The notes beneath the pieces were generated by a model. It did not search any database, was not told where the DNA came from, and saw only the letters and a program-made list of their open reading frames with translations. Below, piece by piece: positions 1 to 64,000 of a DNA stretch of 64,000 bases. Source of the stretch: Sphingobacteriales bacterium (lineage in GTDB: Bacteria; Bacteroidota; Bacteroidia; Chitinophagales; LD1). The first letter of the stretch is position 1. The number at the start of each line of letters is the position of its first letter. The position numbers were made by a program, and so were the translations under genes. The stretch is from assembly GCA_018262795.1 (NCBI GenBank), contig JADFDM010000004.1, positions 123,155 to 187,154 of the forward strand. Reading direction: 5' to 3'.

Positions 1-1
1 T

Positions 2-3000
2 GGCCCCAAAGGAGCCACCGGAGCAAACGGCAATGATGGACTTAACGGAGCAACAGGCGCTACTGGCCCCAAAGGAGCTACCGGAGCCAATGGCAATGAT
101 GGTCTTAATGGAGCACCGGGTGCCACCGGCCTACCCGGCTCAACCGGTGCTGCTGGTGAGACAGGCCCACAAGGTCTTAATGGTAATACCGGAGCAACAG
201 GTGCCACTGGTAGCACAGGCGCTACAGGTGCTGATGGCGCGCTCAATGCGTGGTCCCTCACTGGTAACTCAGGCACCGTAGATGACACCAACTTTATTGG
301 CACTACCGATTTCGTGCCCCTAACTTTCAAGGTAAATAACATACAGGTCGGAAGAATCGAACCATACGGGCAAAATGTCTATTTTGGTGAAAATGCCGGT
401 GTGACTCTTTCAATAGGTACATCGAATGTAGCGATGGGAGGCTATGCGCTTACTTCCAGCGTTGCAGGAGATGGAAATGCCTCCATTGGCTTCAATTCAC
501 TTAGAGCAAATACCACTGGAGACTTCAACTCTGCCTTTGGTTACGCGGCTCTCTATCACAATGTATCTGGACAGCGCAACACAGCTATCGGACACTATGC
601 CCTTTATTCCAACATGACCGGCTCCAATAATGTCGCAATTGGTAATGGGGCCGATGTGTTGTTTGATAATCTGAACAACGCCACTGCCATAGGATATAAT
701 GCCATAGTGAGCACCAGCAACAGCATAGTACTGGGCGGCACCGGTATTGATACTATTAAGGTAGGGATAGGTCTTACCAATCCTTCTGCCACATTAGATG
801 TAGTGGGAACCCTTCAATATACTGACGGCAATCAAGCCGCAGGGAAAGTGTTGACTTCCGATGGAAGCGGCAATGCCACTTGGCAGATACCTACGGCTAT
901 TGGTGCTACCGGGCCTACAGGGCCTCAAGGTATAGCTGGGCCTAAAGGGGTAACTGGCAGTATAGGTCCTAACGGAGCCACAGGTGCTACCGGTCCGCAA
1001 GGCTTGCCCGGCTCTACCGGACAAACAGGCCCATCAGGGGCTAACGGAGCAACAGGGGCTACAGGTGCAACAGGGGCTGATGGTACAACTAATGGCTGGT
1101 CCCTCACCGGCAACTCCGGCACAGTGGACGGCACCAACTTTATAGGTACCACCGACAATATGCCTTTCAACATACGAGTAAATAATGAGAAGGCAGGGAA
1201 GATCGACCCTATTCTAAACAATACTTTTTATGGCTATCTAAGTGGCAATGCCGATACCTCTGGCACTAATAACACTGGCAATGGAATGCGAACTCTTTAT
1301 AAAAACACATCAGGTAGCTACAACACTGCAATTGGGGCGGTAGCGCTTTTTAATAATAGCACTGGAAGTAATAATACGGCCAATGGATTTCAGGCACTAT
1401 CGCATGGCACCTCAGGTTCATCTAATATAGCAATAGGAGCCTTTGCATTATTTAAAAATACGGATCGAAGTAACTTGGTAGCTGTGGGCGATTCTGCACT
1501 TTATAATAATGGTATGGGAGCATCCCATTATTATGATGCAATAGATAATACTGCTGTAGGTTCCAAAGCACTTTTTTCCAATACTACTGGAGGTGAAAAC
1601 ACCGCTAACGGTTTTGAAGCACTGAATAATAACATAACAGGCTTTGGAAATACTGCCAACGGAAGCTACACGCTTCATTCAAACACCACCGGAGGCAACA
1701 ACACCGCTAACGGCTATCTATCGCTTTATTTGAACACAACCGGGAATTACAATACCGCTAATGGATCTGTCGCACTTTATTCCAATGGTACGGGAAGTAG
1801 CAACTCAGCTTATGGAAATCAAGCACTTTATTTGAATGTATCTGGCGACAACAATACTGCCATTGGTGCTAATGCGCTCTTTTCAAATACATCTGGCAGC
1901 AATACCACTGCTATAGGAACCAATGCTATGCAATACGCCAATAACACTTATACCGCTTTTTTAAATGGTGATGTAGCTGTGGGGTATAACGCTCTGCGCG
2001 GCTCCACCGATGCCAGTACCAACACTGGTAACTGGAATACCGCGATCGGCTATCGAACGTTGCAGGTTAATACTTCCGGAGAAAACAATACTGCTACAGG
2101 GATGGGGGCTCTTTCTGCGAATAACAGTGGAAATGAAAATACCGCCAATGGAAGCGGAGCGCTTGCTTCCAATACCTACGGGATGAAGAATACTGCTATT
2201 GGTGCTTCTGCACTTGCTTTGAACGTCACAGGGCAGAATAACACTGCTACTGGTGATGACGCTCTACATTTTGCCACAGGAGATGGTAATACTGCCACTG
2301 GAGCCGGAGCGCTTGAAAACACCACTACAGGAGACAATAACACTGCCATTGGGATAGTCGCTCTTACATATAACAAAACAGGAAATGGCAATACCTCTGT
2401 TGGGTCTGGCGCACTCACTCTCATTACTAACATCTCCGGATCATATAATACGGCTGTTGGCCGTTATGCAGATCTTTCGACCGCTAATATTACCGATGCT
2501 ATGGCTTTAGGCTATAATGCTACCACCAATGCCACCAATAAAATAGTAATTGGTACTGTTGCCAACAACAACCTTACGGGAGGCTATGGCACTTGGCAAA
2601 ATTTATCAGATGGAAGATTTAAAGAGAATATCCGCGAAGATGTGCCGGGTCTGGCTTTTATTGAAAAGCTGCGTCCTGTTACTTATAACCTAAATGCTGA
2701 GAAAATAGATGAGTTCTTGGGCATAAAGCAACGCATGGATACCTGCAAAGATGCGGCAGAGAAGATGCGCTATGAGAAACGACTGCAAGAAGTGTCTGCC
2801 GAAACGGAAACAGGCTTCATAGCTCAGGAAGTGGAAAAAACCGCCCAGCAGATAGGTTATAGCTTCGATGGCGTTCACCATCCGGCAAGTGACAAGGATA
2901 ACTACACCATCGGCTACGCCTCGTTTGTAGTGCCTTTGGTAAAAGGAATGCAAGAGCAGCAGCAGATGATAGAACAACTGCAAAAGCAGAACGAAATGAT

Positions 3001-3055
3001 ATTGAAGCAGAACGCCCTCATGCAACAAGAAATTGATGCCTTAAAGAAGAAGTAA
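2..3055 (+). CDS. Surface/fibre protein, 5'-truncated by window edge: collagen-like GXT repeats, YadA-head-like NTAIGxxAL repeats, C-terminal peptidase S74 (intramolecular chaperone) domain
   Basis: The reading frame of ORF 314..3055 is open back to nt 2 ([28 protein letters not shown]...). About 20 degenerate NTAIGxxALxxNTTG repeats. C-terminus [29 protein letters not shown] plus coiled coil, typical of S74. Confidence 0.85.
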
Positions 3056-3372
3056 GGTAGTGCTGCGAGCCGACAAATTACCACAAAGCCATCCCATACG
3101 AGGTGGCTTTGTGGCGTTTTAGGGTAGAGGATGTTTCCTGCTGTCCTTCCTCTGAAGCCCGGCCTGAGCCGAGGGACTAAGGCTTCTCTCGTTTAGTGAG
3201 ATGCAGAGATGCTCATTAGTCAAGCATTCTTCTGCCAAACGAGAACAACAAAAGTCGGTTAGCACACGAACTTGCTGCTAATCCCCACGCTGTAATCTTG
3301 CGATGGGGGTGAAGCTGCTAAATTCCTGACTGCTGTGAAAAATAGTTGCTGCAGTTTGTGGCGGCAAGCTAT

Positions 3373-3432
3373 ATTCTTGGTTGAAAGTCCGTTTTGCTTG
3401 CCCCTTTGGCTGGGCTTCAAACTACGGGCAAC
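3373..3432 (+). repeat. Intergenic dispersed repeat, copy A
   Basis: attcttggttgaaagtccgttttgcttgcccctttggctgggcttcaaactacgggcaac; near-identical reverse complement at 28252-28310. Confidence 0.8.
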
Positions 3433-3487
3433 GGGAAGATATGCTAATTGGAAAATGGGGCTTCTCCTCTTTTATCTAAAAGCAATG

Positions 3488-3592
3488 AACCACTAAGAAC
3501 ACTAAAGGCATTAAGAATACACGATGAACAGAAGAGAACCTCATAGCGGCCTTTGTGTTTTTCTCTTTGTGATCTTTGTGGTTAGAAAAGAG
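3488..3592. repeat. Imperfect inverted repeat built of CACAAAG/CACTAAAG-type units
   Basis: Left arm aaccactaagaacactaaagg; right arm on minus strand aaccacaaagatcacaaagagaaaaacacaaaggc. Confidence 0.6.
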
Positions 3593-3792
3593 AGCATAAA
3601 TATTTGGAAAGAAGAGAGTGGAAATAGTGAAGAAGACTTTTTCTTTTTCAGCGAACAATAATAAACCTACCGGTAGCATAGGTTCGATATTTCAGAAGTA
3701 TCCAAGCCAATAACCAACAGCGATATGGAAGCCCCCAAACAGCCAATGTTATTTAAGCCATTACGCACGACTACTTCCTGCTCGCCACTTCC

Positions 3793-4245
3793 TTACATAT
3801 AAATCACTTTAACGGATACTGTCTTGTTGCCGTTTACTTCAAAACTGGCCTTCGAAAAGTTTGGTCTGTTTGATAATCCAATGGTTTGAAAATTTGAAAA
3901 GCCAAGTCCTTCTATCGGCAAAATAAATCCTCTATCAATTTTACCGTTCATGTTTTCATCGTGTAAAATATTCACGGCATACTTCCCTGCCGGAATATCT
4001 GTAAACGTGAACGATGAAGTGCCGTTGCTGATGGTTCCCGTTGATATTTTGTAATACCTTTTATAATGCTCATCAGGTATTGTTCCGTCTTTGTGATACA
4101 AGGCATACTGAACCACTCCTTTTGAATTGCGCAGGCCTATTACTTCAATGGTTAGCGAATAGGTGGTCTTGTCATTTTGCGTGGTAAAAGAACTAAGTAA
4201 GAAAGCGGTGAAGAATAGGACGAATGTTTGTGCCGTTCTTTTCAT
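3793..4245 (-). CDS. DUF2141 domain-containing protein
   Basis: Signal peptide; GVVQYALYHKDG...FTFTDIPAGKYAVNILHDENMNGKID...EGLGFSN pattern of DUF2141. Confidence 0.75.
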   Translation of the reverse strand: MKRTAQTFVLFFTAFLLSSFTTQNDKTTYSLTIEVIGLRNSKGVVQYALYHKDGTIPDEHYKRYYKISTGTISNGTSSFTFTDIPAGKYAVNILHDENMNGKIDRGFILPIEGLGFSNFQTIGLSNRPNFSKASFEVNGNKTVSVKVIYM

Positions 4246-7200
4246 TTGGGAGTTTCTGTTTTTCGGTTCGCAATTTTAGCTTTCAGAGTATCTACCAAAT
4301 AATAAACCATTGGCACTAATAAAACGGTAAGCATTAGAGAAGAAAGCAGTCCCCCGATGATGACCCACGCCAATCCATTTTTCCACTCGGCAGCGGTTCC
4401 TGTAGCCAGTGCAATAGGCAACATTCCTACCACCATCGAAAGGGTGGTCATCAAGATGGGGCGCATTCTTTCCTTTCCCGCTATCACTAAGGCTTCTTTA
4501 AAGTGTTTGCCTTCGGCTTTTAATTGGTTGGTGAAGTCCACTATCAAAATGGCATTTTTTACTACTAAGCCCATCAGCATAATTAAGCCCAGCAAGGCGA
4601 ACAGACTTAAATTGCTGTGCGATAAATTGAGTGCTAAAAATGCTCCGATGATGGCCACCGGAATGGAGAATAGAACTACAAACGGATACACGAAACTATC
4701 GTAAAGCGCCACCATGATTAAGTAGATCAGCAGGAATGAAATTATCAGTACCGACCCCAATGCTCCAAAGCTGTCGTTCTGCCTTTTGATATCGCTGCCC
4801 CAAGTCATTTCTATTCCGGTAGGTAGTGGATGGTGATTGAGATACGCTACCACATCATCCGCCAAAGTACCCGAAGGGCGGCCCAATGCATCGGCTGTAA
4901 GGGTGACTGCCGGCTGTCGGTCTTTTCTCTCTAACAGCGAGGGCGAATTGCCCGGTACTACGCTTGCAAATTGAGATACTTCGATGGGTAAACCCTTGGG
5001 GTTCACAATCGTGAGTTGCTGCACATCCTCCATATTTTTTCGGCTGAAATCATCCATCCAAATTCGCACGGGATATTCCGTTCCGCTTTGGGTAAGGGTG
5101 GCATTGTCATTGCCGGTAAAGGCAGTGCGCAGGTTCAGCCCCACATAAGCGGTGGTTAAGCCCAGCCGCTGCATCTTATCTTTATCCGGAATTATTTTGT
5201 ACTCCGGGCTACCTGTTTCTACTGACAGCCGCACATTGTCGGCTCCGGGCATTTTTTCAATAATCGCTTTTAATGTATTTCCACTTTCCATCACCTCATT
5301 TAAGTGGCTGCCGCTTAATGTGATTTCAATAGGCGCTGTGCGGGGTATTAAACCCAAGGCCACCATGGAGTAATTGATGCCCGCAAATTTCTGTTGTAAT
5401 TCTCCTCGAAGTTTTCGCATGAAATCTTCGGTAGAAAGATTTTTCAATTCTTTTTTAGGTTTTAATTGAATCGTGAATTCTGTTTTGTTGGCGGCACCTA
5501 CTCCCAGGCTGCCAATGCCCGTGCTGGGGCCTCCGATGTTGCTGAACACTGTGGCTACTTCGGGATGTTGGATAATGTAGGTTTCAATCTTTTTAGAAAT
5601 CAAATCGTTTTGCTGAATAGAGGTTGACTTGTCAAATTCTAAAGCCATTTTAAACCTTCCCTGATCACCGGTAGAGATTAATTCTTTGCCGATAATTCCC
5701 TGCTTCATCATTCCTAAAGTCATTATAAATAGCAGTAGCACTATTACCGTAAAAATTCTTTTATGACTCAATACCCATTCGAGCAAGCGACCATACCAAT
5801 TAGTAAAACTTTCTAATTGCCGTTCGAAGCCCAATAGAAAGCGATTGAAGACATTAGTAGGTTGCAAATCCTCTTTCTTGCCGATGCGCGAGGCTAACCA
5901 CGGGGTGAGGGTGAAGCCCACCAACAAACTGGTTAGGGTAGAGGTGATGACCACCACTGAAAATTGCTTGAGCATGTCGGCAACAAATACTTGTAAGAAC
6001 AGAATAGGCAGAAACACGACCACATCCACTAAGGTGATAGACAATGCCGCAAATCCAATTTCCATACGACCATCTAAGGCAGCCGCTCTTTTTTCTTTCC
6101 CGCTGTCTAAGTGCCTTTGAATGTTTTCTAACACCACCACCGCATCATCCACCAAAATTCCAATGATTAAGGACATGGCCAGCAAGGTCATTAAGTTGAG
6201 CGTGTACCCCAACAACCACATGGCGGCAAATGCGGTGACTAAGGAAGTGGGGATGGCAACAATTACAATGAGAGAGTTTCTGAAACTCCGCAGAAATAAT
6301 AGCATGACTAAGGAAACTAATATCACTGCCAGCATCAAATCAAACACTACCGAATCAACCGCTGCAATGGTATTATCTGTGCTGTCATCGGCTATAATGA
6401 ATTGAACCTCTGAAGCTGCGTTTTGCTGCTCAATAGATTTGAATTTTTCACGAACCAGTTTAGAAACATCCACCGCATTGGCATCGCCTTGTTTTTTCAA
6501 CAAAAGCCCGATACCGTTTTTGCCATTGTATCGGCTATAGGAACTTGTTTCCTTGATTCCATCTATCACCTCTGCCACATCCTTTACATAAACAGGGCTG
6601 CCGGGCATAGGCATGGCAATCTGAACATTTTTAATATCGTCTAAGTCGCTAAACTTCCCAATGAGGCGAACGGAGTTGCTCTCCTTTTCCGTTTGCACCT
6701 TACCGGCAGGTAAGTCTAAGCCGGAGCGGTTGATGGCTTCTACCACTTGATACAACGAAACCTTATAAAGTTTCAACTTATCCTGATTTACCCGCACTTG
6801 CACCTCTCTTTCTTCCCCTCCCAGAATGGTAATTTCTGCCACTCCTTTTATCTGCTGAATTTGCGGCAGATAATCATCTTTCATTTTCTGATAAAACTTT
6901 GTGGGCGATAAATTACTGGTGGCGCTGATGGACATCACCGGCAAGTCATTGGGGGAGACCTTGCTCATCACCGGACTTAAAATATCGGCCGGTAAATCTT
7001 TGCGGATGTTGTCAATGTAGCGTTGCGCATCCTGCATGGTTTTGTCCAAATTTGTTCCGTATTTCAGATTGGCGATAATGACAGAAGCATTCGGTAAGGA
7101 CTTTGTTACTAAATAATCTACCCCCTCTAAGTTGGATAAGGCATCTTCAATTTTTCGGGAAACGGAAGTCTCTACCTCGTTGGGTTCAGCTCCCGGATAC

Positions 7201-7370
7201 ACTGTTTTAATCACCACCACGGGTTGATTAAAATCGGGCATCAACTCGTAATTCAAATTGATATACCCGATTACTCCCAGTAGAGTAAATACGCTGAAAA
7301 GAACAATGATCAGCGATGGACGTTTTATGGATATTTCTGTGATATTCATTGATAGCAATTTATTTGGCAA
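4242..7370 (-). CDS. RND-family efflux transporter permease (AcrB/HAE1-like)
   Basis: 1042 aa, N-terminal ISIKRPSLIIVLFSVFTLLGVIGYINLNYELMPDFNQPVVVIKTVYPGA, GILVDDAVVVLENIQRHL, GLVVKNAILIVDF. Confidence 0.95.
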   Translation of the reverse strand: MPNKLLSMNITEISIKRPSLIIVLFSVFTLLGVIGYINLNYELMPDFNQPVVVIKTVYPGAEPNEVETSVSRKIEDALSNLEGVDYLVTKSLPNASVIIANLKYGTNLDKTMQDAQRYIDNIRKDLPADILSPVMSKVSPNDLPVMSISATSNLSPTKFYQKMKDDYLPQIQQIKGVAEITILGGEEREVQVRVNQDKLKLYKVSLYQVVEAINRSGLDLPAGKVQTEKESNSVRLIGKFSDLDDIKNVQIAMPMPGSPVYVKDVAEVIDGIKETSSYSRYNGKNGIGLLLKKQGDANAVDVSKLVREKFKSIEQQNAASEVQFIIADDSTDNTIAAVDSVVFDLMLAVILVSLVMLLFLRSFRNSLIVIVAIPTSLVTAFAAMWLLGYTLNLMTLLAMSLIIGILVDDAVVVLENIQRHLDSGKEKRAAALDGRMEIGFAALSITLVDVVVFLPILFLQVFVADMLKQFSVVVITSTLTSLLVGFTLTPWLASRIGKKEDLQPTNVFNRFLLGFERQLESFTNWYGRLLEWVLSHKRIFTVIVLLLFIMTLGMMKQGIIGKELISTGDQGRFKMALEFDKSTSIQQNDLISKKIETYIIQHPEVATVFSNIGGPSTGIGSLGVGAANKTEFTIQLKPKKELKNLSTEDFMRKLRGELQQKFAGINYSMVALGLIPRTAPIEITLSGSHLNEVMESGNTLKAIIEKMPGADNVRLSVETGSPEYKIIPDKDKMQRLGLTTAYVGLNLRTAFTGNDNATLTQSGTEYPVRIWMDDFSRKNMEDVQQLTIVNPKGLPIEVSQFASVVPGNSPSLLERKDRQPAVTLTADALGRPSGTLADDVVAYLNHHPLPTGIEMTWGSDIKRQNDSFGALGSVLIISFLLIYLIMVALYDSFVYPFVVLFSIPVAIIGAFLALNLSHSNLSLFALLGLIMLMGLVVKNAILIVDFTNQLKAEGKHFKEALVIAGKERMRPILMTTLSMVVGMLPIALATGTAAEWKNGLAWVIIGGLLSSLMLTVLLVPMVYYLVDTLKAKIANRKTETPK

Positions 7371-8430
7371 TTACGTTCGCACTGTCGAAGAGATTGATAA
7401 AGCCATTTGTTACAATTACATCTCCTGCTGTGAGCCCGGTTGACACGACAGCTTTGTTTTGTACTTTCTGAGAGATTACAATGTTGTGTAACACCGCTTT
7501 CCCATTTTTGATTACATATACTTGAGGCTGTTCGGCAGATTCAATGATGGCTGACGAAGGAATGATGATTCCCTTTTCGCGGCTCTCCGTTTTCAAGTTT
7601 ACTTGGCCAAACATTCCTGACTTGATTTTTAAATCAGGAGTATTACTCACTGAAAATTGCACCGGGAAACTGCTTCCCATATTGGCTTTGCTTCCGATCA
7701 TCGTAGCCTTTCCTTGTAATGAAATATCGGGATAGGCATCGGCTGTAACCGGGTAGTTTTGATGGAGATTAAACAGCCCTATTTGATTCTCCGAAACATG
7801 GATGGTGAATTTCAATTCCGTTACATCAGTGATTTGCAGCAAAGGCATTCCGGGGGCTGCAAAGGCTCCAAGTTCCGTGAGTTTAGCAGTGACTACTCCA
7901 TGAAACGGAGCCTTGATGGTTGACTTACTAATCTGTTCCTGTAAAGTAGCTTGCTGAATCTTTGCCGATTTCAAACCCAGTTCTGTTTTCTCTAATTGAA
8001 CCCCTTGAATCGCGTCTGCTTTTGCTAGTACGGTATAGCGATTTACATCAGCTTGCAGCCCTTGCATCTGCACTTCAACCGTTTGTAGTTGTAGTTTTAG
8101 TAAGGAGTTATCTAACTGTATTAGCGCTTCGCCTTTATTTACCACGCTTCCAACATCTACCAACACCTCATTTACTTTGCCTTGCACTTCCGCACTTATT
8201 TTGCTTTCCTTATTCGGTTCAAAAATTCCTGAATAGGAAGATTCGGCTATCACCTCCTCTAATTGCAAGGTGTCGGCCTGCACATAAAGCGCCTTCTCTT
8301 TATCGTAGTGATAAATTTTTTCTTCCGTTATTTTTTTATTGCTGATTAGGCGAAATACTACCATGGCAATTACCGCCAATGATAGGATCACGTACAAAGC
8401 CTTTTTTAAGAATGGTTTTTTTGTGTTCAT
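7360..8430 (-). CDS. RND efflux periplasmic adaptor subunit (HlyD/MFP family)
   Basis: EPNKESKISAEVQGKVNEVLVDVGSVVNKGEALIQLD and STIKAPFHGVVTAKLTELGAFAAPGMPLLQI; overlaps the RND permease gene. Confidence 0.93.
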   Translation of the reverse strand: MNTKKPFLKKALYVILSLAVIAMVVFRLISNKKITEEKIYHYDKEKALYVQADTLQLEEVIAESSYSGIFEPNKESKISAEVQGKVNEVLVDVGSVVNKGEALIQLDNSLLKLQLQTVEVQMQGLQADVNRYTVLAKADAIQGVQLEKTELGLKSAKIQQATLQEQISKSTIKAPFHGVVTAKLTELGAFAAPGMPLLQITDVTELKFTIHVSENQIGLFNLHQNYPVTADAYPDISLQGKATMIGSKANMGSSFPVQFSVSNTPDLKIKSGMFGQVNLKTESREKGIIIPSSAIIESAEQPQVYVIKNGKAVLHNIVISQKVQNKAVVSTGLTAGDVIVTNGFINLFDSANVIAK

Positions 8431-8438
8431 TGTAAGTC

Positions 8439-9773
8439 TTATTTAGCTGATGAAATATTCCCGGTTTGTTTTTTGAGTTCTAAGTCTGCTTTTAAATAGT
8501 CAATCACCGCATTTAAATAGGTTTGTTGTGCCTCTCGTAAAGCATTGTCTGCAAGCAACACCTCCGTTAGATTAGCTACTCCTTGTTGCTGTTGAAGAAC
8601 GGTTTGCTCGTAAATCGTTTGCGCCAACTTGATTTGTTCGATAGTTGTTTTTATAGATCGCTCAGTAACTACCCTTTGTAGCTTTGCATTTTCAACCTGC
8701 ACCTTGTTTTGCTCTGCCAGCAAATCGGCTTGCAATTCACCATTTTTCAGTTCAAGTTTTTTCTGATTTATTTTACGTTGTGTCACGGTGCCGTTAAACA
8801 GTGGATAGGAGAGTTTCATGCCGGCAAATCCAAATTGATGAAACTTGATAAAATCGTTTGGCTGTTTGTCATAACCAAAGCCGGTAGCACCATAGGTGCC
8901 AATAATGTGAAGCGATGGCAAAAACCTCGATCTATTCAAAGTGCTTAACTCACTTGACAATAATCGGTTTTTAGCTTTCATCAGACGAATATCTACGGAA
9001 GGTGAAACAGGATAGTCATCGGCATTTCGATATGTAATTGTTGGTTCTACTTGTATAATTTCTTCGAGCGGAACACCCATCGCTAACTTCAACCCATTTA
9101 ATACTTGCTCCAATTTGTTGCCGATGGTTTCGCTTTGTGCAGTTAGCTGCGCTACTTGCAATTTCACTTTGCTCACGTCTGTTTCCTTGGCGAGTAATTG
9201 CTCGTTGAGTAGTTGAACATTTTTTAAGAGCCGATCAGCATTTGTGAGATTGCTATCTATAAACACCAATTGGTGATTCAGTATCTGCGCATTGTAATAC
9301 AGATTCGATATTTCAAATTGGATTTGTTCATCTGATTTTTGGTATTGCAGGTCGCTTAATTCCGAAGCTATCTTCGTGCTTTTGATAGCCCCATATACCT
9401 GCGGATTATACAAGGGCATAGACAATTGCAGATTGGCGTTTATATTATGCGGCACTCCAAATTGCGCTTCTTTAAATTGTCCCTCTGGTGCCATTGGGTT
9501 GAAGGTGGATAAGGGCATATACTGATAAGGAAGTTCTATAAAGTACTTGTACTCGGCATTGCCCGTTAATTTTGGAATCAGATTGGCTTTGGCTTCTTTT
9601 TCCTTTTGCCTGCTGATTAACATTGTGTTTCTACCTATTTGCAAATTCTTATTTTGAACTATTGCTGTGTCAATACATTGTTGCAAAGTCCAAACTTGTG
9701 CTTGCAATGAATTCACGCCAGTGAATAGCAGGATTAAGACAAGGCTTCGTATGTAAGTGCTTACTAACTTCAT
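8439..9773 (-). CDS. TolC-family outer membrane efflux protein
   Basis: 444 aa, signal peptide, WTLQQCIDTAIVQNKNLQIG, operon position after the adaptor. Confidence 0.93.
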   Translation of the reverse strand: MKLVSTYIRSLVLILLFTGVNSLQAQVWTLQQCIDTAIVQNKNLQIGRNTMLISRQKEKEAKANLIPKLTGNAEYKYFIELPYQYMPLSTFNPMAPEGQFKEAQFGVPHNINANLQLSMPLYNPQVYGAIKSTKIASELSDLQYQKSDEQIQFEISNLYYNAQILNHQLVFIDSNLTNADRLLKNVQLLNEQLLAKETDVSKVKLQVAQLTAQSETIGNKLEQVLNGLKLAMGVPLEEIIQVEPTITYRNADDYPVSPSVDIRLMKAKNRLLSSELSTLNRSRFLPSLHIIGTYGATGFGYDKQPNDFIKFHQFGFAGMKLSYPLFNGTVTQRKINQKKLELKNGELQADLLAEQNKVQVENAKLQRVVTERSIKTTIEQIKLAQTIYEQTVLQQQQGVANLTEVLLADNALREAQQTYLNAVIDYLKADLELKKQTGNISSAK

Positions 9774-9787
9774 GGGTCAAATTTTTT

Positions 9788-10417
9788 TTATTGCTTATTC
9801 ATATCCACTACAAATATCCCTCTGATTTCGTTTTCGGCATACCCAATTGCTTGGTCTGCCGGATATAATTGCTTTATTTTTTTTAGTGTAGCGGCATTAA
9901 TATCTATACCCGGTTTGCCGTGGCACTGCATACACATTTGGTTGGTGATAATGGGATAGTACCCCACCATTTTACCGGCTATTTCAGTAACTATCGGTGC
10001 TTTGTCTTTTCCATTTACTTTAGCTTCTTTCCATTTTTTGATGTATGCTAATTCAGCTTCGTTCGCTGTATTCACAGGGTTTCTTGGTTGGTCGCTCACT
10101 CGTTTTATGTGTGCGCCCAATGCCAGCGACATACTATCCGTAATAGCAATAGCCTTGGTGTTGCAAAATTCAACCGCTCCTGCTGATCCATTTTCTCCTA
10201 AAGCAGAAACTAAGTATTTTGCTAAACTCGCTTTGGTCTGCAATGCCAATTCTTTTCCCGTTTTCAAGTAATCCATCTCATTCATTGGATGGTCTTGAGG
10301 ATGGTCTGTTTTAATCGAAGTAGATTCTACTGTTTCCTTTGAATTTTCACTTGATATGTTATTGCAAGAAAAAATCAGTAGGCTAATCGCAAAGAGTGTT
10401 GTGATGGTTGCTTTCAT
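9788..10417 (-). CDS. Secreted c-type heme DUF3365 (Tll0287-like) domain protein
   Basis: Lipoprotein-like N-terminus; MCMQCHG heme motif; GAVEFCNTKA; KRVSDQPRNPVNTANEAE pattern. Confidence 0.75.
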   Translation of the reverse strand: MKATITTLFAISLLIFSCNNISSENSKETVESTSIKTDHPQDHPMNEMDYLKTGKELALQTKASLAKYLVSALGENGSAGAVEFCNTKAIAITDSMSLALGAHIKRVSDQPRNPVNTANEAELAYIKKWKEAKVNGKDKAPIVTEIAGKMVGYYPIITNQMCMQCHGKPGIDINAATLKKIKQLYPADQAIGYAENEIRGIFVVDMNKQ

Positions 10418-10803
10418 TTTTTCTTTTTAGTGATTGTGAAATATGCGAGTAGGGTAAACAGTAGCGTTACTGAAGTTCTAAAAATCATAGCGCCAACAGT
10501 TTTAACTTCATAAATACCTCCAGACCGGATGTAATAGAGCAAGCCCCCAAAGGCTACTACTAATAGGAGGGTAGATGCTCCTAAAAGTGGGGTTGTCCAT
10601 TTTTTATTTTTGATGAACCCATACGCTGCGACCAAGTATAGAATGCTACAGATGAGGTTTGCCCAAACAATAAACGGCACATAATTCCCTTCCTTTGCCC
10701 GAATACCAAACAGGTCGAATACGATGGAAGTACTCAAGAATAAGGTAACTGCGCCAAATAAGACCAAAATGAATACTGCCAAGTAAAAGAAGTATTTTTT
10801 CAT
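10414..10803 (-). CDS. Small integral membrane protein
   Basis: 129 aa, four predicted hydrophobic segments, overlaps both neighbours. Confidence 0.6.
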   Translation of the reverse strand: MKKYFFYLAVFILVLFGAVTLFLSTSIVFDLFGIRAKEGNYVPFIVWANLICSILYLVAAYGFIKNKKWTTPLLGASTLLLVVAFGGLLYYIRSGGIYEVKTVGAMIFRTSVTLLFTLLAYFTITKKKK

Positions 10804-11393
10804 TTTTCAATCATTTTCAAAAGTCCGTTTAATACAATCTTTCCATCGCTCGCCAGATTTGATTTGTTGCTGGAAAGTTTCCATTTCAAGACGACCATTC
10901 TCATACTTCCCATGATAATAGTAGTGATAGAATCTGCCCCTAAGACTTTACTGTACAAGCCTTCTTTTTGACCTCTTACTATAAGTTCATTGATATTGGT
11001 TTGCATTAATGCCATTACTGCGGCAACCTTATCGCTTAAATCTTTATTGAACTGAAATATACCTTCCGAAAAAATGACACTGACGATAGAAGGTTTGTTT
11101 ACAAAGGTGTTTAGTTGCGAGGTAAATATTTGTTTTAAAAGTTTGGAGGGGTGCTCTTCCTCATTCGTTATTATTTGACCAATCCGCTCATTCATTTCTA
11201 AAATGAAATAGGTCAAAAGCCCAAGCATAATTTCATTTTTACTTTTAAAGTGGCGGTACAATGCCGCCTCTGATAAATTCAAATCAGCCGACAAATTTTT
11301 AATTGTCAACTCCTGTATTCCGAACTTGTCAATGCGAATAGTTGCCGCTTCCATTATTTCTATTTGCCTTTCGGTAAACGCCTTATTTTTCAT
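10800..11393 (-). CDS. TetR/AcrR-family transcriptional regulator
   Basis: N-terminal HTH TERQIEIMEAATIRIDKFGIQELTIKNLSADLNLSEAALYRHFKSKNEIM. Confidence 0.92.
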   Translation of the reverse strand: MKNKAFTERQIEIMEAATIRIDKFGIQELTIKNLSADLNLSEAALYRHFKSKNEIMLGLLTYFILEMNERIGQIITNEEEHPSKLLKQIFTSQLNTFVNKPSIVSVIFSEGIFQFNKDLSDKVAAVMALMQTNINELIVRGQKEGLYSKVLGADSITTIIMGSMRMVVLKWKLSSNKSNLASDGKIVLNGLLKMIEK

Positions 11394-11796
11394 GTGTCAA
11401 TTTTAAGCTAATAAACGAAACTCCGAACCACACTACTGCAGCCGTCATGGCAACGGCTCCTATTAATACAAGTGCCGGAGGTACCCCTAAATATACTTCG
11501 GTTAAAATTCCTATGGGCATTAGCAAGCCTATTAAGGACAACCATGAGATAGCTTTCACATTTTTAAGTTGACCTCTGAAATGGAGTAAAAGATAGCCGA
11601 TCAAAATATTTAAAAAGGCAAATAAATTACCGTGAACGTGTGCTAATCTCACTTCAAAATGTTTGCCCAATGAATATGAGTTTACCCATTCTTCTTTTCC
11701 GGGAGCAAAGTCCCGAAGGTAAATTAAGAGAAAGCCATAAGCCATAAAAAAGCCCATTGTGAGGAACCCTATTGCTATGTTGTATTTACCGTTCAT
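11383..11796 (-). CDS. Integral membrane protein, first gene of efflux operon
   Basis: 137 aa, four hydrophobic segments, HVHGNLFAFLNILIGYLLL; overlaps tetR. Confidence 0.6.
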   Translation of the reverse strand: MNGKYNIAIGFLTMGFFMAYGFLLIYLRDFAPGKEEWVNSYSLGKHFEVRLAHVHGNLFAFLNILIGYLLLHFRGQLKNVKAISWLSLIGLLMPIGILTEVYLGVPPALVLIGAVAMTAAVVWFGVSFISLKLTHEK

Positions 11797-11812
11797 TTTT
11801 TCTGTATTTACA

Positions 11813-11834
11813 TGTAAGTAAGTATTCGCTTACA
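11813..11834. promoter_or_regulatory. Candidate TetR operator (imperfect palindrome) upstream of efflux operon
   Basis: tgtaagtaagtattcgcttaca, GTAAG half-sites in inverted arrangement, just 5' of the first operon gene. Confidence 0.5.
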
Positions 11835-12100
11835 AAGATAATAGAAAATTTTACTTGCGCACAAGTCTTTCACAAAAGAAATTTTACTTGCATTGAAAAA
11901 AACTCTTTTGAAGTAGAGAGTGAGTTTTGCTGGTGCCACCGAATCGAACACCACCGAGCTTCTAACCGTTAATGCAGAAATACCAATCCCGAAGAGTTCG
12001 GCTAAGAAAATAATAGGCCATTCGTCTGGCGTAGTATGATAGCCATCAACTTGCATTTTCTTAGCTGAATAGGTTTACTTTATTCAATCAAATTTTGTTT

Positions 12101-12715
12101 ATGAAATTGAAATACGCCATTAACTTACATAAAGGAAGCACTGCCTTTTTTGTATTGGGTCTAATGTTCTATTACAATAACTTTAGCACAGGAGCTTGGG
12201 TGTATCTGGCGCTTCATGGGAGCTACGGCTTTTTATGGCTACTCAAGGATCGGGTATTCCCCGATAAACAGTGGGAGGAAAAGGTATCGGTGGGCTATGC
12301 CTTATTTGCTTTTGTGGCTCTCGGGCTTTACTGGATAGCGCCTTGGCTGCTGATACACGATTATCGCGAACCACAGGGAGCAATCCTCGCTGCTGCCATT
12401 TCATTGAATATGTTTGGGGGAGTATTACACTTTGGAAGCGATGCTCAAAAATACTTTACGTTACAATATCGAAAAGGACTTATTACAGAAGGTTTCTTTG
12501 CCCGCTGCCGCAATACTAATTACTTAGGGGAGTTAATGATCTACTGTGGTTTTGCTCTGCTCACGCTCAGTTGGATGGGTTTCATTGGGATTGCTGTATT
12601 TTTCGCGGGAGCCTTTGTGCCTAACATGCTGAAGAAGGATAAAAGCATTTCTCGATATCCGGAGTTTGCTGCATATAAGGAGCGCTCAGGACTATTTTTT
12701 CCTAAGATGTGGTAA
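12101..12715 (+). CDS. DUF1295/isoprenylcysteine methyltransferase-like membrane protein
   Basis: ITEGFFARCRNTNYLGELMIYCGFALLTLSW and C-terminal SRYPEFAAYKERSGLFFP; start adjusted to ATG at 12101. Confidence 0.65.
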   Translation: MKLKYAINLHKGSTAFFVLGLMFYYNNFSTGAWVYLALHGSYGFLWLLKDRVFPDKQWEEKVSVGYALFAFVALGLYWIAPWLLIHDYREPQGAILAAAISLNMFGGVLHFGSDAQKYFTLQYRKGLITEGFFARCRNTNYLGELMIYCGFALLTLSWMGFIGIAVFFAGAFVPNMLKKDKSISRYPEFAAYKERSGLFFPKMW

Positions 12716-12808
12716 GGTATAAGGTGGCGTTAACGGAGATGCAAATATTCTCCTTAATGAATAGAACTGAATGAAATGCTTCCATACCCTGCTACATCAA
12801 CCATAGAA

Positions 12809-13780
12809 TTACCAGCCCAGCAGGTAAGCAAAGATGAGAGGTGCCACAATAGTAGCATCGCTTTCAACAATAAACTTAGGAGTATCTATCCCTAATTTTC
12901 CCCAAGTGATTTTTTCGTTGGGCACGGCACCTGAATACGAACCATAAGAAGTGGTAGAATCACTTATCTGACAGAAATAACTCCAAAAAGGCACATCGTG
13001 CCAGCCTAAATCCTGATACATCATTGGCACCACACATATTGGGAAGTCACCGGCTATGCCACCGCCAATCTGAAAAAAGCCGACCCCTTTACCCCCACTG
13101 TTGGCGCGATACCAATCGCTGAGCCACACCATATACTCAATACCCCCCTTAACTGTAGTAGGCTTCAATTCATTTTTAATACAGTAAGAGGCAAAGATGT
13201 TGCCCATCGTGCTGTCCTCCCATCCGGGGCAGATAATTGGAAGATTTTTTTCGGCAGCGGCCAGCATCCAACTGTGCTTGGGGTCTATTTCGTAATACTG
13301 TTCTAACACACCACTTCGCAACATTTTGTACATGTATTCATGCGGTAGATAGCGTTCGCCTTTGTCATCTGCTTCTTTCCATAGTTCAAAAATGTGTTTC
13401 TGCAATCTGCGAAACGCTTCTTCTTCAGGAATACAAGTATCGGTGACGCGATTAAAGCCGTGCTCTAGCAAATCCCATTCTTCTTTGGGGGAAAGATCGC
13501 GGTAATTAGGCACTCGTTTATAATGGCTGTGTGCCACTAAGTTCATCAAGTCTTCTTCCAGATTGGCTCCGGTGCAGGAGATAATTGCCACTTTATCGTG
13601 GCGTATCATTTCTGCTAACGAAATGCCCAGTTCAGCAGTGCTCATAGCACCGGCAAGGGTAATCATCATCTTGCCACCCTCCGCCAAATGAGTTTCGTAG
13701 CCCTTGGCCGCATCTACCAAAGCGGCTGAGTTAAAGTGTCGGTAATGATGCAAGATAAAATCGCGGATAGGAGAAGCCAT
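12809..13780 (-). CDS. Deoxyhypusine synthase family protein
   Basis: DHS-like fold motifs: GGKMMITLAGAMSTAELG, ISCTGANLEEDL, ICPGWEDSTMGN, FFQIGGGIAGDFPI, SYSGAVPNEKITWGKL, VESDATIVAPLIFAYLL. Confidence 0.85.
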   Translation of the reverse strand: MASPIRDFILHHYRHFNSAALVDAAKGYETHLAEGGKMMITLAGAMSTAELGISLAEMIRHDKVAIISCTGANLEEDLMNLVAHSHYKRVPNYRDLSPKEEWDLLEHGFNRVTDTCIPEEEAFRRLQKHIFELWKEADDKGERYLPHEYMYKMLRSGVLEQYYEIDPKHSWMLAAAEKNLPIICPGWEDSTMGNIFASYCIKNELKPTTVKGGIEYMVWLSDWYRANSGGKGVGFFQIGGGIAGDFPICVVPMMYQDLGWHDVPFWSYFCQISDSTTSYGSYSGAVPNEKITWGKLGIDTPKFIVESDATIVAPLIFAYLLGW

Positions 13781-13846
13781 AATTTTAGTTTTTGAATGGA
13801 TGGCGAAGGAAAGAATTTTTCTGAAATGGAAGAAAGGTGCGAAGAC

Positions 13847-16597
13847 CTATTCCTCTTTCAACATTCTGAAAACGGAAACTCCTTTCTCTGTTTCTACACG
13901 CAGCAGGTATATGCCGGCAGGAAGTGAAGGCATTTGTCTAGTAATCTGATTCGCTTCCGGATTTATCTGGTGAATGGTGCGCCCTGCAATATCGGTCAGT
14001 GTTATTTGCTGCATTCTGTCTAAAGAACTTTGTACAGTCAGCGATGAAGTAAACGGATTGGGGTAGATGTGTATTCCGTCAACCGATAGGTGGCTCAATC
14101 CTGTAGTTGTAATAGCGATGGTGTCGAGAGATGATTGAGAACAGCCCGCACTATCTCGCAGTTGCAATTGCACTACATAGCTTCCATCGCTCGGGTAAGT
14201 GTGTGACGGACTGATGGATGTGGACGTGTCCCCATCACCAAAATTCCATTGATACTGAGCGGCTCCCTGCGCGGGATGGAAACTATATGTTAAGCTACTG
14301 TCGGTAGTCCATGTAAATGCAGCATCCGGTAGCGGCAGGTTATATACTATGGCACTGTCAGCCGCTTGGCATCCGTTGCTATCCGTTACCGTGAGGCTAT
14401 AAAGTCCCGTTTGCGAAACTTGTATTGTCTCCAATGTGTCACCTGTATTCCATTTATAAGTAACAAAACTGTCGCCCAATAACTGAATACTGTTGCCATC
14501 ACAGAAAGCGGTATCGTTACCCAGCGAAAATATCGGTAAAGGATAAAACTGAATGGTTATACTGTCGGCTCCCACACAGCCGAATTCATCGCTAACGGTT
14601 ACGTGGTAATTTCCGGTATGATTGACCTGAATGGCATTTTGTAGGTGGCCGGTACTCCATTGGTAATTGTCGAAAGCCCCCGGATACAGCACCACGGTAT
14701 TGCCTGAACAGAGAGCCGTATCAGCACCTATGTTTACGGATAGATTTAATATTGGGATGGCGTTGAACTGTGCATCTAACCAGGTTAACCTATCGCTGAT
14801 CCATCCCTTTAGTCGCTGTATTTCTTCTGCATACGTTTGTGGGAGAGGAGTGGGTTCCGGCCAAGTGCCTACGCCTAAAATGGGCCATTGCACAAAGTTG
14901 CGTTGTTGTGCTTCATCAATGGAAGCAACCGTGGAATCAATAAAAGCATATAGAGAATCTTTATGGAGGGAAGTCTGTCGCAAAGAGAACCAACGGCAAC
15001 GCACATGTTCGCGGAAGAGAGTATCCGTCATCATCCTTTCCCAATAGGCGGGAACGGCATCGCCCGCACAAACATAATCGTGATTGTAAGCCCACCCGGT
15101 GTCAAATTGTGCTTCGCAGTAATTGGCATTCATCCAAGCAATATCGTAATCCCATGCGGGGCCTGCCTTCAATTTCCCTCCTTTGCTTTGTTTATCCTTA
15201 TGGAAAAAAGTGCTGAGGCGATAGCCATCTACATTCTTGCTCAACTCATTCAGGAACATGTAATCCATGAAGGTTCGCTCGCCTGCAAATCTGCGGAAGC
15301 CGATAGTGAGGTTTTGGTAATCGGGGCCGAACAGCGCTGTTTCAAAACTATCCATGTACTGCTGTATGTAGTTCTTCTGTGCCGGTTGTATCTCTGTTTC
15401 ATTCGGATATTCATATTGCACGAATATATGATCGCTGCCTGTGGTGTTGGAAGGAGGATAGTTAGAGTAGAATCCATCGCCACCACTTCCGGTAAACTTG
15501 TCAATCTTCACAATATAGCCACCTGTTAGTTGATCCCCGGTAGTATCCCAAGCATTCAGTTTTGCGATGTCAACCCGATTGGGGTCGCGTTTTATTTTTT
15601 CCATCAGTGCATATACTCCCAGGTATTGATCGTTCAAGAATACTTCGCAGAACCTTGTTTTTGGCGCATAGTGGCCCATGTTGTTGAACAACTGATACGC
15701 GAGCACATTTCTCATTAGCGTTTTGTCGTAATAGTTGGCATTGAGTATCCAGTCGCTTTGCGCTGGAAGCCCCAGAAAGCCGGTGTCTATTTCATTATTA
15801 GCGCTGTCCCAAGTTTCAAAACCATAGGATTTTTTAGGAGCCGAGCCGGAAGAAGAACCTCTTCTTTCAATTCCTATGTTTCCCGAATAAGCGTACACGG
15901 AGTCGCTGAAATAATTTCTTACAGAAGGGCCGTTGTAAATCAGTTGAAAGTCGGAGGCGATTTTTGGCTCATCAGGAATGGATTGGCCGTGTGTATTTAT
16001 TTTTATGATCGGCAGATTGCTGGAAAAGGGAGGGGGAGAAACCGCAGGTGCGTTGCCGAAGCGAATACTCCATGAACTAAGGCTGCCCTGATAGGGGTAA
16101 TGATGATCGCGCACTTTCAAATACCAAGTGCCATTGCCGTTTTGCCCGTTGTTGAACCCTCCCAAATCGCCTTGTGGGTGAAAACTGCCATTGAAGGGGG
16201 CCGAGCCGGTGGCAATAGGAGTGGTGTAAGTATTTTTGAACCCCGTGTTGGTGAAATTATTTCCCGTGCCGCCTACTCCATTAAAAATCAGTACATCGGT
16301 TCCGTCAGGCGACACGAGGTGCACTTCTAAGTCGGCATCGTTGTTATGCGAAATGCTCAAGGTCAGTTTTTCAAAACCCCAAGCGGTATTCAAATTGGTT
16401 TGGTTTAGTCCGGTCACGGTGCATGAAAAGGAAGTCCAACTATTGTTATCGGGAATAGTGCCCGTGTTGCCGTTAAAAGTTTGGGTGGCTTGTCCCGAAA
16501 TAAATAGCGAGAACAACATACATCCAATAAGAAACGCAAAACTCTTTGGCATAAGCAGAAACGAAATATAGTCTTTTTGCCACTTCCGCAAATACAA
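13847..16597 (-). CDS. CotH kinase-family protein with N-terminal P-domain, PKD-like and C-terminal T9SS sorting domains
   Basis: P-domain DADLEVHLVSPDGT...WYLKVRDHHYPYQGSLSSWSIRF; CotH-like LMEKIKRDPNRVDIAKL...GGYIVKIDKF...AGPAWDYDIAW; C-terminal IYPNPFTSSLTVQS...GIYLLRVETEKGVSVFRMLKE. Confidence 0.85.
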   Translation of the reverse strand: MYLRKWQKDYISFLLMPKSFAFLIGCMLFSLFISGQATQTFNGNTGTIPDNNSWTSFSCTVTGLNQTNLNTAWGFEKLTLSISHNNDADLEVHLVSPDGTDVLIFNGVGGTGNNFTNTGFKNTYTTPIATGSAPFNGSFHPQGDLGGFNNGQNGNGTWYLKVRDHHYPYQGSLSSWSIRFGNAPAVSPPPFSSNLPIIKINTHGQSIPDEPKIASDFQLIYNGPSVRNYFSDSVYAYSGNIGIERRGSSSGSAPKKSYGFETWDSANNEIDTGFLGLPAQSDWILNANYYDKTLMRNVLAYQLFNNMGHYAPKTRFCEVFLNDQYLGVYALMEKIKRDPNRVDIAKLNAWDTTGDQLTGGYIVKIDKFTGSGGDGFYSNYPPSNTTGSDHIFVQYEYPNETEIQPAQKNYIQQYMDSFETALFGPDYQNLTIGFRRFAGERTFMDYMFLNELSKNVDGYRLSTFFHKDKQSKGGKLKAGPAWDYDIAWMNANYCEAQFDTGWAYNHDYVCAGDAVPAYWERMMTDTLFREHVRCRWFSLRQTSLHKDSLYAFIDSTVASIDEAQQRNFVQWPILGVGTWPEPTPLPQTYAEEIQRLKGWISDRLTWLDAQFNAIPILNLSVNIGADTALCSGNTVVLYPGAFDNYQWSTGHLQNAIQVNHTGNYHVTVSDEFGCVGADSITIQFYPLPIFSLGNDTAFCDGNSIQLLGDSFVTYKWNTGDTLETIQVSQTGLYSLTVTDSNGCQAADSAIVYNLPLPDAAFTWTTDSSLTYSFHPAQGAAQYQWNFGDGDTSTSISPSHTYPSDGSYVVQLQLRDSAGCSQSSLDTIAITTTGLSHLSVDGIHIYPNPFTSSLTVQSSLDRMQQITLTDIAGRTIHQINPEANQITRQMPSLPAGIYLLRVETEKGVSVFRMLKEE

Positions 16598-16668
16598 GTT
16601 TGGGGCGATAAATGAAGGGCTGAGAAAAATAGAAGAATAGGATATCTACTGTTACTGCCTACTCCAAT

Positions 16669-16695
16669 AAAAAAGCCCGTCCTTTCGGACAGGCT
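16669..16695 (-). terminator. Intrinsic terminator downstream of tRNA-Pro
   Basis: Minus strand AGCCTGTCCGAAAGGACGGGCTTTTTT: GC stem-loop followed by T-run. Confidence 0.8.
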
Positions 16696-16704
16696 ATTCT
16701 TCTG

Positions 16705-16778
16705 TCTGGGTGAGAAGATTCGAACTTCCGACCCCTTGCACCCCATGCAAGTGCGCTACCAGGCTGCGCTACACCCAG
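16705..16778 (-). tRNA. tRNA-Pro(GGG)
   Basis: Minus strand cloverleaf CTGGGTG TA GCGC AGCCTGGTA GCGC A CTTGC ATGGGGT GCAAG GGGTC GGAAG TTCGAAT CTTCT CACCCAG A; anticodon GGG; 7-bp acceptor stem pairs. Confidence 0.95.
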
Positions 16779-16952
16779 AAAAAACGAAGAGAGCATCTCC
16801 GCATCTTCTGGTGGCTGCATGTGGGGTCTGATCCACCAAAACAGGGGCGCAAAGATATTAAAAGACCTCACTTGGAAAATAGATGACCAACTGATTTTAA
16901 TTCTTATTTCATTTAGGTAAAACGGTTCTTAAATTCCTCATATTGCAACTCT

Positions 16953-18038
16953 ATGAAGGGTTTATTTTTAGGTTTCTTTTTACTACTGGGCTTTAGTGGA
17001 ACGGCTCAGTTGCAACCGTACAACAAAGCTATGATATGGCGGGGTTTTACTCACAAGTGGACGTATAATCATCGCTGCAACCGTATTGGTGATTATGTGG
17101 TGTACAACGATGGGAAGCCGCAATCTGTACATGTCAGTGCAACGGGCTTAGGGCAGGACAGTACCTATTTTAAATCCTATTATACCTACATAGAGACCCC
17201 TGACGTGGCGTTCAAAGAAGGAAAGATAAGTGTGAAGATTGAGAATAAGGAAAAGCAACTCACCGAAGGTTCAGTATTGGTGAGTATCCCGGCCGATGAA
17301 TGGATGCGAGATAAAGGGAATTACGAAAGTCTTATTAATGGCTTCGATTTGCGGAGTGATGAAGCTGCTGATAAAATACAGTTGATGCGATTATCTATCG
17401 AAGATCCCAATTATTTGCCCAACACCAAAGAGTTGCAATTTACCGTGCACTTCAACTTAGTATTGGACTGCCAGTCGGTGGAGTGCCCTTCTTCTGATAA
17501 CAAAGTCAACTATACCTTGGATGTTTATTATTTGCTGATGGGGTTGGAAGAGTATAATACCAATTCCACCGAAAAGTTTTTTACCCGAAGCTATTCGTGG
17601 GATAAAAAAGCAGATGTGAATGAACGGCCGGAAGAAAAAATGATAGATGGTATCGCTATGCCTATTTTTAATTATGCAACGGTAGGCATAAAGGCTTTTA
17701 GTGTAGTGCTTAACAAAGCGCATTGGCTGTTGCAGTTCAACAATAGTTTTACGCCTATTAAATACGATCCTCAAACCGGAGATATGAAGTTGTCGGTAGA
17801 TTTGCTTTTTAAGGAATGGCAGGAAGGGATGAAGGGGAATCTTGTGATGCCCAAACAGTCGAAATTTGCTGAGAAACGCAAAGGCTGGGTGGTGATGGAT
17901 TCAGATGCGCTGTTGCTTCAGATGAAAGAAGCCGAAATAAATTACATGAAACGTCACGGGCGAATGTTCTGGAGAGGGTACAACAAAAAACCTGAACGGG
18001 ACGATGCCGTTAACGTTGCTGAAATAGCGTTGCATTAA
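16953..18038 (+). CDS. Hypothetical secreted protein
   Basis: 361 aa with signal peptide MKGLFLGFFLLLGFSGTAQ; no family recognised. Confidence 0.6.
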   Translation: MKGLFLGFFLLLGFSGTAQLQPYNKAMIWRGFTHKWTYNHRCNRIGDYVVYNDGKPQSVHVSATGLGQDSTYFKSYYTYIETPDVAFKEGKISVKIENKEKQLTEGSVLVSIPADEWMRDKGNYESLINGFDLRSDEAADKIQLMRLSIEDPNYLPNTKELQFTVHFNLVLDCQSVECPSSDNKVNYTLDVYYLLMGLEEYNTNSTEKFFTRSYSWDKKADVNERPEEKMIDGIAMPIFNYATVGIKAFSVVLNKAHWLLQFNNSFTPIKYDPQTGDMKLSVDLLFKEWQEGMKGNLVMPKQSKFAEKRKGWVVMDSDALLLQMKEAEINYMKRHGRMFWRGYNKKPERDDAVNVAEIALH

Positions 18039-18063
18039 AATACGAAAAGGATATTTTAGCCTC

Positions 18064-20088
18064 ATGCAATTTCTTCACCCTTCGTTTTTGTGGGCATTAT
18101 TAGCATTAGCTATCCCGCTCATTATCCACCTCTTCAATTTTCGAAGGTTTAAGACCATCTATTTTAGCAATGTAAAATTTCTGAAAGAGGTAAAGGAAGA
18201 AACCGCCTCGCGCAGCCGATTGAAACACTTGTTAGTATTAGCCGCCCGACTACTGGCATTGGCTTTTTTAGTTTTTGCCTTCGCCCAGCCTTTTATTCCC
18301 AGCAGCAAAGTACCGCTGAACTCCGGTAAAAAGTTTATCAGTATATACATTGATAATTCCTTTTCGATGAATGCGGTGAGTGGCGGAAAGAGCCTGTTAG
18401 ATAAGGCCAAGCAGGCGGCTGTGGAAATTGCAAAGAACTTTTCTGCCGATGATGAATTTCAATTACTCACCAATGATTTTGAAGGAAAGCATCAGCGCTT
18501 AGTGGGCAAAGAAAGTTTTATCAGCATGGTGGATGAAGTGGAAATATCTCCGGCTGTACGCGATTTGTCGGAGATTACGGTTCGCCAACGCGATGTTTTG
18601 TCGCGGGAAAACAGTAGCAATAAAGTGGCCTATCTTCTCAGCGATTTTCAGAAAAGTCTCGGCACTTTTCAAGTGGATACCGATATGAATTACTATCTCA
18701 TTCCGCTGGCGGCCGATGCGCAAGCGAATGTGTACATTGATACTTGTTGGTTTAGCGAACCCGTGCAGTTGCTAAATCAAACCTTGCATTTAGTGGTGAA
18801 AGTGAGCAATTCAGGAGAGAAGGATATTGAAAACAACCGATTAGTTTTTAAACTGAACGGGCAGACCAAAACCATGAGTGAGTTGAATATTGCTGCCGGT
18901 TCATTCGTGTATGATACGGTCACTTTCGTGACCAATCAATCCGGATGGAATAAGGCGGAACTTTCCATTTCTGATTACCCAATTACTTATGATGATAATT
19001 ATTACCTCGCTTTTAATGTGGTGCAAAAGGTGAAAGTGTTATCTATTGACGATAGCCGTCCCAATCGCTTTCTCGATGCGCTTTTCAAAGATCAAGCTGA
19101 ATTTGAATATACCTCTATAACAAGCGCGGCTTTTGAAGCAGATATGCTGGCGGGAAATCAACTGGTGGTTCTCGACAATCTTACAGCGATTTCTGCGGGA
19201 ATGGCTGCCGCTCTGAATGCCTATATCGCTGAAGGGGGAGCCGTAGTATTGTTCCCGGGCGAAAAATGCGAGATAGATAATTACAATCGTTTCTTGAATA
19301 ATCTTGGAGCTAACTCTATCACCGGTCTTAGTGAGCAGGAACAGGATTTAACGGGCATTAACTTGCAGCAGAATATTTTTAAAGACGTGTTTGAAAAGGT
19401 GCCGGAAAATATGAACCTGCCTCACGTGAAGAAATACTATACCTTATCTCGCTCCGCTACTTCATCTGAAGAAAGTATTCTCACTTTAAAGGACGGCAAT
19501 TCTTTCCTGAGTTTGTATCCTTTTCAAAAAGGTTCGCTGTACGTGTTTGCAGTGCCTTTGAGCAAAGACTTTAGCGAATTGCCCGTACATGCCATTTTCG
19601 TACCGCTTTTATACAAAATGGCCGTGCTCAATATTCACAGTGGGCGTATTGCTTATTTTATTGGCGATAAAACTCGCGTAGAGGTAGAAGCTGTGAAGAC
19701 TTCCGGAGAGCCGGTATATAAAGTGAAAGGGGATAATGTAGAGTTTATTCCGGAGCAGTTTGCTGTCGGCAATAAAATTCTATTGGGATTAAATGAACAA
19801 GTGCGCAAAGCCGGTTTTTATAAGGTGAGCCTTGAAAACACAGAGTTGAATGAAACGCTTGCGCTGAATTTCGACCGCAAGGAATCTGATCTCCGATTTT
19901 TCACTGCGGCTGAGCTGAAAGAAAAATATCCGCAAAAAAATGTAAGCGTAGTGAATGGCGCGAATGCCGAAGTAGCGACTGTGGTGAAGGAGTTAGATCG
20001 CGGCACTTCCCTCTGGAAATGGTGCATCGTCCTAACATTACTTTTCTTGGCATTGGAAGTGGCGCTCTTGCGTTTCTGGAAAGTATAA
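18064..20088 (+). CDS. BatA/VWA-like membrane protein (N-terminal double-TM domain)
   Basis: MQFLHPSFLWALLALAIPLIIHLFNFRRFKTIYFSNVKFLKEVKEETASRSRLKHLLVLAARLLALAFLVFAFAQP is the BatA N-terminal signature; ISIYIDNSFSMNA. Confidence 0.85.
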   Translation: MQFLHPSFLWALLALAIPLIIHLFNFRRFKTIYFSNVKFLKEVKEETASRSRLKHLLVLAARLLALAFLVFAFAQPFIPSSKVPLNSGKKFISIYIDNSFSMNAVSGGKSLLDKAKQAAVEIAKNFSADDEFQLLTNDFEGKHQRLVGKESFISMVDEVEISPAVRDLSEITVRQRDVLSRENSSNKVAYLLSDFQKSLGTFQVDTDMNYYLIPLAADAQANVYIDTCWFSEPVQLLNQTLHLVVKVSNSGEKDIENNRLVFKLNGQTKTMSELNIAAGSFVYDTVTFVTNQSGWNKAELSISDYPITYDDNYYLAFNVVQKVKVLSIDDSRPNRFLDALFKDQAEFEYTSITSAAFEADMLAGNQLVVLDNLTAISAGMAAALNAYIAEGGAVVLFPGEKCEIDNYNRFLNNLGANSITGLSEQEQDLTGINLQQNIFKDVFEKVPENMNLPHVKKYYTLSRSATSSEESILTLKDGNSFLSLYPFQKGSLYVFAVPLSKDFSELPVHAIFVPLLYKMAVLNIHSGRIAYFIGDKTRVEVEAVKTSGEPVYKVKGDNVEFIPEQFAVGNKILLGLNEQVRKAGFYKVSLENTELNETLALNFDRKESDLRFFTAAELKEKYPQKNVSVVNGANAEVATVVKELDRGTSLWKWCIVLTLLFLALEVALLRFWKV

Positions 20089-20979
20089 ATGCTTATGAAA
20101 GTTTCCGGTTTTACTATTGTTCGCAATGCAGTAAAATATGATTATCCGGTGGTGGAGTCTATTACTTCGGCTTTGCCGCTATGTGATGAGTTGATAGTAA
20201 GCGTAGGTAATTCTGAAGATGAAACCCTTTCGCTTATTCAATCTATTCCTTCTTCTAAAATTAAAATTGTGCTCTCGCAATGGGACGATCGTTTGCGCGA
20301 AGGTGGAAAGCTGTTAGCCGCAGAGACGAATAAAGCCAAACAGCAAATTTCTTCTGATGCCGATTGGTGTTTTTACTTACAGGCTGATGAGATTTTACAC
20401 GAACGAGATCAGAACAGTATTCGCCAGGCTATGGCACAGTATCTTGAAGATAAACGAGTAGAAGGGCTGCTTTTTAATTACCGTCATTTCTATGGTTCCT
20501 ATCAATATGTGGCGGATGCTTACAACTGGTATCGAAAAGAAATTCGCATCGTTCGCAACGATCCGCATATTTTTAGTTGGGGCGATGCACAGGGTTTCCG
20601 ATTTAAAGATGATTCCGGCAATGTGCGGAAATTAAGAGTGAAGTTAATAGACGCATCTATCTATCACTATGGCTGGGTGAAAGAACCACAAGCGCAGCAG
20701 CGCAAGCAGGAAAGCTTCCATAAAATGTGGCACGATGATGAATGGATGCAAAAAAATATTGCTAAGGCACAGGAGTTTGATTATAGCCGGATAGATTCAT
20801 TACAACACTTTACCGATTCCCATCCTGCTGTGATGAAAGACAGGATAACCCGTTTTCACTGGCAGTTTGAATTTGATACTACTAAAAGCAAAATGAAATG
20901 GAAGTACCGATTGCGGAGGTGGATGGAGAATAATATTGGATGGAATATGGGCGAATACCGCAATTATGAATTGATATAG
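20089..20979 (+). CDS. Glycosyltransferase family 2-like protein
   Basis: MKVSGFTIVRNAVKYDYPVVESITSALPLCDELIVSVGNSEDETL...WCFYLQADEILHE. Confidence 0.75.
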   Translation: MLMKVSGFTIVRNAVKYDYPVVESITSALPLCDELIVSVGNSEDETLSLIQSIPSSKIKIVLSQWDDRLREGGKLLAAETNKAKQQISSDADWCFYLQADEILHERDQNSIRQAMAQYLEDKRVEGLLFNYRHFYGSYQYVADAYNWYRKEIRIVRNDPHIFSWGDAQGFRFKDDSGNVRKLRVKLIDASIYHYGWVKEPQAQQRKQESFHKMWHDDEWMQKNIAKAQEFDYSRIDSLQHFTDSHPAVMKDRITRFHWQFEFDTTKSKMKWKYRLRRWMENNIGWNMGEYRNYELI

Positions 20980-21044
20980 ATGATATAGACATTCACTTTC
21001 AACCATAAACTTTCGTTGTCGAAAATAAATTCCCACTCATCCTC

Positions 21045-21743
21045 TTAATGGAAAAACTTAATCACTTTTCGTTTCTGATCAGAAGTGCTGATTTCGCAGA
21101 GGTAAATACCACGAGGTAAGTAGCCCAACGGAATTTCATCGGTAATACCTGAATTGAACCACGCTAAACACTGGCCAAAAACATTGTAAATTCTTACTTG
21201 TTGAACCTTTGTTTCGGGAGGTAAGTGTTGCAGCATTATTTTCTGAGGAGTTATTAAATATCCAAATGTTGCTTCCTCGTATTGTGGTACTGTATTGGGG
21301 CCTATCACATCCAACAGTATCAAAATAGAGTCGGCAATGGGTCGCGATGAAATAGGCCACACTACCACCACATCCGGCCCCGGCATAAAATACGGATCAT
21401 CTACATGAATACTAAATACAGCCGGCACCGTTTCTCCCGGATTCAGGAAAATCTGTGTACCGCTATAGGGCGGGCGATTAAATACATGGTCGGCATTCGT
21501 CAATACCTGCTGACTGTTGCGGAGGCCAAAGTCGAGTGTACCGGCAAAGGGAATGGTATCATCGTTATAAAGAAAACTGTTGATGGTGATGGTATATCCC
21601 AAGTCCACCTTGCCCGAATCGCTTTGAAGGGTATAGTTGAGTAGCGTCAGCGCCAGCCCGTTGCCGGCAGCAAACTTTGGCAATAGAATAGCAACATGAA
21701 TAACCGCAGCGATAATAAGAGAGAGTAAATGTTTTTTGCTCAT
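21045..21743 (-). CDS. Secreted protein with C-terminal T9SS sorting-like domain
   Basis: Signal peptide; C-terminus VQQVRIYNVFGQCLAWFNSGITDEIPLGYLPRGIYLCEISTSDQKRKVIKFFH. Confidence 0.65.
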   Translation of the reverse strand: MSKKHLLSLIIAAVIHVAILLPKFAAGNGLALTLLNYTLQSDSGKVDLGYTITINSFLYNDDTIPFAGTLDFGLRNSQQVLTNADHVFNRPPYSGTQIFLNPGETVPAVFSIHVDDPYFMPGPDVVVVWPISSRPIADSILILLDVIGPNTVPQYEEATFGYLITPQKIMLQHLPPETKVQQVRIYNVFGQCLAWFNSGITDEIPLGYLPRGIYLCEISTSDQKRKVIKFFH

Positions 21744-21829
21744 GCTTTATTTGACTGTGAAGCTATAAACTTCGTTGCAACTCATCGGATATTTTATCTT
21801 TGTTTCTTACCTGTTCAAAAATCAATAGC

Positions 21830-23311
21830 ATGGATATATTGAATCGAGCAATAGCAGTGCTGAATAAAGAAGAAATCAGGCACTTTAAACTTTGGCTCAA
21901 CAGCACTAATGCTTCGAAGGAGCGGAAAGATATTCAACTGTTTGATTACATCCGCAAGGCCGGTGAGCACTATGATGAGAACTCCATTTTTGAAAAGCTA
22001 TATGACGGTGCCGATAAGAATTCTTTCTACCGATTAAAAAATCGTTTGCAGGAAGACATCGGCTACAATCTCGCATTACTCCATTTCGGCAAGCATCATG
22101 CAAATGACCTCTACCTCTGCCTCAGTCTATACCATATCTTTCTGAGCCGCAATCAACCTCAATTAGCTTTGTATTATCTCAAAAAAGCCGAGCGAAGAGC
22201 AGCGTGCAACGAGAACTTTGAGATGTTAGATATGATCTACGCCAATTTTGTACGGCTATCGGCTGACTTACCCGAAATTAATCCCGAAAAATTCATTCAA
22301 CTCCGAAAGCAAAATGCCGAAAAGCTAAATCAGATACGCGAAGCCGATCAGGTGTTGGCTACCGTGACCTATCGTCTAAAACTTTCGCAAAACTTCGGGA
22401 AGCGCGATGTGAGTTTGTTGAAAATGTTAGATAACACCATTAAGGAGTTTGCCAATGACGATTCTATGAAACGCAGCAAAAGTTTTCAAACAAGAGTGTT
22501 TCGCGCAGTGAGTCAGGTGCTGATTCAGAACCACAACTTCATAGAATTGGAGAAGTATATGCTGAACGCCTACAAACGATTTGTGAGTGAAAAGTGGTTT
22601 GATAAAGAGAATCACGAAGTGCGTTTGCAGATGTTGGTGTACATGGTGAATGCGCTTTTCAAAAATCGAAAGTTCCGCGAGAGCCTTGATTATGCCGAAA
22701 CGCTGGGAGAGGAGTTGAGTGCGTTCAACAATCTGCTGTACGATAAGTATCTTTTTTTCTATTACAATGCCTTAGTGATTAATTACGCCCAGTTGGATAT
22801 TAAGCGCGGGCTAAAAGCGTTGGATGAATTAGAGAAGGAGATGAAGGGAAAGAAAAACAGCTACTACGAGTTCTTTATCTACTTAAACAAAGCCACTCTC
22901 TTATTCTTTCAGCGGAAAACGAATGAAGCTATTCGTAACCTTAGTAAGCTAAACGGAAATGACTATTACAAAAAAGCCGACCCTTCTTTCAAGTTGAAAA
23001 TTTCAGTGGCCGAGTGCATGATGCAGTTTGAATCAGGAGATAGTGAAACCACTGAAAAACGGGTTGAACAGGTAAAAAAAGAGTTTAGTTATTTGCTTTC
23101 TCAGCCGGACTATAAACGAGAGCGTTTTGTGCTTCAATTGTTAGTGAAGATGAATAACGGGAATGTTGATGCCAATAAAAAGCTCTCCGCAGAAATTAGA
23201 AAATTTGTGGGAACTCCCGTAAAGTCATCGGTCGAAGATGGAGAAGTGCTGCGGTACCGAGCTTGGCTGGCACCCAAAGTAGGAATCGAATCAGAAGATT
23301 TGGGCGGGTAA
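21830..23311 (+). CDS. Hypothetical protein, likely alpha-helical
   Basis: About 490 aa, MDILNRAIAVLNKEEIRHFKLWLNSTNASKERKDIQLFDYIR; start chosen at ATG 21830. Confidence 0.55.
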   Translation: MDILNRAIAVLNKEEIRHFKLWLNSTNASKERKDIQLFDYIRKAGEHYDENSIFEKLYDGADKNSFYRLKNRLQEDIGYNLALLHFGKHHANDLYLCLSLYHIFLSRNQPQLALYYLKKAERRAACNENFEMLDMIYANFVRLSADLPEINPEKFIQLRKQNAEKLNQIREADQVLATVTYRLKLSQNFGKRDVSLLKMLDNTIKEFANDDSMKRSKSFQTRVFRAVSQVLIQNHNFIELEKYMLNAYKRFVSEKWFDKENHEVRLQMLVYMVNALFKNRKFRESLDYAETLGEELSAFNNLLYDKYLFFYYNALVINYAQLDIKRGLKALDELEKEMKGKKNSYYEFFIYLNKATLLFFQRKTNEAIRNLSKLNGNDYYKKADPSFKLKISVAECMMQFESGDSETTEKRVEQVKKEFSYLLSQPDYKRERFVLQLLVKMNNGNVDANKKLSAEIRKFVGTPVKSSVEDGEVLRYRAWLAPKVGIESEDLGG

Positions 23312-23353
23312 GAAATTAGCAAGATAATCTAACGAATGCTGCAACGGTGACGT

Positions 23354-26300
23354 ATGTTTGGTATGTCAATGAATCAAAAATCTATGGAAACAATTACTTC
23401 ATTAAAATCTCAAACCATGAAAACCTATTCAAAATTTCTATTGCTGGTGTTGGTCTGTTGTTCGGTCGCCTACACACAAGCGCAAGTCCTTTGCGGGGTA
23501 TCTGCTCAGGGGAGCTACTATATCAACCCCAATCACGTTTATCAGTTTGTGGACTCTTCGTATTATGTTCAAGGTTGGCAGTCCACTTCTACTGCTTGGA
23601 GCTTTGGTGATGGAACCACTTCGAGCCAGCAGAATCCTTCTCATGTATATAGTAGCCCCGGCACTTACACGGTGTGTTTATATAAAACAGCCCAACTATC
23701 CGGGAGCAGCACGTTTTGCACTGACACTACTTGCTTTACGGTAAATAATTGTCAGGGCATGGTAGTCGCTACTTACAACTTTTCTATTCATGGCGATACG
23801 GTCACATTTACCGGAAGTGCTTCGGGCAACTACCCGCCATTTAATTATAGCTGGAGTTTTGGCGATGGCTCACCGAATGTAACAGGTGCTTCTCCGGTGC
23901 ATGTGTTCCCGGGGCAAGGGAATTATTATGTATGTATGTACGCGACCGATGCGAACGGATGCTCCGCTCATTATTGTCAGAACATTAATCTCATTAATAC
24001 CGCTTGCTTTGGAATTGTGCCTCAGTTTACTGCCCAAACAACCGTTGGTGCAATTGCATTGAACAGTACTTCTACCGGCACTCATACCAGTACCCAATAC
24101 CAGTGGTTCATGGATGGTGCACCCATTTCCAACATCAATCCCAATACTACTTTCACCTATGGCAACATACCTCCGGGACCTCACCAGTTCTGTTTGAAAT
24201 TATTTGCCGCCAATGCTAACCCACCTGTTTTTTGTTCCGACACTTGTGCTACTATTATTATTCCCGGAAATACTACTTGTGGTGTAGCCGGACTGAATTA
24301 TTATACCACCAATTCCGGAAGCATACATGCTTACAGTACTTCCACCGGAGTTGATTCTAACAGTATCTACACTTGGTATATATGGGATGCCAACGGAACT
24401 CTTGTGCAAACTCAATCAGGGCATAATAACTATTTAGCTTCTCAGAATCTCGCTAACGGTACCTACCAAGTTTGTCTGTATTTGTACGCTGCTAATCAGA
24501 CTTTTTGCGATTCGGCTTGCTTGAATGCAGTAGTGAATACTTGTCATATTACACCGGCTTGGACTTATGCGGTGCATAGTAATGACACCGTGATATTTGA
24601 ACTGGCAGATACCAATACTACAGCTAATCATTATTTGTCGTTCGGAGATGGAACCAGCGGCAGCGGCATTCACCAAACTCATGTTTACGCTAATCAAGGC
24701 ACTTATACCGTTTGCTCATATGTGTATATCCCCAACACCAATTGTGTTGATTCGTTTTGTCAGACTATTACAGTGGGCAATAGCAACCCTTGCAACATCA
24801 ATGCAGGCTTTCAGTTTACTCTCACCGGCAGCACGGTGGCCTTCTCCGGCAACTCTAATCCCACCGGCACTGTTTACCATTGGAGTTTTGGAGATAACAC
24901 GGATACTTCCTCTACCTCACATTATATGACCCATCACTACCCGGCCGATTCTGTGTTGCATATTTATCATGCTTGCTTGATAGTAAGTATTTCCGGTACT
25001 ATTTGTGCCGATACCTTCTGCCAGTATGTAACGGTGCCGGCAAGTATCGTGAATACCGGCTGTCATGCGCAGTTTGCATGGAATGCTAATCCTTCTAATT
25101 ACCTAACTATCAATTTTTCCAATCAATCTAATACGGCTAACACTAACGCCACCTATCTATGGAATTTTGGGGATGGCACTACAGGCAACAATTTTGACCC
25201 GCATCATACCTATGCATCGCCCGGTGTGTATGGAGTATGCCTTACGGTGGCTACTTCTTTGGGCTGTACCAGCACCTACTGCGATAGTATTGTGGTGGGG
25301 CCTAATACGGGTGGTGGATGCCAAGCTAATTTCAACTGGATTTACTCTACCAATGCCAATTCAAACGGAGGGATTGTGTTTAATAATCTTTCTACCGGTG
25401 GCAGCGGCAGTGTGGTTTCTTGGTTATGGTCTTTTGGCGATGGCGATAGCTCTACGGCTTATTCTCCTACCCATCAGTATGCTTCCAGCGGCTTCTATCA
25501 TGTGTGCCTTACCATGACTACTGCCAACGGCTGCACCAGCACTTTCTGCGATTCCGTTCACGTGGGGCAAAATTCAGGAATTTGTACTGCCGAGTTTGCT
25601 TGGCATCCGGTGAGTTCAACTTGCGGAACTGCGCAGTTTACCAATACTTCTACCGGCAATTACACCGGAGCTTATTGGAGTTTTGGAGATGGTTCTTCCT
25701 CACAACTTCTAAATCCGAGTCATCACTATACTTCCCCCGGCTCTTATACGGTGGTCCTCACCATCTTTGGCGGAACTTGCCAAATGTCATACACGCATGT
25801 AATCACCATTGCGCCTTGTAGCAACGTGAACGATACTATTTGTGGCATTGTGTTCAACGATTATAACAACAATGGAATTTTAGATGGAAATGAAACCGTG
25901 ATTGCGGGCGCTCAGGTGCATATCGGAAACCATGTGGTGACTTCAGATTCAAATGGTCATTACGTTTTCATTACCACAGCAGGCAATTACAATGTGCATG
26001 TGAGCGGTCAGTCAGGATGTATTGCTACAGTTCCGCTTACGCCTAACAGCAATGCAAATCAGAATGGTGGCAGCTATTACATTCAGGGCGCTAACGGTGG
26101 CACCTTCTGCGGTTACAACTTCGGGTTTAACTGCAATGTGGTGCATGTGTGCGGAGTAGTGTATTACGATGCGAATGGAAATGGAGTGCAAGACTCGACT
26201 GAATCGGGCATCCCGAATGTGCATGTGATGATTACCGGTTCCAATGGAGCACCTCCTCACAACGCTTACACCAATGCCAATGGCGAATACTGCATGACGC

Positions 26301-27523
26301 TGCTGACTGATCTTTACACCGTAACCATAGCGGCCAATAATTACCAAACCTGCACAGTAGCACCTTCCAATATTCCGGTGGCGGCTACTACTCCGGGTAC
26401 TTATTACACCGGTAATGATTTTGGAATTGTTTGTCCTCCGGGTAACTGCAACTTATCCATCCATGTAACGCCACATACCACGGTAACTGCCGGTTACCCT
26501 GCTTGGTATAGTATTCAGGTTTGTAATGTGGGTACTTCCGTCAGTGCAGGAACAGTAAATATGTTCTATCCAAGCACACTTACCTTTAATACGGCTTCAC
26601 CGGTGCAGAGTACTATCAATGCTTCTACCCATACCGTGACTTGGAATATGAATAGCCTGCTACCGGGACAGTGCGCTTACTACTGGGTTACCTTTAATGC
26701 CGACCCTACTACAGCCGTAGGCACCCCGGCCTTTACTTTAGTGAACGTGATTCCCGATGCGAACTGTAACGACATTGATTTTGTAAACAATGTAGATACG
26801 ATTCATCAGGCCTACACCGCCAGTTGGGACCCGAACAACAAGTTGGCCTATGTCACTAACTATGACGATCCGCAATATCAGGTGGTGTCATCTATCGAGC
26901 CGAATCAGCGCATCGAGTATGTGATCAACTTCCAAAACGAAGGCAATGCCCCTGCGGTGAATGTGGTGGTGAATGATATGATTTCGGCCGACCTCGACAT
27001 GAGTAGCTTTGAAATGCTGGGCAGCAGCCATCCTTGTATGGTCACTACCAATGGCAACGAAGTGAATTTCAAGTTCTCTGACATCCTGTTGCCTTTTGCC
27101 ACTGCTGACGAGCCGGGAAGTCATGGCTTTGTGCGCTTTGCCATTAACTCCGTCAACGGATTAGCTGCCGGTCATGTAATTTCAGATGATGCTGCTATTT
27201 ACTTCGATTACAACAGTCCGGTGATAACCAACGATGCTGCGGTGATACTCTTAGAACCAAGCGGTGTGGACAATGTAGTGGTGAATACTACCGTAATCAT
27301 TGCTCCGAACCCGATGAGCCAGTATGCGGTGATTAAACTCGATAGCAAAACCGATGGATTCCGGTTTAGAGTAACGGATATGACGGGTAGAATAGTTGCC
27401 GAGAAAACAGCCGAAAGCAATTCCTTGCAGTTTGACCGAAACAGCTTAGCCTCCGGAGTATATCTGTATCAAGTGATTCAAAACAATAAGCCGGTAGCTC
27501 AGGGCAAGCTGGTGATTGAATAA
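23354..27523 (+). CDS. Large secreted PKD-repeat / SdrD-B-like / DUF11-like protein with T9SS sorting domain
   Basis: Repeated W(S/N)FGDG...NPSHxYxSPGxYxVCL PKD units; CGIVFNDYNNNGILDGNETVIAGAQV and CGVVYYDANGNGVQDSTESGIPNVHV; C-terminal IAPNPMSQYAVIKL...ASGVYLYQVIQNNKPVAQGKLVIE. Likely start near 23417 (MKTYSKFLLLVLVCC). Confidence 0.85.
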   Translation: MFGMSMNQKSMETITSLKSQTMKTYSKFLLLVLVCCSVAYTQAQVLCGVSAQGSYYINPNHVYQFVDSSYYVQGWQSTSTAWSFGDGTTSSQQNPSHVYSSPGTYTVCLYKTAQLSGSSTFCTDTTCFTVNNCQGMVVATYNFSIHGDTVTFTGSASGNYPPFNYSWSFGDGSPNVTGASPVHVFPGQGNYYVCMYATDANGCSAHYCQNINLINTACFGIVPQFTAQTTVGAIALNSTSTGTHTSTQYQWFMDGAPISNINPNTTFTYGNIPPGPHQFCLKLFAANANPPVFCSDTCATIIIPGNTTCGVAGLNYYTTNSGSIHAYSTSTGVDSNSIYTWYIWDANGTLVQTQSGHNNYLASQNLANGTYQVCLYLYAANQTFCDSACLNAVVNTCHITPAWTYAVHSNDTVIFELADTNTTANHYLSFGDGTSGSGIHQTHVYANQGTYTVCSYVYIPNTNCVDSFCQTITVGNSNPCNINAGFQFTLTGSTVAFSGNSNPTGTVYHWSFGDNTDTSSTSHYMTHHYPADSVLHIYHACLIVSISGTICADTFCQYVTVPASIVNTGCHAQFAWNANPSNYLTINFSNQSNTANTNATYLWNFGDGTTGNNFDPHHTYASPGVYGVCLTVATSLGCTSTYCDSIVVGPNTGGGCQANFNWIYSTNANSNGGIVFNNLSTGGSGSVVSWLWSFGDGDSSTAYSPTHQYASSGFYHVCLTMTTANGCTSTFCDSVHVGQNSGICTAEFAWHPVSSTCGTAQFTNTSTGNYTGAYWSFGDGSSSQLLNPSHHYTSPGSYTVVLTIFGGTCQMSYTHVITIAPCSNVNDTICGIVFNDYNNNGILDGNETVIAGAQVHIGNHVVTSDSNGHYVFITTAGNYNVHVSGQSGCIATVPLTPNSNANQNGGSYYIQGANGGTFCGYNFGFNCNVVHVCGVVYYDANGNGVQDSTESGIPNVHVMITGSNGAPPHNAYTNANGEYCMTLLTDLYTVTIAANNYQTCTVAPSNIPVAATTPGTYYTGNDFGIVCPPGNCNLSIHVTPHTTVTAGYPAWYSIQVCNVGTSVSAGTVNMFYPSTLTFNTASPVQSTINASTHTVTWNMNSLLPGQCAYYWVTFNADPTTAVGTPAFTLVNVIPDANCNDIDFVNNVDTIHQAYTASWDPNNKLAYVTNYDDPQYQVVSSIEPNQRIEYVINFQNEGNAPAVNVVVNDMISADLDMSSFEMLGSSHPCMVTTNGNEVNFKFSDILLPFATADEPGSHGFVRFAINSVNGLAAGHVISDDAAIYFDYNSPVITNDAAVILLEPSGVDNVVVNTTVIIAPNPMSQYAVIKLDSKTDGFRFRVTDMTGRIVAEKTAESNSLQFDRNSLASGVYLYQVIQNNKPVAQGKLVIE

Positions 27524-28251
27524 GTTTTTCCTTTAGCGTGTGTCTTTAACAGTCCCGTCATTTGGCGGGACTGTTTTTTTAGATGGATATTGGAAAGTCC
27601 TCTTCGAGGATTTGGATCGTTCAAGGCCGTTGTTGGGTGTTATCGCCAACCACTTTCCAGTAGGCAGTTGTGCTTTGCCATCGGATACTTCAATCAATTG
27701 AAATTAATACCGCTACTTTTTTAAAATCCTTTAAATCCGGATAATCTTTCTGAAGATTCTCTGATACCACTGTGCCAAATGTCAGAATCTTATTGCCTGC
27801 CTCCGTCAAGTCATTGTCTTCGTGGTGATACATGGGTAGCCACAGTTTTTTCTCGGCAGGATTTAAAAAAGCGGTACAGGCATAATGCACTACCGAATAA
27901 AAAATAATCTAATGCTTTTCGTTCCTCTGCACCTCGGGTAAGTTGTCAATTTGAATCCGCTTATTTAAACGTTGAAAATCATCAGCGGTAAAATAATTTA
28001 TGGATTTAATAAAGTCGTGCACACCCGATTCGAGATACTGCAACAGACATTCGAAAGTTACAAAAGCCAAGCTCGAATAAGCATTATGTTTGCCGTGGTT
28101 GTTGAGGATAAAACTATTTTGTCCCTCACTGAATATTTGATACGAATTTATACAGCATTTGCAATTTATGGAATGATTGCCCGCACACAATACCCTTTGA
28201 AATTGTGCCATAGATAAACGCAGATTCTCGCAGATAAAACAAATGCTCCTT

Positions 28252-28310
28252 GTTGCCCGTAGTTTGAAGCCCCGTCAAGAGGGAAGCAAAACGGACTTCC
28301 AATCAAGAAT
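28252..28310 (-). repeat. Intergenic dispersed repeat, copy B (inverted relative to copy A)
   Basis: Minus strand attcttgattggaagtccgttttgcttccctcttgacggggcttcaaactacgggcaac versus copy A at 3373-3432. Confidence 0.8.
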
Positions 28311-28607
28311 ACAGTTTGTCGCTATAAACTGGAATAATAATCTCGATATTCTATTCTTCCCTGAGGCCATTGGAAAAGCATCCAACTGCATTCTATTCTC
28401 TCAGAAGGTATAAGGGATTGAAATTCATGAGGCTGTATTCTTTGTGTCTTTGCGCGTTGGTGTGTAGAAATTCAACCGAAAATCTCGACCGATAAAAGGA
28501 GTATCTCGAAGCAATTAATACTCGTTCATTGCCCATCGAATTTAGCGCAGAACCGTTTCGCTAAAGGCTATCTTTGCATTCTGCAATAGATAAATAAAAA
28601 CTAAACA

Positions 28608-29021
28608 GTGGATCGCAATACCGATAAATTCATAACGGTTTTAACCTTTACCTACTCCCACGAGCTGGCAGTAGTTCGCGGGCGGCTTGAATCGGAGGGC
28701 ATAGTATGCAATGCTCAAGACGAGGTGACGGCACAAGTAAACCCATTGTATTCTAATGCCATCGGAGGTATCAAACTTCAAGTAAAAGAAAGCGACCTCG
28801 AAAGAGCGGTGGAGATATTAAAGGAAAGCGGCTACCTCCACGAAGGCGATCTTCAACCACCCCTATTTATCACCGGCTTGGTGAAATACATCGCTCAATT
28901 TCCTTTGCTAAAAAACCTGCGACTTGAAATCCGCTTACCGCTAATCGTTGCATTGGCGGTGCTTCTTGTGGCGGGCATTATCTACTTCGTTTCTTATGTC
29001 GCTATTTGTTTTCTTTCGTAA
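28608..29021 (+). CDS. DUF2007-like domain protein with C-terminal TM helix
   Basis: FTYSHELAVVRGRLESEGIVCNAQDE...GGIKLQVKESDLERAVEILKESG; GTG start. Confidence 0.65.
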   Translation: MDRNTDKFITVLTFTYSHELAVVRGRLESEGIVCNAQDEVTAQVNPLYSNAIGGIKLQVKESDLERAVEILKESGYLHEGDLQPPLFITGLVKYIAQFPLLKNLRLEIRLPLIVALAVLLVAGIIYFVSYVAICFLS

Positions 29022-29129
29022 CAAGTGGACAATAAAACGAAACAAGGAAGAAAGTTTAGCAGCACTTTTTTTATCGTAAAGTGGCACCCCCACCGACTCT
29101 GGAATAATCTTTTCGTGAGATGTCTTCCC

Positions 29130-30788
29130 TTAAAATGAATATTTGCCACCCACTACGCCATTAATGCCGTAAGAAGGATAGTTATACCAACGCTGGTAGC
29201 GCTGATGGGCAATGTTGTTCAGATTGCCAAAGAAGGAGAGGTGCTTGTTCATAATGTATTCGAGACTCAGATTCAAATCGCCCGTGCCTTTTATCTCTGC
29301 CTCGCGACCGCCCGAAAGTTTGGCGTAAGAATTAGTGAAGCCGTAGAGGTCTATCCCTGCTTTAATTTTATTCTTCCAGATATATTGTGCACGGAAAGTC
29401 ACTTGCAGATTCGGCTCTTGCCAAGCGCGCAATTCCTTATTCATCTGATAGAAGTTGTAATCACCCAACACAGAAAGTCGCAACCATTCCTTCGCATTAT
29501 AACCCGCCTCAAAATGCACATTAAATATCTTCACTTTGGTGTCGTAAATAACGATGAACCTGCGCATATCCAAGGTATCGCTTACAAACAGTGGCATTTG
29601 ATTGATATGGTTTACATGGAAGGCCACATTGTAAGAGAAATTAGAAACGGTTCCTTTTAAGCCCGCCCCGAAATCACCTATCTGCGAGTTCTTAATGTTT
29701 ACCGAGTTTAGGATAAAGTTGTTGGTTTGCGCAAAGGTGTTCAGCGAGTTTTTATCGTACCGAAGATGGTAAGTGAGGTAAGCAATTAACGAGTGCTGAT
29801 AAAGTCGTTTTTCAATAACGGCATCAGCTATCAGAAACACCTTCTTGCCATCCACCGCAAAGCCAATTTTACCAAGTGCTTCCCAGTCGTCATTATCAAA
29901 GCCATAGCCTAAGTCGAACCGGAAGAGATGGCGTTGCAACACCAGCGAATCATGTTTTAAACGCGAAATGTCAAAATCGAAATCGGCTAATGCCTCATGA
30001 TATTGTTTGAAAACTTTACTAAAGATGCTGTGCCCGCCAATAAACCACTCATTGGCTTTGCCGTATGTTTCTTGGAGGTAATTAAACTGAACCGACTGGC
30101 GGAAGTTGATGTCGTATTTGTTCTTTTTCGCATTGCCGATATACACCAACGCATCGTAATTGCGGAATACCTGCCGCACTTGTTTAGGCGTAAAAGAAGT
30201 ATCGGTAAACATCGTGTCAATGCTGTAGAAGTGAGTGCGGTAATTGCGGAAGGTAAAGGCTGCTCCGGTCTCTATTGTTTTAGGGAAATAGCGCAGATAC
30301 GCCCCCGCCTCATCATCCACAAAGCGCTGGTTTTTTACTTTAAATCCGCGTGACGAAAGGTGATTATAAAATATTCCGAACTTCAGATTCTTGGTTCTAT
30401 TGTCGTTGTAAGTCAACTCCGCCAAAGGAGTTAACTGACTGCCAAAGCCTAACTTGATAAAGGAGGTATTGTATTTCTCAATCTTCTCTTTGCTTAGAGC
30501 AATAGGGCGAAGTGGATTGGGTTCAAAACTAAAGTCCTTGTAATCACGGGCGGGAACACTGTAACTGAAAGTCGGTTTCTTTTCTTCTACTTCAGGGATG
30601 TTTGGCTGGATATTGATTTTCTGTGCATCCTGAATTTTAGCTTCGTACTCTCGCACCACAATTACTTCTTCATTGCCCACTCCACTGCCGGGTCCTTGAC
30701 CCATAGCCGGAAGCACTCCTGCCATCAACATTCCGGTGAAGAAAACAGCAGTGAAGCCGGAGCAATATTTCTTTTCGCGCTGCATCAT
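29130..30788 (-). CDS. Outer-membrane beta-barrel (TonB-receptor/porin-like) protein
   Basis: 552 aa with signal peptide, alternating strand-like sequence, C-terminal GINGVVGGKYSF; overlaps upstream TPR gene. Confidence 0.6.
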   Translation of the reverse strand: MMQREKKYCSGFTAVFFTGMLMAGVLPAMGQGPGSGVGNEEVIVVREYEAKIQDAQKINIQPNIPEVEEKKPTFSYSVPARDYKDFSFEPNPLRPIALSKEKIEKYNTSFIKLGFGSQLTPLAELTYNDNRTKNLKFGIFYNHLSSRGFKVKNQRFVDDEAGAYLRYFPKTIETGAAFTFRNYRTHFYSIDTMFTDTSFTPKQVRQVFRNYDALVYIGNAKKNKYDINFRQSVQFNYLQETYGKANEWFIGGHSIFSKVFKQYHEALADFDFDISRLKHDSLVLQRHLFRFDLGYGFDNDDWEALGKIGFAVDGKKVFLIADAVIEKRLYQHSLIAYLTYHLRYDKNSLNTFAQTNNFILNSVNIKNSQIGDFGAGLKGTVSNFSYNVAFHVNHINQMPLFVSDTLDMRRFIVIYDTKVKIFNVHFEAGYNAKEWLRLSVLGDYNFYQMNKELRAWQEPNLQVTFRAQYIWKNKIKAGIDLYGFTNSYAKLSGGREAEIKGTGDLNLSLEYIMNKHLSFFGNLNNIAHQRYQRWYNYPSYGINGVVGGKYSF

Positions 30789-33700
30789 CTGTTATTGATT
30801 AACGAATCACTTTCCATAATCAAGCTATCTTGCACAGCCGGAACTTCTTGTATAATCTTCGTGCGATTCAGTTCTTCCGTTCTTAGTTTCTCTAACTTTT
30901 CCTTCGCTTCATTCAACAAAGTTTGGTCACCGGCATAATTATTTACAATACTTTCCAACGTGGCCTTTGCTTGGAAGGAATTATTCTGCGCAGAATAATT
31001 GTCGGCTATCAGAATGAAAGTTTTTACCACCCAGTATTCGTAGCTGGCATATTTTGTTTTTAGTTTAAAGCAGGTATCCATCGAGGCCTTATACTGCTGT
31101 TGCTCGTTTAGGATTTTTGCCACCATGTATTTGGCTTCTACACATCGCTCGCTCACCGGATATTCGGCTACGCGGTTAAAGGCCGCTTCTGAAAACTCTT
31201 TGTTCCCCAAGTTGTAGTAGGCTTTTCCTTTTTCATAGTAGGCCTCTTGTATATCGGCCTCCTTCGCCACTCCCGAGTTAATCAGTTGATCAGCAAACTC
31301 TACCGTCTTTTCATAATTCTTCAATTGAACCACAGTGTGAAACATACCGGTTAATGCAGTGTAAGTATTAGCTTGCGAAGAGGAGGCTACATACAGCATC
31401 CGGTAATAGTCCAGTGCCTTGTTGTAGTCTTTCACTTCGTAGAATGCAATGCCCGAAGCTTTGAGTAATGCCTTCTCGTAATACTTGTTGAATTTGTTTT
31501 CGGTGAGTGGCGCAAGGTCGGCTAAGGCTGCGACAAAGTCTTTGGATTTAATGTGGCATTCATAGTTTTTCCAGAGTGCATCATTCGTAAAATAACCGTT
31601 GGGGAATTTGCTGATATAACTGCTGAAAAGCGCAATGGATTTAGCACAGTCCCCTGCTTTATAAGCATTGTCGGCACTTTGGTAAGTCAGTGAATCTTGC
31701 TCGGAGGAACTGATAGTAATGTGGGCACCGTTCTTTAAAAAGTCAAAGTAATCATCTGCACGTCCCAGTTCTACATAAATTTCTTTGAGTGCATCCAACG
31801 CTTCTTTTTCCTCTCCGGTTTTTGGAAACCTCCTCACCACATCCTTGTAGTCTTCTATAGCAGCTTCTTTCTTTCCGTTGTTGTAATCTATCACGGCTAT
31901 TTTAAGATAGCACTTAGGCAGGAAGGCACTGGATGGAAACTTACTGATGACGTTTTGATAGGCATTGCGCGCTGCCTGAAACTGACCATTCGCTAAGTTG
32001 GTTTCGCCTATTTCGTAATAAGCGCGATCTACAAAGTTAGAGCCGGGGAACTTGGTGATGAGCGCATTCATAGCGCTGATTTTTTCATCGTCCATATTCT
32101 GCAAGCCGTAAATAACTCCCTTCTGAAACTGTGCATAATCCATTCCGTTCCACTGATGATCTACAATGGTAGAATAGGCAGTAATGGCTTTTGAATAATC
32201 TTTGGAAACAAAAGCGCAATCGCCATAGCGCATATACAGGTCGGGCAATAAAGATTGCTTTCCTTTCACATCTACCGTTGTTTCCGATTCATTGGCGGCA
32301 TAGCCGAAATAAATTTCGGCATCGCGATAATTCTTTTGTTTGAAGTAGCAGTAGGCTAAGTTGTACGAAGAGCGGAGTTTAGAAGCCTCGCCCTTTTTTT
32401 CTAAGGCGGGATTGGTCATCTGGTTAAACTTCAGATACTGCGTTGCTGCTGCGGTATAATTTTCTTGGCGGTAAAGAATCTCGGCTTTGAGATAAGTAGC
32501 CAGCGCCTGAATGTCGAGATTGAAAGGATTACTCAAACTTTTTTCGCACAGCGTTAAGGCTTCCTCCGATTTGTTATCGTTATACAATTCAATCGCGCGG
32601 AAGTAGGTCACCTTCTGATAAGCCTCCTTAATCATGGCGCTGCTCATTTTCATCTTCTCCATCATTTGGTAAGCGCGCTCGTAATTGCGGGTTTGCACCA
32701 AAGCAGTCGCCAACATTTCGTTCACATCCTCATAATAAGTGCCGGTTGGATATTTTTCGAGATAGCTTTCAAAACTCTGAATGGCATCGCTGCTGTAACC
32801 TAACTCAAAAGAAAGTTTGCCGTAGTTATACAATGAATTTTGCTGAATAGTAGCATCGAATCCCATTCCTGATGCACTCTGAAAAGCAGAGCGGGCTTTG
32901 TCCTTTTGAGAAGTTTTTAAATAACAATCGCCCAGTGCGTAAGTCGCGTTTTGTCCGAGCGTATCATCCAGTAAGTTCAGTTGTTGAAAATTGGCAATGG
33001 CTTTATCATAAGTGCCTGTTTGATATTGACAGTAGGCCAACTGATAAATATTCTCCTTTTGCACCTTGCTGTTCTTACCGATGTATTCTGCTAACAGTGG
33101 AAGCGCTTTGGCGTATTCGCTTTGCTGAAAGTACACTTGCCCTAACAGAAATTTCATTTCCGGTTTGTAAAGCACATCGCTCTTGTCTAAATTCTTTTTG
33201 AGGTAGGGTGCCAGCTTTGCATAATCCTTTTTGAAGTAGTATATCTGCGCTATGTAGTAAGGAATCACACTGGAATACATCTTTGAATCCTCTATCTCTG
33301 TAAAGGCCTTTAGCGCTTCATTGTATTCCTTGTTATAAAAGCAGATAAAGGCGTAGTAGTAATTAGAAGGATAGTAGTATTTATCCTTCACCTCTTTAAT
33401 GGCGGCAAAGAGAGGTTTGGCTTCGGTAAACTTTTTACGGGTAAAGTAGGAGTACCCCAACTGAAACTTGTAGTCGTAAATCTGTTCGTTGTTTAGGTCG
33501 GCTATTTTCACTTTGGTGAAGTAGTCAATGGCTTCGGTGTATTGTTTGTTGCTGTAATAATAGCGTCCGAGATAGAAATAAAGCGCTCTTCTTTTATCTG
33601 TTTCGTGATGGTTCTTCAGGTAAGCGAGCAATAGTTTCTCCGCGTCTTTATCGTTCGTTTCTACAGCGCAAACCGCTATGTAGTATTCCAGATTCTGCAT

Positions 33701-33910
33701 CAGCACTTCATTGCCATGCGAAGTGACGAGTTGCCGCTGCTGATAAATCTCCTCAAACTTTTCACGAGCAGCTAAGTAGTTCTTCTCATCGAACAACTCT
33801 ACCCCTTTTTTATACGCCTGTTCTTTATCCAAATACACTTGTGACTGCTGGCCGGCAGCCACCGTATAGGAGAGGAGGAAAAGAAATAGCGCAAGAGGGT
33901 GTTTGAGCAT
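30785..33910 (-). CDS. Large tetratricopeptide-repeat protein
   Basis: Repeated YxxGxxYFxxKxYxxAIxYFxKV-type TPRs; signal peptide at internal Met (MLKHPLALFLFLLSYTVAAGQQ). Confidence 0.88.
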   Translation of the reverse strand: MLKHPLALFLFLLSYTVAAGQQSQVYLDKEQAYKKGVELFDEKNYLAAREKFEEIYQQRQLVTSHGNEVLMQNLEYYIAVCAVETNDKDAEKLLLAYLKNHHETDKRRALYFYLGRYYYSNKQYTEAIDYFTKVKIADLNNEQIYDYKFQLGYSYFTRKKFTEAKPLFAAIKEVKDKYYYPSNYYYAFICFYNKEYNEALKAFTEIEDSKMYSSVIPYYIAQIYYFKKDYAKLAPYLKKNLDKSDVLYKPEMKFLLGQVYFQQSEYAKALPLLAEYIGKNSKVQKENIYQLAYCQYQTGTYDKAIANFQQLNLLDDTLGQNATYALGDCYLKTSQKDKARSAFQSASGMGFDATIQQNSLYNYGKLSFELGYSSDAIQSFESYLEKYPTGTYYEDVNEMLATALVQTRNYERAYQMMEKMKMSSAMIKEAYQKVTYFRAIELYNDNKSEEALTLCEKSLSNPFNLDIQALATYLKAEILYRQENYTAAATQYLKFNQMTNPALEKKGEASKLRSSYNLAYCYFKQKNYRDAEIYFGYAANESETTVDVKGKQSLLPDLYMRYGDCAFVSKDYSKAITAYSTIVDHQWNGMDYAQFQKGVIYGLQNMDDEKISAMNALITKFPGSNFVDRAYYEIGETNLANGQFQAARNAYQNVISKFPSSAFLPKCYLKIAVIDYNNGKKEAAIEDYKDVVRRFPKTGEEKEALDALKEIYVELGRADDYFDFLKNGAHITISSSEQDSLTYQSADNAYKAGDCAKSIALFSSYISKFPNGYFTNDALWKNYECHIKSKDFVAALADLAPLTENKFNKYYEKALLKASGIAFYEVKDYNKALDYYRMLYVASSSQANTYTALTGMFHTVVQLKNYEKTVEFADQLINSGVAKEADIQEAYYEKGKAYYNLGNKEFSEAAFNRVAEYPVSERCVEAKYMVAKILNEQQQYKASMDTCFKLKTKYASYEYWVVKTFILIADNYSAQNNSFQAKATLESIVNNYAGDQTLLNEAKEKLEKLRTEELNRTKIIQEVPAVQDSLIMESDSLINNR

Positions 33911-34182
33911 CCGCTGAAACGGTTTATACATTAACGATACAAAGTTATTTTTTAGTGCAGGGGGAGGTTGAAATGAAGCTATACCGATTTCCACAGTGGC
34001 GGCAGCTTGTCCAATGAAAAAAGCAGTAAAAATCAAGAGTGCCGAAGGTGGACGTGAAGTAATCAACTCACTGCTTGCAGGATGTTGTGAAATGCTAAGT
34101 TCAGGGGAGGGGGCTTGCTTCCCTCTCTCAAGTTGCTCCGATAAGAGGACACGCAGTTTTAAAAAGAGAGGTAAGTACTCAG

Positions 34183-35982
34183 TTAATTCAAGTCCTTATA
34201 CATCTGTTCTACATGTGAGGCATAGCGCTCGTAAATGATTTTGCGTTTTACTTTCATGGTGGGAGTTAGCTCTCCGCCTTCGACTGTCCATTCAGTGCTT
34301 AGCAATACAAACTTTTTAATCTGCTCCCACTTCCCGAAATCTTTATTGTAACGTTCTATTTCTTGATTGATAAGTGCTTTTATTTTATCGTTGTTCACTA
34401 TCTGCTCCTTATTTTCTGCCGGCAGGCCTTTTTCTTTAGCCCATTCCTTTAGGTTCATGAAAGAAGGTACAATTAATGCGCTGATAAATTTTTTATCATC
34501 GCCTCCCACTACCATAATTTGCTCTATGTAGTTGCTCTCTTTCATTTTGTTCTCAATCGCTTGAGGTGCTATGTATTTACCCCCGGCTGTTTTGAAGAGT
34601 TCTTTCTTGCGATCGGTAATCTTTAGGAACTTATGTCCAAAACTTTCCACCCAGATACCAATATCCCCGGTGTGAAACCATCCATCTTTATCAATTACTT
34701 CAGCCGTTAAGTCGGGACGATTGTAATAGCCTTTCATAATGTTTAAACCGCGAACAATTATTTCTCCGTCTTCCGCAAGTTTCACTTCTACTCCGGGAAT
34801 GGGAATACCCACCGTGCCAATGCAGCGTTCTTTTTCATCCATGCGATTAGCACATAATACCGGAGAGGTTTCGGTGAGGCCATAACCTTCTAACACATTG
34901 ACCCCCGCAGCGGAAAATAGCTTTATCAAACGCGGCTGCATGGCCGCAGCACCGGTCACTATAAACTCTATTTGCCCTCCCAACGCCTCCATCCATTTAC
35001 TGAAAACTAATTTGCGGGCAATGCTCAACTGAAAATCGTACCAAGCGCCATTGCCGCCACCGAGTTGGTAGCGCGATCCCAAGTCAATACTCCAGAAGAA
35101 AAGTTTTCGCTTTAAGCCGGTGAGTTCATTTCCTTTTGCCATTATTTTTTCATACACCTTTTCGAGTAAGCGAGGAACGGTAGTAAAACAATAAGGCTGC
35201 ACCTCCTTTAGGTTCTCTCCAATAGATTCTAAATTTTCTGCGTAGTGAATATGAATGCCGAAAGCCAAATAGGTGAAGAATACCATGCGCTCGAAACTAT
35301 GACACAGCGGCAGAAAACTGAGGGCCTTCTTGTCCTCTGCAAAAGGCGTTACTGCCTGCACTCCTTTAATGTTGCTCACAATATTCAGGTGCGTGAGCAT
35401 TACTCCTTTCGGATTGCCGGTAGTGCCCGAGGTATAGATAATAGTTGCCAAATCATTTTCAGTTACGGCCTCTTTTCGTTTTTGAATTTCAGGAAGGTTC
35501 ACCTGTTCAGCAGTGGGAAGTGAGTCCCAAAGGTTGGGAGTGCCGGCTACTTTATCAAATACATACACTCCTTTCAGCCCGGCAATTTTACCCATTAAAG
35601 GATGCACTTTTTTCAGTATTTCTTCATCGCCTACGAAAGCATACTTTATATCGGCATCGGTAAAAATAAATTCATAATCTTTTTGGGCGATGGTAGGATA
35701 CATCGGCACATTGACTAAGCCTATTTGCTGCGAACCGAAATCCAGCAAATTCCATTCGGGGCGGTTAGTAGCGATAATGGCAATTTTATCATCCTTTTGA
35801 AGTCCGAGATTCATCAGTAACTGACTGACTCGATTCGATAGCTCTTGCGTTTCTTTAAATGAATAGTTTTTCCATTTCTTGACCCCATCGGCAGAGTGTT
35901 CTTTGGCTGCTAAAAAGGGTCTGTTGGGTCGGTCACTGACCTGCTTTTCTAAAAAATCGAAAAGACGTTTGATTTCCATCAT
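34183..35982 (-). CDS. AMP-dependent long-chain fatty-acid--CoA ligase
   Basis: IIYTSGTTGNPKGVMLTH, GYGLTETSPV, GWFHTGDIG, KITDRKKELFKTAGGKYIAPQ. Confidence 0.93.
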   Translation of the reverse strand: MMEIKRLFDFLEKQVSDRPNRPFLAAKEHSADGVKKWKNYSFKETQELSNRVSQLLMNLGLQKDDKIAIIATNRPEWNLLDFGSQQIGLVNVPMYPTIAQKDYEFIFTDADIKYAFVGDEEILKKVHPLMGKIAGLKGVYVFDKVAGTPNLWDSLPTAEQVNLPEIQKRKEAVTENDLATIIYTSGTTGNPKGVMLTHLNIVSNIKGVQAVTPFAEDKKALSFLPLCHSFERMVFFTYLAFGIHIHYAENLESIGENLKEVQPYCFTTVPRLLEKVYEKIMAKGNELTGLKRKLFFWSIDLGSRYQLGGGNGAWYDFQLSIARKLVFSKWMEALGGQIEFIVTGAAAMQPRLIKLFSAAGVNVLEGYGLTETSPVLCANRMDEKERCIGTVGIPIPGVEVKLAEDGEIIVRGLNIMKGYYNRPDLTAEVIDKDGWFHTGDIGIWVESFGHKFLKITDRKKELFKTAGGKYIAPQAIENKMKESNYIEQIMVVGGDDKKFISALIVPSFMNLKEWAKEKGLPAENKEQIVNNDKIKALINQEIERYNKDFGKWEQIKKFVLLSTEWTVEGGELTPTMKVKRKIIYERYASHVEQMYKDLN

Positions 35983-36000
35983 CGGTATTCGGTTTAAAGT

Positions 36001-36549
36001 TTATTTAATGAGCTTGCTAATAGCTTTAAATTCATCGGTGCCGGCTTCGTCCAGCAACATAAACAGAATCATTTCGGTGGAAGTGATAAAGGCTCCTGCT
36101 TGGCGCATACGCTCTAAGGCTATTTGTTTGTTTTCAGAGGTGCGAGATGAAACAGCATCGGCTACTACGTGTACATTGTATCCTTCTTTGAGTGCATCTA
36201 AAGTAGTTTTGAGCACACAGATGTGGCTTTCTACTCCGCACACGATAATATCTTTAATGTTTGTCAGTTTCAACTGATCATCTACCGGTTGGCTACGCAT
36301 ACAACTGAAACACATTTTTTCGATGATGTTAGGGCTTTCGGGTAGCTGCACTTCTTTGCAGGTATTGCCCAGCCCTTTTGGATATTGCTCTGTGATAATC
36401 GTTTCAAGCCCTAATATTTCTGCACCGCGCAATAGTTTATTCACGTTTGCAAAGAGTTTATTGCTTTCAAAAATTACAGGGATCAGTCTTTCCTGTACAT
36501 CCACTACCAGCAAGGCAGTGTGTTCGCGTTTGATTATTCCGAGATTCAT
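36001..36549 (-). CDS. Isochorismatase-family hydrolase
   Basis: ALLVVDVQERLIPVI...IITEQYPKGLG...DIIVCGVESHICVLKTTLDALKEGYNVHVVADAVSSR. Confidence 0.9.
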   Translation of the reverse strand: MNLGIIKREHTALLVVDVQERLIPVIFESNKLFANVNKLLRGAEILGLETIITEQYPKGLGNTCKEVQLPESPNIIEKMCFSCMRSQPVDDQLKLTNIKDIIVCGVESHICVLKTTLDALKEGYNVHVVADAVSSRTSENKQIALERMRQAGAFITSTEMILFMLLDEAGTDEFKAISKLIK

Positions 36550-36594
36550 GGTTTATTGATTTTATGGTAAATAGTTAAGAGATTGAATGATAGG

Positions 36595-36939
36595 TCAAAC
36601 AGGATTGCTTTTTAAAAACCGAAACAGATTATCCATAATCATGTTGTAAGTTGAAAGGCTCACTTGCCCAATGGTGCCCTCAATAATACGTTCATCTATG
36701 GTAAATATAAATGCGGTTCTAATAATTGCCGGATGTATTAGTCCCGTTAAAACAAAATCAGGATGGCTTTGGTTGAGTAAAATATCCAATTCTTTTTGCG
36801 CAAGAGGCAAACTTCCTGAAACAGTGTAGCGCAGCCAATCATTAAGAGGAGGAGCTTTTTTTAGCAACAAAGCCGGACGGGAACGCCCCCGACCACTCGA
36901 TTCGAGGAGGGAAACTTTCACTATTTGCCCTTCTTTCAT
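36595..36939 (-). CDS. PemK/MazF-like protein (putative toxin)
   Basis: KEGQIVKVSLLESSGRGRSRPALLLKKAPPLNDWLRYTVSGSLPLAQ...LIHPAIIRTAFIFTIDERIIEGTIGQVS. Confidence 0.65.
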   Translation of the reverse strand: MKEGQIVKVSLLESSGRGRSRPALLLKKAPPLNDWLRYTVSGSLPLAQKELDILLNQSHPDFVLTGLIHPAIIRTAFIFTIDERIIEGTIGQVSLSTYNMIMDNLFRFLKSNPV

Positions 36940-37370
36940 GGCTTATAAGAAGGATTAGGTTCTTTTACTATGACATCTGAGTAATCCGGCTCCTCACTAC
37001 TATGTGCCTTCGATAAACCGATTGCAGTCATTCTGTTCCAAAACCCCCGTTCTTCATTGGGCTTTGTTTCAACTACTATCTTGATGCCGTATTCCTGTTC
37101 CACTTCTTTTTCAATTTCCTCAATAGTCACTATTTGTTTAAACAGGTTATTGAGGATGCTCTCCCCATTGTCTTTTCGCTTTTTCTTTTGTTGATAAAAG
37201 ATAACCAATGCCACTGCGATTACTACCACTATAAGTAAAGTCAGATCTTCGTTTCCTTCTTGTGTTGTTACCTTAATGGTATCTCCAAACTGTAAATCGT
37301 GTTTGTGAAAAAGTGGAATCACATCCCCCGGAACATGATAATTAGCAATATTCAAATCAATCGTTCTCAT
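36936..37370 (-). CDS. Membrane-anchored small protein, putative partner/antitoxin of the MazF-like protein
   Basis: Overlaps the MazF-like gene by 4 nt; single TM helix LTLLIVVVIAVALVIFY followed by KKKRK and a charged cytoplasmic-type segment. Confidence 0.45.
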   Translation of the reverse strand: MRTIDLNIANYHVPGDVIPLFHKHDLQFGDTIKVTTQEGNEDLTLLIVVVIAVALVIFYQQKKKRKDNGESILNNLFKQIVTIEEIEKEVEQEYGIKIVVETKPNEERGFWNRMTAIGLSKAHSSEEPDYSDVIVKEPNPSYKP

Positions 37371-37434
37371 ACTAAAGAAGTTAGCTAATATTTAAGAATG
37401 ACACGGAGTGGTAATGTAGGTTAGAACTTAATAA

Positions 37435-39165
37435 TTACATAGAAATAGACCCTTTGCGGAAGTCTGTTTTTCCCGTGATGGCATTGATGATATAGGGAGT
37501 TCCGTTTCGGCTCATTGTTTTTGCTTCTACCACGGCTGCTTTAAAACCGTCTAAGGAATCTACCCGAACTCCTTCCCCGCCAAATGCACGCGCTATCATT
37601 TGGTAATCGCTGTATGCCAGATTCATGGCGCAATCACTATTTAAAATCTCTACCTGATCGCGAGCTATCTGACTCCAGCAGGCATCGTTGCCTATCACCG
37701 AAATAACCGGAAGGTTGAAGCGCTTGAAGGTGTCGTATTCCATTAAGCTGTAGCCGGCACTGCCGTCACCGTATATAATCCATATATCCTTTTCGGGGAA
37801 AATCAATTTGGCTCCGATGGCAAAACCGGCTCCTACTCCCAGCGTACCGAAAACTCCGGGGTCTAACCAACCGAGTGGGCCTCTTGGTTTCAAGGTGTAG
37901 GCAGAGGTAGCTACAAAATCTCCTCCGTCTGCGATTAAGATGGTGTTATCCTCTAATTGCGGTTCTAATTCGCGAAAGAGTTTAATAGGATTAATGCCGA
38001 GGTTGACCGGAGCATTTGCTTGTTCGTCAATATTTACTTCGCGTTTGGCATCGCGAGCTTTTAATATTTCTATCCACGAAGCATAATTGCTCTGTATTTT
38101 TTTACTCAGATCAATCAGAAAATCTTGTGGATCGGCCAAGATGGGAAGGGAAGGAGTTTTGTTTTTGTTTAAATCCTCCTTGCTGCGATTGATGGAGATA
38201 AAAGTGCGATGACCAATGTGATTACCATAATCTAAACGGAAGTCGTTCGGCACTCCGGCCAAAATAATCAGGTCGGCTTCCTTAATTGCATCTTTGCGGT
38301 GATGGCGCATTTGCAAAGTGCTTTCGCGCCCCAATAGGCCTCTTCCCATTCCACTCAAATAAACGGGAATGCCGAGCTTGGTTACCGCCTCAGCCAACTG
38401 CTCTGCCTTCTGCGGATTCATCATGGCACCACTGCCAATCAGCATCAGTGGTTTGTTGGCTGCTTTTATGCGCGCTGCTGCTTTCTCTATTTGTGAGGGC
38501 GAGTGATGTGGATATGGAGGGGTTTGAATAGCGGCACCAAAATCCACCGAATCCTTTCCGGCAAACAGATTTTTTGCGTGGTTATTGATATACCATTGCA
38601 ACATTCTTTCCTGAAAATTCTTAGGCGGGGTTTCTTTGCTTTTGGCACCGTACCAACTGCGCACTAATTCTTCCCCGTAAAGCGTATCAACGGGGCACTC
38701 CACATACACTGGTCCCGGTACTCCTTCCTGTGCAATCAAAAAGGCTCTTTCTAACATTGGCACAAATTCTTTCACCTTGCTGATGCTTACGCTCCATTTG
38801 CACACGGCACGCATGATGCTCATCTGGTCAATATCTTGCAAACTGCCTCTCCCTTTCAAAATTGTGGCAGCGCCTCCGCCCAATAAGATAAGTGGTGATT
38901 GCGCTAAGGCAGCATTTTTTACAGCCGTAATAGTATTGGTAAGCCCCGGCCCGGCTGTGACTACTGCCACTCCGGGTATTCCTGTTAATCGCGAAACCGA
39001 ATCGGCTGCAAAAACGGCATTCACTTCATGCCTTGTATCAATTACTCGTATTCCTATGTTTTGTGCAGCTACAAAAATGGGTGAGGTGTGACCTCCGCAT
39101 AGAGTGAACAAATGCTTTACTCCGTGTTTCTGCAACACCTTTGCTATAATTTCTCCTCCGTTCAT
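37435..39165 (-). CDS. Thiamine-diphosphate-dependent enzyme, acetolactate-synthase-like
   Basis: GGEIIAKVLQKHGVKHLFTLCGGHTSPIFVAA; AVVTAGPGLTNTITAVKNAALAQSPLILLGG; GDGSAGYSLMEYDTFKRFNLPVISVIGNDACW. Confidence 0.9.
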   Translation of the reverse strand: MNGGEIIAKVLQKHGVKHLFTLCGGHTSPIFVAAQNIGIRVIDTRHEVNAVFAADSVSRLTGIPGVAVVTAGPGLTNTITAVKNAALAQSPLILLGGGAATILKGRGSLQDIDQMSIMRAVCKWSVSISKVKEFVPMLERAFLIAQEGVPGPVYVECPVDTLYGEELVRSWYGAKSKETPPKNFQERMLQWYINNHAKNLFAGKDSVDFGAAIQTPPYPHHSPSQIEKAAARIKAANKPLMLIGSGAMMNPQKAEQLAEAVTKLGIPVYLSGMGRGLLGRESTLQMRHHRKDAIKEADLIILAGVPNDFRLDYGNHIGHRTFISINRSKEDLNKNKTPSLPILADPQDFLIDLSKKIQSNYASWIEILKARDAKREVNIDEQANAPVNLGINPIKLFRELEPQLEDNTILIADGGDFVATSAYTLKPRGPLGWLDPGVFGTLGVGAGFAIGAKLIFPEKDIWIIYGDGSAGYSLMEYDTFKRFNLPVISVIGNDACWSQIARDQVEILNSDCAMNLAYSDYQMIARAFGGEGVRVDSLDGFKAAVVEAKTMSRNGTPYIINAITGKTDFRKGSISM

Positions 39166-39215
39166 TGATTTTTTGTATTTGTGTGAGAATGGAGTTGTGA
39201 AGATAGGAAGGGGAT

Positions 39216-40085
39216 ATGATTTTCAAAGTTTTTACAGTTCTCGCTATAGAAATTAGAATGTTTTATTCTTTTCGTAGAATGATAAAGCATCGTTTACTTT
39301 CTGCTTTCGCCTGCTTGTTAGTGGGCCTGTTTGCTTATCCGCAAACGATTCCTATTGCGCACGGTCATGCCCACAATGACTACATTCATAAACGCCCTTT
39401 ATTTGAAGCGGTAGAGAATGGGTTTACCAGCATTGAGATAGATGTGTATCTGCATCATGACCAATTAGTCGTATCGCATGTTGCTCTGGCACTAAACCGG
39501 AAAAAGACGATAGAAGAACTATACTTAAACCCGATTAAAAAAATAATTGAACAGAATGGAGGTTGGGTGTATAAAGGAATCTCTCAGCCGGTCATTTTTA
39601 TGATTGATTTTAAAACTGATGGCACCGCTACTTATACTAAGTTGAAGGAAATATTGGCGAAGTACCAGGATATGATCACCGTGTATCAAGGCGACTCAGT
39701 GGTGCAGCAGAGGGCTATTAATATTCTTATTTCGGGAGGCAGCCCCATTGCTGCTCTCCTGAAAGAAGATAAAGCATTGGCAACTGTAGATGCCGGGATT
39801 GGCGCTATAGCTAATAGTGAGGTGCGAAAAGTGGCCACTCGTTTCAGCGGTTCGTGGGGAGGCTATTTTATGTGGAGAGGTATCGGTAAAATGCCCCACC
39901 GACAAAAAGAGAAATTAGACTCTCTCGTGGCTGCAGTGCATGCTTACCATAAGGATATTCGCTTTTGGGCTATTCCCGACAAACCAAAGGTGTGGCAGTT
40001 ATTATTGCAAGCAGGGGTGGACTGGATTAATACCAACAAACTGGGGGCTTTCCATCGCTTCCAATTGACTTCTGCTAAAAACTGA
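39216..40085 (+). CDS. PI-PLC/glycerophosphodiester phosphodiesterase-like secreted protein
   Basis: HGHAHNDYIHKRPLFEAVENGFTSIEIDVYLHHDQLVVSH; probable start at an internal Met near 39279. Confidence 0.75.
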   Translation: MIFKVFTVLAIEIRMFYSFRRMIKHRLLSAFACLLVGLFAYPQTIPIAHGHAHNDYIHKRPLFEAVENGFTSIEIDVYLHHDQLVVSHVALALNRKKTIEELYLNPIKKIIEQNGGWVYKGISQPVIFMIDFKTDGTATYTKLKEILAKYQDMITVYQGDSVVQQRAINILISGGSPIAALLKEDKALATVDAGIGAIANSEVRKVATRFSGSWGGYFMWRGIGKMPHRQKEKLDSLVAAVHAYHKDIRFWAIPDKPKVWQLLLQAGVDWINTNKLGAFHRFQLTSAKN

Positions 40086-40313
40086 GGATGCTCCGAAAAT
40101 AACAAAAACCTTGCTGGGCAAGGCGTTCAATACATTTTTTGCGGACTGTGCAGATACAAGACGAAGTCAGGGAATTTAACGGAGCTATACAAAGCATTGT
40201 GTGAAAATTGCACCGGAGACAGGTTATGGGCTTCAATTTTTTCAGGAATACCCTATGGCATAAAAAATGGCGACACTGCTTGCTCTTGCGAGGATGGGTG
40301 GGGATAAATGGTA

Positions 40314-41175
40314 TTAAGTTGAGGGAGGTATTATTTTAAGATGTGCTTCGGTGTGTTCTGAAAAGGCATTGCTTTGTTCGAGGTAGTGTTGCATTTCGTC
40401 CATGTCAGAGTGATGAATGTTTCCGCTGAACTCAAGTGCCCGTTGAAGCATACGGATATAGGAAGCTGTGTCGGATTGTCGGGTGAGTTTTTTTAAAGCA
40501 CCCATGTAATCATCGCGGTAAACAGTAGGGATGATGATTTTTGATTCACCGGCTTTTACCAACTCAGCATTCATCATTACCCGTGCTACACGCCCGTTAC
40601 CAGCTAAGAAAGGATGCACTTCACTAACTACAAACATGATAAAGACGGCTTTGGAAACGGGATGCGGCAATGCCTGATAGAAATCAAAACTTTTAACTAA
40701 GGTGCATTTGACAAGATTAAAATCTACGAATGCTGTTTGCCCTGCAAAATTGTTTTCGTCTTTGAACTGCCCCGGAGTTTTATAGAGCCTTGCAGCCAAT
40801 AGGATTTTGTGACGATAGGAAAGCAGGTTCAATAATTCAGCGGGAGTAGCGGGAGTTACTGCATTTCCTGTTTATTGGAAACAAGGTGGTATATGCCCAG
40901 CACATCGGGCTATCGTTTTTGCGAGCCGGAAGAGGCTTATTCGTTTTGATAATTTGTTTTGCCTCCTCTATGTCAAAGACAGTTCCTTCAATATAGTTGG
41001 AGAAGTAACTTTCGGAGAAAGCGAAATTGCGATAGGATTTTGCTGAACTATTTTTATCGGGCCGAGTTTTAAATTCCATTTTCTGCAACTCGCCCTGTTT
41101 GGTGTAGTTCTTAATGAAATCAAACACTTTGTAGTATTCGCTATCCTCCGCTTTGGTTTTGTTGTCTAAGAGCAT
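40314..41175 (-). pseudogene. Fic-family protein, interrupted by two apparent frameshifts
   Basis: ORF 40837..41175 is Fic N-terminal; ORF 40314..40832 carries HPFLAGNGRVAR. The joining segment reads DVLGIYHLVSNKQEMQ in a second frame, then AVTPATPAELLNLLSYRHK in a third. Confidence 0.85.
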
Positions 41176-41401
41176 CCGGGTTGTGCAATAAGAAATGGGT
41201 AATGAAAATTAAGGGGAAAATAGAAAACAAATTATGTGAATTCCGAAATTGGAAAGAGAAAAAATAGACATACTATTCTCTTCCGTTACCTCGCTTATTA
41301 ATGGTTTGAATTTTTTCCGTGCTTTAAAATTCAATTTAGGTAACTGAATAGGTATCTTTTTTGATGAAAAAAGTTGCTGAAATTTGTTGACCAAAAAAGC
41401 A

Positions 41402-41435
41402 AAACCCCCGTAAAACATAGTGTTTACAAGGGTTT
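41402..41435. repeat. 34-bp imperfect palindrome upstream of integrase (candidate att-associated dyad or bidirectional terminator)
   Basis: aaacccccgtaaaacatagtgtttacaagggttt; outer AAACCC/GGGTTT and inner GTAAAACA/TGTTTAC arms. Confidence 0.6.
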
Positions 41436-41705
41436 GTTACTTTTTGAATTGATGTGGGCGGACCGGACGGAGCCCTCCAAAAGTTTCCCGGTATTAGGAG
41501 CTCTTAAATGGTTTTTAGTTTCCCTAAGTAACTCTGTCATTAGGGTAAATGAAAAAATATTAAACATTACAAAGAACCTCTATAAAGTAAACGACTCCCT
41601 GACCGACTCTCCTTCTGCAAGCGAAAAACATCAATTATTCCCGCCAATGTTTCTCAAAATAATCGTTTGCACAATTATAGCTATAACGCTTTTAAATTTA
41701 AAAGT

Positions 41706-43046
41706 ATGGCGCTAAATATAAATTTCAATTTGAAAAATGGAAAACTTGCTAATGAAAGACCTATTAACCTTATAGCAAGATGGAATAACAGAAAACTGGT
41801 TTACTCTACACAAGAAAAAATTTTATCAAAACATTTCGAAACGGAGAAAGGAAAAAGGTATTTCCAAAGAGCAAACTCATCCTTAGCAGGCTTTTCTGAA
41901 TTGAACGCAAGATTGGATTACATTGAATCAACTGCTAATACTGTTTACAGAAAATTTTTAAACGACCAACATCGAATTCCCGAACCAGAAGAGTTTAAGA
42001 AACGTTTGGACGTTGTTTTAAGAAACGGGCAGGAAGAAGAGAAGAAGAACATGATGGAGTTCATCAAGTTTTTTATTGAGAATGCAGAAAAGAAAATAAA
42101 CAGAGATACTGGAAAAAAACTTGCCGTAGAAACTTTAAGGAAGTATAGGAACACTTTAAAACGACTTGAAGAGTTTTCCTCTCTCTATCGTGTAAAAGTA
42201 GATTTTGAAACTATTGACTTGAATTTTTACAATAAGTGGATAGAATACTTAACTATAGATCTACAGCTTTGCAATAATACTATAGGAGGATATACAAAGA
42301 CGCTGAAAGTATTTCTAAATGAAGCTACCGACCTCGGACTAAACACCAACCTAACTTTCAGAAATAAAAGGTTCAAAGTGCTTACTGAAAAAGTTCACAA
42401 AATCTATCTGAACGAAAATGAGCTTATTGAAATTTACAACCTCGACTTATCCGAAGATAAGAGATTGGGGCGGGTAAGAGATTTGTTTCTCGTTGGATGC
42501 TGGACAGGATTTCGCTTTGGTGACCTTGTGAACATTGCACCTGAGAATATAATCGGAAATAAAATCTCTATTAAAACCCAAAAGACGGGAGAGGTTGTAG
42601 TAATACCCCTTCATTGGATGGTTAAAAATATAATGAAATGCTATACAGACTATCCCAATTCGCTTCCTCCGGCAATCTCTAATACCAAAATGAACAAATA
42701 CCTGAAAGAAATTGCTTCTCAGGTTCCTTGTTTGCAAGATAAAGTGCAGTCAAATATTACAAAAGGAGGGAAACTACATACTGAAACAAGGTGTAAGTGG
42801 GAATACGTTACAGTCCATACAGCGAGAAGAAGTTTCGCAACAAATCTTTATCTCGAAGGAATTAGTTCGTTAACCATAATGAAATTGAGTTCCTGGAAAT
42901 CGGAAAAGGTGTTTTTATCTTACTTGAAAGCATCTGCCGAAGACAATGCCAATCTTTTACAAAAGCACTGGTCAGAAAAAGAAAAAGCCGGAGGCGTCTT
43001 GGAACAACAAAACTTATCTCCACATCAACCGCAGCTAACAAGATAA
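41706..43046 (+). CDS. Tyrosine-type site-specific recombinase/integrase
   Basis: N-terminal arm/SAM-like region; catalytic-type GCWTGFRFGDLVNI, VTVHTARRSFATNLYLEGIS, and C-terminal LSYLKAS; ATG at 41706. Confidence 0.92.
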   Translation: MALNINFNLKNGKLANERPINLIARWNNRKLVYSTQEKILSKHFETEKGKRYFQRANSSLAGFSELNARLDYIESTANTVYRKFLNDQHRIPEPEEFKKRLDVVLRNGQEEEKKNMMEFIKFFIENAEKKINRDTGKKLAVETLRKYRNTLKRLEEFSSLYRVKVDFETIDLNFYNKWIEYLTIDLQLCNNTIGGYTKTLKVFLNEATDLGLNTNLTFRNKRFKVLTEKVHKIYLNENELIEIYNLDLSEDKRLGRVRDLFLVGCWTGFRFGDLVNIAPENIIGNKISIKTQKTGEVVVIPLHWMVKNIMKCYTDYPNSLPPAISNTKMNKYLKEIASQVPCLQDKVQSNITKGGKLHTETRCKWEYVTVHTARRSFATNLYLEGISSLTIMKLSSWKSEKVFLSYLKASAEDNANLLQKHWSEKEKAGGVLEQQNLSPHQPQLTR

Positions 43047-43049
43047 CAA

Positions 43050-43805
43050 ATGAGAAATTCGAAATTGCATTTGATAGGAACCTTCGACACTTACGAAACT
43101 GATGATATACCAAACGCAAAATCTGAATTGCTTCAACTTTTAAATAAACTAGATAAATGGACTTGTGATATTGTTATAGTTCAAAGCGAAGCCGGTAATG
43201 GTTCTACGCATCTACTCCATGCAGCGCTAGTAGAAATTGAAAAGCAAGGAAGACACGCTACGTTTACATACTCCCAGCGACTTTTACAAGCACAAGAATT
43301 TTACTGCACAGAAAAAGGAAGGTTTGTCTATGACGCACGAATACAAGTAAAGACGGAATTTTTTCTGATAGATGGTTGCCACTATTGCGAATCGAAGCCG
43401 GTTTATTACAACTACTTTGTTGGACTTTTAAGGTCTTCAATTAAGCGAGGTGTAAAAATTATTCTTTCAGCAAGGACAGGAAGTTTTATGCAGTTGATTC
43501 AAGATTTTCCGAACTATCATGTTGTTACTTCTGAATTTCCTACTGCTCTACCTCTCTATAATATCATACACATATTGTTCACTTCACACCAGGAATACTG
43601 GAAAGATTTTCTACTAACAGAAGAAACGCAAGTAAGAGCAGTTTGCGCGTTTGCAAATCAATCTTACAATTCGGTGAGACTTTTAGAAACTATGGTATTA
43701 ACGTTTCTCGCAAGTCTCTACCTTGGGAAAATAAAATTGCAAAACGATAACATAGAACCTGTGATTAAAGAATATGTAAACACATTTATTATCAAATATG
43801 GTTAA
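43050..43805 (+). CDS. DnaA/Hda-like ATPase-fold protein with degenerate Walker A
   Basis: VIVQSEAGNGSTHLLHAALVEIEKQGRHATFTYSQRLLQ...FFLIDGCHY resembles the DnaA GxGKTHLLHA...LLIDD layout but lacks the P-loop Lys. Confidence 0.5.
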   Translation: MRNSKLHLIGTFDTYETDDIPNAKSELLQLLNKLDKWTCDIVIVQSEAGNGSTHLLHAALVEIEKQGRHATFTYSQRLLQAQEFYCTEKGRFVYDARIQVKTEFFLIDGCHYCESKPVYYNYFVGLLRSSIKRGVKIILSARTGSFMQLIQDFPNYHVVTSEFPTALPLYNIIHILFTSHQEYWKDFLLTEETQVRAVCAFANQSYNSVRLLETMVLTFLASLYLGKIKLQNDNIEPVIKEYVNTFIIKYG

Positions 43806-44100
43806 GCAAGTTATACTGACTATTCCTATTCAGGAATTTGAAACGATCATCCGCGACTGCGTTCGGAGTGAACTAAAAAATAACAAAGGTGAACCTCCAA
43901 AAGCCGAAACAGATTTCATACGTGCAAAGGAAGCGGCAGCAATGCTGAAAATCTCCAGACCAACATTGGCTAAATTCACCCGCAACTCGCTCCTGAAAGT
44001 TTACAGAATCGGTCGTACTATTCGCTACAAAAAGGACGAAATAGAAAAAGCTGTTGAGCCAATCCGTGTTATAAAACATTCAAGACTCCAGGTTGGCTAA
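43798..44100 (+). CDS. Helix-turn-helix (MerR/excisionase-like) protein
   Basis: DFIRAKEAAAMLKISRPTLAKFTRNSLLKVYRIGRTIRYKKDEIEKAVEPI. Confidence 0.85.
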   Translation: MVKQVILTIPIQEFETIIRDCVRSELKNNKGEPPKAETDFIRAKEAAAMLKISRPTLAKFTRNSLLKVYRIGRTIRYKKDEIEKAVEPIRVIKHSRLQVG

Positions 44101-44298
44101 ATGGCTATGGAGAACTCAAAAAGCAACCGCAGATTAAAAGTTTATCCTAAATACAGGTTAGGTAATTCCAAGACGGTAATGGTGCCAGAGATACGATTAT
44201 GCGGTAAGTGGCTTCGAGAATTAGGGTTTCAATCCGGGCATACAATCAATATAGAAACAGAAGAAAGAAAGATTACGATTACGATATGTAGCTATTGA
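44101..44298 (+). CDS. SymE-like toxin-family protein
   Basis: RRLKVYPKYRLGNSKTVMVPEIRLCGKWLRELGFQSGHTINIETEERKITIT matches the SymE pattern (AbrB-like fold). Confidence 0.75.
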   Translation: MAMENSKSNRRLKVYPKYRLGNSKTVMVPEIRLCGKWLRELGFQSGHTINIETEERKITITICSY

Positions 44299-44710
44299 TA
44301 ATTATGAAGAAAAAACCAAAAACGAACAAAAGGCTTTTACTTTTACATCAAATGAAATGCGTATAGAAACATAAAAGAGTTATCATAAAGAGATAGCGTA
44401 GCTTACTGATTCTTGTCTTGAAAACAACCAAATTTATAATGTGCAAGGAACAGTTTGAATACGCACCCTTTGGGGTGTGGCTTCATTCTTTGTTCGTGCA
44501 CAAGGGGCTTGGTTGTCCTTCAAGACCGAATGTAAGTCTGAGGTTCACGCCCCTCTTGTTTTATAGCAAACCCGCCATTGAAACTCTGGCAACATTAGAA
44601 TGTATGTCGAACAATAAAAGAGAGTTCATCAAGAAAAGTCGTCCGCCTAATCGTTTTCAAAAAACTTAGAAGCAGCCAAAAAATTTTATTCAAATCAAAA
44701 AAATTAAAAC

Positions 44711-45730
44711 ATGAAAAAAATCACAGTAATACTTCTTTGCATTTTATCCATCACCTTAAATGCACAAAGACAGTTAGAGATAATTACGAAAAACACGATG
44801 GATGGACAAAAATCTGGGATGGTAGACAAAGTTACGAGAGATACAATTTTAAAAGTTGTTTACGATAAAATCAATACTTACTCAGAAGGGTTTCTTGACG
44901 TTCAACAAAACAATAAGTGGGGAATAGTTGATGCTGGCGGTAAGACTATTTTACCTTGCAATTACAATTACATCCAAAACGTTCATGATGGAAGATTGTT
45001 CGCGGCTCTCACAGATAAATTTGCCCTATTCGATAACACCGGCAAAAAACTTACTGATTACATTTTTGATTACGCCTCCTTTTTCTCAAACGGAGTTGCG
45101 CTGGTTCAAATGAATGGGAATCCTTCAATTGGAGCTATAAACAAAGCCGGAACTTTGATTATCCCATGTAAGTTTAGTAAGAACGATCCGATAAAGAACG
45201 GGATAGTGACTTTATACACGGATAAATGGGAAACTTTTAAAACTTATAATGTTGTTCAGTTTGGAAAAGTAATTGATCAGGTTAATGTAGGAACTACCCT
45301 CAACATTCCAATCATATTCAACAATAAAGGGAAGGTGATTTATAAAAGTGTTCGTGATGAATCGGTACACATAACTGATGCCTCAATAATTGTCACAACT
45401 AAAACGTTGGGATGGAATGAACACATCAGTCAAATGATAGATAGCTCCGGAAAGATACTAATCCCATATGAAGACAATAAGTATTTAGAGGTTGATGACT
45501 ATTGGATTCAGGTTCATAGCAAAACTGGCGTAGGTCTTATTGGATTAGATGGAAAAGAAATTTTGAAGTGTAAGTTCGGAAGTATTATCAAAGCGGGAAT
45601 GAATTACAGCGACAGAGAACTATTGGAAAAAAATTGGTATGAGGTGCATTTCAGAGATGGAAACGATTTCTTTTACATTGATACAAACGGAAAATGTGTG
45701 GAGTATAAAGATGTTAAGTGCCCAGAATAA
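44711..45730 (+). CDS. WG-repeat-containing secreted protein
   Basis: Signal peptide; NNKWGIVDAGGKTILPCNYNYIQN, GAINKAGTLIIPCKF, GLIGLDGKEILKCKF repeats. Confidence 0.8.
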   Translation: MKKITVILLCILSITLNAQRQLEIITKNTMDGQKSGMVDKVTRDTILKVVYDKINTYSEGFLDVQQNNKWGIVDAGGKTILPCNYNYIQNVHDGRLFAALTDKFALFDNTGKKLTDYIFDYASFFSNGVALVQMNGNPSIGAINKAGTLIIPCKFSKNDPIKNGIVTLYTDKWETFKTYNVVQFGKVIDQVNVGTTLNIPIIFNNKGKVIYKSVRDESVHITDASIIVTTKTLGWNEHISQMIDSSGKILIPYEDNKYLEVDDYWIQVHSKTGVGLIGLDGKEILKCKFGSIIKAGMNYSDRELLEKNWYEVHFRDGNDFFYIDTNGKCVEYKDVKCPE

Positions 45731-45931
45731 GACATAACAAACAACATTATTTCGTCAAAATCAAAAACATGAAAATCATACTGCAGAAGCAAATGGAATG
45801 TAGAACGGTATCTAACGTGTTTCAAGTCAGATATGGGGTAAGTAAAAAAATAAAAACTTGACTATCAAAATTTAAAAATTCCAAATGTCGTTGTTTAAGA
45901 ACTTCAACTTGAAAACCTACAATGAAATATT

Positions 45932-45960
45932 ATACAAATGAGCCAATGGCTCATTTGTAT
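45932..45960. repeat. 29-bp perfect palindrome (14-bp arms, single central base)
   Basis: atacaaatgagccaatggctcatttgtat; nested within outer caacttga (45905-45912) and tcaagttg (45968-45975). Confidence 0.9.
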
Positions 45961-46556
45961 TTATAAGTCAAGTTGCCAATGCTATCTGTAGTAAGTTGTA
46001 ACTGTTTCCTTTAATATCTCACTGCCAGCTAGCATTTTATTTGTTTTTCTTATTCTGCTTCATTAAATCTTTGCTCTCAATCCTCTTTCATTTACAGCCA
46101 TACTGACCGCACTGACTTGTTGGCTGTTTTTGTTTGATAGAGGCATTTGAGTGGCTGTGTCCGTTGGGCGGAGCCCGCTAACACTTCTTGAATATGCTGA
46201 CAATTTAGCAGAAGGTATTGATGCTTAATTTTGGTCGAAATTTTTTTTCCCATTAAGAACCTCGCGCTATAAAGTGCAGCACACGGTCGCCATCCGAAAC
46301 GCCCCCCCCTTGGGGTTGCCGTTGGCCTTTGGCACTGGCTTCTTAATTGATGTATAGCTGCCTATATGAAAAGGCAGTTACATCAAAGCTCAAATCTCGA
46401 AATTATCCTTCCTGGGTTGAATTTCGATTTTGAAATTCATAAGAAAAAGCCTCCGTAGTTTTTTAATCCTTCTCATAATCATCAGCAGGCTGGTAAAAGA
46501 TAGCTGAGCTAAAAAGTTTATGAGCGTTTTTATTACTAACAAAAAATAAAATCAAA

Positions 46557-46850
46557 ATGAAAAAGAAAGATTACTACCCGGATTTATACTGTATGGACTG
46601 CGGCAAGAAGATAGGCAAGAAACGAACCGGTCAACTCCACAACGTAACAATGTTTCGTGACAAGATGGTGAAAGCAACCGGACATCTAAACCTAATCATC
46701 TGCGACAAGTGCGGAGAAAAAATGTTTTCTGCATTATCAAAGACACCTTTTAACAGGAAGTATGGTATATGGCTCTCGACACCTCATCCCGATAAAAAAC
46801 AAGAACGTTGGGATACTGTATTTGAGATAAGTAGAGGTCACAGTGCTTAA
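46557..46850 (+). CDS. Small putative zinc-binding protein
   Basis: CMDCGKKIGKK and ICDKCGEKMF paired CxxC motifs. Confidence 0.6.
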   Translation: MKKKDYYPDLYCMDCGKKIGKKRTGQLHNVTMFRDKMVKATGHLNLIICDKCGEKMFSALSKTPFNRKYGIWLSTPHPDKKQERWDTVFEISRGHSA

Positions 46851-46872
46851 TTTTTAAATAAGCAAAATTCTC

Positions 46873-47172
46873 ATGCCTCAACATCAGGTATCACAGATTT
46901 ACTCCGAAAAGGAGTTGAGAGAAATCTTTAGGGAGGAACTCCGAAACGGGTTAAACATTTATTTCGGCAACCTTCCTAAAGATACTTCGGATTTTATCGG
47001 GACTAAGGACGCCCAAAAAATATTAGGCATCAGTAGTCCTACAATGACGAAGTATGTGCGTATGGGTTTTTTGAAACGGTATAGGATTGGGCACACTTAC
47101 CGATATAAAAGGGATGAGGTAATCAAATGCTTACAGTCAATGCCGTCCGTGAAACATTCAAGAAATAATTAA
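46873..47172 (+). CDS. Helix-turn-helix (excisionase-like) protein, paralogue of 43798..44100
   Basis: DFIGTKDAQKILGISSPTMTKYVRMGFLKRYRIGHTYRYKRDEVIKCLQSMPSVKHSR. Confidence 0.85.
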   Translation: MPQHQVSQIYSEKELREIFREELRNGLNIYFGNLPKDTSDFIGTKDAQKILGISSPTMTKYVRMGFLKRYRIGHTYRYKRDEVIKCLQSMPSVKHSRNN

Positions 47173-47196
47173 ACAAACTTTTAAAAATTAAACTTT

Positions 47197-48672
47197 ATGA
47201 ACAACGAAATAGAAAACGTAAAATTTACTGAAATTTTTGCGCCCGAAATTGATTTTGAAGAAGAAGAGGGTACTGGGAGAATTCAACCAGAAAAAATGGT
47301 TGAGCATGTGAATGAACAGATAGAGTACACTCGAGCGGAAATAATGACCACCGAAAACGAGTTTCCGCTAAATGTACTCCCATTACCGCTTCAGGCAATA
47401 GTAAAAGATACGCATGAAAATCTTGGTTTCCCCGTAGATTTTATCGCAGGGGGAATTCTGTTTGCTGCATCTGGTGCTATTGGCAATACCTATGGGGTCG
47501 AAGTGAAGCGGGATTACGTTGAGAGTGCTTCCATTTTTATTGTTCTTGTTGGTCCGGTAGGCTCGAATAAAAGCCATCCGATGAAATATGGCATTAAACC
47601 CATAAGCGATGAAGACCAAATATCTTACTCTCAATACGAAAATGATAAGGAAACTCATAAACGCAATATGGAATTGTCAAAAAAGGAACGAGAGGAGGAA
47701 GGAATTCAAGATCCAAAACAACCTATTTGGAAGCAACATATTGTCTCCGATGCGACATTAGAAGCATTATTTGAAATACATCATCATAACAGACGTGGCG
47801 TGATTTATTACGTGGATGAAATAATTGGATTGTTTAAAAATTTCAATCGCTATAACAAAGGTAGTGACCAAGAAACTTTTTTAAGTCTCTTCAATAACAA
47901 CCCAATAAACATTTCTCGTAAATCTTCTGATCCAATTTTTCTTACAAAGACTTTTATATCCATAGGCGGAACCATACAAAATGGTGTATTAGTCCAATTG
48001 GCTAAAAATAATCGCCTCGAAAATGGATTAATAAGTAGAATACTTTTTGTAAAACCTAATGGAGTAAAAAAAATGCCTTGGAGTAAATCCAGTCCAAAGG
48101 AGCAAACCTATGAAAGTTACAAAGCGATAATTTTGAGGCTACTGAGTTTACCATGTAGGTATGATGAAACATTAACCCCAACTCCCCGAATACTTCGGTT
48201 TACACCCGAAGCCAAAGAAAGTCTTTATTCATGGCAACGGGATAACGCTACAAAGGTTAATACAGCAGAGACAGAAACCATAGCTGGGATATTTAGTAAG
48301 TTAGACATCTATGTTTCTAGGCTCGCTTTAATATTACACTTATTGACATGGTCTAGCGGGGAAGATAATGGTCAGCCCATTGACCAAATCGGAGTTACAG
48401 CAACCGAGGGTGCTATCAAGTTAGTTGAATATTTTCGAGAGTGTGCTTTACAAGTCAACTCAATTATTTCCAACGATAATCCTCTTGATAAGCTTACGGT
48501 TGACAAGCGACAACTTTATGAGGCATTACCAACAAAATTTACGACCGGTGAAGGTCTTGTAATAGCAATTCAGCTAGGAATCCCCGAAGACACTTATCAA
48601 AAGTGGTTAAAACGTGAGGTAGGAAATCTCTTCAAAAAACCTAAAAAAGGGGAGTATGAAAAAATTGTTTAA
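47197..48672 (+). CDS. DUF3987-like domain protein (mobile-element primase/helicase-like)
   Basis: FPLNVLPLPLQAIVKDTHENLGFPVDFIAGGILFAASGAIGNTYGVEVK...VGPVGSNKSHPMKYGIKPI...VYYVDEIIGLFKNFNRYNKGSDQETFLSLFNN. Confidence 0.8.
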   Translation: MNNEIENVKFTEIFAPEIDFEEEEGTGRIQPEKMVEHVNEQIEYTRAEIMTTENEFPLNVLPLPLQAIVKDTHENLGFPVDFIAGGILFAASGAIGNTYGVEVKRDYVESASIFIVLVGPVGSNKSHPMKYGIKPISDEDQISYSQYENDKETHKRNMELSKKEREEEGIQDPKQPIWKQHIVSDATLEALFEIHHHNRRGVIYYVDEIIGLFKNFNRYNKGSDQETFLSLFNNNPINISRKSSDPIFLTKTFISIGGTIQNGVLVQLAKNNRLENGLISRILFVKPNGVKKMPWSKSSPKEQTYESYKAIILRLLSLPCRYDETLTPTPRILRFTPEAKESLYSWQRDNATKVNTAETETIAGIFSKLDIYVSRLALILHLLTWSSGEDNGQPIDQIGVTATEGAIKLVEYFRECALQVNSIISNDNPLDKLTVDKRQLYEALPTKFTTGEGLVIAIQLGIPEDTYQKWLKREVGNLFKKPKKGEYEKIV

Positions 48673-48753
48673 CCCATTATCAATTACGGCAATTAGGGCA
48701 GTTAACGCTTCCTTATTGCCGCAATTGCCATAACTGACAGCTAAAAATTAACT

Positions 48754-49749
48754 ATGAATGAACATCGCTACACACTAGAGTCCTATATACGCAAAGCAAT
48801 CCGGATTCGCTGCACCATATGTCAAGATAGTAGAAAGACCTTTACGCGCTATGTTGACACTGAGACCGGAGAATACTTGGCGGACCATGTTGGCAAATGC
48901 AGTCGGGAAATTAAGTGTGGTCATCACTACCCACCCATCGAGTTTTTTAAGGAACCTAGAGTAATACCTGTTGACGAAGCAAACCTTTTTGGAAGACCTT
49001 CTAAAAAGGTCTCTATTAACGAACATCCGGAAACTAAATCGTCTATTGATAGTTCAATATTTCAGGGAAGTCTGAAACATTATGAATTAAACAAACTGGT
49101 CAAATTTTTAGAAACCCGTTTTGGCAAGTCGGTAGTTAAAAATTTGGTTGAAAAATATTACATAGGTTCTTCAAAGCATTGGAATGGAGCTACGGTATTC
49201 TGGCTGGTGGATGGAGATAATCAAATACGAAGCGGTAAAGTAATGCTATATGATCCGACCACTGGCAAAAGGGTAAAAAAGCCACGTAATAAAATCAATT
49301 GGGTGCACTCGGTTTTGGATCTAAAAGGCTTTAAAGTGGAACAATGCTTATTTGGTGAACATTTGCTTAACGGTAATTCCAAGCCAATTGGAATTGTTGA
49401 GAGCGAGAAAACAGCGCTTATTGCAAGCGTTTATTTACCTCAGTTGACCTGGTTAGCAACCGGAGGTCTCTCAAATCTAAATGAGCGTGTTTGCAAACCA
49501 CTCACCGGACGCAACGTTTGCTTATTTCCGGATGTCCAAGGATTTCAGAAGTGGAGCGATAAGGCAAAAAAACTTTCAGGAATTACAAATTTTAAAGTCT
49601 CCGATCTGTTAGAAAAAAATGCTTCTGAACAAGAACGCGAGCAAGGATTAGATTTAGCCGATTATTTACTCAGATTTGATTACAGAGATTTTTTAAAACT
49701 TCAGAATCTGGAAATTGAACAACCGGTGACTGCCAGTATTGCCTTGTAA
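48754..49749 (+). CDS. DUF6371/Toprim-like mobile-element protein
   Basis: N-terminal Cys/His region (CTICQDSR...CSREIKCGHHYPP), IGIVESEKTALIASVYLPQLTWLATGGLSNL, VCLFPDVQGFQKW. Confidence 0.75.
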   Translation: MNEHRYTLESYIRKAIRIRCTICQDSRKTFTRYVDTETGEYLADHVGKCSREIKCGHHYPPIEFFKEPRVIPVDEANLFGRPSKKVSINEHPETKSSIDSSIFQGSLKHYELNKLVKFLETRFGKSVVKNLVEKYYIGSSKHWNGATVFWLVDGDNQIRSGKVMLYDPTTGKRVKKPRNKINWVHSVLDLKGFKVEQCLFGEHLLNGNSKPIGIVESEKTALIASVYLPQLTWLATGGLSNLNERVCKPLTGRNVCLFPDVQGFQKWSDKAKKLSGITNFKVSDLLEKNASEQEREQGLDLADYLLRFDYRDFLKLQNLEIEQPVTASIAL

Positions 49750-49867
49750 TTCCAAGTGATACCCAACCGAATTCTGTACCGACACCTCCACATCATGTAA
49801 TTCTGAGATTTATTGTCCCCCATAAATTTTCGGGTTAAGGTTCGAGTCCAAGTTGGGTTGTGACTAT

Positions 49868-51124
49868 TTAATGACTGAAATCATTATAAGTATCGAAGTA
49901 ATCACTATAACTTGTATCATCATAATCAGAGTATTCATATTCTGATTCCGATAAATTACTTTTAGAGTCAATCGCCTCCATCAATTGTTTTAACTCAGTA
50001 TGTTTTTCCTTAAAATAATTGTATTTCATTTTGGTTGGCAAGCATTCAACATTAGCATTTGATTTTGATCTAACGATAAATGCTTGGCAGCCGAAATTGC
50101 AAATTTTAGAAGCAGAACACCCTCCACAATCAAACCAACTTGTCGGAACAAGATTTTGAAACCTATCTACCGAACTTGTAAAATTTTCTTCTTGAATATT
50201 TTCTTGAATATGTCCAAGAAAATATTGTTTGTCATTCCAGTTAAAACGGCCACAAGGCAGTATTTCTCCCTCATGACTAATTCCTAAAACTCTTTTACCT
50301 GCACCGCAAATTTTACTACCACACAATTCACTTCCATGATGTGCTTGCGCGGAGTCATCCCTAAAGTATTTTTTAATCTCCCTAACTAGGTTTTGCTCAA
50401 CTACCCGACTTGCTTTCGTTTCAATTAGATAGTCAATTATGGTCTTATGGGCTTCAAATACCATTTCGGGATTCATATCTTTTAGCCGTTGTCCATTCCC
50501 AACAGAATATACGGTATTTGCTTTGAAGGCTTTCACTTTTAACTCATGTTCTAGCCAGTGAAGAATTTGGTTAAAGTAGTTAAAGTTGGACTGGTTTATA
50601 GTCAAGAGAACACTAGGATTAAGTCCCATTTCTTTAGCCTTAATAAATGTTCTATTTGCCTTTTCAGCATTCTCGCGCAATGAGGATTTTATTGAAGATG
50701 GCCCATCCAAACTTGCACATAAATGAATGCCTAAGTCGTTGAATAATGCTAGTTTCTTTTCAGATATATTGACAAAATTCGATTGCAACCCAAAAACCGC
50801 CTTTTTGCCGTAATAGGATGCCCTCTCATTAGCGAACGAGACAGCATTTTTATACCAATCCATCTCCAATATAGTTGGTTCCCCTCCGTGAAAAATAAAC
50901 TGTACTCTTTTACTTAATGTTGAGCATAATGTTTTTTCTACGATCTGTTCAAATATTGTCTTATCCATTCGTCCGCCGTGTTTCGAAATGTTCTCATAAC
51001 AATAAGAGCAGTCAATGTTGCATACGTTCGTTACTTTAATAATAAGAGCTGAAACATTAATAAACCTGAAATCATTAGCCTCTCTTGTAACTTCTCGGAA
51101 ATTTTTAATTGTTGTCATGTTCAT
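49868..51124 (-). CDS. Radical SAM/SPASM-domain peptide maturase-like enzyme with C-terminal Y-x-D repeat tail
   Basis: CNIDCSYC (CX3CX2C); SPASM cysteines CGAGKRVLGISHEGEILPCGRF...CGGCSASKICNFGC...C (includes CX2CX5CX3C); tail EYEYSDYDDTSYSDYFDTYNDFSH. Start set at ATG 51124, 5 nt after the upstream stop. Confidence 0.9.
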   Translation of the reverse strand: MNMTTIKNFREVTREANDFRFINVSALIIKVTNVCNIDCSYCYENISKHGGRMDKTIFEQIVEKTLCSTLSKRVQFIFHGGEPTILEMDWYKNAVSFANERASYYGKKAVFGLQSNFVNISEKKLALFNDLGIHLCASLDGPSSIKSSLRENAEKANRTFIKAKEMGLNPSVLLTINQSNFNYFNQILHWLEHELKVKAFKANTVYSVGNGQRLKDMNPEMVFEAHKTIIDYLIETKASRVVEQNLVREIKKYFRDDSAQAHHGSELCGSKICGAGKRVLGISHEGEILPCGRFNWNDKQYFLGHIQENIQEENFTSSVDRFQNLVPTSWFDCGGCSASKICNFGCQAFIVRSKSNANVECLPTKMKYNYFKEKHTELKQLMEAIDSKSNLSESEYEYSDYDDTSYSDYFDTYNDFSH

Positions 51125-51129
51125 GAATT

Positions 51130-51864
51130 TTAATTTTCCCAAAAGGGACTATTAGGCACAATGGTATTTTCGATATTCAAAATTTTAAATGCAATGGTCG
51201 TTTGGACGCTATTATCCAAAAGAGGAGACTCTTCTACTTTATCCTTAAGCAATTTGTATCTACTTTCTATTTCGTTGATTTTTTTTATTGCATTTATCTG
51301 GTCTTCGATTTTTAGTTTATAGAAATGGATAAATTTTATTCTAAGGAAATTTTTAAATGATTTTTCGTCTGATTTAAACAAATAAATCTGTCGAGAGGCA
51401 AAGTCAAGAGTTTCTAAAACGTAACAAATATCCTTTTGAAATAATCTTCCTTCATTTAGTAAGGTGTTATTGAGATTCATCTTTGTTGCAACGAAGGCAT
51501 CTATAGCTTTATATCCACTGGCTCCGTTAAAATTCAGTTTTTCAACATCATTTATTACCTTTTCGATTAACCCTTCTATCTGCTCATAAAGCTTTAAAAC
51601 GTTATTTCTCTCTATATCTTTTTGCAAATAACCATTTGCTTTAATTTGTTCTTTAAAAGAATAAAACACCAAAATAGCCCCAAGCAGATTTACAAAAGGC
51701 GCTGTAATACCTCCTATAGTATCACCTATCTCTCCCTTTCCAGAGAAATCGCACCATTCCCATAATGCGGGTCTGGTCAGAACAAACGGGCCAACAAACG
51801 TCAGCAAAAGTCCTACAACAAGTAGTAAGTTAGGGCTGAGTATATATTCTCTTTTATTTCCCAT
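51130..51864 (-). CDS. Two-TM membrane protein, possibly related to putative phage abortive infection (AbiC-like) proteins
   Basis: LLLVVGLLLTFVGPFVL and FVNLLGAILVFYSFKEQIKAN TM segments followed by a helical cytoplasmic domain; GEIGDTIGGITAPFVNLLGAILVFYSF layout. Confidence 0.55.
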   Translation of the reverse strand: MGNKREYILSPNLLLVVGLLLTFVGPFVLTRPALWEWCDFSGKGEIGDTIGGITAPFVNLLGAILVFYSFKEQIKANGYLQKDIERNNVLKLYEQIEGLIEKVINDVEKLNFNGASGYKAIDAFVATKMNLNNTLLNEGRLFQKDICYVLETLDFASRQIYLFKSDEKSFKNFLRIKFIHFYKLKIEDQINAIKKINEIESRYKLLKDKVEESPLLDNSVQTTIAFKILNIENTIVPNSPFWEN

Positions 51865-51901
51865 CTGTTTTGATTGGATTTGAATATTGTGTCAACTGAA
51901 A

Positions 51902-54670
51902 TTATGTTTCTTCCTCAAAGTTCAACCCTAACTGTTTAGCCGACTCTTTTGCCACTTTATACTCCTGACTCGATTCAGTAATTGGTTTTGATGCTGTCGA
52001 TTTCCCTTTGATACGGATTTCAATTTCTATGTTGTTTTGTGAAAGAGGCATGATGAAACCCGAAAACAAATTCGTGTATTGCTCTAAAGGAACCTTGCCA
52101 GAGATGGTAATTGATTTGATTTTTTTCGCTGAATTGTTGTCATCCTTTGTATCCGTTGTCGTATTGTTCCCAGAATCATTCCAAGTTGCAGGAGGAGTGT
52201 CAATATCCGGTGTATCATTTCCTGCTGTTGAAGTTTGTTGTGGCTGCGGTTTTAAGCTTTTATCAATAAGCCAATAAGTAGTGTCGTTTATATCGAAGAA
52301 GGAAACACTTTCCTGTAAGAAGTATTTTGTAAAGTTTTTACCATCACCGGTTGCAATGCAGTACTCTCCGTTGAAACAATACTTCAAAATACTTTTCTCA
52401 ACTGCCTCCGTTCCTGTTATCATCGGCTTATCATCAAAGCGAATGAATGCTTCGTAAATGTCGTTTGCGCGAATGGGTTGTTCAACTGTTGGAAAAAGAT
52501 TGTTGCTTTTCAAAGTCCCCAATCCTACTGATTCCAGGAGCCATTCTTCTTCTTTAAGTGCAGCAATAATGTTGTTGTTGATTTGGCTTTCTAAGTTGTC
52601 TTTGAATTGTTTAATCACTAGCTTCTCCATTCCGTTTTTTACAGAATACTTTAGTATGATTGAGTAAGCGGAAACCAATGAAATATCTGCTTGCTTATTG
52701 TGGTCGTCTATTTTTCTTCTGATTTCCTCTTTCTGCTCTTTCTCTAACTGCGAATTGTATTCGGAACTGATTTTCTGACAAGCCAAATAATTTCTCAAAT
52801 CATCCTGCAATTTGCCGAAACCATTTTCAGAACAACCGAGAAACAACATGGTGTTGCGATAAATTCTTTCGCTGTTACCTTTTTTGGTTGCTAATTTTTC
52901 AATCAGGTTTTTTGTGCTACCGGATATTTCATTGGGATTGGCTAAGTATTTAGGACTTAGAATTACAAGTGTAGGTCTCTTTTGTTCCGGTATATCTTCC
53001 GATGGATTCACGAGTGTATTAAACAATTGAACCAATCTTGTTTTCTCTGAAATTCGTTTTAGAATTTCCGCAATGATGTCGTTTGATTTAATGTCGCCCT
53101 TGCCCTGATTGATTAAGATGTTGATGTTTGGAGTAGTATCAAACCAAAATCTTTTTTGTCCTGTGGAGTTATAATACAAATAATGTGCATTGGTCTGCAT
53201 CCTGTCAAGAGCACCGTTTATGTCGTTATGGTTGAAACCTTCGGGTTTTACCATGCAGAGTTTTATTTCATCTATACCCACCCCCTTGTTTTGACCCTTT
53301 GAACCGAAGGTTCCCATAAGGATTGTTGCTGCTGCTCCTTGTGAGATGTTGTGGGCACCAAGACCTTTTACTTCATTATCAATTTTGAAAGCATTAGATG
53401 AAGTGCCCGAAATATCTGCATTAATAACAGCATCCCAACTCGGACCATTTAAGATAGTAATTTGACTTGTGAGTGATTCAAGATTTGAAAGAGTTACATC
53501 GGATGTATGAATTAGGAACTGGCTACCGGTTAGAGATGTTTGCCTTTTCCATAGATCAGAAATTATAGACGCTAAAATTCTAAGCACCCCTCTTGTCCGT
53601 TGAAAATACGGATTGCTTGCCCAACGTAAGCGGAACATATCAATCAATTCAGGATGGAAAGGGTATGATTTTTTTAATCGTTCCTTGTAATCAGTTTTTA
53701 ATGCATAAGCTGGAATCTCGGTAAGCATTGACTGATACATGATAGCATAGGCACTAATTACCTTCTCTATTTCCCTTTCATCTCCCAAATCTTCAAACAA
53801 CCTTCTACGCACTACTTCAAAAATTTCATCATCCTCTACAGGCTTCATATTTGCACCTACTCTTGTAATTCTGTTTTCAAGTGCTGTAAGAATTTGAGAG
53901 GAAACCGGTGAAGCAGCCAATTCCTGAGCACTTGCCGGAAGAGTTGCAATCAATACGCATTGGTCTGTTTCGGAAACTGCTTCGGTGAGTTCCTGCATGA
54001 AACTGACCGTTTGGTCGCTGAGGTTTGACGCTTCTACTTTTACTGCCGATGCACTTACACAGTAATCAGCCAACTCGTCAATGAGTATTAAAGCTGGTTT
54101 GCATTTCTCTAATACTTTTTTGAAAAGCCCTTTGGGCGCAATTCGTTTTTCATCGTTTACCCTAATGATTTCATAGGCTTCTTTCCCTCCTAACTGGTAA
54201 GCTAATTCCCCCCATATAGTTTGAATAGTAATGCCATTTACTTTTCTGCCTTGGGCAGGATCGTTGGTAGTGTTAGTGAAAACGGCAATGTGTGCGGTAT
54301 CAAATTTAGGCGCACCGGTGAACGCAATTAATTCTTTTGTGTTTTCGCTTTTAGTTGCTGTTTTGCCCCACTTCGCCAAATGATAAAGTGATATTAAGGT
54401 GTGTGTTTTACCACCACCAAAACCAGTTTGTAAAGAAATTACCCTATTGTCTGCATCTTGCCCTCCGTTTAAGCCATGAACTACTCTTTTGGCAATATTT
54501 TTTAGGGCAGCGGTAAAAAATGTTTTCTGAAAAAACATTTCGGGGCTAGTGTAAATTTCTCTCCCCTTACCGGATGCAACTTCAGCAAGGTTGGCGGCAA
54601 AAACCGATTCATCCAAGTGTCCATCCTGAATATCTTTGTGGGGCTTTACGTTTTTAAACCAGGGTTTCAT
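51902..54670 (-). CDS. DUF499-family ATPase (anti-phage-associated type)
   Basis: Walker A LQTGFGGGKTHTLISLYHLAK; Walker B ALILIDELADYC; N-terminal PHKDIQDGHLDESVFAANLAEV typical of DUF499. Confidence 0.88.
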   Translation of the reverse strand: MKPWFKNVKPHKDIQDGHLDESVFAANLAEVASGKGREIYTSPEMFFQKTFFTAALKNIAKRVVHGLNGGQDADNRVISLQTGFGGGKTHTLISLYHLAKWGKTATKSENTKELIAFTGAPKFDTAHIAVFTNTTNDPAQGRKVNGITIQTIWGELAYQLGGKEAYEIIRVNDEKRIAPKGLFKKVLEKCKPALILIDELADYCVSASAVKVEASNLSDQTVSFMQELTEAVSETDQCVLIATLPASAQELAASPVSSQILTALENRITRVGANMKPVEDDEIFEVVRRRLFEDLGDEREIEKVISAYAIMYQSMLTEIPAYALKTDYKERLKKSYPFHPELIDMFRLRWASNPYFQRTRGVLRILASIISDLWKRQTSLTGSQFLIHTSDVTLSNLESLTSQITILNGPSWDAVINADISGTSSNAFKIDNEVKGLGAHNISQGAAATILMGTFGSKGQNKGVGIDEIKLCMVKPEGFNHNDINGALDRMQTNAHYLYYNSTGQKRFWFDTTPNINILINQGKGDIKSNDIIAEILKRISEKTRLVQLFNTLVNPSEDIPEQKRPTLVILSPKYLANPNEISGSTKNLIEKLATKKGNSERIYRNTMLFLGCSENGFGKLQDDLRNYLACQKISSEYNSQLEKEQKEEIRRKIDDHNKQADISLVSAYSIILKYSVKNGMEKLVIKQFKDNLESQINNNIIAALKEEEWLLESVGLGTLKSNNLFPTVEQPIRANDIYEAFIRFDDKPMITGTEAVEKSILKYCFNGEYCIATGDGKNFTKYFLQESVSFFDINDTTYWLIDKSLKPQPQQTSTAGNDTPDIDTPPATWNDSGNNTTTDTKDDNNSAKKIKSITISGKVPLEQYTNLFSGFIMPLSQNNIEIEIRIKGKSTASKPITESSQEYKVAKESAKQLGLNFEEET

Positions 54671-55617
54671 TAGTTAAATTTTTTAGTTGGAAGATGCCCA
54701 CCAATGTAACCTACAATGTATCTGTTGTTCTCTGGTAGCGGCATCGGATATAGGTAAATTCTTACATCTCCAAGTTTAGAGTGAAGAGAAAAAGTTCTTC
54801 GTACTTGATCGGGACATGTAAAAGTGCGTTCGTCACCATACATTGACATTGTAGTTTCTCCATCATTACTTACATCGCCAGGAATAGAACCAATTTCAGC
54901 TTCACCCCGATTCACTAAATTTAAATGCTGGTTTAATTGCATTAAATACCTCATGGCTTTTTTAAAGCTTGGGTTATTAACTGAGCCGAATAATTGAACT
55001 TGTTCGTTTACTTCATTAGCAAAATCCAACCATTGAAATACCATCGCGCGATTTGCCCAAAATGCATTAAAATCCTCTAACTCCTTTGCCGCAGTAGCTT
55101 GCTTTCTTCCAAATTCCTCTTGTATCCAATTCGAGTATTCTAACTCTTCTTCATTCTTCACACAGTGTTTAACTGTTACCTCTTCAATTACAACATCTGA
55201 ATCAGCATCCGGTAAATACTCTCTTGTAAGTCTATACTCGTTTTCTATCCAAACGCTGTTAGTTGAAAAACTTACAGAAACCAAATCATTCTCAAATGCA
55301 TAACCAAATCCTACTACATCTGTGTTAGCATGTTTAAAGTAAGGGTTATCTGCAATTAAAGGTTGCTGAGCTATATACCCCAAATATCTTTGACGAGTTG
55401 GATTTTCAAGAGTTTGAAGCCAATCCTTAATACAAAAAAATTGGTCGGATATAGAATTAGTGTTTATGTCGGTTGACGACCTGATTCTTACCGGAGCAAT
55501 TTTCAATTCAGTAATTGAATCAATCAACTGAAAAAAACTTTCAAACACACTTACCGCATGCCCCTTTGATGCAGCACGTTCGTAAAAACTTAATTCATTG
55601 AAGCCAACTTCTATCAT
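54670..55617 (-). CDS. Protein of unknown function in defence operon
   Basis: About 315 aa from MIEVGFNELSF; contiguous with both neighbours; no family recognised. Confidence 0.65.
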   Translation of the reverse strand: MIEVGFNELSFYERAASKGHAVSVFESFFQLIDSITELKIAPVRIRSSTDINTNSISDQFFCIKDWLQTLENPTRQRYLGYIAQQPLIADNPYFKHANTDVVGFGYAFENDLVSVSFSTNSVWIENEYRLTREYLPDADSDVVIEEVTVKHCVKNEEELEYSNWIQEEFGRKQATAAKELEDFNAFWANRAMVFQWLDFANEVNEQVQLFGSVNNPSFKKAMRYLMQLNQHLNLVNRGEAEIGSIPGDVSNDGETTMSMYGDERTFTCPDQVRRTFSLHSKLGDVRIYLYPMPLPENNRYIVGYIGGHLPTKKFN

Positions 55618-55622
55618 CGTTA

Positions 55623-56759
55623 TTATAATAGTTCCATCATTGAATATTCCCAAGAATCGAAGAAGTCTTTTGGCCAATTTTCAATTTTCCCTTTATTAGT
55701 AATCACAGGATATTCGATTACATGCTTTTGTTTGTCGTCTTCGGGTTTTGTTTTAAAAAATAATAGCCTAACTTGTTCAGGAGTAATTAGCTCTCGTTTT
55801 GCGGCAATTCTTACTCCGTTTAAAATATGGTCTGAATGAGTTTCAACTATAATTTGGACACCATTGGCTGCAGCTCTTGCTAATAATATTCCTAATTCGA
55901 CCTGGCCTTTCGGATGGATATGAGCTTCGGGGTTTTCCAACAACAATATTGTTCCAGGCTCAGATGCCAATACTGCAAGAATTAGAGGAAAAACGTAGGT
56001 CAATCCAAACCCAACGTTGTTTGCTCGATATGCTCCCGGATTATCCTTAGATACCAAAAATTCAAACTGAAGAGTAATGGTTCCCGCTTCGGGTTGGTCT
56101 TTGATTCGAGCTTGCGCCCCAGGTCTTATAACACTCAACCATTGGTTTACTTGAGAATAAAGAGATGGGTTAGGATCTGCCTCATTCCCATTTGCATCCC
56201 GATTTGTATATTTTAAATTTTCAATCGGAATCTTCTTTTCACGATATACGCTAAAGTAGTTGGCGGCAAATTCACCACGAACACCTAGTTGATTCTGATG
56301 CATTACTTTAGTGGAGGACGTTTCGTAATAAGGACGTGGGCCAATTCGCTCAGCACTTAAATAGTGAAAGTTGCTAGTAAACAATGGGACTTTACTTAAG
56401 TCCGTGCCCATATTAGTATTGGCAATTTCAATGAGTGAATCGAGATTATCATCTGCCCTCCATACCCAGCCTAATGTAACACCTGGATTGTACGTAAACG
56501 TTATACCTATTTCCTTCTTCTTAAAATAGCGATACAATATATCGTTACTATTACCAATTTGTGTGTAATCACCATTTAAGCCTAATCTATGATTCAGGTG
56601 AAGAAGGCCATTCTCAAAATTTTGCCTCAACAATAACAGCGACTGAATTACCGAGGATTTACCCATGCCATTAAGACCGGTAAGTAGATTCAGGTTTGAT
56701 AAATGAATGGGTTCATCTTCAAAGCATTTGAAGTTTTGAAGTCGCAACGTTTTAATCAT
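55623..56759 (-). CDS. OLD/DUF3696-like AAA (ABC-type) ATPase
   Basis: LTGLNGMGKSSVIQSLLLLRQ, LSAERIGPRPYY, TILLLENPEAHIHPKGQVELG, VETHSDHILNGVRIA. Confidence 0.88.
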   Translation of the reverse strand: MIKTLRLQNFKCFEDEPIHLSNLNLLTGLNGMGKSSVIQSLLLLRQNFENGLLHLNHRLGLNGDYTQIGNSNDILYRYFKKKEIGITFTYNPGVTLGWVWRADDNLDSLIEIANTNMGTDLSKVPLFTSNFHYLSAERIGPRPYYETSSTKVMHQNQLGVRGEFAANYFSVYREKKIPIENLKYTNRDANGNEADPNPSLYSQVNQWLSVIRPGAQARIKDQPEAGTITLQFEFLVSKDNPGAYRANNVGFGLTYVFPLILAVLASEPGTILLLENPEAHIHPKGQVELGILLARAAANGVQIIVETHSDHILNGVRIAAKRELITPEQVRLLFFKTKPEDDKQKHVIEYPVITNKGKIENWPKDFFDSWEYSMMELL

Positions 56760-57894
56760 TGATAATTTCTTTTAAGAGATTCCTGATTTTATCGTGTCTT
56801 CTATTCACAGAAAGTGTGTCGCCCGTGCCGGAGGAGATAGAACGCAAAAAATCCGCATCTTTATTTGATAAATACATTAAACCTTGGTCAATTCGCCTCG
56901 CGTTGGCTATTAATTTCTTATGGTCGTTTTCACTTATAAGAGCTAAAGCAACGGAAATGCACTCAAATAAAGCTTTATTCACAGGCCTTCTTCTCTCTCC
57001 ATCCTCGTATTTTTTTCTAAAAGCGTATTTGCCAAAAACCTGATTAGCCGTAACCATGGCCCTTTTAAATCGAGTTTTAATATCAGCGATTTCAGCAGGA
57101 GTTTTAGAATTTACTTTAGCCATCCCCCTATTCAGAAAAGAATCAAGGTCTGGCTCATAATTTTCCTTATCAAGATAAAAAGAAAGGAACCGAGTTGTGT
57201 AATCACGGTCTTCCATGCGATCACTCGGAACATAACCTCCCATAGCTGTTATAAACTCCGGCATACGTGCTAGCTCTGCCACCAATTTTGCAGGTTCACC
57301 TTGGTTTAATGCGTGGCGAATTTCTTGAGGGGTAAGAACAAGACCACCTGTATTAATGCGTTTGAAAATATTGAATTTAGCCTCATAAGGAGTCCCCGGA
57401 TTAATAATATAAGCCGTCACATGGGTTTCTTCGACTCTTGATTTAAGATACTCAGGAAAATCATCCCATCCGAAGCCCTCGTAGTTTTTCAAGTATTCCA
57501 AACCCACTAACTTGAAATTCTTTTCAATAATAAAATTCTTCAAGGTGCTAACTCTTTGCAGTCCATCTACAATTAACCAAATATCCTCTGTTGCATCAAA
57601 ATAAAAAGCAGGCAATGGGATTCGAACAAGTAAAGATTCTATCAAACGACTTTGGGCAACTATGCTCCACAAATTTGCCTTACGCTGAAATTCCGTATCC
57701 ATTTTGATCCGCATGGGATCGCTTTGCAATCTTTTAATAATTGATTGAATAGTTAACGGTTGTGGTCTAATGTCAATTTTGGTTGGATCAAATGGATGTT
57801 TAATAGATGTTTCGCCAGTCTTTTCCGTTTCCGCGAAAGGAACTTGGTCTAAAGCTTCATCGTCCGCTTTCCGTAAATTTTCTATCTCTCCCAT
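56752..57894 (-). CDS. DUF262 (GmrSD N-terminal, ParB-like) domain protein
   Basis: WLIVDGLQRVSTLKNFI (DGxQR), FKRINTGGLVLTPQEIRHAL. Confidence 0.9.
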   Translation of the reverse strand: MGEIENLRKADDEALDQVPFAETEKTGETSIKHPFDPTKIDIRPQPLTIQSIIKRLQSDPMRIKMDTEFQRKANLWSIVAQSRLIESLLVRIPLPAFYFDATEDIWLIVDGLQRVSTLKNFIIEKNFKLVGLEYLKNYEGFGWDDFPEYLKSRVEETHVTAYIINPGTPYEAKFNIFKRINTGGLVLTPQEIRHALNQGEPAKLVAELARMPEFITAMGGYVPSDRMEDRDYTTRFLSFYLDKENYEPDLDSFLNRGMAKVNSKTPAEIADIKTRFKRAMVTANQVFGKYAFRKKYEDGERRRPVNKALFECISVALALISENDHKKLIANARRIDQGLMYLSNKDADFLRSISSGTGDTLSVNRRHDKIRNLLKEIIND

Positions 57895-60800
57895 TACTCA
57901 AACATTTTAATTTGTTCAACCTGCGCTCCTTGCACGGTTTTGCTTTCACGAATTAAACTTTCTTTATTGGTGAGCAAACCTAATGCTTGTTTTTGGTCTT
58001 CGCTGCCTGCGGGTAATACCTCGCAAAGTGAAGTGACTACTCTCCAAAAACTGTTCTCCGGTTGTGCTGCTTCTTTTGCAATGTAATGCAAAAGTGCATT
58101 ACGATTGGTGCCTTTGTAAAGTGACATAGCTTTATGCACTGTATCTATTAAAAAATTGTTTGCCCGCTCACCCAAGTTTTTATTGGCAGCAATACGTTCT
58201 TCAAAAGTTGCAAGGGTTTGTTTGTTGCCATTTTTAGTAAGAATGTGTTCAGTAAAAAGTTCCGACACATTGATGCTTAAACCTACTCTTGAAAACTTCG
58301 CTGCATCATCAAAATCACTTTCTGCAAAACTGTAAAGCTGTAACCAACCAATATAAAACTTAGTGAAATCATCTCCATCAAAACCCTTAAGCAAGGCATT
58401 GAAAGCACTCTCTCTTGCCATTTCTAAAAGTTCTGCGACAGTTACTTCACTACCATCTGCTTTTTCTACCTTTTCATATTTACCAAACTCACTTACTGCC
58501 TGACCAAAACAAGCCGTTAATAAATCTGCACCACGAAAACCTAATTTGTATAATTCATCAACTTCCTTTTCAACCGTTTTTTCTATCGCTTTTTTCACCT
58601 CTTTAAATTCCCCCAAACCTGTTTTTATGGATGGGGTGCAAGTAACTGTAACTGAAGAGGAGAGAAATGCTTTGTTGGTTTTTAATGCTACTGTTTGTTC
58701 TGTGTCAATAGCCCAACTACCCGTGATGTTCATATTACCACCTAAAATTGAATTACAAAGTGTTGTCCACGCCTCGGTGCTTTGATGGGCAAACATAATG
58801 CTCACTATATCTTTCGTTTGCTTTTCTATCAGTGAGAGAATCTCTAACAATTTATTTTCAAAATGTTTCACTGCTTGTTTCTTGTCACCGTCAAAGTGAG
58901 ATTTGATTGCGGTGCATTCATCCGATTTCGGAGTCAAGGGGGTTGAAAAATTGTAAGTATAAATATGCCCTATACTTCTCTTTAACCAAACGTAATAAAA
59001 GTCCGAAAGGTCGGCATAAGCAATAGCATCATAGTATGGAGGGTCTGTTACAACTGCATCAATTTCCTTATTCGAAAATTGTTGGTGAGTGCCGCTCGAA
59101 GTATTGACGCAGTTTGAATAATTAAAATGCTGACCTTCACTTTCTACAAGATTTACTATTGGTTCTATTTGACCAAAAGCACTACCGGACAAAGTGCTGA
59201 AGGGATTCATTTCAGGATAATCGAAAACCATCGGGATAGATTTATTACCGAAAGGATGTTCTACTGTCTCTTGCAGCACATGCCAAACACTGATGCTCGT
59301 ATATCTTGTAATTATTCTATCAATAAATATTGAGATATAGGTCTGTAAACATTTAGAATAATCTGGCTCAAAAAATGATGACCGTTCTTTGAATAGTTTT
59401 AGCTGATTCTCAATAAAACTATTTATGATAGCCGCTTGACGATCATTAAATAAATCACCGTATTTTTTTATACCCCACAACGGAACTTTGACATTTTGAG
59501 AGTCATTTGTAGGCATTAACTCTTGAGGTCTTTCAGTTTGAATAGCAGTTACGGTTAAGTCTTCAGTCGGGCTTTCATAAGACCTATCACCTTTTTTATT
59601 CTCATAAATTATCGCAAGCAATTTTTCTTTGATGCCTTCCGAATTAAATTGACGCTTAATTTCCTCAACTTTTGTAATACTTCCACAACAAGGACACTTC
59701 AAATTACCTTCCTTATTCCAACCTAACTCTTCACAAACACCACGCTTTACTTTAAAGGAAATTTTCTTTCCGGAAATTGATGGCTCTAAGTAATACCAAT
59801 CAATTGATGAATAATTTCTCCTTTTTGAGATGTAAAATTGTCTTAGTAAAGGAACTTCAGCTTTGCATGTTGGGTTAGAACAAGTGCCCAACCTTGCCCA
59901 ATAATAAATCAGCGGAATAGAGCCATCTTTTTTGCTTGGATATAAATACCCAAATTTCTCCTTTGTCTGCTCAATTAAATGTTTTGAAAAGAAATCAATG
60001 TCAAAAGAAAGGCGGTTGGGAATTCTTACTCCACTAAGATTGCCATTCTCATACACAAAATTTTCCGCCTCTAATTTGTTCCATTCGGCTTTGCCATAAA
60101 GTTTCATGAATTCGGCAATGCTGTAAGTTATCGGTTTGCCAAACTTCTGCGGAAATTCTAAACTCCCCTTTTGTATAATATGTGCAACGGGGTTAATATC
60201 ATTTCCAAAACTTCTACAACCTAATCGTGCTGCTTCTAAAGGTATAGCGCCACCACCGGCAAAAGGATCAAATACCTTAGGCATTTTGTTTAGGAATGCC
60301 TCAATAGCTTTATTTAAATTGACTGTTGCCTGCTGAGTATTACCAGAGCATAAATGACGGTCCGTAATAGAATAGAGTTCTTGTTCGGCTTTTTTTATTG
60401 CCTGATAGTGAATATCAAAATCTCTCAGCAAATCTGTCGCAGAAAGATTGCTGTTGTCATTACTGTTGTGCGAAACCCAAATCAGTTTTCTTGCCTTACC
60501 AAGTATTCGTTCATCGTCCTTTTTCTCCCATTTTATTAAACTGTAATCGCTAATAAGTTTTGCTGTTGGCGTTGCCTTACCTGCTTTTTCGTTTGTAGAA
60601 TACTCTATAGAAAATTTACCAATGAACATCATTAACCGGTTGCGAAGGTTATCTTCCATTTTGTCAATGGCAGCGGTATAAGGAATATCATCATAGGGTT
60701 TATAAGCATTTGCATTTATGCCTTGTTCGTTCAGTGGTTTTTTTGCACTACCTAATAAAATTTCAACTGCATCGCGAAACTGTTGCGGACAGTTTTCATC

Positions 60801-60998
60801 TAAAGGGTCGGGAACTAAACTTGCAAAAACAACAGCACGGCAAACTGGCAATGGCCGTCTTGCCCACCAAAGGTGCAGTGTAGAAATATGCCCGTGACGA
60901 ATGGATTTGTCACGCACACTTTCAGCCGATATTTCTTTTATCGGCATAGCTACTTCAATTAGTTTTTTTGCTTTGGTCATTTCACTTTCTGTTTCCAT
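57894..60998 (-). CDS. DUF1156 adenine-type DNA methylase with Zn-ribbon
   Basis: KKLIEVAMPIKEISAESVRDKSIRHGHISTLHLWWARRPLPVCRAVVFASLVPDP; FDPFAGGGAIPLEAARLGC; DPPYYDAIAYADLSDFYYVWLKR; CSNPTC...CPCC. Confidence 0.92.
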   Translation of the reverse strand: METESEMTKAKKLIEVAMPIKEISAESVRDKSIRHGHISTLHLWWARRPLPVCRAVVFASLVPDPLDENCPQQFRDAVEILLGSAKKPLNEQGINANAYKPYDDIPYTAAIDKMEDNLRNRLMMFIGKFSIEYSTNEKAGKATPTAKLISDYSLIKWEKKDDERILGKARKLIWVSHNSNDNSNLSATDLLRDFDIHYQAIKKAEQELYSITDRHLCSGNTQQATVNLNKAIEAFLNKMPKVFDPFAGGGAIPLEAARLGCRSFGNDINPVAHIIQKGSLEFPQKFGKPITYSIAEFMKLYGKAEWNKLEAENFVYENGNLSGVRIPNRLSFDIDFFSKHLIEQTKEKFGYLYPSKKDGSIPLIYYWARLGTCSNPTCKAEVPLLRQFYISKRRNYSSIDWYYLEPSISGKKISFKVKRGVCEELGWNKEGNLKCPCCGSITKVEEIKRQFNSEGIKEKLLAIIYENKKGDRSYESPTEDLTVTAIQTERPQELMPTNDSQNVKVPLWGIKKYGDLFNDRQAAIINSFIENQLKLFKERSSFFEPDYSKCLQTYISIFIDRIITRYTSISVWHVLQETVEHPFGNKSIPMVFDYPEMNPFSTLSGSAFGQIEPIVNLVESEGQHFNYSNCVNTSSGTHQQFSNKEIDAVVTDPPYYDAIAYADLSDFYYVWLKRSIGHIYTYNFSTPLTPKSDECTAIKSHFDGDKKQAVKHFENKLLEILSLIEKQTKDIVSIMFAHQSTEAWTTLCNSILGGNMNITGSWAIDTEQTVALKTNKAFLSSSVTVTCTPSIKTGLGEFKEVKKAIEKTVEKEVDELYKLGFRGADLLTACFGQAVSEFGKYEKVEKADGSEVTVAELLEMARESAFNALLKGFDGDDFTKFYIGWLQLYSFAESDFDDAAKFSRVGLSINVSELFTEHILTKNGNKQTLATFEERIAANKNLGERANNFLIDTVHKAMSLYKGTNRNALLHYIAKEAAQPENSFWRVVTSLCEVLPAGSEDQKQALGLLTNKESLIRESKTVQGAQVEQIKMFE

Positions 60999-63900
60999 TC
61001 TGCCATCGGCAAAAAGTATTGCACTCCTTTTGTCTTCAACTCAAATTTTAATGCCTTAGCAGGGTTTTGTATGCGGTGCAGTTCGGGTTTGCTTTTGCAG
61101 TTCATTACAATATACAACCAAGCGGCATCGCCTAACTGTGCCAGGCGGTTCATTTCGTTTTCACTGAGCATTACACTGCCGTCACCGGCACTTCTGCCCT
61201 TTACTTCAATGTAGCGTTTCATTTCTTCGGGGCTAATGCTGCGAATATCGTAGCCCTCATTGTATTTGCTTCTGTCTTCGGGTTTCCAACCTGCACTTGT
61301 TTCATAATCCATTGCTTCTTTCATAGCAATTGCTTCGGCTTCATCATCGCGGCTCATGCCGTAGTGCCCGTTGTATTCTACCTCCGTAAGCGGCACTACA
61401 TAGGCACAGCCCAGCACTTCGGGTGCTTTAGGATTTAGTTGTGCCATTAGTTCTAAACTTTCTAAACGGGTTTGTTTTTTGCTGATGAGTTCGTTAATGC
61501 GTTCCTGTTTTTTCAAACTCTTTTCCTGCATCCGTGCATCGCCCAATAAAACTTTGCCTTGCATTTCCTGAATTTGCACCTGCAAATCCATTATCACCTG
61601 AGTGAAAGCGGATTCCAAATACTTTTTCCGGTCGGCAGAATCTTTCAGCACATGGGTTTTGGTATCTTCAAATTGTTGCTGTGTAATATTTTCAAAACTC
61701 CACTCCACTATTTCTGCGGTGCTGATTACCGGAGGCGGTTGAATAGGCGAAGCAAAATCGGCAGGAGCATGTAGGTCAATAAATTTAGCCGGTGAAGTGA
61801 GATGGAACGCTCTGTCTTTTGTTTGGTAAACCATTACCAAACGTTCATCGGCAATGCTGTCGTCTTTTTTGCTTGCACGGCTATCTACAATCTGGCTCTT
61901 TACAAAAAAAGCGAAGTAATCTTCTTTGTCATCGGGCGAAATAAGCACCGTGCCTTTGAGCATGTCTTCGCGATACAGATTGCGAACCACTTTTATTAAA
62001 CTGTCGAAAACCGGATTGCCCGGATTGATGTAATGCACTTTGCCTAAATCGCCTACGCTTTGGTAGTCTAAAAAAACCTGCTTATCAAAACAAAACTGAA
62101 TAGAGCGAATGGCATCGAAGTGAATTTTGTAATTGTCTTTAAGTTCGGCAATTACTGCATCAGGCATTTTATCAATTCGGAAAATGGAAGGTCTTAACTC
62201 GGTAAAAACGCCCCCTAAATTGGTAAATGCTTTCTCGAAAAATAAACGGATGTAGATGGGCTGCAAACGTTTTTCATCGGAGTTCTCTTTGAGCGTTCTT
62301 GCATCTTTGTAATCAACGGTGCTGTGGGCTAACTTATCTTTCTGCTCTTTTATTTTCTCTTTGAATTTCAATTTCAGCACTTCATCATCCTGTGCCAAGA
62401 ACCGGTTTAGGTCGGTTTCTTTTCCATTGAAAACGGAATCAATAATATCATCCAAGCCCACGCCTTCTAACACATCCTGAATTACATCATACACGCGGTC
62501 GTCACCCATACCTTCGCGAATGATGTCGAGTTTAGTCAATAAGCGTTCTAATACTTTCCCTTCTTTGGTGTTACCGGCTACCATGTTGAACACTAACACA
62601 TCCTTCTTTTGTCCATAGCGATGAATACGCCCCATTCGCTGCTCTAAGCGATTTGGATTCCAAGGGATGTCCCAATTGATGAGCAAACGGCAAAACTGCA
62701 AGTTGATACCCTCACCGGCTGCATCGGTAGCAATGAGAATTTGAGTATCGGGTTTCGCAAATGCCCACTGTGCTTCTCTACGTTCGTCCACTAATTTGCC
62801 TCCGTGAATGGTGGCTACTTTGTAGCCGCCACTTTTAGTTAGGCGTTCTTCTAGGTAAAGCAGCGTGTCTTTGTGTTCGGTGAAGATGACGAGCTTTTCT
62901 CCGTTTTCTAAAACGCCATTTGATTTGAGTAACTCCTGTAATTCCTGAAACTTTTTTTCTTCCTGCTTACGGTTGTAAAGTGTTTGAGCCATCTCAAACA
63001 ACTTCTTTACCTCACCGGCTTCCTGTTGTATCTCCTGCAAACTTTTTGCAGTAGTAAAAAGTTTGAATTTTCTAGGGTCAGAAAGAATATTTTCTAAGGC
63101 ATCTCTTTCATCATCTTCTAACTCTTCATATTCTTCGATGTTATCTACATCAAAGCCGTCTAATTTATGACGCTGGCTCCAAAGATTCGGATTCTTGTTT
63201 ACTTCATCTACAATGCCCTGCAATGCTTTCCATCTTCTCTCCAATGTATTTTTGATAGCAAAGATTGAACTCACCAATCTCCGTTGCATTACCGTCAATG
63301 CCAGTGAAACGTGAATATTTTTAGTTTCTGATGCTTCGTCCTTTTTCTTTGTAAGGTAACGCGTTACTGCATCATACAGTTCTTTTTCTTCAGGTGAAAG
63401 CTGGTAGGCAACTGTTTTGGTAAACCGGTTTTTGAAAAGCGGTTTGCCTTGCCAATCTTTCATGTCTTCCTTTAACCTGCGAATGAAAAATTTATTGATG
63501 CCGTTGTGCTCCAATTCTTTGATTCGAGCGGAGGCAATTTCATCGGTAGCAAAAATGTCTTCATCCAATAACTGTAATAATTTTTTGAAAGTGTCTGTTC
63601 TGCCTCTGTGTGGTGTGGCTGTGAGCAACAAAAGATGCTCACACTGTTGGGCTAAAACCTGAGCCGCTTTGTAACGTTGGGATAGATACTGTTTGCTTCC
63701 GTAATCGTAAGCAGAAAGTTTGTGGCACTCATCAAACACAATTAAGTCCCAATGCGAGTTACTCGCTACATTCAACACATCTTCGCGTGAAATGAAATCA
63801 ATGGATGTAACAATGCGGGGTGCTGTATGAAATACATTCGGGTCGGAGGAAAACAAACTGCGATTTACTAATGTGAAAGGGATATTGAATTTTACTCCCA

Positions 63901-64000
63901 TTTCATCTTCCTGCCACTGCTTGGTTAATCCTCCGGGAGTTATAATTAAAATTCTTTCTACCAAACCACGCATGATTAACTCCTTAATGAGCAAACCGGT
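60977..64000 (-). CDS. SNF2-type helicase with C-terminal DUF3883, N-terminus beyond window edge
   Basis: VFDECHKLSA, LLLTATPHRGR, ILIATDAAGEGINLQFCRLLINWDIPWNPNRLEQRMGRIHRYGQ; C-terminal YDIRSISPEEMKRYIEVKGRS. ATP-binding motif I not in window. Confidence 0.92.
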   Translation of the reverse strand, partial: TGLLIKELIMRGLVERILIITPGGLTKQWQEDEMGVKFNIPFTLVNRSLFSSDPNVFHTAPRIVTSIDFISREDVLNVASNSHWDLIVFDECHKLSAYDYGSKQYLSQRYKAAQVLAQQCEHLLLLTATPHRGRTDTFKKLLQLLDEDIFATDEIASARIKELEHNGINKFFIRRLKEDMKDWQGKPLFKNRFTKTVAYQLSPEEKELYDAVTRYLTKKKDEASETKNIHVSLALTVMQRRLVSSIFAIKNTLERRWKALQGIVDEVNKNPNLWSQRHKLDGFDVDNIEEYEELEDDERDALENILSDPRKFKLFTTAKSLQEIQQEAGEVKKLFEMAQTLYNRKQEEKKFQELQELLKSNGVLENGEKLVIFTEHKDTLLYLEERLTKSGGYKVATIHGGKLVDERREAQWAFAKPDTQILIATDAAGEGINLQFCRLLINWDIPWNPNRLEQRMGRIHRYGQKKDVLVFNMVAGNTKEGKVLERLLTKLDIIREGMGDDRVYDVIQDVLEGVGLDDIIDSVFNGKETDLNRFLAQDDEVLKLKFKEKIKEQKDKLAHSTVDYKDARTLKENSDEKRLQPIYIRLFFEKAFTNLGGVFTELRPSIFRIDKMPDAVIAELKDNYKIHFDAIRSIQFCFDKQVFLDYQSVGDLGKVHYINPGNPVFDSLIKVVRNLYREDMLKGTVLISPDDKEDYFAFFVKSQIVDSRASKKDDSIADERLVMVYQTKDRAFHLTSPAKFIDLHAPADFASPIQPPPVISTAEIVEWSFENITQQQFEDTKTHVLKDSADRKKYLESAFTQVIMDLQVQIQEMQGKVLLGDARMQEKSLKKQERINELISKKQTRLESLELMAQLNPKAPEVLGCAYVVPLTEVEYNGHYGMSRDDEAEAIAMKEAMDYETSAGWKPEDRSKYNEGYDIRSISPEEMKRYIEVKGRSAGDGSVMLSENEMNRLAQLGDAAWLYIVMNCKSKPELHRIQNPAKALKFELKTKGVQYFLPMAEWKQKVK

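What the first reader, a model, noticed from the sequence alone, without database searches (positions are those of the whole stretch)
49871..49951. Radical SAM/SPASM enzyme carries a C-terminal tail of Tyr-X-Asp repeats: candidate fused RiPP substrate
Seen: the last ~27 residues after the SPASM domain are SESEYEYSDYDDTSYSDYFDTYNDFSH, with five Y-x-D motifs (YSD, YDD, YSD, YFD, YND); codons were checked on the minus strand. The enzyme has CX3CX2C and a full SPASM CX2CX5CX3C set. Established: three-residue cyclophane (triceptide) maturases are rSAM/SPASM enzymes that crosslink an aromatic residue to the beta-carbon two residues downstream, often Asp/Asn. Inference: the tail may be an in-cis substrate, since no small precursor ORF is evident beside the gene. 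Alternative: a disordered acidic tail with no substrate role.
Basis: partly seen in the sequence, partly recalled or inferred. Interest (0 to 1): 0.88.

Follow-up and report, generated by a model that had tools for sequence, protein, structure and literature searches.

The report
Radical enzyme carrying its own substrate
A bacterial radical-SAM enzyme at the end of an anti-phage defence gene cluster ends in a tail of Tyr-x-Asp repeats that its relatives instead have on a separate membrane protein, so it probably cross-links its own tail, a self-modifying variant of a known peptide-stapling chemistry.

Summary
The 418-aa radical SAM/SPASM protein (49868-51124, minus) ends in SESEYEYSDYDDTSYSDYFDTYNDFSH with five Y-x-D units, the only Y-x-[DN] triple array in six frames of the window.

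A family-specific SPASM motif scan of 85,462 species recovered 13 true relatives (38-46% identity). Three (a cyanobacterium, an unclassified bacterium, a Cytophagales) also carry Y-x-D tails after the SPASM domain: 25 of 29 tail tyrosines are Y-x-D, the middle residue varies, codons are mixed. Relatives without tails (Cytophagales, Saprospira) usually come with a TPM-domain membrane protein ending in a (YSD)n tail, twice directly beside the enzyme gene. YSD-tailed TPM proteins occur in 6 of 7 assessable enzyme-bearing genomes of one order and in 0 of 78 TPM loci from enzyme-lacking genomes (p=1.6e-8). The motif thus sits either on the enzyme or on a partner: fusion evidence that it is the substrate.

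Best reading: autocatalytic Tyr(i)-Asp(i+2) crosslinking, as reported for YxdB triceptides. The crosslink is inferred, not shown. The role of the window enzyme, last gene of an Hma/Nsn-type defence operon, is open.

The parts
49868..51124 (-). radical SAM/SPASM peptide maturase, 418 aa
   Evidence: Pfam Radical_SAM 3e-9; best NCBIfam matches are SPASM peptide maturases, all below cutoff; 13 relatives at 38-46% identity
49871..49951 (-). C-terminal tail with five Y-x-D units: proposed in-cis substrate
   Evidence: predicted disordered, residues 390-418; Y-x-D tails at the same place in L032, L038, L039
49880..49933 (-). the Y-x-D units: YSD 49925-49933, YDD 49916-49924, YSD 49901-49909, YFD 49892-49900, YND 49880-49888
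50999..51022 (-). CX3CX2C radical SAM cluster motif (C35, C39, C42)
   Evidence: invariant in 12 relatives
50042..50308 (-). SPASM domain with all auxiliary-cluster cysteines, C273 to C361; contains the family signature CGAGxxxxGIxxxGxIxPCGRF
51130..51864 (-). small membrane protein (244 aa) ending 5 bp before the enzyme start; no Y-x-D array
   Evidence: no family match; relatives in a viral contig (L013) and on plasmids
51902..54670 (-). HmaC-like DUF499 ATPase of the defence operon upstream
   Evidence: PADLOC HmaC 1.5e-153
54670..57894 (-). NsnC-, NsnB- and NsnA-like genes of the same operon
   Evidence: PADLOC NsnC 5e-51, NsnB 5e-113, NsnA 5e-128
57894..63994 (-). HmaB-like DNA methylase and HmaA-like helicase (continues past the window end)
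   Evidence: PADLOC HmaB 5e-119, HmaA 5e-164; continuation in L179

Best explanation
The gene encodes a radical SAM/SPASM peptide maturase whose substrate has been fused to its own C-terminus. The enzyme's 5'-deoxyadenosyl radical, with auxiliary SPASM clusters, most likely oxidatively joins each tail Tyr ring to the beta-carbon of the Asp two residues on, making up to five three-residue cyclophanes (-2 Da each). The tail of the same chain, or of a neighbouring copy, enters the active site. Covalent tethering replaces the carrier protein that untailed relatives use, where the Y-S-D array sits on the C-terminal tail of a TPM-domain membrane protein. Shown by computation: the tail, its conservation as Y-x-D in divergent tailed relatives, the swap between cis and trans locations, and the association of the trans motif with the enzyme. 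Inferred: that the tail is modified, and the bond type, by analogy with YxdB. Speculative: that the stapled protein works with the adjacent membrane protein as an effector or sensor of the surrounding defence operon.
For: Tail statistics and uniqueness. Y-x-D tails at the same position in L032, L038, L039. Codon heterogeneity, and in L039's two cassettes 8 synonymous against 3 nonsynonymous codon changes, with every Y and D kept. TPM proteins with (YSD)n tails in genomes of untailed relatives, adjacent in L017 and L037. Order-wide control: 6 of 7 against 0 of 78, p=1.6e-8. Tailed-enzyme genomes L032, L038, L039 have no TPM match and the window genome's TPM has no YSD. All catalytic and SPASM cysteines kept; core fold nearest to SPASM peptide and protein maturases. 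Tyr-Asp C-C crosslinks by a radical SAM enzyme are reported for YxdB (PMC11002830).
Against: No modification has been observed. Only four tailed enzymes are known here, with no close orthologue of the window protein to measure selection on its own tail. The enzyme scores below the cutoff of every named maturase family, cyclophane formers included. L040's genome has the untailed enzyme but no YSD tail was found, and L029 could not be assessed. No protease or exporter for a released product was identified beside the gene.
Confidence: 0.62

Rival explanations
1. The tail is the substrate, but the reaction is not a Tyr ring to Asp beta-carbon bond: for example an ether crosslink, beta-oxidation, epimerisation, or a Tyr modification without crosslink.
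For: The enzyme is outside the named cyclophane-forming families; its nearest solved folds include anSME and sactipeptide maturases with other chemistry; SPASM enzymes are chemically diverse.
Against: The i,i+2 aromatic-x-Asp motif with a free middle residue is what three-residue cyclophane formers use, and Tyr-x-Asp is the reported YxdB motif (PMC11002830).
Confidence: 0.17
2. The tail is a pseudosubstrate or docking mimic: it occupies the enzyme's peptide groove to inhibit or regulate it, and the real substrate is another protein.
For: A substrate-like tail on an enzyme could be autoinhibitory; related enzymes appear to act on a separate protein.
Against: No other multi-unit Y-x-D array was found in the window or genome, and tailed genomes L032, L038 and L039 lack the TPM partner. 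A pseudosubstrate would not need five to ten complete units.
Confidence: 0.13
3. The tail is an ordinary disordered acidic extension with no substrate role.
For: Predicted disordered; acidic low-complexity tails are common.
Against: Y-to-D spacing of exactly 2 is enriched in four divergent tails, the units are kept despite synonymous drift, and the motif trades places with a tail on a partner protein that tracks the enzyme across genomes.
Confidence: 0.06

Closest known systems
Triceptide maturases (three-residue cyclophane-forming enzymes), especially YxdB (WP_226048651.1)
   Same: SPASM radical SAM enzyme; aromatic-x-Asp motif; YxdB is reported to link C3(Tyr) to C-beta(Asp) (PMC11002830)
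   Different: Known systems use separate precursor peptides; here the array is fused to the enzyme or carried by a TPM-domain membrane protein. Below the cutoffs of GrrM/OscB, XyeB, FxsB, YhhB and AmcB.
Borosins (for example omphalotin)
   Same: Enzyme domain and C-terminal core peptide in one chain, autocatalytic (PMC7878506)
   Different: Borosin enzymes are SAM-dependent alpha-N-methyltransferases; this is a radical SAM/SPASM protein, so only the architecture is alike.
PapB ranthipeptide maturases
   Same: Best NCBIfam score, 118 bits
   Different: Below the cutoff of 340; the tail has no Cys, so no thioether of the PapB kind is possible.
Anaerobic sulfatase maturases (anSME)
   Same: Closest solved fold, TM-score about 0.7; both would act on larger proteins rather than short peptides in the TPM case
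   Different: 99 bits against a cutoff of 349; no sulfatase beside the gene; substrate motif differs.
Radical SAM/SPASM enzymes with FxSxx peptides in NTP-dependent conflict systems (Kaur et al. 2020, PMC7159879)
   Same: Peptide-modifying SPASM enzyme in a conflict-system setting; two tailed relatives lie beside NB-ARC NTPases
   Different: Motif is Y-x-D, not FxSxx; the substrate is in cis; the window operon is Hma/Nsn-like, not VMAP-ternary.

Membership tests
Triceptide maturase (3-CyFE) system | radical SAM core with SPASM auxiliary-cluster cysteines | tested here: met
Triceptide maturase (3-CyFE) system | substrate with repeated aromatic-x-Asp/Asn motifs at i,i+2 | tested here: met
   tail and trans-tail motifs
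Triceptide maturase (3-CyFE) system | match to a named 3-CyFE family at curated cutoff | tested here: not met
   GrrM/OscB 63 of 310, XyeB 42 of 450, FxsB 40 of 370, YhhB 59 of 445, AmcB 65 of 425 bits
Triceptide maturase (3-CyFE) system | separate small precursor peptide beside the enzyme | tested here: not met
   none in six frames of the window
Triceptide maturase (3-CyFE) system | C(sp2)-C(sp3) crosslink demonstrated | not testable with these tools
   needs MS and NMR
YxdB family | orthology to WP_226048651.1 | not testable with these tools
   sequence not held; primary paper (10.1021/jacs.2c00521) not held
PapB ranthipeptide maturase | NF047865 score above cutoff and Cys-containing substrate | tested here: not met
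   118 of 340 bits; no Cys in the tail
Borosin (architecture) | modifying enzyme and C-terminal core in one polypeptide | tested here: met
   the core role itself is inferred
Borosin (architecture) | alpha-N-methyltransferase domain | tested here: not met
   Radical_SAM is the only Pfam domain

The most novel reading that the evidence does not exclude
An autocatalytic radical SAM enzyme that staples its own disordered C-terminal tail and works not as a natural-product maker but as a protein-bound effector, sensor or switch inside an anti-phage defence operon. Related enzymes staple the tails of TPM-domain membrane proteins, so cyclophane formation would be a modification of full-size cellular proteins and not only of secreted peptides.
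Probability: 0.3. Interest if true: 0.88.

Novelty: new variant of a known kind. Interest (0 to 1): 0.74.

Why it matters
If correct, it is a radical SAM peptide cyclase that carries its substrate in cis, which removes the substrate-recognition problem and gives a single-gene test bed for cyclophane formation. The TPM partners suggest that the same crosslinking is used on ordinary membrane proteins in Cytophagales and Saprospira. The enzyme's rarity, its spread over several phyla and its place at the end of a defence operon make a conflict-system role testable.

Tried and rejected
Single-sequence searches of relatives, phylum, plasmids, phages and viral contigs found no orthologue, nor did a profile scan of viral contigs: the family is rare, so a motif probe was needed. 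Twelve of the 25 motif loci are other proteins or distant enzymes (BLAST E no better than 2e-19) and were discarded or used as outgroup. A neighbouring small precursor was looked for and not found. The membrane protein P0002 as trans substrate was rejected: no Y-x-D array. A partner gene shared by all tailed enzymes was sought and not found: contexts differ. More cyanobacterial relatives: none among 248 genomes of that order besides the known one. A DNA microsatellite origin of the tail was rejected by codon heterogeneity. L028 (Anaerolineae) groups with the tailed clade but its C-terminus is lost near a contig end, so its tail state is unknown (the tree labels it 'notail'). Promoter and terminator scans around the gene gave counts near shuffled levels.

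Full report
Observation. The protein is 418 aa from the ATG at 51124. It has CX3CX2C and a complete SPASM ligand set. The tail holds six Tyr, five of them Y-x-D; shuffling its residues gives 1.24 on average and five or more in 0.03% of cases, and the other Y-to-D spacings occur at most twice. In six frames of 64 kb there is no second array of three Y-x-[DN] units. In the whole genome, pairs of adjacent Y-x-D units occur 14 times against 7 for the reversed-pattern control; those outside this gene are isolated pairs, mostly inside ordinary proteins.

Relatives. Ordinary searches found nothing close in 150 relatives, 396 phylum genomes, plasmids, phages or viral contigs. A degenerate DNA probe for the family's SPASM signature was tested for specificity and spent on the single scan of 85,462 species: 25 loci, of which 13 encode true relatives (38-46% identity, E below 1e-88). 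They come from Cytophagales and Saprospira, a cyanobacterium (Okeania), a Chloroflexota MAG and unclassified MAGs. The family is rare: 9 of 194 genomes in the order where it was commonest, and only the known one among 248 genomes of the cyanobacterial order.

Cis tails. Three relatives also end in Y-x-D arrays after the SPASM domain: L032 (SDYPDYQDEITYRDYQDYSDQFYKDSTYTDGGHGW), L039 (two copies of a 25-residue cassette, ten Y-x-D in all) and L038 (GYYDSYSDNPMYND). Over the four tails 25 of 29 Tyr are Y-x-D while the middle residue varies widely. In L039 the two cassettes differ at eight synonymous and three nonsynonymous codons, with every Y and D kept. In the tree the window enzyme, L032, L028 (C-terminus lost near a contig end, tail state unknown) and L039 form a supported clade (99/98) across several phyla; L038 lies apart among Bacteroidota. 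So the fusion arose more than once, or was lost in between.

Trans tails. The other relatives lack the tail; several end instead in a short F-x-IKD-x-x-G-type stretch. In the same genomes lies a TPM-domain membrane protein (PF04536) with a (YSD)n tail before an FGGGGASGDW-like end: 12 bp upstream of the enzyme in L017, immediately downstream in L037, 3.3 kb away in L021, elsewhere in the genomes of L018, L019 and both Saprospira. YSD codons are again mixed. TPM paralogues in the same genomes have Gly/Ser-rich tails without YSD.

Control. Within 194 genomes of one order, nine have the enzyme. Of the seven untailed ones with an assessable TPM protein, six carry the YSD tail (L040's genome does not; L029's TPM gene is cut by a contig end; the tailed L038 genome has no TPM match). 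Of 78 best-scoring TPM loci from enzyme-lacking genomes none has a YSD array. Fisher p = 1.6e-8. The search profile was built from YSD-bearing proteins, which favours finding YSD in the negatives. The counts ignore relatedness: two positives (G859, G892) are close kin, and counting them once leaves the contrast standing. Three of the four tailed-enzyme genomes (L032, L038, L039) have no TPM match at all, and the single TPM protein of the window genome has no YSD.

Interpretation. A motif that occurs either on the enzyme or on a partner that tracks the enzyme across genomes is what one expects of its substrate, joined by gene fusion in some lineages. Radical SAM/SPASM enzymes that crosslink residue i with i+2 are known (triceptides), and one, YxdB, is reported to make C3(Tyr)-Cbeta(Asp) (PMC11002830). 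The best explanation is therefore self-stapling of the tail into up to five Tyr-Asp three-residue cyclophanes. The tail is predicted disordered next to a well-modelled core whose nearest solved folds are anSME and SPASM RiPP maturases. Whether a chain modifies itself or its neighbour is open. From the signal peptide, the single helix after the TPM domain and the basic residues that follow, the trans tails probably face the cytoplasm, where the enzyme is (inference from sequence, not tested). Borosins are a precedent for an enzyme that modifies its own C-terminus (PMC7878506), with unrelated chemistry.

Context. The enzyme is the last of a run of co-directional genes: HmaA-like helicase, HmaB-like methylase, NsnA/B/C-like genes, HmaC-like ATPase, a small membrane protein, then the enzyme 5 bp further on. 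A tyrosine integrase, HTH and DUF3987/DUF6371 genes lie on the other side, so the block looks mobile. L032 and L039 lie beside divergent NB-ARC NTPase genes. Kaur et al. 2020 describe SPASM enzymes with peptide substrates in NTP-dependent conflict systems (PMC7159879), but with FxSxx-type motifs. A defence role for the window enzyme is suggested by position only.

Limits. No wet experiment; four tailed examples; the primary YxdB paper was not available, so it cannot be excluded that fused or TPM-borne precursors have been noted there. Membership in a named 3-CyFE family is not claimed: curated cutoffs are not met and there is no separate precursor. The claim is that it works like a triceptide maturase with its substrate in cis.

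Noticed in passing
51902-63994 (minus), continuing past the window end: A defence-type operon that mixes Hma (helicase, methylase, ATPase) with NsnA/B/C-like genes lying between HmaB and HmaC; two catalogued systems appear interleaved.
   Followed up: partly
51130-51864 (minus): 244-aa protein with N-terminal membrane helices and no family match; its N-terminal region resembles proteins on conjugative plasmids and in a viral contig. From memory it recalls putative phage abortive-infection proteins, but no Pfam match supports that.
   Followed up: partly
L017:4531-5373, L021:3-677, L037:6176-7285, and loci L043, L045, L046, L048, L054, L059: TPM-domain membrane proteins with (YSD)n cytoplasm-facing tails in Cytophagales and Saprospira, tied to this radical SAM enzyme: candidate full-size protein substrates, a finding in its own right.
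   Followed up: yes
C-termini of the enzymes in L017, L018, L021, L031, L035, L040, L076: Untailed enzymes share a short C-terminal stretch of the form F-x-IKD-x-x-G-x-x-x-x-Y that is absent from tailed ones; perhaps a docking element for the TPM partner.
   Followed up: no
L087 and L121: TPM proteins of enzyme-lacking genomes with Ser/Asp-rich tails (SSSSDTSSSDSS) that lack Tyr, like YSD tails without the Tyr.
   Followed up: no
L175:2846-5404 and 7771-9192; L176:9712-12359: Beside tailed enzymes: a YcaO protein with winged helix and an NB-ARC NTPase in Okeania, and NB-ARC plus TPR genes in the L039 genome.
   Followed up: partly
40314-41175 (minus): Two adjacent ORFs that look like a Fic-family gene split by a frameshift or stop; only the C-terminal part matches Fic.
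   Followed up: no
41667-49749 (plus): Tyrosine integrase, HTH, DUF3987 and zinc-ribbon/DUF6371 genes: a mobile-element module converging on the enzyme gene.
   Followed up: partly
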